Part shown: positions 1 through 39,068 of the stretch, one piece after another
How positions within the stretch are numbered: the first letter of the stretch is position 1
Layout of the letters: each line of letters starts with the position of its first letter
Source of the DNA: a virus
Length of the DNA: 39,068 nt
IMG/VR virus record: IMGVR_UViG_3300025418_001130
Span: 1 to 39,068 of that record
Strand: one strand, 5' to 3'
The notes under the pieces: generated by a model
Databases searched by the model: none
What the model was told of the DNA's origin: nothing
The model's input: only the letters and a program-made list of their open reading frames with translations
Translations under genes and position numbers: made by a program

Positions 1-1869
1 GAGGATGAGAATCGCCGTGAGACATGGGGTGAAACTGTAGACCGCTACTTTAACTTTATGGTAATTCAGTTGCGTGAAAAGCATGGCTATGTTCCAGACG
101 ATAAGATTCTTGCAGAACTTCGTGATGTAGTTTTTAATCGTAACGTAATGCCATCTATGCGTTCTGTAATGACCGCAGGACCAGCATTAGAAAGAGAGAA
201 CGTTTCTGGATATAACTGTGCATTTCTTCCTGTAGATAATGCTCGTTCATTTGATGAAGCAATGTATATTCTTATGTGCGGCACTGGTGTTGGATTCTCT
301 GTTGAGTATAAGTACATCAACAAACTCCCCGCCCTTCCAGAAACACTTGAGAAGTCATCAACCACTGTTATTGTTGGAGACTCTAAGGAAGGCTGGGCAA
401 AGGCTTATAGAGAGCTTCTAGGTCTTTTGTGGGCAGGACAAATCCCACAGATTGATATCAGCAAGGTTCGCCCATCAGGTGCTCGTTTAAAGACAATGGG
501 CGGAAGATCATCTGGGCCACAACCACTAGTAAATCTATTTGATTTTACAATTCAAGTATTTAAGGGAGCACTCGGTCGTCAACTAAAGCCAATTGAAGCT
601 CACGACATTATGTGTAAGATTGGTGAAGTTGTTGTAGTCGGTGGAGTTCGCCGTTCTGCCATGATTTCACTTTCAAATATTAATGATATTGAAATGGCAC
701 AAGCAAAGGCAGGTAACTGGTGGGAGAAGAACTCTCAACGTGCTTTGTCAAATAACTCTGTTGCATATTCTCGCAAGCCAGAGATGCAGCAGTTTATTGC
801 AGAGTGGAAATCACTTTATGATTCTAAATCTGGAGAAAGAGGAATTTACAATGTGGCAGCAGCCCAAGCCCAAGCAGCAAAGTACGGAAGACGTAGTGCA
901 GATATTCACTACGGAACTAACCCTTGCTCAGAAATTATCCTACGCCCTTATCAGTTTTGTAATCTTTCAGAAGTCGTACTTCGTGAAAAAGATACAATTG
1001 AAGATGTCACAAATAAAGTCCGTCTTGCATCCATTCTAGGAACATGGCAATCAACTCTTACAGACTTTAAGTACATCCGTAAGATTTGGAAAGACAATAC
1101 CGAAGAAGAGCGTCTACTTGGAGTTTCACTTACTGGACAATTTGGACATAAGTTCTTTTCTGGACAAGAGGGACTAGATAAGCTTGGAGATATTCTTGAT
1201 CATCTTCGTCAATGGGCAGTAGATGTTAATATTGTAGAGGCAGAGAAAATTGGGATTCCCGCCTCAGCAGCAGTTACTTGCGTTAAGCCTTCGGGCACAG
1301 TGTCCCAATTGGTCGGGGTGTCTTCAGGAATGCATGCATGGCATTCAGATTACTATATTCGTACAGTTCGTGGGGACAAGAAAGACCCAATTACTCAGTT
1401 TTTAAAGGATTCAGGTATTCCTGCAGAAGATGATGTAATGAAGCCAAATGATACAACTGTATTTTCGTTTCCAGTAAAAGCACCAAAGCATGCTATTACT
1501 AGAGATAAGCTAACAGCAATTCAACAACTTGAAGTTTGGCTTACATATCAGAGACACTGGTGTGAGCATAAGCCTTCCATTACAGTATCTGTAAAAGAAG
1601 ATGAGTGGATGGAAGTTGGAGCATGGGTATATAAGCATTTTGATGAGGTTTCTGGAATTTCATTCCTTCCATACTCAGAGCACACATATGTTCAGGCTCC
1701 ATACCAAGAGGTTACAAAGGACCAGTATGAAGATATGCTTTCAAAAATGCCTAAGAGCATTAATTGGACTGCATTATCCATGTATGAGCTAGAAGACACT
1801 ACAACTGGAACCCAGGCATTAGCATGCGTTTCTGGTGAATGTGAAATTGTAGATATTGGCGGAAACTGA
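1..1869 (+). CDS. nrdJ: Adenosylcobalamin-dependent (class II, monomeric) ribonucleoside-triphosphate reductase, 5'-truncated
   Basis: Reduces ribonucleotides to deoxyribonucleotides for phage DNA synthesis in the cytoplasm. The frame is open from base 1, and the residues before the first ATG at 58 (RRETWGETVDRYF) already look like reductase N-terminal sequence, so the gene starts upstream of the window. Counting from base 1, the chemistry residues are all visible: C73 in SGYNCAF, C309 in NPCSEI, C320 in QFCNLSE, and a C-terminal shuttle pair C609-x4-C614 (CVSGEC). The 11-residue spacing of the second and third cysteines and the CxxxxC tail match Lactobacillus leichmannii RTPR. The CVKPSGTVSQL and SGMHAWHSDYYIRTVRG blocks are also typical of that group. 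By family numbering recalled from RTPR, the C73-C309 interval is about 50 residues short, so this is a compact viral form. No intein or intron interrupts it. A promoter-like -10 overlaps its stop codon. Confidence 0.95.
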   Translation, partial: EDENRRETWGETVDRYFNFMVIQLREKHGYVPDDKILAELRDVVFNRNVMPSMRSVMTAGPALERENVSGYNCAFLPVDNARSFDEAMYILMCGTGVGFSVEYKYINKLPALPETLEKSSTTVIVGDSKEGWAKAYRELLGLLWAGQIPQIDISKVRPSGARLKTMGGRSSGPQPLVNLFDFTIQVFKGALGRQLKPIEAHDIMCKIGEVVVVGGVRRSAMISLSNINDIEMAQAKAGNWWEKNSQRALSNNSVAYSRKPEMQQFIAEWKSLYDSKSGERGIYNVAAAQAQAAKYGRRSADIHYGTNPCSEIILRPYQFCNLSEVVLREKDTIEDVTNKVRLASILGTWQSTLTDFKYIRKIWKDNTEEERLLGVSLTGQFGHKFFSGQEGLDKLGDILDHLRQWAVDVNIVEAEKIGIPASAAVTCVKPSGTVSQLVGVSSGMHAWHSDYYIRTVRGDKKDPITQFLKDSGIPAEDDVMKPNDTTVFSFPVKAPKHAITRDKLTAIQQLEVWLTYQRHWCEHKPSITVSVKEDEWMEVGAWVYKHFDEVSGISFLPYSEHTYVQAPYQEVTKDQYEDMLSKMPKSINWTALSMYELEDTTTGTQALACVSGECEIVDIGGN

Positions 1870-1875
1870 TAAAAT
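1867..1875 (+). promoter_or_regulatory. Extended -10 promoter (TGA-TAAAAT) for the fibre region
   Basis: TGA plus TAAAAT overlaps the reductase stop codon. The same element recurs before 12411 and 14503. A start site about 7 bases downstream would leave a short leader carrying AGGGGTG before the ATG at 1896. No clear -35 was seen. Confidence 0.45.
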
Positions 1876-1895
1876 AGTCTATATAGGGGTGTCAA

Positions 1896-2243
1896 ATGTC
1901 TGTTAAAGAAACTAATACAAGCGTAGTCCAGGGGGATACCTGGGATGCAGTTATATATGTTACAGATTCAGTAGGCAACCCTATAGATTTTTCACAAGGA
2001 TATACCTTTTTTATGGAGGTAAGAGATAGAGATGGCGGGCACATAGTTTGTGCTACCGCATCTGTTGGGGATGGAATAACAGTCATTGGATTAGGAACAA
2101 TATCTGTAAAGCTAACCCCTACAAAAACAAAAAACTTTGTTTTGCCAAAATCTAAGTATCAAATTATATCTGTAGATTCATTCCAAAATAGAAAAACTCT
2201 TGCACAGGGATGGTTTGATGTTGAAGCAGGTTTAATTTCATAA
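1896..2243 (+). CDS. Small virion or baseplate-type protein (BppU-N-like beta domain)
   Basis: 115 residues. It begins with a VQGDTWDAVIYVTDSVGNP-type strand pattern followed by MEVRDRDG and a SVKLTPTKTK segment. This order (QGDT, a domain-opening 'dsxGnPidf', then 'mevRd') is common to small beta-rich proteins beside phage tail-fibre genes and resembles the N-terminal domain of BppU baseplate proteins. That family name is a resemblance, not an established match. The SD is AGGGGTG, about 5 bases before ATG. Its stop overlaps the next start as TAATG, so the two are probably translationally coupled. It may attach or organise the collagen and glycine-rich protein encoded next. Confidence 0.55.
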   Translation: MSVKETNTSVVQGDTWDAVIYVTDSVGNPIDFSQGYTFFMEVRDRDGGHIVCATASVGDGITVIGLGTISVKLTPTKTKNFVLPKSKYQIISVDSFQNRKTLAQGWFDVEAGLIS

Positions 2244-3385
2244 TGACAGATAATATTTACGTAACGCTACAAAATACAAATATTGAAGTTTCAACCCCAG
2301 GATATCAAGGGCCAAGAGGTTTTCAGGGTGTGCAAGGTAATATTGGAAATACTGGAATTCAAGGCGTTCAAGGTATTTTAGGTTTACAAGGATACCAAGG
2401 CTTGCAAGGTTTTCAGGGAAATAGTGGTATACAGGGTTTGCAAGGCTTACAAGGAACTAAGTTTTTAGAGTATGGAAATCTTTCTGATTTGCCGCAGAAC
2501 CCCCCAGTTGGATTATATTATTATGCTCAAGATATAGACAAAATGCTTTTTAGTGGCATTAATGGATGGAATAAGGTTTCTTCAACACCCGTCATTTTTA
2601 CTTCGGGTGGTACATTAACATCAGACTCAACATACTATTACAGAACATTTACTGATAGCGGAACATTTTCTATTTTAAATGGTTCTTTAAATGTTCAAAT
2701 ACTTGCAATTGCAGGTGGTGGTAGTGGAGGATATAGTTCAATAGGCGGTGGCGGTGCTGGAGGAGTTGTTTATCAACAAACAAATCTTTCTCACAATTCC
2801 TACAATGTTATTGTTGGCTCAGGTGGCTCAGGAGGAAATGCTGGTTCAAATTCAGACGTCTTAAATCCAAGTTCAAATAGCGTATTATCATCACCCGCAT
2901 TGGGAGGCGGAAGTTATTATCAACCCAACGGTGGCTCTGGGGTAGGAGATGGTGGTTTGGGAACGCCTGGTCAAGGATACAATGGTGGAGACAATCACGA
3001 TGCTGGAGGCGGCGGTGCTGGAGGAGTTGGTGGAGAAGGATATTATTCTTATGGAAGACCTGGTGGCGGAAATGGTGGTCCAGGAACACATGCATATTCT
3101 GATTGGGCGTCAGCAACAAATACTGGTGTAAATGGTGGATATGCTGGAGGTGGCGGCGGATGTGGAGTTGACTATGATTATGTAGGTGCAGTTCATGGTT
3201 CAGCAACTGATGGAGGAGGACATGGAGGATTAAATTATCCATGGTACTTTACTTATTCACAACCAGGTACAGCAAATACTGGCGGTGGTGGTGGCGGAAC
3301 AGGTGGGGATCCATCGTATGGCGTAGGCTCTGGCGGTTCAGGAATAGTAATCATTAGATATTTAAAGTCTGATGCAGGAATTTAA
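2243..3385 (+). CDS. Hybrid collagen-like and glycine-rich tail adhesin
   Basis: 380 residues, start coupled to the previous stop (TAATG). Residues about 18-73 form Gly-X-Gln collagen-like triplets (GVQGNIGNTGIQGVQG and similar). A short spacer leads to the module GGTLTSDSTYYYRTFT near residue 120. After that comes a long glycine-rich domain (GGGGAGG and GGGGGGTGG runs) ending in GGSGIVIIRYLKSDAGI. The spacer, glycine-rich body and C-terminus are shared with the four tandem genes at 11469-15552, so this is the fifth member of that family, fused to a collagen stalk in place of their short N-terminal module. Glycine-rich loops of this sort build receptor-binding tips in T-even type gp38 adhesins. 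A receptor-binding role here is inference. Confidence 0.8.
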   Translation: MTDNIYVTLQNTNIEVSTPGYQGPRGFQGVQGNIGNTGIQGVQGILGLQGYQGLQGFQGNSGIQGLQGLQGTKFLEYGNLSDLPQNPPVGLYYYAQDIDKMLFSGINGWNKVSSTPVIFTSGGTLTSDSTYYYRTFTDSGTFSILNGSLNVQILAIAGGGSGGYSSIGGGGAGGVVYQQTNLSHNSYNVIVGSGGSGGNAGSNSDVLNPSSNSVLSSPALGGGSYYQPNGGSGVGDGGLGTPGQGYNGGDNHDAGGGGAGGVGGEGYYSYGRPGGGNGGPGTHAYSDWASATNTGVNGGYAGGGGGCGVDYDYVGAVHGSATDGGGHGGLNYPWYFTYSQPGTANTGGGGGGTGGDPSYGVGSGGSGIVIIRYLKSDAGI

Positions 3386-3389
3386 TAGC

Positions 3390-3419
3390 TTTACATAAGC
3401 TTAGTAGTTAAGGTATACT
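3390..3419 (+). promoter_or_regulatory. Sigma70-type promoter, leaderless start
   Basis: TTTACA at 3390-3395, an 18-base spacer, and TATACT at 3414-3419. The expected start site falls on the A of the ATG at 3426, and no Shine-Dalgarno lies between. This is the best two-box promoter in the window and predicts a leaderless transcript. Confidence 0.7.
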
Positions 3420-3425
3420 TTAAAA

Positions 3426-4436
3426 ATGAATTTAGTTCATAAATCAGTTCAAGCTGGTGGCAAACTTGCACCCCTTGTAATTAAAGAGGGTCTTAGTAAA
3501 GGCACTGGACTCATGAATCCATCTATATTCATAGATGATGATGGTGAAATAATTGTAAATCTTAGACATGTCAATTATTCTCTATACCATTCAGAAAAAG
3601 ATATGATGTTTCCATCAGCTTGGGGACCTTTGGCATATCTTCATCCAGAAAAAGATATGAATCTTAGAACATATAATTACCTATGTAAACTAGATAAAGA
3701 TCTTAATCTTACAGATTATACTTTGGTTGATACTACAGCTCTTGACATCCCGCCCGTTTGGGAGTTTGTTGGACTTGAGGATGCACGAGTTGTAAAGTGG
3801 GATGGAAAATATTATTTAGCGGGAGTTCGCAGAGATACAAAGCCAAATGGTGAAGGAAGAATGGAGCTTTCCGAGATTGAGCTAGATAAAGTTAATTGGA
3901 AAGCTAAAGAAATATCAAGATTTAGAATACCAGCGCCAGGGAAAAATAACTCATATTGTGAAAAAAATTGGTATCCAATTATTGATAAACCATATCATTT
4001 TGTTAAATGGACTTCTCCTACAGAAATAGTAAAAGTATCGTTAGACGATCAAGTAGGATGTGAGCAGGTATCTGAAAAGAAAACATTCCCAACTTTGTTT
4101 GATCAAAGAGGCGGATCTCAGATGATTCCGTGGAATGAATATTACATCTCAATATCTCATGAAGTAAATTTGTTTAATAACTATCTAGTTCAAAAAAATG
4201 GTGTATATAGACATAGGTTATGTGTGTGGGACTCTGAATATAATCTTGTTGGCCTTTCCCCCGAAAACTTTTCATTTCTTGATGCACATATTGAATTTTG
4301 TGCAGGAGCAGCAAAACTAGGTGATGATTTGCTTGTAACATTTGGATTTAGTGATAATGCAGCATTTGTTCTTAAAGTTCCAAATACTGTAGTTGAGTCA
4401 ATGATAAGAGAGGCTTTGGCATATGGCAACAATTGA
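3426..4436 (+). CDS. GH130-like five-bladed beta-propeller protein
   Basis: 336 residues without a signal peptide. Blade-like repeats include NPSIFIDDDGEIIVNLRHVNY near residue 31 and the signature GLEDARVVKWDGKYY at 116-130, which resembles the GxEDPRv..dGxYY motif of GH130 and related glycosidase propellers. The RxVNY element is typical of propellers encoded beside glycosyltransferases in viruses. The protein may bind or process host or virion glycans. Whether it is catalytic cannot be judged, because the usual proline of the EDPR box is alanine. It has its own leaderless promoter, overlaps the TPR gene by 14 bases, and lies inside the tail-fibre cluster. Arginine codons are mostly AGA. A purely structural propeller is the alternative. 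Confidence 0.7.
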   Translation: MNLVHKSVQAGGKLAPLVIKEGLSKGTGLMNPSIFIDDDGEIIVNLRHVNYSLYHSEKDMMFPSAWGPLAYLHPEKDMNLRTYNYLCKLDKDLNLTDYTLVDTTALDIPPVWEFVGLEDARVVKWDGKYYLAGVRRDTKPNGEGRMELSEIELDKVNWKAKEISRFRIPAPGKNNSYCEKNWYPIIDKPYHFVKWTSPTEIVKVSLDDQVGCEQVSEKKTFPTLFDQRGGSQMIPWNEYYISISHEVNLFNNYLVQKNGVYRHRLCVWDSEYNLVGLSPENFSFLDAHIEFCAGAAKLGDDLLVTFGFSDNAAFVLKVPNTVVESMIREALAYGNN

Positions 4437-4986
4437 AGAATTAATTGAATCAGCTTCTTCAGATATGCTTAACCCAGAGCATAATTTTAAGATTGCAAGG
4501 GCATATGAAGAAATTGGTCAAACTGCAGCAGCTATGTCATTTTATCTAAGAACTGCAGAATATGGATACAATACACACCCTATATTGGTGTATAGTTCAT
4601 TGATTAGAATTTCTTACTGTGTACTTGATCAATCTGGCAGAGAACATACATTAGAAAATTCTTTGCTTCAAGCCATTCAATATATGCCAGCTAGACCAGA
4701 GGCTTATTTTGTCTTGTCCCGCCAATATGAAAGAACCCAGAAATGGCAAGAGTGCTACACATTTGCTGAGCTTGGATTAATGTATACAAACAGGATGGAG
4801 CAGCTTCCAGTTAATGTTGAATATCCAGGGTCATATGCTCTTCTTTTTGAGAAAGCTGTAAGCGGCTGGTGGCGGGGAAGAAAAAATGAGTCACTATCAA
4901 TTTTTAATGAACTCCTAGCCCAAGATATAGCTCCAGAGTATCGCTCATCCATAGAATATAATTTGTCAATTATAGGCCAAAAATAA
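4423..4986 (+). CDS. TPR-like helical repeat protein
   Basis: 187 residues of predicted helical repeats. One TPR-like unit is FKIARAYEEIGQTAAAMSFY near residue 22. Another runs through RPEAYFVLSRQYE near residue 91, and a third occupies the C-terminal helices. These repeats resemble the TPR tails fused to some viral glycosyltransferases, but no glycosyltransferase domain is present. The start overlaps the propeller gene by 14 bases in another frame, which suggests co-translation and a joint function, perhaps in glycan recognition or modification. No catalytic motif was seen. Confidence 0.6.
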   Translation: MATIEELIESASSDMLNPEHNFKIARAYEEIGQTAAAMSFYLRTAEYGYNTHPILVYSSLIRISYCVLDQSGREHTLENSLLQAIQYMPARPEAYFVLSRQYERTQKWQECYTFAELGLMYTNRMEQLPVNVEYPGSYALLFEKAVSGWWRGRKNESLSIFNELLAQDIAPEYRSSIEYNLSIIGQK

Positions 4987-5004
4987 CGGATTTTATAAGT
5001 ACTT

Positions 5005-5013
5005 TGGTATACT
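5005..5013 (+). promoter_or_regulatory. Extended -10 promoter (TGG-TATACT), near-leaderless
   Basis: TGG plus TATACT lies 9 bases before the ATG at 5023. The predicted leader is about 3 bases and contains no Shine-Dalgarno. Confidence 0.6.
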
Positions 5014-5022
5014 TATATCGTC

Positions 5023-6600
5023 ATGACAAGCAACCCTAGTAATACGCCCAAGGGTTTTAGATACCCTATCTACTCAGATTCACCAGATGTCCCTAGAGAC
5101 TTAGGCAACCTGGCATCTGATATTGATGCATATTTAAGCGTAAATAAGGGGCCAGGATATTTAGTATATTCATACTCAACAATTAATTTTGCAACGGGGA
5201 GCCAAACATTTTTAACCCCAATAGTTATAACAGCTGGTAGTACGTACAACCCACAAGGAAGTGGAGCCTACATAGCTGGAGATCGTGTAAGAATAATAAA
5301 TAATTCAAACACTTCTCAATATATGGAAGGTTTTATTACATCAGTAACTACAAATACAAATATTGTAGTAAACATTGATATTGTAAATGGTTCAGGCTCA
5401 TCTTCAAGCTGGACATTTTCTGTTACTGGTCTTCAAGGCGTTCAAGGACCTCAAGGTACTCAAGGTGTTCAAGGACTTCAAGGTAGACAAGGCGTACAGG
5501 GAGTACAAGGACCTCAAGGCACTCAAGGCGTTCAAGGAACGCAAGGTACTCAGGGATTACAAGGACCTCAAGGTACTCAAGGAGTTCAGGGGCCTCAAGG
5601 CACTCAAGGAGTTCAGGGGCCTCAAGGCACTCAAGGAGTTCAAGGACCTCAAGGAACTCAGGGCGTACAGGGTCCACAAGGTACTCAAGGCGTTCAAGGA
5701 ACTCAGGGCGTTCAAGGAACTCAAGGTACTCAAGGAGTTCAGGGGCCTCAAGGCACTCAAGGAGTTCAAGGACCTCAAGGAACTCAGGGCGTACAGGGTC
5801 CACAAGGTACTCAAGGCATTCAAGGAACTCAGGGCGTACAGGGTCCACAAGGTACTCAAGGCGTTCAAGGAACTCAGGGCGTACAGGGTCCACAAGGTAC
5901 TCAAGGCGTTCAAGGACTACAAGGATCTCAAGGTACTCAAGGTACTCAAGGCTTTGGATATGCTCAGCTTCAAGGTATTCAAGGTTTGCAGGGATTGCAA
6001 GGTACTCAAGGTACTCAAGGCTTTGGATATGCTCAGCTTCAAGGTATTCAAGGTTTGCAGGGATTGCAAGGAAATGCATCAACACACGCATTTGGCACTA
6101 CACCTCCACCAAATCCAGCAATAGGTCAATCATGGGTAAATACAAATGATGGAAGAACCTATACTTGGGATGGAACTGAATGGTTTGAAACTTATGATAA
6201 TTTAAGTGGTCTTCAAGGAATTCAGGGATTATTAGGCTTACAGGGAACATTTGGGCCACAAGGGATACAGGGTATACAGGGCAACCAGGGAATTCAAGGA
6301 ACACAAGGACTTACTGGATTTTATGCAGCTAGTGTTTCTTCTAATATAACACTATCTAAATTTACTAATTATTTTGTAGATACAACAGCTGCTAGAACAT
6401 TAACTCTTCCAGCTACCGCCGCACTTGGGGATGAACTTCATATATTTGATATATCTGGAAGTGCAGCTATAAACAATATAACTGTAAATAATAATGGATT
6501 AAATATAAATGGGGTTTCACAAACTTTAGTAATTGATAAGAATTATGCAGGAGTAGTATTAATTTATACAGGTTCAACCTATGGATGGAGAGTGTCATAA
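5023..6600 (+). CDS. Collagen-like tail fibre protein (long Gly-X-Gln stalk)
   Basis: 525 residues. The N-terminal ~140 residues form an attachment-like domain (PKGFRYPIYSDSPDVPRDLG, then a beta-rich part). Residues about 141-350 are nearly uninterrupted Gly-X-Gln triplets (GVQGPQGTQ) that should form a collagen-type triple helix. A small WVNTNDGRTYTWDGTEW module follows at about 370-390, then more triplets, then a ~95-residue C-terminal beta domain that could trimerise or bind receptor. Gln almost always fills the third triplet position and proline is limited to the second. The DNA shows a 9-base period and a perfect 69-base tandem duplication. The next gene starts in the stop codon (TAATG). 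Confidence 0.85.
   Translation: MTSNPSNTPKGFRYPIYSDSPDVPRDLGNLASDIDAYLSVNKGPGYLVYSYSTINFATGSQTFLTPIVITAGSTYNPQGSGAYIAGDRVRIINNSNTSQYMEGFITSVTTNTNIVVNIDIVNGSGSSSSWTFSVTGLQGVQGPQGTQGVQGLQGRQGVQGVQGPQGTQGVQGTQGTQGLQGPQGTQGVQGPQGTQGVQGPQGTQGVQGPQGTQGVQGPQGTQGVQGTQGVQGTQGTQGVQGPQGTQGVQGPQGTQGVQGPQGTQGIQGTQGVQGPQGTQGVQGTQGVQGPQGTQGVQGLQGSQGTQGTQGFGYAQLQGIQGLQGLQGTQGTQGFGYAQLQGIQGLQGLQGNASTHAFGTTPPPNPAIGQSWVNTNDGRTYTWDGTEWFETYDNLSGLQGIQGLLGLQGTFGPQGIQGIQGNQGIQGTQGLTGFYAASVSSNITLSKFTNYFVDTTAARTLTLPATAALGDELHIFDISGSAAINNITVNNNGLNINGVSQTLVIDKNYAGVVLIYTGSTYGWRVS
5433..6069 (+). repeat. Collagen-coding 9-base and 27-base repeat tract
   Basis: CAAGG recurs every 9 bases, with a higher-order 27-base unit encoding GTQGVQGPQ. 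The period is a multiple of three, so copy-number change would lengthen or shorten the stalk without a frameshift. Confidence 0.9.
5932..6069 (+). repeat. Perfect 69-base tandem duplication (two copies)
   Basis: 5932-6000 and 6001-6069 are identical base for base and encode the same 23 residues, including the non-collagen interruption FGYAQL. Silent identity implies a very recent duplication. Confidence 0.95.
6214..6301 (+). repeat. 88-base direct repeat, copy 1
   Basis: Identical base for base to 7936-8023 in the next collagen-like gene. Codes for a collagen-like segment with the interruption LLGLQGTFGPQG. Confidence 0.95.
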
Positions 6601-7547
6601 TGTCATTAAGTTATAGTTCAATTTTTGGTGGGTCGGGAGTTGCACAAACAGTAACAGCATCATCCCCCGCAACACTTTATACTTCAGCAGTGACACTGGT
6701 TCCAGGAACATATACTGTTACTTGTGTGTCAAGCACAAACACTGTTGTTGATTTTTATAATGGTACAACATTACTTGCTACAGCTACAACAGTCTCAGGT
6801 TCAGTTTCTGTTAATATTGGCTCAAATGCAACAAAAATTGAATATTATACAAATACTGGCTCAAACGTAGTAATTAGTATTCAATTGACTGGACAATCAA
6901 TAGCTAGCATATCTGGAACTCTTTATACTTATACTTCAAGTCAGGTGGTCCCACTTGTTGGAAATGGTTTTTGTGTATTAGTAGGCGGCGGCGGTAACGG
7001 AGGCTCTTGTTGGGTTAATGGGTCAAACACACCTTCACCAGGCGGTGGCGGCGGTGCAGCTTCAATTGTATTTGGAAGACAAGCATTAAACGGATCAACT
7101 TCGCTAGTTATTGGAAATAGTGGAGGAGGAACATCAACCTTTGGAACATTAACTGCAACAGGCGGAGCAAACGGAGTTAGCGGAAGCGGTGGCGCTAGCA
7201 ATGCTGGAGGTTCTGCTGGAAATCTTGGCGGAACAGGTGGAACTGGTGCAGCAATTGGAACAAATGCTACAGCAACATCTGCAATAAGCACATTAAATCT
7301 ATTGTTTACACAAGGAACAACTGGCGGTGGCGGCGGCGGAGGATGTGGACTAAATAGCTCTTATACTGGTGGTAGCGGAGCAGGTAGTGGAGTTGGCACT
7401 GGCGGCGGTGGTGGAGGATACTATGGTGGTCCAGGAGGAAATGGAACTGGTTACGGATCTGGCGGTGGCGGCGGCGGTGCGACAAGCGTTTATTCTGGAT
7501 ACTCTGGTGGTCTAGGAGGATCAGGTGTTTTGTATGTCATTATGTAA
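6600..7547 (+). CDS. Glycine-rich adhesin-like protein with beta-sandwich N-terminus
   Basis: 315 residues from the ATG at 6600, which overlaps the previous stop (TAATG) and follows a GGAGAG Shine-Dalgarno. An in-frame ATG at 6585 lacks these features. Residues about 1-115 are serine/threonine/valine-rich beta sequence. The rest is glycine-rich (GGGGNGG, PGGGGGAAS, GGGGGGGCG, GGGGGGYYGGPGG), ending in GGLGGSGVLYVIM. That ending is a diverged form of the GGSGIVIVRY terminus of the four tandem genes downstream. The family likely forms polyglycine-type loops in a receptor-binding tip, by analogy with T-even gp38; this is inference. Confidence 0.75.
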   Translation: MSLSYSSIFGGSGVAQTVTASSPATLYTSAVTLVPGTYTVTCVSSTNTVVDFYNGTTLLATATTVSGSVSVNIGSNATKIEYYTNTGSNVVISIQLTGQSIASISGTLYTYTSSQVVPLVGNGFCVLVGGGGNGGSCWVNGSNTPSPGGGGGAASIVFGRQALNGSTSLVIGNSGGGTSTFGTLTATGGANGVSGSGGASNAGGSAGNLGGTGGTGAAIGTNATATSAISTLNLLFTQGTTGGGGGGGCGLNSSYTGGSGAGSGVGTGGGGGGYYGGPGGNGTGYGSGGGGGGATSVYSGYSGGLGGSGVLYVIM

Positions 7548-7559
7548 TAAGGAGATAAA

Positions 7560-7775
7560 ATGGATTTTGCGGTAATTCAAAATGATGTTGTTGTAAATTT
7601 AATTGTTGCTGAAACAAAAGAAATTGCTGAAGAAGTAACAGGAAATCTTTGTGTTGAATTTTCAAAAGAGAATCATCCTTTGATAGGTTGGGCTTATAAC
7701 TCTATATCTGGAGAATTTATATCTCCTCCTCCAGCGGAAGTAAAGGTAGAAACGCCCTTAGCATCAACCATGTAA
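7560..7775 (+). CDS. Small tail-associated protein of unknown function
   Basis: 71 residues. It begins MDFAVIQNDVVVNLIVAETKE and has IGWAYNSISGEFISPPP near the end. The pattern 'viqngvVvNlivAe ... iGW.Y....g.F..P' is widespread in small proteins next to phage tail-fibre genes and suggests a fibre-associated or chaperone role, not proven. A strong SD AAGGAG sits 5 bases before the start, in the string AAGGAGATAAAATGG, which is repeated before the gene at 15826. Confidence 0.7.
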   Translation: MDFAVIQNDVVVNLIVAETKEIAEEVTGNLCVEFSKENHPLIGWAYNSISGEFISPPPAEVKVETPLASTM

Positions 7776-7797
7776 ATGGTTTTATTTAAAAATAAAG

Positions 7798-7808
7798 TAT
7801 AATGGAGG
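7798..7808 (+). promoter_or_regulatory. -10 box TATAAT followed at once by GGAGG
   Basis: TATAAT at 7798-7803 and GGAGG at 7804-7808, with ATG at 7813. A start site 7 bases past the -10 would leave the Shine-Dalgarno out of the mRNA. Either the gene is leaderless from this promoter, or the SD serves read-through transcripts from upstream. Confidence 0.45.
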
Positions 7809-7812
7809 TATA

Positions 7813-10275
7813 ATGGTTATCAGTTTCCCGTCCTCGCCCACATTAAATCAACAGTATTCCTACAATGGACGTACTTGGTCATGGAATGGAACTGCATGGC
7901 AGTCTGTTGGAACCGCTCAAGGTTTACAGGGAACACAAGGAATTCAGGGATTATTAGGCTTACAGGGAACATTTGGGCCACAAGGGATACAGGGTATACA
8001 GGGCAACCAGGGAATTCAAGGAATTCAAGGTCCTCAAGGTACACAAGGTGTTCAAGGTACACAAGGTGTTCAAGGCTTGCAAGGTTTACAGGGTCCAGTT
8101 TCATCTATTAATGCTCATCAGGCAGCAGAAGCTATTTCGGTAGGTTCTCTACCAAATTCTCCAACATATACGGCGGGAACTGCAGATTTTGAAAACGGTA
8201 CAGGAATTGGTGCTTATATACAGGCATCATCAAACGGAACATTGTCAATTGATGGATATACAACCCCAAATCTAGCTGTTGGAGATCGTATTCTGGTAGC
8301 TGGACAAACTAATAAAACAACAAATGGTATTTATACAGTAACGTCTGTTGGCTCTCCAACAACAGAATGGAAACTTACTCGTGCAACAGATTATAATAAT
8401 AGTGTGGCGGGTCAAGTAGAAGAAGGCGATTATATATTTGTAACTGATGGAACAGTTTATGGACAAACAGTTTGGATTCAAATTGGAAATGGTTCAAATT
8501 CAGATGGAACAATACGTATAGGTACAGATAACATTCAGTTTGCTCAAACATCTAGTATTGGTGCACAAGGACCAACAGGTCCAGCGGGAGCGGGTGGAGT
8601 AATAACAAATTATGGTTCATTTTATTCTACAGTAACACAAAATGCAGTTACATCAACTGGTAAAGCAGTTTTATTTGATTCTACTAACGTATCAAATGGT
8701 GTAACACTTACTTCAAATGGAACAAATTTAACTAGAATCACAATTCCTGTAACTGGAACATATATGATTGACTTTTCTGGTCAATTAGGTGCAACAGGTG
8801 GACCAGCATCACATACTGCAAGTTTTTGGCTTGTTAAAAATGGAGTAACTGCAGTAGGAACAGGTTTTGATACTCAATTTACAGCAACTAATCCAAAGAT
8901 AGCTACTTGGATATATCAGGTAAATGCAACAGCTGGAGATTATTATGAAATTTATTGGATAGCAGATAATACTGCTGTTGAACTTATTAATAGTCCCGCT
9001 TCTTCACCAGTACCTCTAGCACCTTCAGCTTTTGTTCGTGTAATTCAACTTGCTTATCAAGGTATTCAAGGTTTACAAGGTGTTCAAGGAGTTCAGGGAT
9101 TAACAGGCTCACAGGGAGTACAGGGTACTCAAGGAACAAGCATTCAGGGTGCGACGGGACTACAAGGATTACAAGGATTACAAGGATTACAAGGAGCAAC
9201 TGGGGCGGGAGCTCAAGGAATCCAAGGTCCTCAAGGTACTTTAACATTAACTCCTGCAAGAAATGTTACAGAATTTCCAACACCTACAGCAGGACAAACT
9301 ACATTTGCAGTAACTTATACTCCAGGATACATTGATGTGTTTCTTAACGGTGTTAGATTGGCTTCTGCTGACTATACCGCCACAAATGGCACATCTGTTG
9401 TGCTTGCCACTGGCGTAAATTCAGGCGATGTTGTAAATATTGTTACATATTCCCTTGGATTAGGTGCTCAAGGTGTTCAAGGGCTTCAAGGTGGAGGCTT
9501 TAATCAGCTGCAAGGAATACAGGGATCTGCAGGATTTTTAGGATCAAATGGTTCACAAGGTGTGCAAGGTATTCAAGGATTACAAGGTTTTGGCGCACAA
9601 GGAATACAAGGCATTTCAGGAACAATTATTAATGCTCCAGCTAAATCAGTAATAACTTTTAACCCAACAACTACAACCTCTACATTTACAGTAAGTTATA
9701 CAGTTGGGTATATTGATGTTTATATAAACGGTGTAAGATTATCTGGTGTAGACTATACTGCTACAAATGGAACTTCTGTAGTTCTTACAACTCCCGCCAT
9801 TAATGGTGACGTTGTTGATATTGTTCAGTATACAATGGGGCTGGGTGCTCAAGGGTTAACTGGTATTCAAGGTCCAGCAGGATCAATTCCTGCAACTTTA
9901 TCAGATGCAACATCTTCATCAGTAGCAAATTCACCAGGATTCTTAGGAATGCCTCAAAATGGACTACAAGGCACATTTACAACGACATACACGCTAGCAC
10001 CTTCAGATGCAGGAAAACATATTTATAGTTATAATGGCATGCTTATGGTAACTATTCCAGCAAACTCTTCTGTTGCATTTCCAGTAGGAACAACAATAAG
10101 CCTAGTTAATATGGCGGGTACTGGAATGCAAATAATGTTATCTATAACTAGTGATACTCTTTATCAAGCAGGAACGGGAGCAACAGGATCAAGAACTATT
10201 GCTCAATATGGAGTAGCAACTCTTCTTAAAGTAACACCAACATCATGGATAATTAGTGGAAATGGAATTTCATAA
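7813..10275 (+). CDS. Large multidomain collagen-like tail fibre protein
   Basis: 820 residues. Domains in order: a short module with YNGRTWSWNGTAW (about 16-30); Gly-X-Gln stalk (35-95); a beta domain common in tail fibres (about 97-245, with GDRILVAGQTNKTTNGIYTV); a C1q/TNF-like jelly-roll candidate (about 256-410); a second stalk; two tandem copies of a ~70-residue module (about 484-555 and 610-682, sharing GYIDVxxNGVRLxxxDYTATNGTSVVL); further short collagen segments; and a C-terminal beta domain. The modular plan suggests a trimeric fibre with several beta heads on collagen rods. The stop overlaps the next start (TAATG). Confidence 0.85.
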   Translation: MVISFPSSPTLNQQYSYNGRTWSWNGTAWQSVGTAQGLQGTQGIQGLLGLQGTFGPQGIQGIQGNQGIQGIQGPQGTQGVQGTQGVQGLQGLQGPVSSINAHQAAEAISVGSLPNSPTYTAGTADFENGTGIGAYIQASSNGTLSIDGYTTPNLAVGDRILVAGQTNKTTNGIYTVTSVGSPTTEWKLTRATDYNNSVAGQVEEGDYIFVTDGTVYGQTVWIQIGNGSNSDGTIRIGTDNIQFAQTSSIGAQGPTGPAGAGGVITNYGSFYSTVTQNAVTSTGKAVLFDSTNVSNGVTLTSNGTNLTRITIPVTGTYMIDFSGQLGATGGPASHTASFWLVKNGVTAVGTGFDTQFTATNPKIATWIYQVNATAGDYYEIYWIADNTAVELINSPASSPVPLAPSAFVRVIQLAYQGIQGLQGVQGVQGLTGSQGVQGTQGTSIQGATGLQGLQGLQGLQGATGAGAQGIQGPQGTLTLTPARNVTEFPTPTAGQTTFAVTYTPGYIDVFLNGVRLASADYTATNGTSVVLATGVNSGDVVNIVTYSLGLGAQGVQGLQGGGFNQLQGIQGSAGFLGSNGSQGVQGIQGLQGFGAQGIQGISGTIINAPAKSVITFNPTTTTSTFTVSYTVGYIDVYINGVRLSGVDYTATNGTSVVLTTPAINGDVVDIVQYTMGLGAQGLTGIQGPAGSIPATLSDATSSSVANSPGFLGMPQNGLQGTFTTTYTLAPSDAGKHIYSYNGMLMVTIPANSSVAFPVGTTISLVNMAGTGMQIMLSITSDTLYQAGTGATGSRTIAQYGVATLLKVTPTSWIISGNGIS
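7936..8023 (+). repeat. 88-base direct repeat, copy 2
   Basis: Identical to 6214-6301, 1722 bases upstream in the neighbouring fibre gene. The identity points to recent gene conversion or duplication between fibre genes. Confidence 0.95.
9162..9195 (+). repeat. 9-base tandem repeat (ACAAGGATT, about 3.8 copies)
   Basis: Perfect consecutive ACAAGGATT units encoding GLQ triplets within the second collagen stalk. Confidence 0.85.
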
Positions 10276-11459
10276 TGACGGGTGCATTCCAAGGGTTCTT
10301 TGGATTTTCATCCGCATCTCTTAATTACACAACATTTGGAAACTATTTAGGTGATGGTTCAAGTGGAAATGCTATATATAGTTCTGCAACTCAACAGGCA
10401 GTTGAAAATAAAAATGGTTCATATGACGGAGATATGGTCATGCTTCAATTTAAATCTTTAAATATAACTTCAACTGGTTCACTTACTCCAGATCAGCCTT
10501 GCAGAGGAATGTTTATATATGTTCAAGGTGATTGTACAATTAATGGAACTTTATCTATGACTGCAAGAGGTGCAGCAGCAAACCCAACAATTGCGGGAGC
10601 ATCAGATAATAATGCAGTAAGCTCTTCAGGTTTACAATATGGATTTGCTTATTCAGGTGGAACTGATTCTTTAACAATGTCTGCATCAACTTTTAACGGA
10701 ACAGGAAATAGAGCAAGAGCTGCTATTGCAAATCAAAAGAGCGGATCTGGAACAAATTATAAGGTTGTAACAATTTCAAGATCTGGATCTGCAGGAGCAG
10801 GTGCTACAACAAATGTTAATGGAAATGGTGGAGTTACTCCCCCAGATGCCGCAGCTGGATTTACTGGTGGCGGAGCAGCAGGTGGTGGTTATTGGGCAGG
10901 TGGCTCAAATATTTATCCAGGAAGCGGTGCTGCGGGAACTTGTTTTTCTGGCGGTGCAGGAGGTGGTGGATATAATACAAACAATGGCGGTATTTCTGCT
11001 GGTGGCAGCGGTGCTGCTTATGGTGGAGCAGGTGGACAGGGATCTTCAGGTGGTGCTATTTATGGAACACAATACAATAGATATGGTGGCGGTGGAGCAG
11101 GAAATCCACATGGAGCCACATGGAATGATGGAAATAACTGGGATTCTAATCTAGGTTCTTATGCTGCAAAAGATGGAACAGGCGGGTTGCTATTTTTAGT
11201 TGTTGGTGGAACTTTGACCGTTGGCTCTACTGGAAGTATTCAAGCAAACGGAAGTCGTGGTATGTCAACTTATGGCGGTGGTTCTGGTGGCGGAGCAATT
11301 GTTATTTTGTATAAAAATGGTTTTTCAAATTCAGGAAGTATAACAGCTTCAGGTGTACAAGCAGATGGAACAGTTGCGGGAGCAGTAGGGGCGGGATCAC
11401 CAGGAAATGGTAATAATCGTGGTGGAAATGGTTCAGTACAAACTTATCAAATGCTTTAA
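10275..11459 (+). CDS. Glycine-rich adhesin-like protein, divergent member
   Basis: 394 residues, coupled to the previous gene by TAATG. The N-terminal ~95 residues are not glycine-rich and include PCRGMFIYVQGDCTINGTLSM, a beta-helix-like strand series. The middle carries GGGAAGGGYWAGGSN, GGAGGGGYNTNNGG and GGGGAGNPHG runs. The C-terminus (GGTLTVGSTGSIQANGS, then GNGNNRGGNGSVQTYQML) lacks the shared RYTRxQVGG ending. It belongs to the glycine-rich adhesin class but not to the close paralog set that starts directly downstream. Receptor binding is inferred from composition and position. Confidence 0.7.
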   Translation: MTGAFQGFFGFSSASLNYTTFGNYLGDGSSGNAIYSSATQQAVENKNGSYDGDMVMLQFKSLNITSTGSLTPDQPCRGMFIYVQGDCTINGTLSMTARGAAANPTIAGASDNNAVSSSGLQYGFAYSGGTDSLTMSASTFNGTGNRARAAIANQKSGSGTNYKVVTISRSGSAGAGATTNVNGNGGVTPPDAAAGFTGGGAAGGGYWAGGSNIYPGSGAAGTCFSGGAGGGGYNTNNGGISAGGSGAAYGGAGGQGSSGGAIYGTQYNRYGGGGAGNPHGATWNDGNNWDSNLGSYAAKDGTGGLLFLVVGGTLTVGSTGSIQANGSRGMSTYGGGSGGGAIVILYKNGFSNSGSITASGVQADGTVAGAVGAGSPGNGNNRGGNGSVQTYQML

Positions 11460-11468
11460 GGAGGAAAT

Positions 11469-12374
11469 ATGTCAAGAAAAACAGATCTAATTCATACAAT
11501 CAGACTATCTGGTAATTCTTCTTCATACCCATCAAATTCATTTGTTGGGGAAAAATATTACGACACGACCCTACAACAACTTTATATTTATACAACTGGA
11601 GGATGGTTTCCAGTAAATCAAAAACCATTACCTGTAGTAACAGGAGGCATTTTAACCTCAGACTCAACTTATTATTATAGAACATTTACATCAACTTCTA
11701 ATTTAGTAATATCAACAATGCCATTAACTATAGACTTACTTATTGTAGGAGGAGGAGGTTCTGGCGGCGGCGGCCCAGGCGGCGGCGGCGGAGCTGGCGG
11801 AGTTCCTTCTCTAACATCTTCTGTAACTTTAACTCCAAATGTTTATTCTGCAACGATAGGTGCTGGTGGATCTTATGCTAATCAAGGTGGATCAGGTTCT
11901 GCTGGGTCTACAAGTTCAATAAATGCTAGATTAGCAACAGGTGGTCCAGGAGGCTCTGCAGGTGGAAATGGCGCAGGAGGAATCGCTACTTCTCCAGCAG
12001 GATCTGGAGGAATGGGTGGATATGGAACAGGTTCATCTCCAGTAGCGGGATCAAATGGATATACAAGCTCAACTATAAATTCAATATCTTCAGCAACTTC
12101 AACAGGACAAAATGTTAGTGGAAGCTATTATTATGGCGGCGGCGGTGGCGGAGGTGGATGGGATCTGCTAGGTGCAGCAGGAGGTTATGGCGGAGGCGGT
12201 GCAGGAGGTAACTCATACAGATTTTCAACTGGAACAGATGCAACAGCAGGAACTGCTAACACTGGCGGCGGCGGTGGCGGAGGTGCAGCAGCATCAGGTA
12301 ATGCACCAATTTCAGGTGCTGGTGGATCAGGAATTATTGTAGTTAGATATACTCGTACTCAAGTAGGCGGGTAA
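11469..12374 (+). CDS. Glycine-rich adhesin paralog 1 of tandem array
   Basis: 301 residues. SD AAGGAGG is 4 bases before the ATG. N-terminal module: SSYPSNSFVGEKYYDTTLQQLYIYTTGGW (short attachment or cap domain, residues ~13-45). Then PVVTGGILTSDSTYYYRTFTSTSNLV, a DLLIVGGGGSGG core strand, several polyglycine runs (GGGPGGGGGAGG, GGGGGGGGW), and the ending GGSGIIVVRYTRTQVGG. The three genes after it and the one at 2243 share the spacer, core strand and ending while the glycine-rich middle differs, which is the expected pattern for interchangeable receptor-binding tips. Polyglycine is written largely as GGC repeats. Confidence 0.8.
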   Translation: MSRKTDLIHTIRLSGNSSSYPSNSFVGEKYYDTTLQQLYIYTTGGWFPVNQKPLPVVTGGILTSDSTYYYRTFTSTSNLVISTMPLTIDLLIVGGGGSGGGGPGGGGGAGGVPSLTSSVTLTPNVYSATIGAGGSYANQGGSGSAGSTSSINARLATGGPGGSAGGNGAGGIATSPAGSGGMGGYGTGSSPVAGSNGYTSSTINSISSATSTGQNVSGSYYYGGGGGGGGWDLLGAAGGYGGGGAGGNSYRFSTGTDATAGTANTGGGGGGGAAASGNAPISGAGGSGIIVVRYTRTQVGG

Positions 12375-12413
12375 CTAAAAGAATGATAAAATATATTAAT
12401 TGGAGATTAAATG
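12360..12413 (+). repeat. Inter-cassette repeat, copy 1 (gene end, promoter, SD)
   Basis: 12360-12395 matches 14454-14489 with 3 mismatches in 36 bases: the gene end CAAGTAGGCGGGTA followed by AAAAGAATGATAAAATATA. Both copies then reach GGAGATTAAATG. The coding end, promoter and start therefore travel as a unit. Confidence 0.85.
12384..12392 (+). promoter_or_regulatory. Extended -10 promoter (TGA-TAAAAT) of adhesin cassette 2
   Basis: TGA plus TAAAAT in the short gap between adhesin genes, followed by TGGAGATTAAATG, so the transcript would carry a proper Shine-Dalgarno. Same element as at 14478 and 1867. Confidence 0.55.
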
Positions 12414-13484
12414 TCAAGAGCTAGAGATTTATCAATGTCATCAATGCCACAGGGTAATACTGCATCCCGTCCATCTAATGCATTTGTAGGGCAAGAGTAT
12501 TTTGATACAGATTTACAACAACTTTTAACTTATACTTCTTTAAGCACATGGGTGGCAGCAGGAACATCTGCAATACCAGTAGTTACTGGAGGAACACTTT
12601 TTTCAGATGCAACATATTATTATAGATTGTTTACATCTTCTTCAAATTTAATAGTCTCTGGTCAATCTTTAACTGCAGATATTTTGCAAGTTGCAGGAGG
12701 CGGATCTGGTGGAAGATATGGCGGTGGTGGAGGTGCAGGAGGAGTTGTTTATATAAATTCTCAATCACTTACCCCACAATCATATTCAGTAACTGTTGGT
12801 GCAGGAGCAACTGGTTATGCTGGAGATGCTCAAAGTGGAGGACAAGCAAGCAATGGAAATAATAGTGGTTTTGGCTCCCTAGTTCAAGCTATTGGCGGAG
12901 GTGGCGGAGGACTTTATCAAAACAATAAAGGTGTAAGCTCAGCAGGAGCAGCAGGTGGTTCAGGCGGCGGCGGAGCAATGTACAATATCGGTGCAAGCAC
13001 GGCAGCAGGCGGTTCATCAAATCAAACCACGGGTAGTGGATATACTGTTTATGGTAATTCTGGAGGAAATGGTGGTTTGTACAACAGTATTGATGCAGGC
13101 GGTGGCGGCGGAGCAGGAGTATCTGGAAATAATGGTACTTCAAGCGGTGCAGGAACAGGAGGAAATGGAACTTCAGCATATTCTGCATGGGGATTAGCAA
13201 CTTCAACTGGACAAAATGTTTCTGGAACAGTATATTATGCAGGCGGCGGTGGTGGAGGATCTGTTAAATCAAATACCCGTGCTACTGGAGGTTATGGCGG
13301 AGGAGGCTCAGGAGAGTATTCAAGTAATACATCAACAACCTCTTCAATTGTAGATGCATTAGCAAACACTGGTGGAGGTGGCGGAGGAAACCCAGACGTT
13401 TACGTTAGTGGGGTTTGGAGAGCTGGCAACGGTGGTTCTGGAGTAGTAATAGTAAGATATACAAGAGCATCAGTTGGCGGGTAA
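12411..13484 (+). CDS. Glycine-rich adhesin paralog 2 of tandem array
   Basis: 357 residues, SD GGAG 5 bases before ATG. N-terminal module ASRPSNAFVGQEYFDTDLQQLLTYT, then VVTGGTLFSDATYYYRLFTSSSNLIVSG, ADILQVAGGGSGG, and several glycine runs separated by variable segments. The ending GGSGVVIVRYTRASVGG matches the family. It carries its own predicted promoter and lies 36 bases after paralog 1. The variable middle (about residues 110-340) differs strongly from the neighbours and would determine specificity if this is a receptor-binding tip. Confidence 0.8.
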   Translation: MSRARDLSMSSMPQGNTASRPSNAFVGQEYFDTDLQQLLTYTSLSTWVAAGTSAIPVVTGGTLFSDATYYYRLFTSSSNLIVSGQSLTADILQVAGGGSGGRYGGGGGAGGVVYINSQSLTPQSYSVTVGAGATGYAGDAQSGGQASNGNNSGFGSLVQAIGGGGGGLYQNNKGVSSAGAAGGSGGGGAMYNIGASTAAGGSSNQTTGSGYTVYGNSGGNGGLYNSIDAGGGGGAGVSGNNGTSSGAGTGGNGTSAYSAWGLATSTGQNVSGTVYYAGGGGGGSVKSNTRATGGYGGGGSGEYSSNTSTTSSIVDALANTGGGGGGNPDVYVSGVWRAGNGGSGVVIVRYTRASVGG

Positions 13485-13490
13485 TAAATA

Positions 13491-14468
13491 ATGGGTCGCA
13501 TTAGAGATATGGCACAATCAGCAAGATCTATTAATACTACTTCTAATCGTCCTGCTAACCCACATCCTGGTCAAAAACATTATGATACAACTTTGCAACA
13601 AATGCTTAATTATACTTTAGGTGGATGGGTTCCAGTAAATATTGCTCCCCCTACTCCTAGCTTATCTGGAGGAACATTAACTTCTGATTCAACTTATTAT
13701 TATCGCACATTTACATCAACATCTTCTTTAGTTGTTTCTAATAGCGGAGTTACAGCAGATATTTTAATGGTAGCTGGCGGTGGCGGTGGTGGAGGATATT
13801 TTTATTTAAATGGCGGCGGTGGAGCTGGAGGATTAATTTATTCAACATCATCTTTAATTACTGCAGGAACATATTCTGTAACAGTTGGTTCAGGTGGTGC
13901 AATAAATGTTCAAGGAAATAATAGTATATTTAATGGTTTAACTGCAATAGGAGGAGGAAGAGGCACTGGATATATATCTAATGGATCAGATGCTACCATT
14001 GGAATAGATGGCGGATCTGGTGGCGGTGGCGGAGCTTACGAAACCTCTTTTAATAATTTTACTGCGGGTCACTTACATGGTTTTGGAACGCCTGGACAAG
14101 GTAATGATGGCGATGGAGGAGCTGCTGGCAATCCACAGTTTTCTGGAGGTGGTGGTGGAGCAGGAGCAGCGGCTAGTGGCATTGCTGGAGGAAATGGTTT
14201 AAGTTTTCCAGATTTTGCAAGTGCGACTTCAACAGGTGATAGAAATTACTATGCTGGAGGAGGAAGCGGAGTTGGCTGGAATTCACAAGCTAATCCTGGA
14301 ATTGGTGGTGGAGGATACGGTAATGCTTGGAATGGTTCAGCTAATGGAATGACAAATACTGGCGGCGGCGGTGGAGGAGATTCACCTTGGAATTATCAAT
14401 ATACAAGTGGCACAGGCGGTTCGGGAATAGTAATTGTAAGATATACCAGAGCACAAGTAGGCGGGTAG
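13491..14468 (+). CDS. Glycine-rich adhesin paralog 3 of tandem array
   Basis: 325 residues, starting only 6 bases after paralog 2 with no promoter of its own and only the GGCGGG end of the previous gene as a weak SD, so it should be co-transcribed with paralog 2. N-terminal module SNRPANPHPGQKHYDTTLQQMLNYTLGGW; shared spacer GGTLTSDSTYYYRTFTSTSS; core ADILMVAGGGGGGGYF; ending GGSGIVIVRYTRAQVGG. The middle has glycine runs with aromatic and acidic insertions different from its siblings. Confidence 0.8.
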   Translation: MGRIRDMAQSARSINTTSNRPANPHPGQKHYDTTLQQMLNYTLGGWVPVNIAPPTPSLSGGTLTSDSTYYYRTFTSTSSLVVSNSGVTADILMVAGGGGGGGYFYLNGGGGAGGLIYSTSSLITAGTYSVTVGSGGAINVQGNNSIFNGLTAIGGGRGTGYISNGSDATIGIDGGSGGGGGAYETSFNNFTAGHLHGFGTPGQGNDGDGGAAGNPQFSGGGGGAGAAASGIAGGNGLSFPDFASATSTGDRNYYAGGGSGVGWNSQANPGIGGGGYGNAWNGSANGMTNTGGGGGGDSPWNYQYTSGTGGSGIVIVRYTRAQVGG

Positions 14469-14505
14469 TCAAAAGAATGATAAAATATACACAGGAGATT
14501 AAATG
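14454..14505 (+). repeat. Inter-cassette repeat, copy 2 (gene end, promoter, SD)
   Basis: Second copy of the 12360-12413 unit. It gives homologous flanks around paralogs 2 and 3, so a single recombination event could delete or exchange that pair. Confidence 0.85.
14478..14486 (+). promoter_or_regulatory. Extended -10 promoter (TGA-TAAAAT) of adhesin cassette 4
   Basis: TGA plus TAAAAT followed by ACAGGAGATTAAATG. Same arrangement as before paralog 2. Confidence 0.55.
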
Positions 14506-15552
14506 ACACGTGCAAGAGATTTAGCTAATTCAAGTTATGCAATAGGACCAACATCATCACGTCCTGCATCTCCATATACTGGACAAGAATATTATGATAC
14601 AACATTACAAGAATTGATTACATATTCAACTGTTGGATGGGTAGGCGCTGGATTGCAAGGCTTGCCACCAGTAGTAACTGGCGGAACATTAACCTCTGAC
14701 ACAACATATTATTATAGAACTTTTACAAGCACTGGCTCTTTATCGGTAAGTGGTGGAAATTTAATTTCAGACATACTTATAGTTGCTGGCGGCGGGGGTA
14801 ATGGTGCTTATTGTTCTGGAGGTGGAGGAGCAGGAGGACTTCTTGGATATACAGCTACCACTATTACTGCAGGAAATAGTTACACGGTAACGGTAGGGGC
14901 TGGTGGTTCTGTAGGATCAAATGGTGGCAATTCAAGCGTATCTGGCTTATCTTTAACTACAGCCCTAGGAGGAGGATACAGTTCTTCTGGAGGAGGATCA
15001 ACAACTTATTTGGCACAAACTGGTGGATCTGGCGGCGGCGGAGCTGTAACTAATAGCAGTACTTGGAATGGAGCATCTGGTACATTAAATCAAGGAAATA
15101 GCGGTGGAAGTTTTACTGGCGGCTCTACTCCTGGAAACTATGCAGCAGGCGGCGGCGGCGGTTCAAGCACCGCTGGAGCAAATTCAAGTTCTTACCAAAC
15201 TACAGGAGCATCTGGAGGAACTGGATCTTCAGCATATTCGTCTTGGGGAGCAGCAACTGGAGTTGGTGATAATCATAGTGGAACTTATTACTTTGCAGGC
15301 GGCGGCGGAGGATTTATATCCAACAACTATTCTGGAGGAACTCTTACAGGCGGACCTGGCGGTTCTGGCGGCGGCGGCTTAGGTGCTTCTGGAAGCTCTA
15401 CGGGAGCTGTACTTGTCAATGGAAGCAATGGAGTTGCCTATACTGGAGGTGGCGCTGGCGGCGGCGGTACTACAAGCAATTCAAATTCGGGTTATTCTGG
15501 TGGTTCAGGGGTTGTAATATTTCGTTATACTCGTTCACAAGTTGGTGGATAA
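14503..15552 (+). CDS. Glycine-rich adhesin paralog 4 of tandem array
   Basis: 349 residues, SD AGGAG 5 bases before ATG. N-terminal module SSRPASPYTGQEYYDTTLQELITY, spacer VVTGGTLTSDTTYYYRTFTSTGSL, core SDILIVAGGGGNGAYC, many glycine runs including GGGGGSSTAG and GGPGGSGGGGLG, and ending GGSGVVIFRYTRSQVGG. It closes the four-gene tandem array. Ancillary small proteins follow, as in many fibre clusters. Confidence 0.8.
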   Translation: MTRARDLANSSYAIGPTSSRPASPYTGQEYYDTTLQELITYSTVGWVGAGLQGLPPVVTGGTLTSDTTYYYRTFTSTGSLSVSGGNLISDILIVAGGGGNGAYCSGGGGAGGLLGYTATTITAGNSYTVTVGAGGSVGSNGGNSSVSGLSLTTALGGGYSSSGGGSTTYLAQTGGSGGGGAVTNSSTWNGASGTLNQGNSGGSFTGGSTPGNYAAGGGGGSSTAGANSSSYQTTGASGGTGSSAYSSWGAATGVGDNHSGTYYFAGGGGGFISNNYSGGTLTGGPGGSGGGGLGASGSSTGAVLVNGSNGVAYTGGGAGGGGTTSNSNSGYSGGSGVVIFRYTRSQVGG

Positions 15553-15562
15553 CATCCCCATA

Positions 15563-15571
15563 TGCTACAAT
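15563..15571 (+). promoter_or_regulatory. Extended -10 promoter (TGC-TACAAT)
   Basis: TGC plus TACAAT, 22 bases before the ATG at 15594. The predicted leader holds AAAGGA before the start. Confidence 0.5.
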
Positions 15572-15593
15572 TAAAACCTAACAAAGGATAATA

Positions 15594-15782
15594 ATGGCTA
15601 AAGTAACAAATCTCCCAAGAGAAGAAGAATTTAAATGTTTTTCATACAATGTAAATATGATTATTCATGTATTTGCAAAGAATGAAACAGAAGCCCGTGA
15701 AAAGCTTGATAAAGAGGGCGGATTTGTAGGAAAGAGAGAAGTATCTCTAGCAGATCAAGTTATTTTGCATCATGGCAAATAA
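15594..15782 (+). CDS. Small conserved-type phage protein, unknown function
   Basis: 62 residues. Core FKCFSYNVNMIIHVFAKNETEAREKLDKEGGFVGKREVSL, a beta-alpha-beta arrangement with an EAREKLD helix. Short proteins with a 'CYSYNVNMvvqV..' strand occur as accessory genes in tailed phages of aquatic bacteria (recalled resemblance). It has its own predicted promoter and SD AAAGGA. No catalytic motif was seen. Confidence 0.65.
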   Translation: MAKVTNLPREEEFKCFSYNVNMIIHVFAKNETEAREKLDKEGGFVGKREVSLADQVILHHGK

Positions 15783-15791
15783 TAAGATTTG

Positions 15792-15800
15792 TGATATACT
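15792..15800 (+). promoter_or_regulatory. Extended -10 promoter (TGA-TATACT)
   Basis: TGA plus TATACT, 25 bases before the ATG at 15826. The predicted leader contains the strong SD AAAAGGAG. Confidence 0.6.
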
Positions 15801-15825
15801 TTAATCAGATTTAAAAGGAGATAAA

Positions 15826-16365
15826 ATGGCACATTTCGCAGAAATTGATTCAAATAATAAGGTGGTGCGTGTCCTTGTTGTATCTGATGCAGATGCAGTA
15901 AATGGCCATGACTTCCTTGCAAACAAGTTGGGCCTTGGCGGTACATGGGTTCAAACTTCATACAACACTCGTGGTGGAGTTCACTACGGTGCAGACGGTA
16001 AGCCAGACAATGGAACACAAATTGGTTTCAACTATGCTGGTATCGGATACACATGGGACGGTACAGGATTTGCTGCACCACAACCTTATCCATCATGGAC
16101 TCTAGATAAAACAACTTATTTTTGGAACGCTCCAGTAGCTGCACCAACACTTGATAGAACTAAGTATCCAGATAACATGCAGATTGTTACATGGAATGAA
16201 GATACAAAGGCTTGGGACTTCACACAACCATTCCCGTCTTGGACACAAGATGCTACGACAAAGTTCTGGACAGCACCAGTTGCATATCCAACAGACGGAA
16301 AGTCTTACTTCTGGAACGAAGAGACAAAGGTCTGGACAGAAGCACCTGCAGTACCACAAGCATAA
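15826..16365 (+). CDS. Tryptophan-rich small virion-associated protein (MAHFA type)
   Basis: 179 residues. Starts MAHFAEIDSNNKVVRVLVVSD, followed by GGTWVQTSYNTRGGVHYG, a form found in small structural proteins of marine cyanophages and pelagiphages (known pattern). The C-terminal half holds an internal repeat: YPSWTLDKTTYFWNAPVAAP at about 90-109, then FPSWTQDATTKFWTAPVAYP, then YFWNEETKVW. Strong SD AAAAGGAG with the spacer ATAAA, its own promoter, and a terminator 20 bases after the stop make it a compact single-gene unit. Two of its three arginines are CGT, unlike most fibre genes, hinting at high expression. Confidence 0.75.
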   Translation: MAHFAEIDSNNKVVRVLVVSDADAVNGHDFLANKLGLGGTWVQTSYNTRGGVHYGADGKPDNGTQIGFNYAGIGYTWDGTGFAAPQPYPSWTLDKTTYFWNAPVAAPTLDRTKYPDNMQIVTWNEDTKAWDFTQPFPSWTQDATTKFWTAPVAYPTDGKSYFWNEETKVWTEAPAVPQA

Positions 16366-16383
16366 TAAAACATATTACAAATT

Positions 16384-16417
16384 TGCCAGGAATACATTTC
16401 CTGGCATTTTTGTTTTT
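16384..16417 (+). terminator. Rho-independent terminator closing the fibre region
   Basis: Perfect 9-base stem (TGCCAGGAA with TTCCTGGCA) around a 5-base loop, followed by TTTTTGTTTTT. It separates the fibre and accessory cluster from the LamG gene. Confidence 0.9.
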
Positions 16418-16421
16418 GAGA

Positions 16422-16427
16422 TATAAT
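16422..16427 (+). promoter_or_regulatory. -10 box TATAAT, leaderless start of the LamG gene
   Basis: TATAAT sits 7 bases before the ATG at 16435, directly after the terminator T-tract. The predicted start site coincides with the start codon. No -35 is evident. Confidence 0.55.
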
Positions 16428-16434
16428 AGGATAT

Positions 16435-18450
16435 ATGTCATATAAACAAGCCGTTCTTAGAGATAATCCAATTGGATTTTGGTTACTTGATGGTCCTTCA
16501 ACACTTAGGACATATGGCACACTATTGCTTGAATATGCAACATATCAAGACTATTTAGATAATGAATCAACATATTTGCAAGAAGTTGGATCTATGTATT
16601 TGCAGGATGTATCTGCATATCAGAATGATTATAATATTTCAAATGGTTATGGTGGAAACTCAGCAGCATACACTTTGGGTTCCCCGAATTTTCAAGATGT
16701 AATGACTCTTATTACCCATGCTAATTATGATACACAAAATAATGGTTGCAGAATTACAGATAACATTGGCGTAGATATCCTTAATATTTATAAGGGTTTT
16801 GAGGCGGGATATGAAAATAAAAACTTTGGTATAGAGTTTTGGGCATTAATACCAGGTCCAACTACTTCTGATTTCCCGCTAGTCACACTACATTCAGCAT
16901 CAAGTCCAAGAATGAGAATCTATATAAACGGGGATTCTATATACTTTCAGGTCTATTTTTCAAATGGTACAAGTTCTACTACAAAGAAGCAGATATACTC
17001 ATGGGATCAGCCATTTCATGTATTTGCAATAGCTAAAGATGACAGCATTAAAATATCAATAAACGGCATATCAGATGAAAAGATTTCTTTTGCTAATACT
17101 CTTGCATATTATGTAGACCCAGGAGTACCAACTGGAAATCAAGGTGCATCATATTATAATGCAGCAGATCACAGCAGATTTAGTATTGGACCAGCAGCAT
17201 CAGGACAACATTTTACTGTTAATGGTCTTGCATTTTATGATTATGAATTAACTGTAAATCAAATAAGAGCACACATGACAGCAGCTCATAGAGATTCTGA
17301 TCCAGCTAACTATTCAAGACAAACAGATGCATCTCATTTTTCATTTGATAATACTACAGGCCAGATGATATTATCTAAACAACTTACATCCCCCGCAGGT
17401 TATAATTTTGGAACATTTTCAAATGTTATAACAGACGGCACGGGTATAACGCTGGCACAAACAACTACTGCACAAAGCGGGTCGGGAACTTGGATATATC
17501 CAATTTCAGCAGTATCTTACTCCAACTTTGCAAACATTGAGTTATCTTGGGATTCAGGTTCATACAATTCATCAACAGCATACAGTAAATATGTAACAGT
17601 ATCAATATCATATGATGGTGGAACAACTTATTATAATGTTACAAATGGAAAGAATTTTCCATATTTCTTGTCACTATATTCATCAGCAGTTAGTGTTCAA
17701 GCATTAATTAAAGTTACATTGTATTCTCCAGACACTTCTCTTGATAATCAGCCAAGACTTGATAATTTAAGTATTAATCTATACAGCGATATCAGCGAGG
17801 TTTCTGACTCTGGACTATTCCAGCTTACCCCAACATCAAGCAGTACATATATGATTAAAAAAGATAATTCAAATATACTCTCAAGAGGAAAGAATTTAGG
17901 CATTAGATTCTCAGCACAAGATCCAGGAGGTACTCCAGGTTCAGCAACAATATCTCCAATTTCAAGTGCATCTTATGAGTCAATAGAATTTTGGTTTGAA
18001 TACGATGGGTCAGGCTCAGCAGTTTTGGATACAGGGGCGGGATCTTCAGATTTGTATATAGACTCATCTAATATTCTGCATAAGAACTACTCTGGTGGAT
18101 ACCTATATGTTAATGGAATTGAAAGAACATCTTCTCCACTAACATTAGTAAATGGTGAGGTTTACCATGTAGTTGTTGTATATGCATCTACAAAAACCCA
18201 TAATATACTATTAAATGGCTCTTATGATGGCTCTAAAGCACCTTCAGAGGCTAGTTATGGCTATATAACTGTATATCCATCAGCACAATCATCCTCTCAG
18301 GTTCAAACCAGATATCTGTCATTTATATCTGTTTATACAGGAATTGCTCGGGATTCAGTGACTTCTTTGGGCTCTATTTTGGAATACTCTGGTTCAATAA
18401 CCAATATAAATAACGGTCAAGCTGTCGGATATCATCGCCATATCAACTAA
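16435..18450 (+). CDS. Large structural protein with two LamG/concanavalin-like domains
   Basis: 671 residues. It opens with RDNPIGFWLLDGPS, typical of LamG-containing phage proteins. A first jelly-roll lies at about 125-285 (FGIEFWALIPGP, MRIYINGDSIYFQV, KISINGISDEKI, ending FYDYELTVNQIRAHM). A beta linker with YSNFANIELSWDSG follows, and a second LamG domain lies at about 515-655 (YESIEFWFEYDGSG, YLYVNGIERTSS, HNILLNGSYDGS). LamG folds usually bind carbohydrate, so a host-surface role is plausible. The gene is isolated between a terminator and the capsid block. Arginine is mostly AGA. Virion location is inferred. Confidence 0.8.
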   Translation: MSYKQAVLRDNPIGFWLLDGPSTLRTYGTLLLEYATYQDYLDNESTYLQEVGSMYLQDVSAYQNDYNISNGYGGNSAAYTLGSPNFQDVMTLITHANYDTQNNGCRITDNIGVDILNIYKGFEAGYENKNFGIEFWALIPGPTTSDFPLVTLHSASSPRMRIYINGDSIYFQVYFSNGTSSTTKKQIYSWDQPFHVFAIAKDDSIKISINGISDEKISFANTLAYYVDPGVPTGNQGASYYNAADHSRFSIGPAASGQHFTVNGLAFYDYELTVNQIRAHMTAAHRDSDPANYSRQTDASHFSFDNTTGQMILSKQLTSPAGYNFGTFSNVITDGTGITLAQTTTAQSGSGTWIYPISAVSYSNFANIELSWDSGSYNSSTAYSKYVTVSISYDGGTTYYNVTNGKNFPYFLSLYSSAVSVQALIKVTLYSPDTSLDNQPRLDNLSINLYSDISEVSDSGLFQLTPTSSSTYMIKKDNSNILSRGKNLGIRFSAQDPGGTPGSATISPISSASYESIEFWFEYDGSGSAVLDTGAGSSDLYIDSSNILHKNYSGGYLYVNGIERTSSPLTLVNGEVYHVVVVYASTKTHNILLNGSYDGSKAPSEASYGYITVYPSAQSSSQVQTRYLSFISVYTGIARDSVTSLGSILEYSGSITNINNGQAVGYHRHIN

Positions 18451-18490
18451 AAATGGCAGGCAGATGTTCAAATTTTGGGCTTTATCCAAA

Positions 18491-18496
18491 TATAAT
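18491..18496 (+). promoter_or_regulatory. -10 box TATAAT upstream of the head gene block
   Basis: TATAAT is 14 bases before the ATG at 18511 in a 60-base gap. The predicted leader of about 8 bases has no Shine-Dalgarno. A -35 is not clear. Confidence 0.4.
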
Positions 18497-18510
18497 GGTA
18501 TTATACATAT

Positions 18511-18849
18511 ATGCCTAGAATGAAGATTACCCCCGTAGATGAAGTAAATTATGGTATTTACGCTTGGGTTATGCCAGATGACAAGATTGTTATGGATGAT
18601 GAAGGAGCCTATTTGAGCATCCCGTCCATGAAAGGCGATATTCGCCAGATTAAAAAGCTAAAAGAAGCAGCAAAGAATTATGGTGTATCTGAGGGTAAGC
18701 CAATGTTTTTTGCAGGACATAGAGTTGTAACTGATGAAGAATTGGAAGAACAACGCCAGAGAGCTGAGATGGGCCTAGTGCCAGATCCACAAGATCTACC
18801 AGCTATGATGGAATATGTTAAAGAGATGAGGGAGATGGAACTTGGTTAA
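18511..18849 (+). CDS. Unknown small protein upstream of portal
   Basis: 112 residues, acidic and soluble. N-terminal beta part (VNYGIYAWVMPDDKIVMDDEG), then a helical lysine-rich stretch (IRQIKKLKEAAKNYG) and an acidic C-terminal helix (EELEEQRQRAEMG, EYVKEMREMELG). I do not recognise a domain. Its end overlaps the portal start by 8 bases and supplies the portal's GGGAGA ribosome site, so it is probably co-expressed with the portal and may be a packaging or head-assembly accessory. That role is inferred from position only. Confidence 0.65.
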   Translation: MPRMKITPVDEVNYGIYAWVMPDDKIVMDDEGAYLSIPSMKGDIRQIKKLKEAAKNYGVSEGKPMFFAGHRVVTDEELEEQRQRAEMGLVPDPQDLPAMMEYVKEMREMELG

Positions 18850-20416
18850 TTTAACAGTAGCAGATGACTTTGATGACGACGATAAGGGCGTTACTATTAA
18901 GATGGGAACACAGCATACAGTAGAGTCTGATTTTGCTGACCCATTCAGCTTGACCTGGGATGAAATTAAAAAGGCAGACGGACTAGGTCCAAATTTCCGA
19001 CGCAAAGTTGATAGAATGCAAAAGTCATTTACGGGGCAGGGAGATGCAAAGTCTAAGAAACTTGATCCACTTGATCTTACAGGTTATTCACTTTTTCAGA
19101 TTGTTCAGCCACCATACAACGTACTTTATCTAGCACAGCTTTATGATGTATCTCCATATCATCACTCAGCAGTAAATGCTAAGGCCGCAAACGTAGTTGG
19201 TCTAGGATATCAATTTGATAATACATGGGCAACAACAATGAAAATTGAAGATTCAATGGATACACCAAAGAAGCTTGATAAGCTTCGTTCAAAGATTGAG
19301 CAAGCAAAAGTTCAATTGCGTGAGTACCTAGAGTCTTTAAACTCTGATGATTCATTTACAGAAACAATGAAGAAAGTATTCATTGACCTAGAGTCAACAG
19401 GAAATGCTTATCTTGAAGTTGGTCGTACAACTCAGGGTAAGATTGGCTATATCGGACATATTCCTACAACAACTATGAGAATTCGTCGTCACCGTGATGG
19501 CTTTGTTCAGGTTGTTTATAATCGTTATACATTTTTTAGAAACTTCGGTGATACCGAGACCCCAGATCAGATTGGAACTGACCCCCAGCCAAACGAAGTA
19601 ATTCACTTCAAAGTCTTTACTCCTTCCAATACTTACTATGGAGTACCAGATATTCTTTCAGCAAAGAATGCAGTAGCAGGTGATGAATTTGCACAAAGAT
19701 TTAACTTGGATTACTTTGAGAACAAAGCTGTCCCACGTTATATTATTGTTGTAAAGGGTGCAAAGCTAACTGCTGATTCAGAGCGTAAATTGCTTGAATT
19801 CTTCCAGACTGGACTCAAGGGAAGAAACCATAGAACACTTTATATCCCGCTTCCATCAGACGGAGAGCAGGGTCGTGTTGAGTTTGAAATGAAGCCAGTT
19901 GAGGCGGGAGTTCAAGATTCATCATTTAAAAACTATGCAGTAGAAAATAGAGATCGTATTCTTATTGCACATAGAGTTCCAGTATCTAAGATTGGCATGC
20001 CACAAGGTGTATCGCTAGCAAATGCTAAAGATGCTGATAAGACATTTAAAGAGCAAGTGTGTCGTCCAAGACAAGAAGAGCTTGAGTTTAAAGTTAACTT
20101 GATAATCAGAGAATTTACTGATGCTTTTGTATTGCGATTTAATGAACTTGCACTTACAGATGAAGAAACACAATCTCGCATTGATGATAGATATCTCAAG
20201 GATCAAGTTATTACTCCTAACGAAGTTCGTGCACGTCGTGGCATGGCTCCTCTTACAGGCGGCGATGCAGTGCTAATTATTAATCCTAAAGCACAACAAG
20301 ACGCAGCATCTGATTTCAGTGGAAATAAAACACGTGACCAAGAAAGAACTTTAAACGCTCCTGATAAAATGGGAACGGGTCGTGCTCCACAAGGAGAAGG
20401 AAGACAACAGGCATAA
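18842..20416 (+). CDS. Portal protein (PBSX/HK97-type)
   Basis: 524 residues from a TTG start at 18842, which has GGGAGA about 8 bases upstream. Forms the dodecameric ring at the head vertex through which DNA enters and leaves. Recognisable blocks: YNVLYLAQLYDVSPYHHSAV near 90, FIDLESTGNAYLEVGR and IGHIPTTTMRIRR in the wing/stem region, FVQVVYNRYTFFRNFG, and HRVPVSKIGMPQGVSLANAK near 385, the usual PBSX-family order. A C-terminal disordered tail follows. The large terminase gene that normally precedes a portal is not in the window. Confidence 0.92.
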   Translation: MVNLTVADDFDDDDKGVTIKMGTQHTVESDFADPFSLTWDEIKKADGLGPNFRRKVDRMQKSFTGQGDAKSKKLDPLDLTGYSLFQIVQPPYNVLYLAQLYDVSPYHHSAVNAKAANVVGLGYQFDNTWATTMKIEDSMDTPKKLDKLRSKIEQAKVQLREYLESLNSDDSFTETMKKVFIDLESTGNAYLEVGRTTQGKIGYIGHIPTTTMRIRRHRDGFVQVVYNRYTFFRNFGDTETPDQIGTDPQPNEVIHFKVFTPSNTYYGVPDILSAKNAVAGDEFAQRFNLDYFENKAVPRYIIVVKGAKLTADSERKLLEFFQTGLKGRNHRTLYIPLPSDGEQGRVEFEMKPVEAGVQDSSFKNYAVENRDRILIAHRVPVSKIGMPQGVSLANAKDADKTFKEQVCRPRQEELEFKVNLIIREFTDAFVLRFNELALTDEETQSRIDDRYLKDQVITPNEVRARRGMAPLTGGDAVLIINPKAQQDAASDFSGNKTRDQERTLNAPDKMGTGRAPQGEGRQQA

Positions 20417-20419
20417 AAA

Positions 20420-21286
20420 GTGGCAACAGCACAAGATGTATTAAATGTTGCCAGAAGCCAGATAGGTTTTATTGAAGGACCTATTAATGAAAATCCATAC
20501 GGAATTTGGTATGGTATTCCAAACGCTAGTTATTGTGCAATGGGAATTAGTTGGTGTTTTGCACAAGTAGGCTTGTCTAGTCTTGTTGCAGCACAAACTC
20601 CAAAAGGTTTTGCGTATTGTCCTGCAGGATTAAATTGGTTTCAACGCCAAGGATTAGTTGTAAATAAATATCAAGCACAGCCTGGAGACCTTGTTTTCTT
20701 TTCATGGGGAACTGGCGTAGCAGAGCATGTTGAAATTGTTGAGGCAGCATCTGCAGATGGATTAACAACAATTGGTTTTAATACTGGTGATCAAAATACA
20801 AGAGCAGCAGCAAATGGCGGCGGATGTTATAGAGAGCATCGCCCATATCTTTATGTCATGGCAATTGTAAGACCTAGGTATCCAGTGCCATTAAAACCTG
20901 TTTCAAAGGGTGTCACAAGCAAGAAGGCAACAGCAGGTGTAGCAGCCACTGGGACAGCCGCAGCAGCAACGGCAGCAGCATTGCATGGTACAGCAGCAAC
21001 AACCAGTTCAGCTAAAGTTGTTCCAACACCAACTCCGACAGCTTTTTATGCACCACCATTTCCTACAACATCAAAGTCTTTTGCCTTGGGTCAAACTAAT
21101 GATGCAGTTCTAACAGTTCAAAAAGCTCTTGTTAAAAAAGGACTTCTTGTAGCAAAATACGCCACAGGAACTATGAATACTCAAACTCAAGCAGCTCTTG
21201 CTATATTTGATAAAAAGGCGGGAATTATAGTAAAAGCAGGAGCAGTTCCACAAATAGTTTATGATACATTAAAGGGTTCACTATGA
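20420..21286 (+). CDS. Endolysin: CHAP-type amidase/peptidase with C-terminal peptidoglycan-binding domain
   Basis: 288 residues, GTG start 3 bases after the portal stop. N-terminal CHAP-like domain (about 5-150) with predicted catalytic C39 in NASYCAMGISWCF and H103 in AEHVEIVE, followed by an Ala/Thr/Pro linker (about 165-215) and a PG_binding_1-like domain (about 220-285, LGQTNDAVLTVQKALVKKG). It should cleave cell-wall peptidoglycan for lysis. No signal peptide, so it likely depends on a holin, a candidate for which is encoded immediately downstream with an ATGA overlap. A virion-bound entry lysin is the alternative, given its place among head genes. Confidence 0.85.
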   Translation: MATAQDVLNVARSQIGFIEGPINENPYGIWYGIPNASYCAMGISWCFAQVGLSSLVAAQTPKGFAYCPAGLNWFQRQGLVVNKYQAQPGDLVFFSWGTGVAEHVEIVEAASADGLTTIGFNTGDQNTRAAANGGGCYREHRPYLYVMAIVRPRYPVPLKPVSKGVTSKKATAGVAATGTAAAATAAALHGTAATTSSAKVVPTPTPTAFYAPPFPTTSKSFALGQTNDAVLTVQKALVKKGLLVAKYATGTMNTQTQAALAIFDKKAGIIVKAGAVPQIVYDTLKGSL

Positions 21287-21624
21287 GCCTAAAACATCAT
21301 TTTAAGTTCAATATTTTTGATGCTAAAACCCTGGGAATTGCAATGACAAGTTCATTTTCAACATGGGCAGCTACTGGATTTCAGCATGATATATCACATT
21401 TAGCCTATGTAGCAGTAGGATTTGTAACAGGTGGTCTTGTATCCCACAACTCTATGGCTAGTCCAAATGTAGCTCCAGATTCACATATTCAAACTCCCTA
21501 TGTTTCTAACATAGAAGATCACAATCCAAACACCCCGCCTCCATCAACGGCAGGATTAGAATACAAACCAGAAGGGGCGGATGTCAAAAAAGTCATCCAA
21601 ATCAATAGCGGTATTATAAAATAA
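21283..21624 (+). CDS. Putative holin or small membrane protein
   Basis: 113 residues, start overlapping the lysin stop (ATGA). Two short hydrophobic segments at about 15-33 (TLGIAMTSSFSTWAATGF) and 38-55 (SHLAYVAVGFVTGGLV) are followed by a hydrophilic proline-rich tail that ends with KKVIQINSG. Size, two segments and coupling to the endolysin fit a class II-like holin. The segments are weakly hydrophobic, so the call is tentative. Confidence 0.55.
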   Translation: MSLKHHFKFNIFDAKTLGIAMTSSFSTWAATGFQHDISHLAYVAVGFVTGGLVSHNSMASPNVAPDSHIQTPYVSNIEDHNPNTPPPSTAGLEYKPEGADVKKVIQINSGIIK

Positions 21625-21657
21625 TTTCACCCAAAATTATGAGTTATTTATAAAACT

Positions 21658-21666
21658 TGCTATTAT
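21658..21666 (+). promoter_or_regulatory. Extended -10 promoter (TGC-TATTAT), near-leaderless
   Basis: TGC plus TATTAT lies 10 bases before the ATG at 21677. The predicted leader is about 4 bases and has no Shine-Dalgarno. Confidence 0.55.
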
Positions 21667-21676
21667 TTATTTAACT

Positions 21677-23077
21677 ATGAAATTACAAAAAACTTATTGG
21701 AACAATAGCGAATCATCAATGGCTTTGTCCTTTCCTATTTCTAAGGTAAATAAGGAAAAGAGAACAGTTTCAGGATTTGCTTCACTAGACAATGTTGATC
21801 GCCACGGCGATATAGTTACGGCGGATGCCAGCAAGAAGGCCTTTGAAAGATTCAGGGGAAATATCCGAGAAATGCATGGCCCATCTGCAGTAGGCAAGAT
21901 GATCAACTTTAAAGAGGATTCATTTTTTGATCCAGAGACTAATAAGAAATATAACGGAATTTATGTAACAGCCTATATCTCAAAGGGTGCACAGGATGCC
22001 TGGGAAAAAGTTCTTGATGGAACATATTCAGGTTTTTCAATTGGTGGAAACATCAATGATGCAAAGATGGAGAAGTCAGATGACGGAAGCGGACAAGATC
22101 GTCGTGTTATCCATGACTATGAATTGCATGAGCTTTCACTAGTAGACTCACCAGCAAATCAGCTGGCAAATATTTTTTCTATTCAGAAGATGGCAGAAGG
22201 CATTGTAACAGAAAATGTTTTCTGGTGTTCAACAGATGAAGTTGCTTCAACATCAACTGCAACAACTAAAAGTTGTGTAGTTTGCGATGGAGAAATGACA
22301 AACATTGGATGGGTAGAGCAAGCAGATGTTGAGAAGCTTGAAACAATTGAAAAAGTAATTGATTCTTATTTCAAGAAAGATGATGCTCCAACAGCAGCAC
22401 ATGCAGATACAGAGTCTGCAGCACCAGGTTTGACGGGAAATGTAATTGATAGCTCAGGCACAATCAATCTTTATCCTGATCAAAATAGCAAGAAAAAAGT
22501 CACGTTTGAGGACGGACTTAAAAAGAGTGATGATATTTCACTCAACGAAGGAGGTAACAAAATGGCAGAAGATACAAATGTTGAAATTGAGAAGTCAATT
22601 GATGCAGAGACTCCAGCCGAAGAAGTTTCATCTGTAGATGAGACATCAGATGCTACAACCGAAATTGAAAAGGCTGTAGAAATCTCTGAAGTTGAAGATA
22701 CACTTGATTTTACAAAGATGGTCACTGACCTCAAGACCTTCTTTGGTGAGTCTATTGAAAAGAATTATGCCCTACAATCAGCTACGATTGCAGATCTTCA
22801 GAAGGTTATTGATGTAACCACTGCAGAGCTTGCAAAGGTGAATGATTCATTTGAGGAAATGAAGAAGTCCCACACAGAGCTTGTAGAAAAGCATGAAGCC
22901 CTACAAAAGTCAGTTACGGATATGTATGGAAAGATTGACTATGTTGATCACCAGCTAAAGGGCTTTGAGTCCGCAACTGCAGTTAAGAAGTCTACTGATC
23001 TTTCGGGACCAGTAGAGGATACAAAAATCCAAAAAAGTATATGGCAAGGACACTTCCTCGGTGTTAATAACCTATAA
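21677..23077 (+). CDS. Prohead protease (XkdF/HK97-type) with C-terminal scaffold extension
   Basis: 466 residues. Residues about 15-180 form the S78-like protease: VSGFASLDNVDRHGDIV, catalytic His candidate H67 in REMHG, Ser candidates S118/S121 in TYSGFSIGG, and ELSLVDSPANQ. A linker carries a lone CVVC pair (about 202-205). From about residue 290 the protein is acidic, then coiled-coil, and ends IQKSIWQGHFLGVNNL, the expected look of a capsid scaffold. An in-frame Met at residue 296 follows a perfect Shine-Dalgarno, so a separate scaffold is probably also made from this gene. It should direct capsid assembly and then degrade the scaffold. Confidence 0.88.
   Translation: MKLQKTYWNNSESSMALSFPISKVNKEKRTVSGFASLDNVDRHGDIVTADASKKAFERFRGNIREMHGPSAVGKMINFKEDSFFDPETNKKYNGIYVTAYISKGAQDAWEKVLDGTYSGFSIGGNINDAKMEKSDDGSGQDRRVIHDYELHELSLVDSPANQLANIFSIQKMAEGIVTENVFWCSTDEVASTSTATTKSCVVCDGEMTNIGWVEQADVEKLETIEKVIDSYFKKDDAPTAAHADTESAAPGLTGNVIDSSGTINLYPDQNSKKKVTFEDGLKKSDDISLNEGGNKMAEDTNVEIEKSIDAETPAEEVSSVDETSDATTEIEKAVEISEVEDTLDFTKMVTDLKTFFGESIEKNYALQSATIADLQKVIDVTTAELAKVNDSFEEMKKSHTELVEKHEALQKSVTDMYGKIDYVDHQLKGFESATAVKKSTDLSGPVEDTKIQKSIWQGHFLGVNNL
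22548..22555 (+). promoter_or_regulatory. Internal Shine-Dalgarno AAGGAGGT for a nested scaffold
   Basis: A perfect anti-16S match, AAGGAGGT, lies inside the protease gene and ends 6 bases before an in-frame ATG at 22562. Confidence 0.85.
22562..23077 (+). CDS. Nested capsid scaffolding protein (internal in-frame start)
   Basis: 171 residues from the internal ATG, in frame with the protease (codon 296). Starts MAEDTNVEIEKSIDAETPAEE: an acidic N-terminal region of about 50 residues, a long coiled coil (about 70-130, SATIADLQKVIDVTTAELAK), and a basic capsid-facing C-terminus. The arrangement is that of lambda C/Nu3, where a scaffold is expressed in excess from within the protease gene. The perfect SD and ideal spacing are seen; separate production is inferred. 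Confidence 0.75.
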   Translation: MAEDTNVEIEKSIDAETPAEEVSSVDETSDATTEIEKAVEISEVEDTLDFTKMVTDLKTFFGESIEKNYALQSATIADLQKVIDVTTAELAKVNDSFEEMKKSHTELVEKHEALQKSVTDMYGKIDYVDHQLKGFESATAVKKSTDLSGPVEDTKIQKSIWQGHFLGVNNL

Positions 23078-23094
23078 AAAATCTAACAAAAAAT

Positions 23095-23116
23095 AAGGTG
23101 GTGAAATAAATAAATG
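23095..23116 (+). promoter_or_regulatory. Long Shine-Dalgarno leader of the major capsid gene
   Basis: AAGGTGGTGA at 23095-23104 matches the full-length anti-SD complement AAGGAGGTGA at 9 of 10 bases, 9 bases before ATG. The same element with the same spacing precedes the major tail gene at 27482. Confidence 0.85.
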
Positions 23117-24280
23117 AGTAATGAACTTCTACAAAAAGTAATTGATACTACGGATCTCGGTTCGTCAGCAGTCAATGCATCAGGTGACGCATCTACCCTT
23201 TCAGGTAATGGTCTCCTATATCCAGATCAAGCTAACCGCTTCCTGGATTACATGTGGGATGCTACGATTCTTGCTAAGACAGCACGTACAATCCGCATGC
23301 GTTCAAACACAACTGAAATTGATCGTGTCGCAGTTGGACAACGTATCATGACAGTTGCACAGGAAGATAATCCACGCAACTTTGTTGCAGGTGGAACTCC
23401 AGATGGCTATACAAATGCTAATGGATCAACTTTCTCTGCTCAGAATGCACAATTTAACAAGGTATCGCTTACTACTCGTAAGCTACGTCTTGATTGGGAA
23501 CTTTCAGCAGAGTCTCTTGAAGACAATGTTGAGGGTCCAGATCTAGAAGACCACATTGCACGTTTGATGGCTACCCAAGCAGGTAACGATATTGAGGATG
23601 TTCTCATCAATGGTCTCGGTACTGGCTCAGGTTTGCTTTCAGCGTTCCAGGGTTTCCGTTCTTTGGCTCTTAACAACGCTCACGTTGTTGATGCTAATGG
23701 TAACGGTCTAGATAAGACAATTTTCAACGCAGCAATCAAGGCATTGCCTCGTAAGTACAAGCAACGTCGTAACCAACTTCGCTTCTTTACAGGATCTAAC
23801 TTGGTACAAGACTACTTGTTCAACCTAACCGCAGAGACTAGCTCTGGCTTTACCCCATTTGATATCGCTTCAGGTATCATCCGTGGTGATGTTGCAGCTA
23901 ACGACGGTGGTCCAGGTACAGTAACTCCATTCGCTTTCGGTATTCCAGTCATCAACGTTCCGTTGTTTGACGAGACCCGTTCAGGCGATTATGCAGGTGC
24001 TTCTGGTCTTCATGGCGAGATTCACTTGACATTCCCACAGAACTTCATCATTGGTATCAAGCGTGACGTAACAGTCTATCGTTTGTTCCAACCAAAGAAG
24101 GACACAATTGAGTATACACTCTACATTCGTGTTGGCTGTGTAATGGAAAACTACGATGCACACGTTATCGTTAAGAACGTTAAGGTTGCAGGTTCAGTTG
24201 GTGGAGCTCTTGGTTCAATAACCAATGGTTCTGGTATTACTGGTGGTGCTAACGCTGCTGGTTACACAACTACATACTAA
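23114..24280 (+). CDS. Major capsid protein (HK97 fold)
   Basis: 388 residues. Builds the icosahedral shell. N-terminal GNGLLYPDQANRFLDYMWDAT, then FNKVSLTTRKLRLDWELSAESLEDN, HIARLMATQAGNDIEDVLINGLGTG, and a late GIKRDVTVYRLFQPKKD block match the capsid type that accompanies PBSX/XkdF-like head modules. It sits directly after the protease/scaffold and before a terminator. Every arginine I checked is CGT or CGC, with no AGA, unlike most genes in the window; this and the long SD agree with very high expression. The first residues may be removed by the protease; no cleavage site was assigned. Confidence 0.93.
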   Translation: MSNELLQKVIDTTDLGSSAVNASGDASTLSGNGLLYPDQANRFLDYMWDATILAKTARTIRMRSNTTEIDRVAVGQRIMTVAQEDNPRNFVAGGTPDGYTNANGSTFSAQNAQFNKVSLTTRKLRLDWELSAESLEDNVEGPDLEDHIARLMATQAGNDIEDVLINGLGTGSGLLSAFQGFRSLALNNAHVVDANGNGLDKTIFNAAIKALPRKYKQRRNQLRFFTGSNLVQDYLFNLTAETSSGFTPFDIASGIIRGDVAANDGGPGTVTPFAFGIPVINVPLFDETRSGDYAGASGLHGEIHLTFPQNFIIGIKRDVTVYRLFQPKKDTIEYTLYIRVGCVMENYDAHVIVKNVKVAGSVGGALGSITNGSGITGGANAAGYTTTY

Positions 24281-24303
24281 TTCTTAATTAGTTGCAAGAT
24301 TGG

Positions 24304-24325
24304 GGGAGTTACGAGAGTAGCTCCC
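24304..24325 (+). terminator. Terminator after the capsid gene
   Basis: 9-base stem GGGAGTTAC / GTAGCTCCC (one G-T pair) with a GAGA tetraloop, then a T-rich but interrupted run. Its position between capsid gene and a promoter is typical. Confidence 0.65.
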
Positions 24326-24337
24326 TTAATCATTTTC

Positions 24338-24346
24338 TGCTATAAT
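24338..24346 (+). promoter_or_regulatory. Extended -10 promoter (TGC-TATAAT)
   Basis: A perfect extended -10, five bases before an ATG at 24352 and 23 before the SD-preceded ATG at 24370. Confidence 0.7.
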
Positions 24347-24369
24347 AAACAATGACGAAAGGAAATTTA

Positions 24370-24768
24370 ATGTCATTTTCAGATTTAAAAGTTACAGAAC
24401 TAAGAAAAGTTGCAGATTCATTTGGCGTTGATGTTGATGGATTAAAGACAAAACAAGAAATCATTGCTGCAATTGAAGAAGAAGGCATATCTTATCAGAT
24501 GTATGCCAAGTTTGATGGTGCTGAAAAACAAGAACCACAAATCTCAGAGATGGAAAAGGTTCAAAGAGAAAAGAAGATTCTCAAGCCTACAACTTCGGTT
24601 TTAGTAAAGATGGAAAGAATGAATCATTCTTACCAGACAGGTGGATTTACATTCACCTCAGAACACCCCTTCGTTGCTATGTCAGAGGCAGACGCACAGC
24701 GTATTTTTGACACACAGCCAGGGTTCCGCCTTGCGACTCCACGAGAGGCTCAAGAGTACTACGCATAA
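24370..24768 (+). CDS. Head-region protein with SAP/Rho-N-like N-terminal motif
   Basis: 132 residues from the ATG at 24370, chosen because AAAGGAA precedes it and it lies in the expected short leader. An in-frame ATG at 24352 would add six residues as a leaderless start. The N-terminus SDLKVTELRKVADSFGVDVDGLKTKQEIIAAI is a SAP/HeH/Rho-N type helix-extended loop-helix, a small nucleic-acid-binding fold. The C-terminus has TSEHPFVAMSEADAQRIFDT and RLATPREAQEYYA. Similar proteins follow capsid genes in many actinobacteriophages. Function is unknown; a head-decoration or connector-assembly role is inferred from position. Confidence 0.7.
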   Translation: MSFSDLKVTELRKVADSFGVDVDGLKTKQEIIAAIEEEGISYQMYAKFDGAEKQEPQISEMEKVQREKKILKPTTSVLVKMERMNHSYQTGGFTFTSEHPFVAMSEADAQRIFDTQPGFRLATPREAQEYYA

Positions 24769-24785
24769 AAAAGGGGGCGATTTGA

Positions 24786-25736
24786 TTGCAGACAATAGCA
24801 AACAACAGCCAAGTAAAAATAAAGTTAGAAGTATTCAGCGATGGAGTTCTAACCCAAGCAGATAGTAATCCAACAGTATCTTTATTTGATGCTGATAATG
24901 ATGCAACAGCTTTGACTGGTTTTTCTGGTTTGTCTGTTATAGATGAATCCCCAGCGGGTATATATTCTTTTCTATTAACCCCCGCAATTACAAGTGTAAA
25001 CCGAGTCCTAGAAGTACAATGGACATATACTCTTGGAGGAGTAACAGCGGTACAAACAGATTTTTACCGCATAGAATCTCCATATGCCACAGTATCTGAA
25101 GTCATTGACTTTCTAGGATTTGGATCAACACCATCAGATGACAATTATGTTGACCCAAAGCAAATTGCTAATGCTGAAAAAATGGCAAGAACAATAATTG
25201 AAGGTTATACAGGCGTTAAGTTTTATACATATTATGGCTCACAAGAAGTACGTGGAATTGGTTCAGACATTGTTGAGCTTACAGAAAGAATTTTGAGCAT
25301 TGATCAGGTTTATGAAAATGACTATGTAGTTATTGATAATACTTTGCAGCCGTACCTGAACACATTTGGGTTCGGAGTAGAAATAACTCCAACAGGAAAA
25401 GGTGTACGCATTGTGAACCCAGGTTGGGATGTTCAATACGACAATCAAGTTGATCCAACTGTTATGTACTATGGCAAATTCAGAGATAATGCAAGATACC
25501 GTTTTGTTGGGCAAATGGGTTATAAGTATGTGCCAGAAGATATTAAACAAGCTTCAATGCTTTTAATTCAAGATCTTCTTTCAAACGATTACAACTGGAG
25601 AAACAAATATTTGCAGAAAGTTGACCTCAGTGAAATTTCATTTGAAATGGCAAAGGGTGCATTTAACGGTACAGGCAATGTGACTGTTGATAATATCCTT
25701 GACCAATATCGCAACGTCAACATTGTGATAATCTAA
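24786..25736 (+). CDS. Head-to-tail adaptor (connector gp6-like)
   Basis: 316 residues from a TTG at 24786 preceded by AAGGGGG. N-terminal ~95 residues form a beta domain (VSLFDADNDATALTGF). The C-terminal part holds the connector signature YATVSEVIDFLGFG, ANAEKMARTIIEGYTG, then a beta segment and a final helix pair (IKQASMLLIQDLLSNDYNWRN) of gp6/gp15-type adaptors that dock under the portal. The extra N-terminal beta domain makes it longer than usual adaptors (about 100-200 residues). The stop overlaps the next start (TAATG). Confidence 0.75.
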   Translation: MQTIANNSQVKIKLEVFSDGVLTQADSNPTVSLFDADNDATALTGFSGLSVIDESPAGIYSFLLTPAITSVNRVLEVQWTYTLGGVTAVQTDFYRIESPYATVSEVIDFLGFGSTPSDDNYVDPKQIANAEKMARTIIEGYTGVKFYTYYGSQEVRGIGSDIVELTERILSIDQVYENDYVVIDNTLQPYLNTFGFGVEITPTGKGVRIVNPGWDVQYDNQVDPTVMYYGKFRDNARYRFVGQMGYKYVPEDIKQASMLLIQDLLSNDYNWRNKYLQKVDLSEISFEMAKGAFNGTGNVTVDNILDQYRNVNIVII

Positions 25737-26188
25737 TGTTTAATGCATCTTTTGTAGCCTCTGTAATGAACATGAAGGCTGATATATACGTACAACAAAA
25801 TGGTCAAGATCCAAACACTGGAGCTGTTACCCGCCAATGGGTTTACAAGAAAACTGTTCAGTGTAAGGTAGAGCCAATTGCTGTGGGCGGGGCATCAACA
25901 AAAGGTGATAACAGAACCTATGCCACAAATGCAGAAGGTGCATATACAGAAAGAATGCAGTTAAAGTTTAAAGGACTTGAGCTAATGTCCAAGCGTTGGA
26001 GAATAGAAAATATTCGCTCAAATGATGGACAAAAAGTTTATATTGAAGTTGATAAGATTGATCAACCTGACACTAAGTTTGAAGTAACCGCTTCACATGC
26101 CGTGCTGGATCCGTTTGGCAAAATTTCTTACTATGAGACAATTGTGACAAGAGTGCAGGTGCAAGACGATGATTCAACTGCAAATTGA
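25736..26188 (+). CDS. Head closure (stopper) protein
   Basis: 150 residues. Beta-barrel-like with MKADIYVQQNGQDPNTGAVT, KKTVQCKVEP and MSKRWRIENIRSNDGQKVYI, as in SPP1 gp16/lambda gpFII-type stoppers that plug the connector. Coupled to the adaptor by TAATG and overlapping the next gene by 20 bases. Assignment rests on order (adaptor, stopper, completion, terminator) and strand pattern. Confidence 0.65.
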   Translation: MFNASFVASVMNMKADIYVQQNGQDPNTGAVTRQWVYKKTVQCKVEPIAVGGASTKGDNRTYATNAEGAYTERMQLKFKGLELMSKRWRIENIRSNDGQKVYIEVDKIDQPDTKFEVTASHAVLDPFGKISYYETIVTRVQVQDDDSTAN

Positions 26189-26888
26189 TACAAAGCAAAT
26201 GATAGAGGAGCTAGATAATAAAATATCTGGCATGAAAGAATTAACATCTCCAACTGTTTTGACAGAGATTGCAAAAGCTACATTTGCTATTACAGGTAAA
26301 AGATTTGTAACTGACCTAGACAATTATGCAAGAAGAAATCCAAAAAAGATGCACCATATTTATGAATGGGGCGGAATTGGAAAATCAACTTCAAGGCTAT
26401 TTGTGTTAGAAAGAGCAGCTATTCTATATGGTGATCTTGTTATTAACACTAAATTTTTGCCTTCACGACTTCCCGTCCCGATCAACCCAGCACTTTTAAC
26501 AGCTGGACCAACAGGAAAGGCAGTAACAAAAAGAAGCATTTTTGCAGATAAGGCAGCCGTTATGGAAAAGGGTGCAAAGGTAAGCTTTGCAGCAAAAAGA
26601 ATTTTAGCTTTTGCTGATAGTCAAGGAATTGCATTTATTGCTAAAGGAACTACCATTAATATTAATCACCCAGGAGGCTTGCAAACAAAAGATGCTTTTG
26701 CTACCTACCTGCTAGATTGGTATACTAAGAATGGTAATGTAGTTATGGATGCATCTGGTTTTTATAGCAGCTTGCAATCAGCAACAGAAGAGGCATTAAA
26801 TGTCACAGGTGCTGGCGTAACACAGGTCAGACAAGCCGTACAAAGGGTCTCAGAGGCTGCTTCAGGCGGGAAGGTAGAAATAGTATGA
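26169..26888 (+). CDS. Tail-completion or minor head-tail joining protein (HK97 gp10-like position)
   Basis: 239 residues, starting within the stopper gene in another frame. N-terminal helices (DTKQMIEELDNKISGMKELTS) and IYEWGGIGKSTSRLFVLERA, then SFAAKRILAFADSQGIAFIAKGTTI and a helical C-terminus. The layout fits the HK97 gp10-type family between stopper and tail terminator, though it is longer than that family's usual ~150 residues. The stop overlaps the next start (ATGA). Confidence 0.6.
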   Translation: MIQLQIDTKQMIEELDNKISGMKELTSPTVLTEIAKATFAITGKRFVTDLDNYARRNPKKMHHIYEWGGIGKSTSRLFVLERAAILYGDLVINTKFLPSRLPVPINPALLTAGPTGKAVTKRSIFADKAAVMEKGAKVSFAAKRILAFADSQGIAFIAKGTTININHPGGLQTKDAFATYLLDWYTKNGNVVMDASGFYSSLQSATEEALNVTGAGVTQVRQAVQRVSEAASGGKVEIV

Positions 26889-27400
26889 CAGACTATACAC
26901 ACGTAGCGGGATATGATGTAAGAAACTTTATCTGGGCAGAATTACAAACAGCTGGACTTTTACACCCATCAGACTATATGGCTGATGGATTTAATGAGCC
27001 ACTTATTCCAATTATTCCTGCACAGCAGGTTCCAGAATTTAACAACCTACTACCAGGAAAAACCTATATAACTTATAACATTATCCAGAAGCATTATGGT
27101 GTTCAGTGGTGGGTATCTGAAGAAAGCTTTATTATGGAGATTGTTTCAAGAAATCCTGCTCAAATTCAGACAATAACAAACTTCTTGATTGACCTTTTTA
27201 GAAGATATGAGCTTTCTGCAGGAGATATAAATGTCTCCCTGGCATCAAATAGCCCATTTAAGTTCCTCTGGTTTAGACTAGAAACCTCAGATCCAGTCCA
27301 ATCTTTTGCTGATGAAGGCGGTTTCATGAGTGGAGACCTATCAATAGTATATGGATACACACGAGAAGTTGATGTATCTGGCAACGGCAAAATGCTTTAA
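26885..27400 (+). CDS. Tail terminator protein
   Basis: 171 residues. DVRNFIWAELQTAGLL at the start, then LPGKTYITYNIIQKHYG, IMEIVSRNPAQIQTITNFLIDLFRRYE and a C-terminal beta strand pair. This alpha/beta arrangement, and a location immediately before the major tail gene, fit the lambda gpU/SPP1 gp17-like terminator that ends tail-tube growth. The ATGA overlap couples it to the completion protein. Sequence alone gives moderate support. Confidence 0.65.
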   Translation: MTDYTHVAGYDVRNFIWAELQTAGLLHPSDYMADGFNEPLIPIIPAQQVPEFNNLLPGKTYITYNIIQKHYGVQWWVSEESFIMEIVSRNPAQIQTITNFLIDLFRRYELSAGDINVSLASNSPFKFLWFRLETSDPVQSFADEGGFMSGDLSIVYGYTREVDVSGNGKML

Positions 27401-27402
27401 AT

Positions 27403-27430
27403 TTGAATTATTTCCCTTCAATGCTATAGT
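27403..27430 (+). promoter_or_regulatory. Promoter for the major tail protein (TTGAAT / TGC-TATAGT)
   Basis: TTGAAT at 27403-27408, a 16-base spacer, and TATAGT at 27425-27430 preceded by TGC. It leaves a leader of about 64 bases ending in the long SD. A second weaker TGC-TATCTT lies near 27450. Confidence 0.6.
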
Positions 27431-27481
27431 TTTCTATGAGGAAGTAAATTGCTATCTTTTTTCTTTATTCTAAAAATAAAT

Positions 27482-27503
27482 AAGGTGGTGAAATAAAAAA
27501 ATG
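27482..27503 (+). promoter_or_regulatory. Long Shine-Dalgarno leader of the major tail gene
   Basis: AAGGTGGTGA at 27482-27491, 9 bases before ATG; a copy of the capsid-gene leader at 23095, including the flanking AAATAAAxAA string. Confidence 0.85.
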
Positions 27504-28289
27504 GCTACAAGTACAAAAAATATTATCGTTGGTGCAGCATCTATTTTCGTAAGCGTTGGTAACAGCTCTAACGATAACGGTCGCCCATCTACAAAGGCTT
27601 CAGATCTAGCAGCACTTATGCCAGCTACAACTTCAGCTCGTTCAGCTCTTCTTGGTGCACCTTCTACTTACCGTGAAGTTGGTTATACCAACACAGGACT
27701 AGAAGTTTCATACGAGCCAAACTATGGTGAGGTTATGGTTGATCAGCTTCTTGACGCAGCTCGTTTGTTTAAGCAAACTCTAAAGGTTATGCTAAAGACC
27801 GAACTTACAGAAGCAACACTTGAGAATCTTCAACTTTCATGGGGTCAGCTAGACTATGTCTATGGCTTGAACTCAACTGGTACTGCTACACAAGCAATTA
27901 CAACTTTGATTCCTAACGACTCAACAGTTACTACTATTGCAGATAACCCAGCAGCAACATTGAAGATGGCTGCAGGTGCTCTTGGAGATGCTCCAGTAGA
28001 GCGTGTATTGGTTGCAGTTGGACAAGCTCCAGCTCAGATCGGTTCATCTGTTGCAACAACAGATGCAGGAACTGCAGTTGCAGCTGGCACAACAACAACA
28101 GTTGCACGTCAAAAAGAGCGTGTTTATGTTGCACGTCGTGTAGTATCAATTGATACTACTGCACATGCTTTGAAGCGTGACACAGCAACAGTGTTCCCAG
28201 TATCATTCCGTTGCTTGCCAGACAGCGATCCAAACTATTCAGGTATGGAATACGGTGTCGTTATTGACCGTGTATGGGGAACATACTAA
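27501..28289 (+). CDS. Major tail (tube) protein
   Basis: 262 residues. Forms the tail-tube rings. Starts MATSTKNIIVGAASIFVSVG and has a tube-like beta pattern (YREVGYTNTGLEVSYEPNYG, VMVDQLLDAARLFKQTL, LENLQLSWGQLDYVYG) ending with a PVSFRCLPDSDPNYSGMEYG block. Position before the frameshifted chaperones and tape measure, an isolated promoter and terminator, and exclusive CGT/CGC arginine codons all support a highly expressed tube protein. No sheath gene follows, supporting a siphovirus. Confidence 0.88.
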   Translation: MATSTKNIIVGAASIFVSVGNSSNDNGRPSTKASDLAALMPATTSARSALLGAPSTYREVGYTNTGLEVSYEPNYGEVMVDQLLDAARLFKQTLKVMLKTELTEATLENLQLSWGQLDYVYGLNSTGTATQAITTLIPNDSTVTTIADNPAATLKMAAGALGDAPVERVLVAVGQAPAQIGSSVATTDAGTAVAAGTTTTVARQKERVYVARRVVSIDTTAHALKRDTATVFPVSFRCLPDSDPNYSGMEYGVVIDRVWGTY

Positions 28290-28324
28290 TCAATAAATAA
28301 ATAAAACTTAATATAGTTTTCAGG

Positions 28325-28347
28325 CCCCCGTCAATAAAAGGCGGGGG
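28325..28347 (+). terminator. Terminator after the major tail gene
   Basis: 8-base stem CCCCCGTC / GGCGGGGG (one T-G pair) with a 7-base A-rich loop, followed by a weak TTCTGAATTT run. Should reduce read-through from tube gene to chaperones. Confidence 0.75.
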
Positions 28348-28374
28348 TTCTGAATTTGTGTTCACCATATATCT

Positions 28375-28383
28375 TGGTATAAT
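28375..28383 (+). promoter_or_regulatory. Extended -10 promoter (TGG-TATAAT) for the tail assembly genes
   Basis: TGG plus TATAAT, with a possible -35 TTGTGT at 28356-28361. The leader carries AAAGGAG 7 bases before the TTG start at 28408. Confidence 0.7.
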
Positions 28384-28407
28384 TTAACTAAACAAAGGAG
28401 CTATAAA

Positions 28408-28743
28408 TTGGCAACAACAGTATATGATGTAGTAGAGATTGAACTAAGTAACGGCGAGACTGTTACTCTAAAACCGCTGCCTATTAAGCAGCTAAAGAAG
28501 TTTATGGATATTGTCAAGGAAATGGAACTGCCAGAGAATGAATCTGAAGATGCAGCAATGGACGTATTCATCAAAGCAGCAATGGTGTGCCTAGAGGCAT
28601 CAAAGTCGCCACTAGCAACTAACAAAGATTTGTTTGAAGAAACCGTTGAAGTTCCTACAATGATGAAGATTCTTGAAGTTTGCGGAGGTTTGAAGCTTAA
28701 CGACCCAAACCTACTGGGAGCAGCTCTAGTTGGGACGAACTAG
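28408..28743 (+). CDS. Tail assembly chaperone (gpG-like)
   Basis: 111 residues from TTG, supported by AAAGGAG at a 7-base spacing. Begins ATTVYDVVEIELSNGETVTLKPLPIKQLKKFMDIVKEME, the usual beta hairpin and helix of tail assembly chaperones, with a helical body. It should coat the tape measure during tail assembly and stay out of the mature virion. A slippery CCCAAAC near its end allows a -1 extension into the next frame, and the gene ends within the predicted stimulatory hairpin. Confidence 0.85.
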   Translation: MATTVYDVVEIELSNGETVTLKPLPIKQLKKFMDIVKEMELPENESEDAAMDVFIKAAMVCLEASKSPLATNKDLFEETVEVPTMMKILEVCGGLKLNDPNLLGAALVGTN

Positions 28744-29024
28744 ATCTAGCCTCCCTTGAGTCCGAAGTTTTCTTGCTCGGTCATTGGAAAAATTATGATG
28801 AGCTTGAAAGCAACCTATCGTTAGATGAGTTGATGGCAACATTAACTGCAGCTAGAGATAGAGAACATCGTGAAAGGAAGTTCCTGGCAGCAATGCAGGG
28901 CATTGATCTGGATGAACAAGATAAAGAACCAGAAGATGTTAAAGCTTTGCTTGATGCAAAAACTGCAAGAGACGAAGGCTTTGGTATAAACGAAGGACTT
29001 GGTTTTATGAGTCAGGAAGGGTGA
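28408..29024 (+). CDS. Frameshifted tail assembly chaperone (gpG-T-like fusion)
   Basis: Product of -1 slippage at 28704-28710 (join 28408-28710 with 28710-29024), about 205 residues. After the slip the frame reads PTGSSSSWDELDLASLESEV and continues HWKNYDELESNLSLDELMATL to the stop at 29024. The downstream frame is open from 28701. The domain at 28773-29024 has no Shine-Dalgarno of its own. Its helical, charged sequence (TAARDREHRERKFLAAMQGI) resembles T domains, which recruit the tube protein to the gpG-coated tape measure. It ends 3 bases before the tape measure start, as expected. Confidence 0.85.
28704..28710 (+). promoter_or_regulatory. Programmed -1 ribosomal frameshift site CCCAAAC
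   Basis: In the zero frame it reads C_CCA_AAC, a canonical X_XXY_YYZ heptamer. Re-pairing to CCC and AAA is allowed. An inverted repeat at 28725-28744 follows 14 bases later. Confidence 0.85.
28725..28744 (+). other. Hairpin downstream of the slippery site
   Basis: TCTAGTT and AACTAGA pair perfectly over 7 bases with a GGGACG loop, spanning the zero-frame stop. A plausible stimulatory stem, though its distance from the heptamer is longer than the common 5-9 bases. Confidence 0.5.
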
Positions 29025-29027
29025 TAA

Positions 29028-32000
29028 GTGGCTAATATACAATTAAAGATTACCGCACTTGGTGATTTTAGTAGCGTTAATAATCAACTTAAAGCCCTTC
29101 AAACTCAGGTAACTTCACTTCAAAAGAGCATTGCTGGCATTGGACTAAATAATGGTCTTGCAAATCAACTTAAAACTATTCAATCAGAATTTAGTAATGC
29201 ACTGGTATCTAGTGGTAACTTTACAAAACAAACTGTTCAACTAACTTCTGAAACAGAAAGGTTTGGCCAGGCATTACAAAAAGGTCAGCTGAGCCTAGGT
29301 CAATATTTTGGCATTATAACTGGAAAATCAGCTTCTGCTAAAGCTTCAGTAAATGCTCTTGCTCAAGAGCAAGTTAAATTAAATAATTCTATAGTCCAGC
29401 AAGATATTACAAAGCAGGGTGTATACAGTGTATTCACACCAACCACAATTGATCCTATTGCTAAATCTGTAGAAATAGCTGCAGCTAAGCAAAACATATT
29501 TAATCTTGCAGTAAAGAATGGTTCACAAGAACTTATTAATTTTGGTAAGAATACACAATGGGCAGGACGTCAGCTTACTGTTGGTCTTTCTATGCCCGCC
29601 ATCTTGTTTGGTAGCCAGGCAGTTGCTTCATTTAAAGCGGTAAATACAGAGCTTACTAGACTTCAAAGACTTTATGGTGAAGGTCTTACACCTCCATCAC
29701 AAGCTCAACTTAATGCTATTTCAAATCAAGTAATTAACCTAGGAAAGCAAGTTGCTCAACAAATGGGTATTGCTCAGTCTGCAACAGTACAGGTCGCAGC
29801 TAACTTTGCAGCTATGGGCATACAAGGACAAAAGCTTTTGGATGTAACATATCAGGCACAGAGACTTTCTAAGCTGGGAGCAATTGATGCTACTCAAGCA
29901 ACAAATGCAATTGTTTCTTTACAAAATGTTTACAAGGTAAGCTCAACAGATTTAGGTAATGCTGTTAACTTCTTGTCATCTATGCAGAAGCAAACAACAA
30001 TGTCACTCCAAGATATGACTGATGCGATTCCACGTGTTGGACCTATTATGGCCCAGCTTGGTGGAGGATATAAAGATACCGCTGTTATGTTGCTTGCAAT
30101 GCGTGAAGCTGGTGTACCAGCCGCTCAAGCTGCTAACGCACTTAAATCAGCATTTGCATCTATCATTGCACCAACAGCAGCTGCCAATAAAGAATTTGCG
30201 TCTTTTGGAATCAACTTAACAAATATTAGAAATGCTGGAACGCCTACTCAAATGCTTATGGCTTTACAGTCAGCACTTGCACCATTAAATAAGATGGCTC
30301 AAGAACAACTTATTGAAAAGCTTTTTGGCAAGTTCCAATTCGCACGTATTTCAGCATTGCTTGATAACTTTGGAAAAGTTGGATCTCAAACTCAAAATGC
30401 ATTAAAGGTAGCGGGTGCTACTAATTCACAGTTGGCGGGACTTGCAAATCAAGAAATGGCTCAAGCAACTGAGTCAAGTACAGCTAAATGGCAAAGAGCT
30501 ATTGAAACACTTAAAGCAGATTTATATCCAATAGGACAAAAGATTCTTGAAGTTGGAACAAAGTTAATTGATTTTGGACAAAAGATTGCTGATTTCTTTA
30601 ATAAATTGCCAGGACCAATTAAAAATGGTCTGGGTATATTACTAACACTTGGAGTTTTGGCTGGACCAATTATCATGATTACTGGTTTGCTTGCAAACCT
30701 TATGGGTCAAGGAATGAAGGTAGGCTATGCAATCCTTGGCATGATTGATGGAACAAGAAAGTGGAAAGACTTAATGACCCCAGCGGGGGTAGCAGCAAAA
30801 GTAGCAATGGATGCTATGAACACTGGTGTTCTTGAAAATGTTACAGCAGTAGATACACTCAATGCAGCACTTCAAAGATTAATTACAAGTCTTGAAGCAC
30901 TAAATATGAATTTCCAAGTTGGTACAGACACATCACTTCTTGGTAGAGTGGAAGCAGCAGCAGCTGGCGAAGCAGCAGCAGGTACATTATTATTACCAGG
31001 AATGGCTACAGGCGGATATGTTCCAGGAAATCCTGCACAAGGCGATGTATATCCTGCACTATTAATGGGCGGGGAAGCAGTTATTCCTACAAAGCAAGCA
31101 GAAAAATATGCACCATTTATTAATGCTATGATACAAGGCAACTTGCCACAGCATGCATTTGGAGTTGGAAAATTTGGTAAAAGAGTAAAGGTAGAGCGTG
31201 GTCATGCCGCCGAAGAATACTCGCCAGAAGAGTTGGCAAACTTTAATGCAAATGTTGGACAAGATTCAACAGGATTAGAAGGGCCAGCAACAGCACTTGT
31301 AAGAGGCCTGATGCTTTTGATGCATGCTAATACTAATCAAGGAACAAAATCAACAAATAAAGGAAAAACGGGAGCTGAAATTGCTCAAGGATATAGAGAT
31401 GTACAATCTACAGGCATAGATCCTCTTCAAAACTTAAAAGATCAAGCAAAAGCACTCGGCGTAGATATGGCAACATTTGAGCCAAAAATTAATGCAGCGT
31501 TTGAAGACTTCCTAAAAACTTTAGAAACAACAAAAGCTAATTATATATTTGGCGGTAAAAAGGCAAAAGAAAGAGCTGAAAAAGAAGGTAAGGTATATGG
31601 TGGCACACTTGAAGCTGAAACAGGTATGTCAAATGGACCAATTATGTCTACTCTTAATCAAACTCAAACTGCAGGAAGAAGCAGCTTTGGCAGCATTTTA
31701 TCAAGAATTGCGGGAACAAGAGGTTTAAGATCAGGCAGAAAATCTGCAACAGGAAATGCATTCTTTGAAGAAACTCCAGGAAATTTTGTTCCATTATCTG
31801 AAAGTAAAGAATTACAAGGATATAAAGATTTAGATAAATTAACACCAAGTCAAAAGGAAAATTTATTTTCAACAAAAAGTGCATATGACATCAAAGGTGC
31901 AGAAACAAGTAAAAAGCTTCCAAAGGCTGTAGCTTATGATATAGATGAGACACTTGCAGAGACTAAGGGAATTAATGGTCCAGGTGAAAAATGGATAGAT

Positions 32001-35000
32001 TCAACAGTAGGTGCAAAACCTATTGGTCCTGAAGTTGCAAGATTAAATAAGTTAAAGGAACAAGGCAACAAAATTGTTATCCTTACGGCAAGAACAGAGC
32101 ATCATCAAGCTCAAACACTAGCTTGGCTTAAAGCAAATGATATTCCATTTGATGAGTTAGTCATGCGTGGCAAGGGAGATAATCAACCTGACGATGTATA
32201 TAAAGGCCAAAAGCTTCAGCAGCTATTAGAAAAATATAGAGTTAATGGTCTTGTTGATGATAAACCAGAAAACTTAGCCGCCGCAGAAAGTCTAGGAATT
32301 AAAGGAATACCAGCCTATGGTAGAGAAACTGCAGTAAAAACAGATGCTGCAACAAGAGAAGGTTTTGAAGAGCGTTCTCCTTCTAAAAAAGGAATTAAAA
32401 CTGGAAAAGATTATTTTGCTGGCGTTAAACAAGGCATGGAAGAAACAGCTCCATCTTTATGGACAGAAGGAAGAGATGCTGCACAAAAAATACATCAAGG
32501 TGTTGATGAAGGACTTAATGGATCTGCAGGTCAATCAAAGATACAGTCAATATTTAGTAGAGCTTTTGGAGCTAATTCCCGCCTAGGAGGAATGATGTCT
32601 AAGTTCTCTGGTATGGGAATGATGGGCCGTATGGGTGTTGGTATGGGCATAACAACAGCATCACAAATTGCTTCCCCGCTCCTTAATAAACTGCCTGGAG
32701 GTAGTTTAATCACGGATGCTATGTCTGGTGCTGGCATGGGAGCAGGCTTCGGTCCTTGGGGTATGGCGGCGGGAGCTGCAATAAGTCTTGTAACAGGTGG
32801 CATTAAATCATTAATGGCTGCAGAAAAACAACATGCAGCAGAAGCACAAGCTGATTTCACTTCAAGTGCTGATGCAGTACAAATTATGGGCGGTAAAGTT
32901 GCAGATACTAAATCTCTATTAACTTCATTTAACGTTGTTATGTCTACATCTCCAGCTTCAGTATCAAATGGTATAGTTGCATTGGGTAAAAACATTACAT
33001 ATACAACTACGCAACTTTCTAATTTTATGTCAATGGTAAAAACTCTTCCAACGAATAACCCGTTGGCCTTGGTTATAAAGCAGGTAAAAGATGCTGGAGA
33101 CTCAGGTTCCGCTGCTAAGTTAGCTGCTGAGTTTGCAAACCTTCAAATAGCAGTTAATGGAATATCTGCAGCCCAAGCAAAACAACTAGAGCAGCTGATA
33201 TTGACAGCAGGAGGAAAAGATGCTGGTTCTGCATTAACACCAATTTCAAATCAAATTGATGCAATGAAAGCATCTTTAAATGCAGCTTTGCCAAATGCAA
33301 AGCAATTTGCACAAGTAATAGGACAAATTACAAGTGCAGCATTAAATTCAAATTCGTTAACAAATGTCCAAAATGCAATAAAAGCAATTGGTTTGTCAGC
33401 TGCATCATCTGCACAGCAAGTAGCAGGTCTACTACAGTACTTCACCCAGCTAGGTAATAGTGGTGCAATACAACTGATAACACTAATGCAGTCAAAAGGC
33501 GGATTTAGTGGGTCAGACGTAGTTACTGCACTAAGTGCATTAACTTCAGGGGCAACAGTCAATTTTGACACCCTGTCAAAAGATTTAGCTTCTGGTAAAA
33601 CAGTTAAAGACACAATAGCTGCAATGAAAACAAAGTCTGGATTACAAAAGCAACTAAACGATCTTCAAGCAAAAGCAAATGATTTGCAAAGTGGTTCTGC
33701 TGTAACAACAGCGGCAAATAACGCAGCAGTTAGCAATAATGTCTCAGGATTAACAAAACAACAAAAACTTCTTGATGCAAATCTTAAAGCATTGCAAGAT
33801 TTGCAAAAACAACAAACTCAAAATACAAATTATGCTACAACAAAAGAAGATTTAAAAAATCAAATTTTAATGGCCCAGGCTACAGGAGATAACCTTAAAG
33901 CTCAGTTATTACAGCAACAACTTATAGGAACAACAAAAGACTTTAACCTTCAAACAAATGTTGACAAAGCACAGCAGGCTGCTGACGCAAATAGAACGGC
34001 GTTAGATGCAGCAAATGCTGCAGTAACTCAAGCTCAAACAACAGCAACTAACAATAACACGTCAGCTTTAGCAGCTTTAAATAAACAAATTTCAGATCTT
34101 CAGGCTAAGATAGCAGCAGGCGGAACACTAAATACAAGTCCAGATTCAGGTAAAAGAGTAGGAACCCCACCAACTTTAAATAGCACTGCTGATATAAAAG
34201 CTAAAAATGGAACAGTCTGGAACGATAAAATAAGTGGACAAAAGTATAGGTTGGTATATAATCCAAAAGGTGGGTCAGAATGGTATGGCCCAAATAACTC
34301 TGTTATACCAGTTACAACAAAAGCAACTGGCGGAGATATTACTGGCCCAGGAACTTCAACATCTGATTCAATTCCAGCAATGCTTTCAAATGGTGAATAT
34401 GTAATTAATGCAGGTGCTGTACAACATTATGGTAAAGGAACATTTGATGCACTAAATTCAAAGCATTTAGCAAAGGGCGGAGTAGCAAGAACTAATTCAT
34501 CTATCACTTACCACCGCCAACATATGAATAGAATTTCTCGTCACTTTGCATCTGGTGGATATGTAAATCCTATATCAGCAGTTATTGGAAGTTTGATGGG
34601 TGGCGTAGGCAGTTCTATAGGAAATATGCTGGGCTTTGCAGGAGATCAGACTTCAGAAATTGTTGGAGTAGATCCAATGGCAAGAATTCTTCAAGGAAGA
34701 TCTCAGGGTGCATGGGATTATCTTGGTGCAGGAACTATGTTGGCAGGACCAATGAAAGGGCTTGGCCTATTGCCAGAAATTATAAAGCCTTTAATTGGAA
34801 TGATGGAAGCTGTAGATGTTACTCAAAATGTTGCATCAGCCCCAGGTTATGGTCAATGGAAAAACGCAACTGGATCAAATCACGTATATAATGTAAATGT
34901 GCATGTTGATAAAGTAGATTCAACCGTTGATATGACAAAAGCAATTAATGATGCTCTTGCAAAAGCAACTGCAAAAGCAAATATGAGTGGTAGAGTAAGT

Positions 35001-35015
35001 AAGGTTGGTTCATAA
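29028..35015 (+). CDS. Tape measure protein (TP901-type) with embedded HAD phosphatase domain
   Basis: 1995 residues from a GTG start. Sets tail length and is usually released during DNA entry. In order: coiled N-terminus; TP901-type tape measure core (about 170-480, e.g. LSMPAILFGSQAVASFKAVN); hydrophobic segment near 530-560; a first TMP-type motif TGGYVPGNPAQGDVYPALLM near 660; a His-containing stretch (VERGHAAEEYSPEEL, about 720); a HAD phosphatase domain (about 965-1105); a Gly/Met-rich hydrophobic region (about 1190-1265); a long coiled, Gln/Ala-rich rod (about 1540-1700); a second motif GPGTSTSDSIPAMLSNGEYV near 1770; and a conserved-looking C-terminus. By the rule of about 1.5 angstroms per residue the tail would approach 300 nm, less for inserted domains. 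Coupled to the next gene by TAATG. Confidence 0.92.
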   Translation: MANIQLKITALGDFSSVNNQLKALQTQVTSLQKSIAGIGLNNGLANQLKTIQSEFSNALVSSGNFTKQTVQLTSETERFGQALQKGQLSLGQYFGIITGKSASAKASVNALAQEQVKLNNSIVQQDITKQGVYSVFTPTTIDPIAKSVEIAAAKQNIFNLAVKNGSQELINFGKNTQWAGRQLTVGLSMPAILFGSQAVASFKAVNTELTRLQRLYGEGLTPPSQAQLNAISNQVINLGKQVAQQMGIAQSATVQVAANFAAMGIQGQKLLDVTYQAQRLSKLGAIDATQATNAIVSLQNVYKVSSTDLGNAVNFLSSMQKQTTMSLQDMTDAIPRVGPIMAQLGGGYKDTAVMLLAMREAGVPAAQAANALKSAFASIIAPTAAANKEFASFGINLTNIRNAGTPTQMLMALQSALAPLNKMAQEQLIEKLFGKFQFARISALLDNFGKVGSQTQNALKVAGATNSQLAGLANQEMAQATESSTAKWQRAIETLKADLYPIGQKILEVGTKLIDFGQKIADFFNKLPGPIKNGLGILLTLGVLAGPIIMITGLLANLMGQGMKVGYAILGMIDGTRKWKDLMTPAGVAAKVAMDAMNTGVLENVTAVDTLNAALQRLITSLEALNMNFQVGTDTSLLGRVEAAAAGEAAAGTLLLPGMATGGYVPGNPAQGDVYPALLMGGEAVIPTKQAEKYAPFINAMIQGNLPQHAFGVGKFGKRVKVERGHAAEEYSPEELANFNANVGQDSTGLEGPATALVRGLMLLMHANTNQGTKSTNKGKTGAEIAQGYRDVQSTGIDPLQNLKDQAKALGVDMATFEPKINAAFEDFLKTLETTKANYIFGGKKAKERAEKEGKVYGGTLEAETGMSNGPIMSTLNQTQTAGRSSFGSILSRIAGTRGLRSGRKSATGNAFFEETPGNFVPLSESKELQGYKDLDKLTPSQKENLFSTKSAYDIKGAETSKKLPKAVAYDIDETLAETKGINGPGEKWIDSTVGAKPIGPEVARLNKLKEQGNKIVILTARTEHHQAQTLAWLKANDIPFDELVMRGKGDNQPDDVYKGQKLQQLLEKYRVNGLVDDKPENLAAAESLGIKGIPAYGRETAVKTDAATREGFEERSPSKKGIKTGKDYFAGVKQGMEETAPSLWTEGRDAAQKIHQGVDEGLNGSAGQSKIQSIFSRAFGANSRLGGMMSKFSGMGMMGRMGVGMGITTASQIASPLLNKLPGGSLITDAMSGAGMGAGFGPWGMAAGAAISLVTGGIKSLMAAEKQHAAEAQADFTSSADAVQIMGGKVADTKSLLTSFNVVMSTSPASVSNGIVALGKNITYTTTQLSNFMSMVKTLPTNNPLALVIKQVKDAGDSGSAAKLAAEFANLQIAVNGISAAQAKQLEQLILTAGGKDAGSALTPISNQIDAMKASLNAALPNAKQFAQVIGQITSAALNSNSLTNVQNAIKAIGLSAASSAQQVAGLLQYFTQLGNSGAIQLITLMQSKGGFSGSDVVTALSALTSGATVNFDTLSKDLASGKTVKDTIAAMKTKSGLQKQLNDLQAKANDLQSGSAVTTAANNAAVSNNVSGLTKQQKLLDANLKALQDLQKQQTQNTNYATTKEDLKNQILMAQATGDNLKAQLLQQQLIGTTKDFNLQTNVDKAQQAADANRTALDAANAAVTQAQTTATNNNTSALAALNKQISDLQAKIAAGGTLNTSPDSGKRVGTPPTLNSTADIKAKNGTVWNDKISGQKYRLVYNPKGGSEWYGPNNSVIPVTTKATGGDITGPGTSTSDSIPAMLSNGEYVINAGAVQHYGKGTFDALNSKHLAKGGVARTNSSITYHRQHMNRISRHFASGGYVNPISAVIGSLMGGVGSSIGNMLGFAGDQTSEIVGVDPMARILQGRSQGAWDYLGAGTMLAGPMKGLGLLPEIIKPLIGMMEAVDVTQNVASAPGYGQWKNATGSNHVYNVNVHVDKVDSTVDMTKAINDALAKATAKANMSGRVSKVGS
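31917..32342 (+). other. HAD-superfamily (PNKP 3'-phosphatase-like) domain within the tape measure
   Basis: Residues about 964-1105. All four HAD motifs are present: DIDET at 971-975 (nucleophile D971, acid D973), T1020 in VILTARTEHH, K1059 in DDVYKGQ, and D1077/D1078 in VDDKPEN. The NQPDDVYKGQKLQQLL and LVDDKPENLAAAESLG blocks resemble the phosphatase half of T4 polynucleotide kinase. No P-loop kinase motif accompanies it. An active phosphatase carried in the tail is inferred. Confidence 0.8.
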
Positions 35016-35575
35016 TGACACATATACTTAGTACTGGAATTCAAGTCCAAGGTCCACAAGATAATGTCTGGTATGGCCTTACAGATGATAATCGTCAACC
35101 AGTAAAGGTTGCCTACGAAGTTATTGAAAAAACAAATCGCATGGCCGACGGAACACTTCGCCGTTATGTTGTTGCAAGAAAACACAAAATAACAGCTTCC
35201 TGGCAGAGCACATGGAGTAAATCTTCACTTTCATCAGATTATGGAACATCTCCAAATGGTGTTGTTTCTGGCAAGGCAGGGGCTTGGATAAAGTCATTTT
35301 ATGAAGCTAATGTTTTTATACCAGTAAATGTAAGGCTAACAATAGCCTCTGCAAATACTCAAAATATATCTACAACATCAGGACTTACACCAACTGAAAC
35401 TGTAGCAACTACAGATGTGTATACAAACACAGATACATATATCCCATCATATGTTGCAAACTCATCTGGCAATATGACTTATAATGTATTCATAACTTCA
35501 TTTGACTATGAAGTTGTAAAGCGTAATAAAGACTTTGATTTAGTAAACATTAATATAGAGTTTACGGAGATCTAA
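35015..35575 (+). CDS. Distal tail or minor tail protein
   Basis: 186 residues, coupled at both ends (TAATG). Starts with a strand GIQVQGPQDNVWYGLTDDNR, then RRYVVARKHKITASWQSTWSK and a C-terminal NVFITSFDYEVVKRNKDFDLVNINIEFTEI. The late 'v.i.sfd....rn..fd...i.i.f.Ei' ending is typical of distal tail/tail-tip proteins that follow tape measures in siphoviruses. Serine/threonine-rich middle; no enzymatic motif seen. Confidence 0.65.
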   Translation: MTHILSTGIQVQGPQDNVWYGLTDDNRQPVKVAYEVIEKTNRMADGTLRRYVVARKHKITASWQSTWSKSSLSSDYGTSPNGVVSGKAGAWIKSFYEANVFIPVNVRLTIASANTQNISTTSGLTPTETVATTDVYTNTDTYIPSYVANSSGNMTYNVFITSFDYEVVKRNKDFDLVNINIEFTEI

Positions 35576-38500
35576 TGCTAGGTTCATCTACTATACAACA
35601 GTACTTTGCAGTTGGCAATGCACACTATATAACCCCACAAGTTTCTATTGAATGGAACTACAATCTTTTTTATGCACCATATTCAACTACAAACGGCACG
35701 GGAACAACAACAGTCCCAACTGGAACATGGTCAAATGGACCAACTACATCTAATGCAGGTAGAATAACAACAGTGTTTCAGGCTGACTCAGGACAAACAA
35801 CAAGGTCTTGTTTGCTATTTACTTCAAGCACAGCTTCAGGCAACACCCCAGCACAAGGCTCATCAACGCTTACAATATCAAATATAACAAACGACACAAA
35901 TACATATAAGATTTCATTTTATGCAAAAGTTGATCGGGATGCAGCAGTAAAGCTTTCAGCCTTAGCCTATATTGATTATCACAGATCACATTCTCAATCA
36001 CAAGATATTGATAGTGTCACATGGACTAAATTTGAAATATACCTAAGTGCATTGCCTTCAGCAAATGGAGTTACAGTTCCATATTCAAATCCACAACTAT
36101 CATTACATCACTCGGCAACTGATGGTATCTCTCAATATGGCATATTGATTGATCAACTTGAAATACATCAAACAACTGACTTTGAATATAAATATGGAAA
36201 TCTATGGACAACAGATTCTCCATTCCATGCCTTTAGACCTGGTGAAAGTTATGTGCCATCTGGAAATTCATTGACACAGACCGCATCAGCGTTTAGACAA
36301 GTTAAATATGATTTCCAAGCTGGATACTATAACTTTAATAATCAAACAATGCCAGTAAGTCCAGTTGTATATCACCCAACACTTCTTGCTACTAACAAGT
36401 CAAATCCTATTTATAAAAATGGATTTTTATCTGAATGGTCTCAATATAAGTACTTTGTTGCTGATTCAGGTACGCCATCTATAACTGGTATTTATGATCA
36501 GACGCTTAATGTTAATAAAGTTATTATTAAATTTAACCTTGCATATGCAACCCCATCAAGCTTTACAGTTACTATGTCAAACACCACAAACTCAAGTGGA
36601 ACATACACTACAGGAACTCCAATAGTTGTAAACCTAACAAATGCTGACATTGATGGATCTGGAACTTGTATTATTTATCTACAAACAGACGGGACCTGGA
36701 AGTCTGGTGCTTCAAGCGGATCTTGGACAACAATGCCACAGTTTGATTTCAATGGTGTTGTAAGATTTGGCGGGAACAATGGAGTATCAGCAGTAACACA
36801 AATAAACAAGATTACAGTAACCCAAAACTCAGCTACACTAAATACATACTACTCTTCACATACTTCTGTAAATGAAAATATAGATGGAGCATCAACCATT
36901 CCTTCATCAGATAAAACTACAGAAATGAAGAGAATGCAGATAATTGAAGTATCCCCTAGACTTGAGATTGATGTTAGCTATTTCACCATGTCAGTAGACT
37001 CTGTAGCACAGCTTGATAATAAAATGAATCCACTGCCCATATCTGAGATATCTGCAAATATGAGTACCATTACACTTTCTAACGTCCCGCTCACCGTGAG
37101 TAATCAAGTACTCAGTTTATTCTCTAACAACTCTACAAGCTCTATACTTAAAGGACTATTTAAAAACTATGTAAAGTTTTACGTTAATTATGTAATTAAA
37201 GATACGGTAGCAGGGACATCAGCTTCGGACAGATATATACCTTCAGGAGTATTTTATGCAGACACCTGGGATATAAAAGATATTGAAAAGACTGTGGTAA
37301 CAGCTTATGACATAACTAAGTATCTCCAGCTTCTTCAACCTACAGATTATGTTTCCCAATCAGAAGACGCCTTTAGATTGATTAGCAACATTTTGGATTT
37401 TGCAGGTTTTACAGATTATAACTACGATGAGCTTAGAAGAGTAACTAAATCTACTACAAAGCTTGCGGATGGAACTGTTCACAATAATAGCACTCCATTA
37501 AGCATGCGATATTTTTATGTAGATGGAACACAACAAAAAGTGTTTGATGTGCTTAGAGAAATATTTGAAGTTTACCAAATTGCAGCATATGTAGATGCAT
37601 TTGGAGTTATGCGTTTTATTAATGTTGACGGTATATTTGACCCAACAAATAAAATTAATATGCTTTTGCATGATAACTCAACTCCACAATCAATAAGTAC
37701 TACGGCGGGATATGCAAACAACCTGACTGTAAAAACAAATATTGTACAAGATACCTATACTGAAACTGCTAAGACTAAGGTTGGTAAAGCAACTCTTACC
37801 TATAAGACCCCGCAAGTTGTTAAATCTTTGATAGCAGATCAATCATTGCTTAATGATAACCTATATGTAAATACTCCGCCAACATACCAGACATCTTCAA
37901 ATGTTATCTGGGACTCAACAATAGATGAGTCAACCACATATAATCATCTTGCACAAACAATGAACCTATACGACAATAAGTTTAGAGTTCCAGATAATGA
38001 AGCTAATGCTGCAACTGGTGCTGTTAATTTTAACTCATATGGAGTAGACCATGATGGATATGGAATTATTGAAGGTGAAATTGTAAGCTTTAAGTATAAG
38101 GAATTTCTATTCTCTTGGCCAGCAAACAATACTAACCCAGCGGGAAGTCAGATAAGATCAATAGCAAACTCTTCAGATTTTGCAGCACAATATGCTGAAG
38201 TAACAGAGCAGTCAGGAACTAACAGCAAGATAACTGTTACCCGCACAGGATATATAACAAATGTAGATAGAGGTCAGTTTAATACCCCAGTTAGTGCACA
38301 TATTAAAATGGCAACACTTTCTGATATACAGCAAAAGATGGATACTACACATGCAACTTATCCGCCATCAATATATAACGGCGACATAATGCTTACGTCT
38401 GCCGCTGGAGAAGTTTCAAAGCTTATCTGCAAAGACCCATATGCTACATATCCATATTTAAATAATTATAAAACATTTTCAACAAGAATACTTATGGGTG

Positions 38501-39068
38501 CAAACTCGGGCACGGCGGGAACTTATCCAAATGGTACAACAATGGGTCTTATTATGCACAGTGCATCCTCTAGCCCAACATCATTGACACCTAGCATGTA
38601 TGTAGGAATTCAACAAAATAAAAATGCCAACGGTACAGTTCAATATCTTTTGATGGTAACTGATGGAAATACAAGCTTGCTTGATCCAAAAACCCCCTAT
38701 ATTGATGTTACAAATCTTGTTAATAGTCAGTCAACAATCTATCCAGTAACCTCGCCTTTTGGAGACTATGGCAAATATATCAATCTTAAAGTTGTAATTA
38801 ATGATACTTCTACTGTTGCTTCAAATCCAAATGCTTTACAATCTGCAAATGCTTTTGATGTATTTATTAACAAGAATAGAGTTCCTCTAAAAACAGCATT
38901 GGTAATACCGCCAGATACTTCAGGTCAATATGGAATATTTGTGGGCGGTAATGCAGCAGCTGGAAAGTTTGCAGAAGTATATGCTACACAGTCAGCAATT
39001 AATGATCAAAACATATACTATCATTATCAGCTCCCATGGTTTGCTGAAAAGATTGCAAGCAACAAAAA
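35575..39068 (+). CDS. Large minor tail or tail-hub protein, 3'-truncated by window edge
   Basis: Starts in the previous stop (TAATG) and stays open to base 39068, at least 1164 residues. N-terminal MLGSSTIQQYFAVGNAHYITPQVSIEWNY; a carbohydrate-binding-like beta domain (about 60-210, YKISFYAKVDRD, GILIDQLEIHQ); then a region at about 440-700 that looks like a baseplate hub (ISEISANMSTITLSNVPL, GVFYADTWDIKDIEKTV, AYDITKYLQLLQPTDYV, FDVLREIFEVYQIAAYVDAFGVMRF), which is typical of siphoviral tail-hub proteins. Past about 960, a concanavalin-like domain seems to begin. It likely forms the tail tip downstream of the distal tail protein. A stretch without any stop over 3.4 kb confirms it is coding. 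Confidence 0.8.
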   Translation, partial: MLGSSTIQQYFAVGNAHYITPQVSIEWNYNLFYAPYSTTNGTGTTTVPTGTWSNGPTTSNAGRITTVFQADSGQTTRSCLLFTSSTASGNTPAQGSSTLTISNITNDTNTYKISFYAKVDRDAAVKLSALAYIDYHRSHSQSQDIDSVTWTKFEIYLSALPSANGVTVPYSNPQLSLHHSATDGISQYGILIDQLEIHQTTDFEYKYGNLWTTDSPFHAFRPGESYVPSGNSLTQTASAFRQVKYDFQAGYYNFNNQTMPVSPVVYHPTLLATNKSNPIYKNGFLSEWSQYKYFVADSGTPSITGIYDQTLNVNKVIIKFNLAYATPSSFTVTMSNTTNSSGTYTTGTPIVVNLTNADIDGSGTCIIYLQTDGTWKSGASSGSWTTMPQFDFNGVVRFGGNNGVSAVTQINKITVTQNSATLNTYYSSHTSVNENIDGASTIPSSDKTTEMKRMQIIEVSPRLEIDVSYFTMSVDSVAQLDNKMNPLPISEISANMSTITLSNVPLTVSNQVLSLFSNNSTSSILKGLFKNYVKFYVNYVIKDTVAGTSASDRYIPSGVFYADTWDIKDIEKTVVTAYDITKYLQLLQPTDYVSQSEDAFRLISNILDFAGFTDYNYDELRRVTKSTTKLADGTVHNNSTPLSMRYFYVDGTQQKVFDVLREIFEVYQIAAYVDAFGVMRFINVDGIFDPTNKINMLLHDNSTPQSISTTAGYANNLTVKTNIVQDTYTETAKTKVGKATLTYKTPQVVKSLIADQSLLNDNLYVNTPPTYQTSSNVIWDSTIDESTTYNHLAQTMNLYDNKFRVPDNEANAATGAVNFNSYGVDHDGYGIIEGEIVSFKYKEFLFSWPANNTNPAGSQIRSIANSSDFAAQYAEVTEQSGTNSKITVTRTGYITNVDRGQFNTPVSAHIKMATLSDIQQKMDTTHATYPPSIYNGDIMLTSAAGEVSKLICKDPYATYPYLNNYKTFSTRILMGANSGTAGTYPNGTTMGLIMHSASSSPTSLTPSMYVGIQQNKNANGTVQYLLMVTDGNTSLLDPKTPYIDVTNLVNSQSTIYPVTSPFGDYGKYINLKVVINDTSTVASNPNALQSANAFDVFINKNRVPLKTALVIPPDTSGQYGIFVGGNAAAGKFAEVYATQSAINDQNIYYHYQLPWFAEKIASNK

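Follow-up and report, generated by a model that had tools for sequence, protein, structure and literature searches.

Glycine-rich adhesins have been tied to host recognition in several described phages. In hafunaviruses, host range maps to these proteins, and mutations in them alter it (PMC8651126). In the T-even phage PP01, loops of gp38 touch OmpC (PMC12892980). The gp38 sequence consists of conserved glycine motifs set between variable segments (PMC6851490), and the same alternation is found in the Pam3 fiber protein gp24, which forms a complex with gp25, its chaperone (PMC9608196). A single virion may also carry more than one receptor-binding protein, as in CBA120, where four tailspikes for different hosts are displayed (PMC8825819).

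Here, we analyzed a virus record of 39,068 bases (the window, i.e., the whole stretch of DNA under study), which contains portal, major head protein, and tape measure genes of phage type and to which contig L007 is identical across 20,182 bases. The source is a freshwater virus of bacteria, a tailed phage. Four consecutive genes (W1 to W4) encode a short N-terminal module, the cap, followed by a glycine-rich part, the tip. We consider it likely that this array provides independent receptor-binding tips that are expressed together, share a chaperone encoded by the downstream gene g15826, are probably displayed together, and are exchanged between phages.

Four tandem paralogs and a fifth, collagen-fused copy

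An earlier note, made from the letters of the sequence, had claimed four tandem glycine-rich paralogs at positions 11469 to 15552, and our searches bear this out (Table 1). The genes are intact open reading frames in succession, all in one orientation, and no copy is truncated. W1 to W4 passed the PF21722 (Gly_rich_2) profile with E values of 2.5e-9 to 1.4e-19; together with the gene at 2243, they scored 37.9 to 71.5 bits over nearly the full profile (curated cut-off, 24.3 bits). W1 to W4 also matched phrog_2295, which has no function assigned. Searches of annotated phages by tblastn, with W4 and W3 as queries, returned no useful match. Pairwise identities among the W genes are 42 to 55% for the caps and 50 to 56% for the tips. 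As glycine-rich proteins align by composition alone, we set the alignment scores against composition-preserving shuffles. The scores lay so far above the shuffles (caps, z = 21 to 30; tips, z = 20 to 26) that the similarity is not a glycine artifact. The conserved spacer and RYTR-type ending described in the earlier note are present in all four proteins, as GGxLxSDxTYYYRxFT and RYTRxxVGG. The collagen-fused fifth copy at 2243 was likewise recovered, with a collagen stalk followed by a weak cap match (E = 9e-5) and then a tip (E = 1.3e-17; z = 22 to 25). W1 to W4 and the 2243 gene are true paralogs.

Table 1. Array genes and associated features in the window (R1 to R4 are the corresponding genes of contig 3300032236_001065)
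Feature	Position	Strand	Description
Fifth copy	2243..3385	+	380 aa; collagen-like stalk, weak cap-like module, Gly_rich_2 tip
Glycine-rich protein	6585..7550	+	320 aa; at most a very distant array relative
Glycine-rich protein	10275..11459	+	394 aa; not supported as a homolog of the array genes
W1	11469..12374	+	301 aa; cap 11469-11642; Gly_rich_2 tip 11643-12371
W1/W2 junction	12375..12410	+	With flanking start and stop codons, identical to R1/R2 junction (45 bases compared)
W2	12411..13484	+	357 aa; cap 12411-12587; tip 12588-13481
W3	13491..14468	+	325 aa; cap 13491-13667; tip 13668-14465; modeled with AlphaFold2
W3/W4 junction	14469..14502	+	Nearly identical to R3/R4 junction; AAAAGAATGATAAAATATA unit in common with W1/W2 junction
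W4	14503..15552	+	349 aa; cap 14503-14679; tip 14680-15549
g15826	15826..16365	+	179 aa; phrog_7759; candidate tip-assembly chaperone
Hairpin and T run	16384..16406	+	Terminator-like; 3' of g15826

Two more distant relatives had also been proposed, at 6600 and 10275, and our searches did not confirm this. The start of the former gene is at 6585, not 6600. Neither gene matched PF21722 or any PHROG, and the hhalign probabilities against the array were 2% (6585) and 0.3% (10275). In the shuffle test, 6585 reached a z of only ∼6 and 10275 a z of ∼2, the latter not separable from glycine composition, and we reject 10275 as a relative. The same values fall short of demonstrating 6585 as one; the sequence comparisons place it as a possible, marginal, and very distant relative. 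A search for relatives of these two genes returned one partial relative for 6585 and solely a near-identical contig for 10275.

The array has features of a single transcription unit. No internal terminators lie between the W genes, internal promoters occur at the level of shuffled sequences, and the hairpin downstream of g15826 is probably where transcription ends. Clear ribosome-binding sites precede three of the four W genes, W3 being the one that lacks a clear site.

Predicted folds of the tip, the cap, and the downstream protein

We modeled W3 with AlphaFold2 from an alignment of 78 tips (pLDDT, 90; pTM, 0.85). The tip (model residues 67 to 323) best matched the Pam3 fiber protein gp24 (Z = 14.9; 2.7 Å over 174 residues; 28% identity), followed by the Bxb1 tail tip (9D93 chain Q; Z = 13.2). 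The glycine-rich regions of ALK/LTK came next, far below these two (Z of ∼6), and an HF2 glycine-rich protein was among the BFVD fold matches. When PDB sequences were searched with a profile, only the Pam3 fiber matched (E = 0.02). The tip is thus predicted to have the TNF-like plus glycine-rich receptor-binding fold of the Pam3 gp24 type. The model is a monomer prediction, and the W tips may be trimeric.

Along the tips, conserved glycine motifs, whose entropy averages 0.8, are separated by segments that vary in length and reach an entropy of 3.2. This pattern is common to gp38 and Pam3 gp24 and so is not specific to gp38. The label “gp38-like” in the earlier note therefore stands as an analogy but not as a family assignment: the gp38 adhesin profile PF05268 had no match in the whole record at E values up to 10, by which we reject membership of the gp38 family by sequence, and the fold neighbors are Pam3 gp24, Bxb1, and ALK/LTK. 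S16 gp38 (6F45) was not among the fold matches listed, which leaves room for a polyglycine sandwich fold.

The cap spans ∼58 residues in each paralog. Residues 11 to 50 resemble a module of CBA120 TSP3 (1.1 Å over 39 residues; 36% identity), and weakly a small module of Mtd (Z = 3.6 to 3.9); a short stretch of a phiKZ capsid protein is also similar (Z = 4.0). Several caps also weakly match phrog_20787, annotated as “virion structural protein, head and packaging.” The cap is probably an oligomerizing or docking module.

Downstream of W4, a 62-residue open reading frame is followed by g15826, a member of phrog_7759, a family without an assigned function. Of 103 tip genes that are terminal or single, 56 have a g15826 family gene next to them on the downstream side, mostly within 6 bp, and 5 have one upstream. 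As these loci were found mostly via the tips, we reversed the test by searching for g15826 in annotated phages. A PF21722 gene lies directly upstream of the g15826 family gene in nine of ten cultured or annotated phages, which comprised pelagiphages, roseophages, a methylophage, a cyanophage, and an unassigned marine phage (Greip was left out); the exception is Pontimonas phage phiPsal1. In the AlphaFold2 model of g15826 (pLDDT, 86), residues 3 to 60 resemble the N-domain of Pam3 gp25 with a modest score (Z = 5.5; 2.1 Å over 58 residues), and gp25 was the sole chain with a Z of at least 5. The helical trimerization domain of gp25 is absent from the model, and Caudo_TAP (PF02413) matched neither g15826 nor any of 51 family members. 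The best match of g15826 is the partner of gp24, the best match of the tip itself. From the model and the gene order, g15826 is a candidate chaperone for tip assembly. Dependence on a shared chaperone may be the reason why the core and the ends of the tips are conserved.

Variation and exchange of tips among relatives

We fetched 80 loci using the portal as an anchor. What lies upstream of the portal differs among relatives, with none to eight tips. Many relatives with the same portal carry no tip array at this site, which shows that the lineage can do without one. Judged by eye, the corresponding region of one relative (L076) holds three tandem repeat-rich paralogs of ∼741 residues that look beta-propeller-like, and those of two others (L071 and L168) hold clusters resembling 2-oxoglutarate oxygenases. 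Of 114 tip runs, 96 were single genes, 14 were pairs, two were triples, one had four genes, and one had eight, in a count that took identical sequences once and thereby split some arrays. Few long arrays without interruption occur in this sample, and a tandem array of up to eight tips is an unusual feature. As for the host, the lone genome match was an 83% identical portal on a contig of a metagenome-assembled genome labeled as a cyanobacterium, which is too weak for any host assignment; in the part of that contig that we read, the phage had no array of tips.

The run of eight is on contig 3300032236_001065, the closest relative that was informative, whose portal is 94% identical to that of the window. 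Its genes R1 to R4 match W1 to W4 in position, and the junctions are nearly identical. The W1/W2 and R1/R2 junctions are the same although the genes on both sides differ. Between W2 and R2, the tips are 94% identical and the caps are 64% identical, while tips of the other three positional pairs are only 48 to 56% identical, which is the family background. In a sliding DNA comparison of the two contigs, identity climbs and drops at gene ends and caps. For the W2/R2 tip, the only pair close enough for selection to be measured, dN is 0.030 and dS is 0.448 (ratio of ∼0.07), which indicates strong purifying selection, as for a part kept for function.

A second pair of relatives, L049 and L057, shares 7,030 bp of backbone at 98.9% identity. 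In the gene before the last, the tip DNA is 100% identical and the N-domains are only about half identical. In the last tip gene, both parts differ save for the short conserved start, linker, and end, so that this gene has been replaced. The differences between the two phages begin at conserved linkers. Replaced tips and N-domains beside conserved flanks indicate that tips are exchanged as modules by way of these flanks, and swapping of the middle regions, which the earlier note had proposed as a check, is seen directly among relatives, both between R1 to R4 and W1 to W4 and between L049 and L057. These two close comparisons constitute the evidence for recent exchange.

We also considered how such exchange might occur. 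Ordinary homologous recombination with other phages fits best. No reverse transcriptase (PF00078) was found in seven relatives, whose records are possibly incomplete, and the paralogs diverge more than template-type repeats would. Diversification by reverse transcription seems unlikely on these grounds. Inversion-driven fiber switching was rejected: no serine or tyrosine recombinase (PF00239 or PF00589) was found in the window and three relatives, and all copies have the same orientation. A tip at 75% identity or more in a different array position of another phage was searched for, and no case was found.

Proposed display of the tips and comparison with known systems

The fold (Pam3 gp24 and Bxb1), the genomic context, and the published host-range genetics of glycine-rich adhesins support the earlier view of these proteins as receptor-binding tips, and by analogy and model the W tips would be expected to bind receptors. 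We favor co-display of the copies because their reading frames are intact, three of the four have clear ribosome-binding sites, and the W2/R2 tips are under purifying selection. In the arrangement that we propose, a small N-terminal cap, which probably oligomerizes or docks, would be joined to a TNF-like and glycine-rich tip, in which the conserved glycine motifs would serve as a rigid frame and the segments between them as a variable, presumably receptor-contacting surface. All copies would be expressed together, with folding helped by the putative chaperone g15826 encoded downstream, and the tips, probably displayed together on one virion, would offer several options for host recognition. 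New tips would arrive by homologous recombination with other phages via the stretches of the cap, the linker, and the end that are conserved. A broader form of this proposal is put forward more tentatively: four to eight gp24-type tips may be shown at once and be served by one dedicated phrog_7759 chaperone, with single tips refreshed by inter-phage recombination at conserved linkers and with the chaperone-tip pair as a module widely distributed among phages that infect abundant aquatic bacteria.

Alternatively, the tips may compete for one docking site, so that virions carry one tip or a mixture and differ in host range. The homologous caps may share such a site, and with no internal terminators all copies would be made, but caps that are just 42 to 55% identical could also mean separate sites; we regard this alternative as rather unlikely, though worth keeping in mind. 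It is improbable that one copy is used per virion while the rest act as donors for recombination inside the genome. The common caps, linkers, and ends would supply the homology, and sharp-edged exchange is seen between phages. Yet every copy is intact and has its own start, with none truncated or silent, no position-shifted tip was found, no invertase, integrase, or reverse transcriptase turned up in the records searched, and the W2/R2 tip is under purifying selection. A silent reservoir within one genome, a form of the recombination reservoir suggested in the earlier note, is not borne out by these observations.

We give similarly little credence to a role in decoration, in which the proteins would lie on the head or tail surface and bind glycans, mucus, or particles as a loose attachment aid only. 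The phiKZ and phrog_20787 likenesses of the cap and the location of the W genes near the portal and structural genes are in keeping with such a role; the tip fold, however, is that of tail fiber and tail tip proteins, and the W genes are preceded by collagen-type fiber genes and followed by a chaperone-like gene. Neutral remnants of duplication in a plastic region, with several copies conferring no advantage, would account for the range in tip number at this site, but the open frames kept in all copies, the dN/dS of the W2/R2 tip, and replacement that preserves the frame and the conserved ends make this explanation very improbable.

If several receptor-binding tips are indeed co-displayed, predicting hosts from a single fiber gene would be wrong for this phage group. 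The glycine-rich family, mostly annotated as “unknown” or “glycine-rich domain-containing,” becomes a testable receptor-binding system in freshwater and marine phages, and the downstream phrog_7759 gene provides a clear marker by which such tips can be sought in metagenomic data. The pair of almost identical phages with a single tip replaced is in effect a natural experiment in how host range changes.

Among known systems, Pam3 gp24/gp25 (7YPX) shares with this locus the TNF-like and glycine-rich receptor-binding part, as predicted for W3, and, in g15826, a modest likeness to the client-binding N-domain of gp25. Pam3, however, is described with one fiber protein docked by an N-terminal helical bundle (PMC9608196), whereas the window has several copies in tandem whose cap is small and of beta type, and gp25 has a helical domain that g15826 lacks. 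Bxb1, whose tail tip protein is the second-best fold match of W3, is a mycobacteriophage. The T-even gp38 proteins of S16 and PP01 are alike in having conserved glycine motifs between variable segments and a modular choice of receptor; in S16, by contrast, one gp38 caps the gp37 trimer and the center is a beta-helix rather than a TNF-like core. The Hafunaviridae also carry a glycine-rich adhesin in a hypervariable region, with differing adhesin groups within one species, but one adhesin gene per virus is described, in contrast to the tandem arrays here (PMC8651126). CBA120 resembles the window in its adjacent receptor-binding genes, in recognizing several hosts per virion, and in the C-terminal module of TSP3, which is similar to the cap, and it differs in having enzymatic tailspikes with known branching domains and a receptor part unrelated to the W tips (PMC8825819). 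HTVC023P and phage 023Pt_psg01 have shorter arrays with different N-domains, the annotation of which goes no further than hypothetical or structural, and in each of them the two adjacent PF21722 genes tested are followed by a member of the g15826 family.

Candidate partner genes of the glycine-rich tips

The phrog_7759 member 3′ of the tandem tip genes is a candidate chaperone. The small protein that follows the glycine-rich gene at position 6585 shows kinship with the N-terminal half of this family, and as such a relative lies directly 3′ of it, the 6585 gene would fit as a very distant tip.

Features discussed in the window and in related loci
Feature	Location	Remarks
B12-dependent (class II) ribonucleotide reductase gene	window 1-1869	upstream of fibre region; incomplete, cut through by the window start
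71-residue protein	window 7560-7775	phrog_14370; directly 3′ of the 6585 glycine-rich gene
phrog_7759 family member (g15826)	window 15826-16365	no assigned function; family often immediate 3′ neighbour of Gly_rich_2 genes
Tape measure protein	window 29028-35015	internal stretch (~residues 961-1117) matches phage polynucleotide kinase families
Three tandem paralogs, 740-742 residues each	L076 1160-7834	beta-propeller-like repeats
One 870-residue ORF	L148 and L159, 7935-10544	tip-profile match over 844 residues

Apparent tape measure domain and weak host lead

Judging from its family matches, the tape measure protein apparently carries a phosphatase/kinase-like domain in its interior. A relative portal (83%) was found on a 110-kb contig (L170) within a MAG labelled uncultured cyanobacterium, which gives a weak hint at the host; the contig could also be a mis-binned phage.

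Fused tips and the array site in related phages: possible and observed variants

As the tip-profile match extends over nearly the whole ORF shared by L148 and L159, its sequence suggests several tips fused into a single protein. In the related phage L076, the paralog trio sits where the window has its tip array. Upstream of the portal in L071 and L168, gene clusters that by eye resemble 2-oxoglutarate oxygenases fill the same variable region as the array.

Follow-up and report, generated by a model that had tools for sequence, protein, structure and literature searches.

The gene at positions 21677–23077 (+) of the window, a virus record of 39,068 bases analysed as a whole, raises the question of whether a single prohead protease gene also encodes a separate capsid scaffold from a start codon in its interior. 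From the evidence set out below, we consider that this ORF of 466 codons is very probably a nested protease/scaffold pair encoding two co-terminal proteins. The features of the region are as follows.

21658..21666, +, extended −10-like box TGCTATTAT, proposed promoter, 10 nt upstream of ATG 21677
21677..23077, +, prohead protease-scaffold gene, full length (466 aa; Pfam and phrog matches)
21737..22183, +, S78 protease domain, residues 21–169 (Pfam; AlphaFold2 model)
22208..22318, +, small strand-rich module with Cys, residues 178–214 (AlphaFold2 model; Cys pattern)
22548..22555, +, internal Shine-Dalgarno (SD) sequence AAGGAGGT, kept in relatives
22562..22564, +, internal start codon ATG (GTG in other clades), codon 296 of 466
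22562..23077, +, nested gene, proposed scaffold protein (171 aa, 19.0 kDa, pI 4.4)
22709..22975, +, single long helix, residues 345–433 (89 residues), coiled-coil candidate (AlphaFold2, moderate confidence)
22976..23074, +, disordered C-terminal tail, candidate capsid-binding end (conserved W-x-G-x-F motif; model)
23114..24280, +, major capsid protein without delta domain (TIGR01554; phrog_1623)

An internal start site in the protease gene

The original prediction had proposed an in-frame internal start with an SD inside the protease gene, located where the sequence turns acidic and coiled-coil and forming the strongest ribosome site of the head block, and all of these elements were recovered. 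ATG 22562 is in frame with the ORF 21677–23077, is separated from AAGGAGGT by a spacer of 6 nt, and belongs to a site directly preceding the acidic coiled-coil tail. The duplex energy of this site with the anti-SD tail was −13.6, the lowest among the 33 gene starts scored in the window (itself counted), followed by −11.3 at 24786, while the capsid gene scored −10.6. The scoring took ORF starts, so that some true starts may be further in, and the table entry at 24373, which is no start codon, was excluded from the 33.

We then resampled codons with the protein sequence fixed. For L002, whose sequence equals that of the window gene, 3% of 200 draws produced a start this strong somewhere in the gene; for other relatives the share was up to 30%. 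Because such strength is reached in 3–30% of the draws, a single sequence is weak evidence and could reflect chance, and since resampling in the window gene alone was undecided, relatives were collected.

Conservation of the internal start in relatives

Searches of IMG/VR returned 80 loci for the window protein, 80 for the Wakanda protein and 35 for that of Samisti12 (8 of them repeats), to which four annotated phages were added. From these 191 loci (L002–L192), 184 were counted together with the window gene, giving 185 sequences and 148 distinct coding sequences (CDSs), which comprised a freshwater group (66), the L100 group (48), a Streptomyces-type group (29) and five divergent genes. Seven loci that were partial, duplicate or partial matches (L098, L099, L182, L184, L189, L190 and L191) were left out of the counts; on later inspection the site was present in six of them, and L099 stops before it. 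In the window-protein search, one of the six patterns spans the internal Met, and for 3 of the 80 loci (L017, L018 and L034) it is the only pattern matched exactly. The closest cultured relatives were Streptomyces phages such as Wakanda and Samisti12 (Stanwilliamsviridae), with ∼40–42% identity.

In all of the 148 distinct CDSs, the lowest-energy SD-start of the gene was the linker site just ahead of the acidic coiled-coil tail, with energies of −8.9 to −16.1 against a median of −6.4 for the second-best site of the gene. Its start codon was ATG in 87 and GTG in 61, and it lay at 55–68% of the gene length in every CDS except the truncated L047. The internal start occupied one alignment column in 143 CDSs; in the remaining five it fell elsewhere in the linker, which is rich in gaps. 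The expectation that SD and start would be kept among relatives was thus borne out in 148/148 distinct genes, under synonymous constraint, and an origin of the internal SD by chance from codon usage is ruled out by this conservation. We regard conservation in relatives as decisive for the reality of the internal start, as judged from sequence comparison. The nested gene was without annotation in the six cultured phage records examined, in line with the expectation that gene callers would miss it.

Selection on the nucleotides of the internal site

Valine at the start position was encoded by GTG in 61 of 61 cases, while GTG made up only 90 of the 2330 Val codons elsewhere in the same genes (3.9%). 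A tree built from residues 1–200 (the protease part) implied about five changes between ATG and GTG, at least four of them on well-supported branches. At the first Gly codon covered by the SD, the 66 freshwater genes had GGA (59) or GGG (7), and never GGT or GGC, which made up 891 of the 1626 other Gly codons in those genes (55%); GGG could still form a G-U pair with the anti-SD. The residue before that Gly was Glu, Gln or Lys, with a codon of the form NAA in 66/66 freshwater genes. Synonymous identity at the SD codons and codon +1 exceeded expectation in three groups, and the third base of codon +1 was A in all 49 thinned freshwater genes. Equal or higher synonymous conservation was also found in other stretches of the gene, near its end and elsewhere, and the signal of the site is therefore specific by its content and not as a single peak. 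RNA structure at the start region was weak, ranking 9th of 1341 windows in the window gene, and the region fell within the least structured 10% of the gene in 47 of the 58 representatives. These comparisons indicate that selection acts on the nucleotides of the internal site.

The same observations bear on readings in which the site has another role. The SD-like stretch might act as a ribosome pause that aids folding of the protease, with no separate protein made, and its position in what is modelled as a disordered linker between two modules would suit such a role; pausing needs no start codon, yet Val at this position is always GTG, ATG and GTG interchange, codon +1 is constrained and the site is weakly structured, and we consider a pause very improbable. 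The near invariance of the EGG residues would fit a protein motif, EGGNxM, kept as a linker or cut site with the SD as a by-product, but such a motif would not account for a first Gly restricted to GGA and GGG in the freshwater genes, for the replacement of Glu by Gln or Lys with AA retained, or for Met and Val swapping as ATG and GTG only, which makes it the least probable of the alternatives that we weighed. A scaffold could also be made from an internal promoter and mRNA of its own, in the manner of UL26.5, which has a separate mRNA, rather than by internal initiation on the whole-gene mRNA. A loose −35/−10 match lies within 110 nt upstream in 28 of the 48 L100-group genes, but in none of the 66 freshwater and 29 Streptomyces-type genes, while an extended −10 occurs in 10 of the 66 freshwater genes and in 0/77 others; no internal promoter upstream of the internal start was conserved across the three groups, and the SD would be required either way, so that this route appears unlikely. 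Internal initiation at a selected SD and start codon is the reading that we carry forward.

The start of the full-length gene

The full-length start, ATG 21677, scored +1.6 and has no SD. The promoter-like box TGCTATTAT lies just upstream, and TGNTATTATTTATTTANNTATG has a single match in the window; a generic sigma-70 scan of the window did not include the box at 21658..21666 among its predictions. The pattern TGnTAnnAT-N10/11-ATG was found in 59 of 59 usable freshwater genes (0.3% of mononucleotide shuffles), and TTG-N3-N17-TAN3T-N6/7-ATG in 48/48 genes of the L100 group and 29/29 of the Streptomyces type; these patterns were picked after viewing the sequences, and their shuffle rates of 0.1–0.3% per pattern refer to mononucleotide shuffles only. 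A promoter-like box adjoins the full-length ATG in 136/136 usable genes of the three groups, ending 6–11 nt upstream, and a looser form was present in all five remaining divergent genes. No SD at −6 or lower was found at these box-led full-length starts.

Seven freshwater rows were skipped in this count, namely the truncated L047 and L078 and the SD-led L046, L048, L050, L055 and L056. The full-length starts of the latter five carry a moderate SD (−8.3 to −9.0) in place of the leaderless-type start, and the stronger internal SD is kept. Upstream of position 2995 in L046, the old box is retained ahead of a short upstream frame, and the SD-led start of the protease lies inside that frame.

A promoter at this position would give a leaderless or near-leaderless mRNA. 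The proposal that the full gene has a near-leaderless start fits with the conserved box 6–11 nt ahead of the ATG, and the full-length start is probably leaderless or near-leaderless. In mycobacteria, leaderless mRNAs are described as common and comparably robust (PMC4633059), and low output of the protease is therefore not implied.

Organization of the protease part

In Pfam, the gene product matched Peptidase_S78_2 (6.2e-07) and Peptidase_S78 (2.5e-05), both above the cut-off, over residues 21–169, and only S78 families were returned, with no S49 match up to an E of 1. Residues 1–465 aligned to positions 1–451 of 453 of phrog_9427 (head maturation protease, Stanwilliamsviridae-type phages; 1.9e-114). 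H67 and S121, which we take to be catalytic residues, were invariant in an alignment of 56 of the 58 representatives, that is, all except two Rhodococcus ones. The AlphaFold2 model of the full-length protein (mean pLDDT 64, pTM 0.37) predicts an ordered protease region, the strand-rich module, disorder at residues 235–343, the helix at 345–433 and a disordered tail. A Foldseek search of the full model against the PDB gave nothing at E ≤ 0.001, and the assignment of the protease fold therefore rests on Pfam. The CxxC of the Cys module between the protease domain and the internal start is lost in the L100 group, and the module is absent in phage NiceHouse.

Several other features were observed in this region. 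The window protease contains the motif h-x-K-[STAVM] 15 times, compared with 3.1 occurrences in shuffled sequences, and in relatives the motif returns at fixed columns; its positions include protease residues 5, 171, 332, 411, 438 and 453 and also the N-terminus of the major capsid protein near 23114–23140. The HK97 capsid protein is described as being cleaved at K103/S104 (PMC10275583), and for this reason the h-x-K sites may be maturation cut sites, while helical heptads could be a partial cause of the excess. A YPDQ motif lies in the protease linker (window 22469–22483) and also close to the capsid protein's N-terminus (capsid gene 23114–24280). Among genes with a readable capsid gene, 60 of 61 freshwater cases have it in both proteins (the exception is taken to be L047, which is truncated), and all 73 cases from the other two groups lack it in both. 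The portal gene and the protease gene have an endolysin gene (20420–21286) between them; lysis genes are uncommon at this location.

The internal product as a probable capsid scaffold

The internal product was 164–195 aa long with a pI of 4.05–4.58 across the 58 representatives, and most of them carry the W-x-G-x-F tail motif. A PDB sequence search gave mostly helical and coiled-coil matches. No convincing match to a known scaffold family was obtained in Pfam or phrog; Pfam GPO (0.0028, under its cut-off) and phrog_15087 (0.04) were returned, and coiled-coil composition may account for both.

The neighboring capsid protein aligned over residues 24–217 to positions 104–271 of 385 of TIGR01554 (4.4e-08). 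In this alignment it lacks the HK97-type N-terminal delta domain and appears to start about where mature HK97 starts, and a separate scaffold is therefore expected. No other scaffold candidate between the portal and capsid genes was annotated in the records of four relatives. HK97 proheads are reported to contain roughly 60 copies of the protease to 415 of the capsid protein (PMC12749128), which makes a supply of scaffold beyond the fusion protein plausible. Given the predicted fold of the tail, the N-terminus of the capsid protein and the lack of another annotated candidate, a scaffold is the best reading, and the internal product is most likely the capsid scaffold.

The separate product might instead be made in another capacity, for instance in the inner core or in controlling how the protease dimerises, and its lack of homology to any proven scaffold family would be compatible with this. 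Such a role appears unlikely to us, however, as the gene sits between those for portal and capsid, a region in which no rival scaffold candidate is annotated, the delta domain is missing from the capsid protein and the tail has a scaffold-like make-up.

Taking the internal product as the scaffold, we propose the following scheme. The 466-aa protease-scaffold fusion would come from initiation at ATG 21677, with the abutting promoter probably supplying a leaderless or near-leaderless mRNA, and the scaffold tail of the fusion would bring the S78 protease into the prohead. The strong SD at 22548–22555 would drive independent initiation at ATG 22562 and give a free acidic scaffold of 171 aa, in which an acidic, disordered segment is followed by one long helix and then by a conserved tail, the probable binding end for the major capsid protein. 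This product would supply scaffold for the delta-less capsid protein, scaffold would exceed protease, and the protease would remove it once assembly is done. The SD, the start codon and its frame, their conservation, the absent delta domain and the predicted fold are features of the sequences themselves; that the internal product is made, acts as the scaffold and exceeds the protease, and how it is removed, we infer.

Distribution among phages

Among cultured-phage proteases of the S78 type with a long tail, the internal site was the best SD-start in seven of eight, namely those of Wakanda, Samisti12, Francesca, Weasels2, L199, NiceHouse and the Alicyclobacillus phage MMB025, of which the first four were already within the 148. 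In Wakanda the internal start is a GTG at codon 263. The internal SD was weak in Francesca (−8.9) and NiceHouse (−9.0). In NiceHouse, where the linker is shorter, this best site precedes ATG 206, and L199 has an internal ATG 248 with an SD of −13.5. Polewnik, with an S78-like protein of 593 aa, had no strong internal SD (best −6.4), and the device is therefore not universal. SL25 (209 aa) and Cody (201 aa) were rejected as carriers, their proteases being too short for a scaffold tail. In L190 (2–2224) and L191 (1873–4116), ∼290 aa including DUF5824 are inserted between the protease domain and the scaffold tail, and a GTG start with an SD of −16.0 is still located at the tail boundary.

The head maturation protease of MMB025 (L194:2001–3572) has an internal GTG at codon 296 with an SD of −11.5, so that the device may reach Firmicutes phages. 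The relatives of MMB025 that were found comprised one apparently near-identical IMG/VR record and one distant phage (two records).

Comparison with known systems

The gene combines an N-terminal protease domain, an SD-led internal start in frame with the same stop, and a helical acidic C-terminal part, and the best reading by analogy is that a nested pair built on an HK97-type (S78) protease functions in the way of lambda C/Nu3 and herpesvirus UL26/UL26.5. Lambda C and Nu3 are arranged in frame and co-terminally. Published accounts describe the lambda protease and scaffold as coming from one gene (PMC8508860) and C as an S49 peptidase (PMC10695390). The window gene resembles this pair in encoding a protease and a probable scaffold together, with an internal in-frame start and a common stop, but differs in its S78 protease and in a full-length start that has no SD and looks near-leaderless. 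The herpesvirus protease presumably shares a common fold with the S78 protease of the window, and in both systems the shorter product, a predicted one in the window, is co-terminal with that of the protease gene. UL26.5 is described as a gene of its own that begins mid-UL26, with a product identical to the C-terminal 329 residues (PMC12474303), whereas here an SD would direct internal initiation.

In Mu, PaMx73 and KS10, a scaffold start is likewise reported in frame within the protease gene, with a putative Val-177 start and SD in PaMx73 (PMC4378225). Family searches showed no sequence relation of the window protease to the Mu-type genes, and in that report's account of them SD and start are not traced through a deep set of relatives, unlike here (PMC4378225). 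HK97 gp4 belongs to the same protease family as the window protease (S78, by Pfam). In HK97, the scaffold role is assigned to the first 102 residues of the capsid protein (PMC8508860), the delta domain that the window capsid protein lacks.

In-frame scaffold genes within protease genes are thus a known kind, represented by lambda, Mu, PaMx73, KS10 and the herpesviruses, and the variant lies in joining this layout to an S78 protease, to a capsid protein without delta domain and to a full-length start that is SD-free and probably leaderless. Our literature search, thin on subscription papers and partly off target, found no published internal scaffold start in this phage group. The two-mode device may be old, as Streptomyces, Rhodococcus and freshwater phages all retain both of its elements, and we see an even chance that large actinophages have long set their protease-to-scaffold ratio by pairing SD-free, leaderless or near-leaderless initiation with SD-driven internal initiation on one gene.

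At E ≤ 1e-10, 136 phage records matched the Francesca protease, 127 from Streptomyces and 9 from Rhodococcus. The nested gene, a predicted protein that has gone unannotated, would provide the apparently missing scaffold for this large group of phages and their freshwater relatives, and would extend the protease-scaffold arrangement known from lambda, Mu and the herpesviruses to an S78 (HK97-type) protease. Comparison of SD and start codons across relatives can reveal nested genes that gene callers overlook, and the control of protease and scaffold dosage becomes testable in cultured Streptomyces phages.
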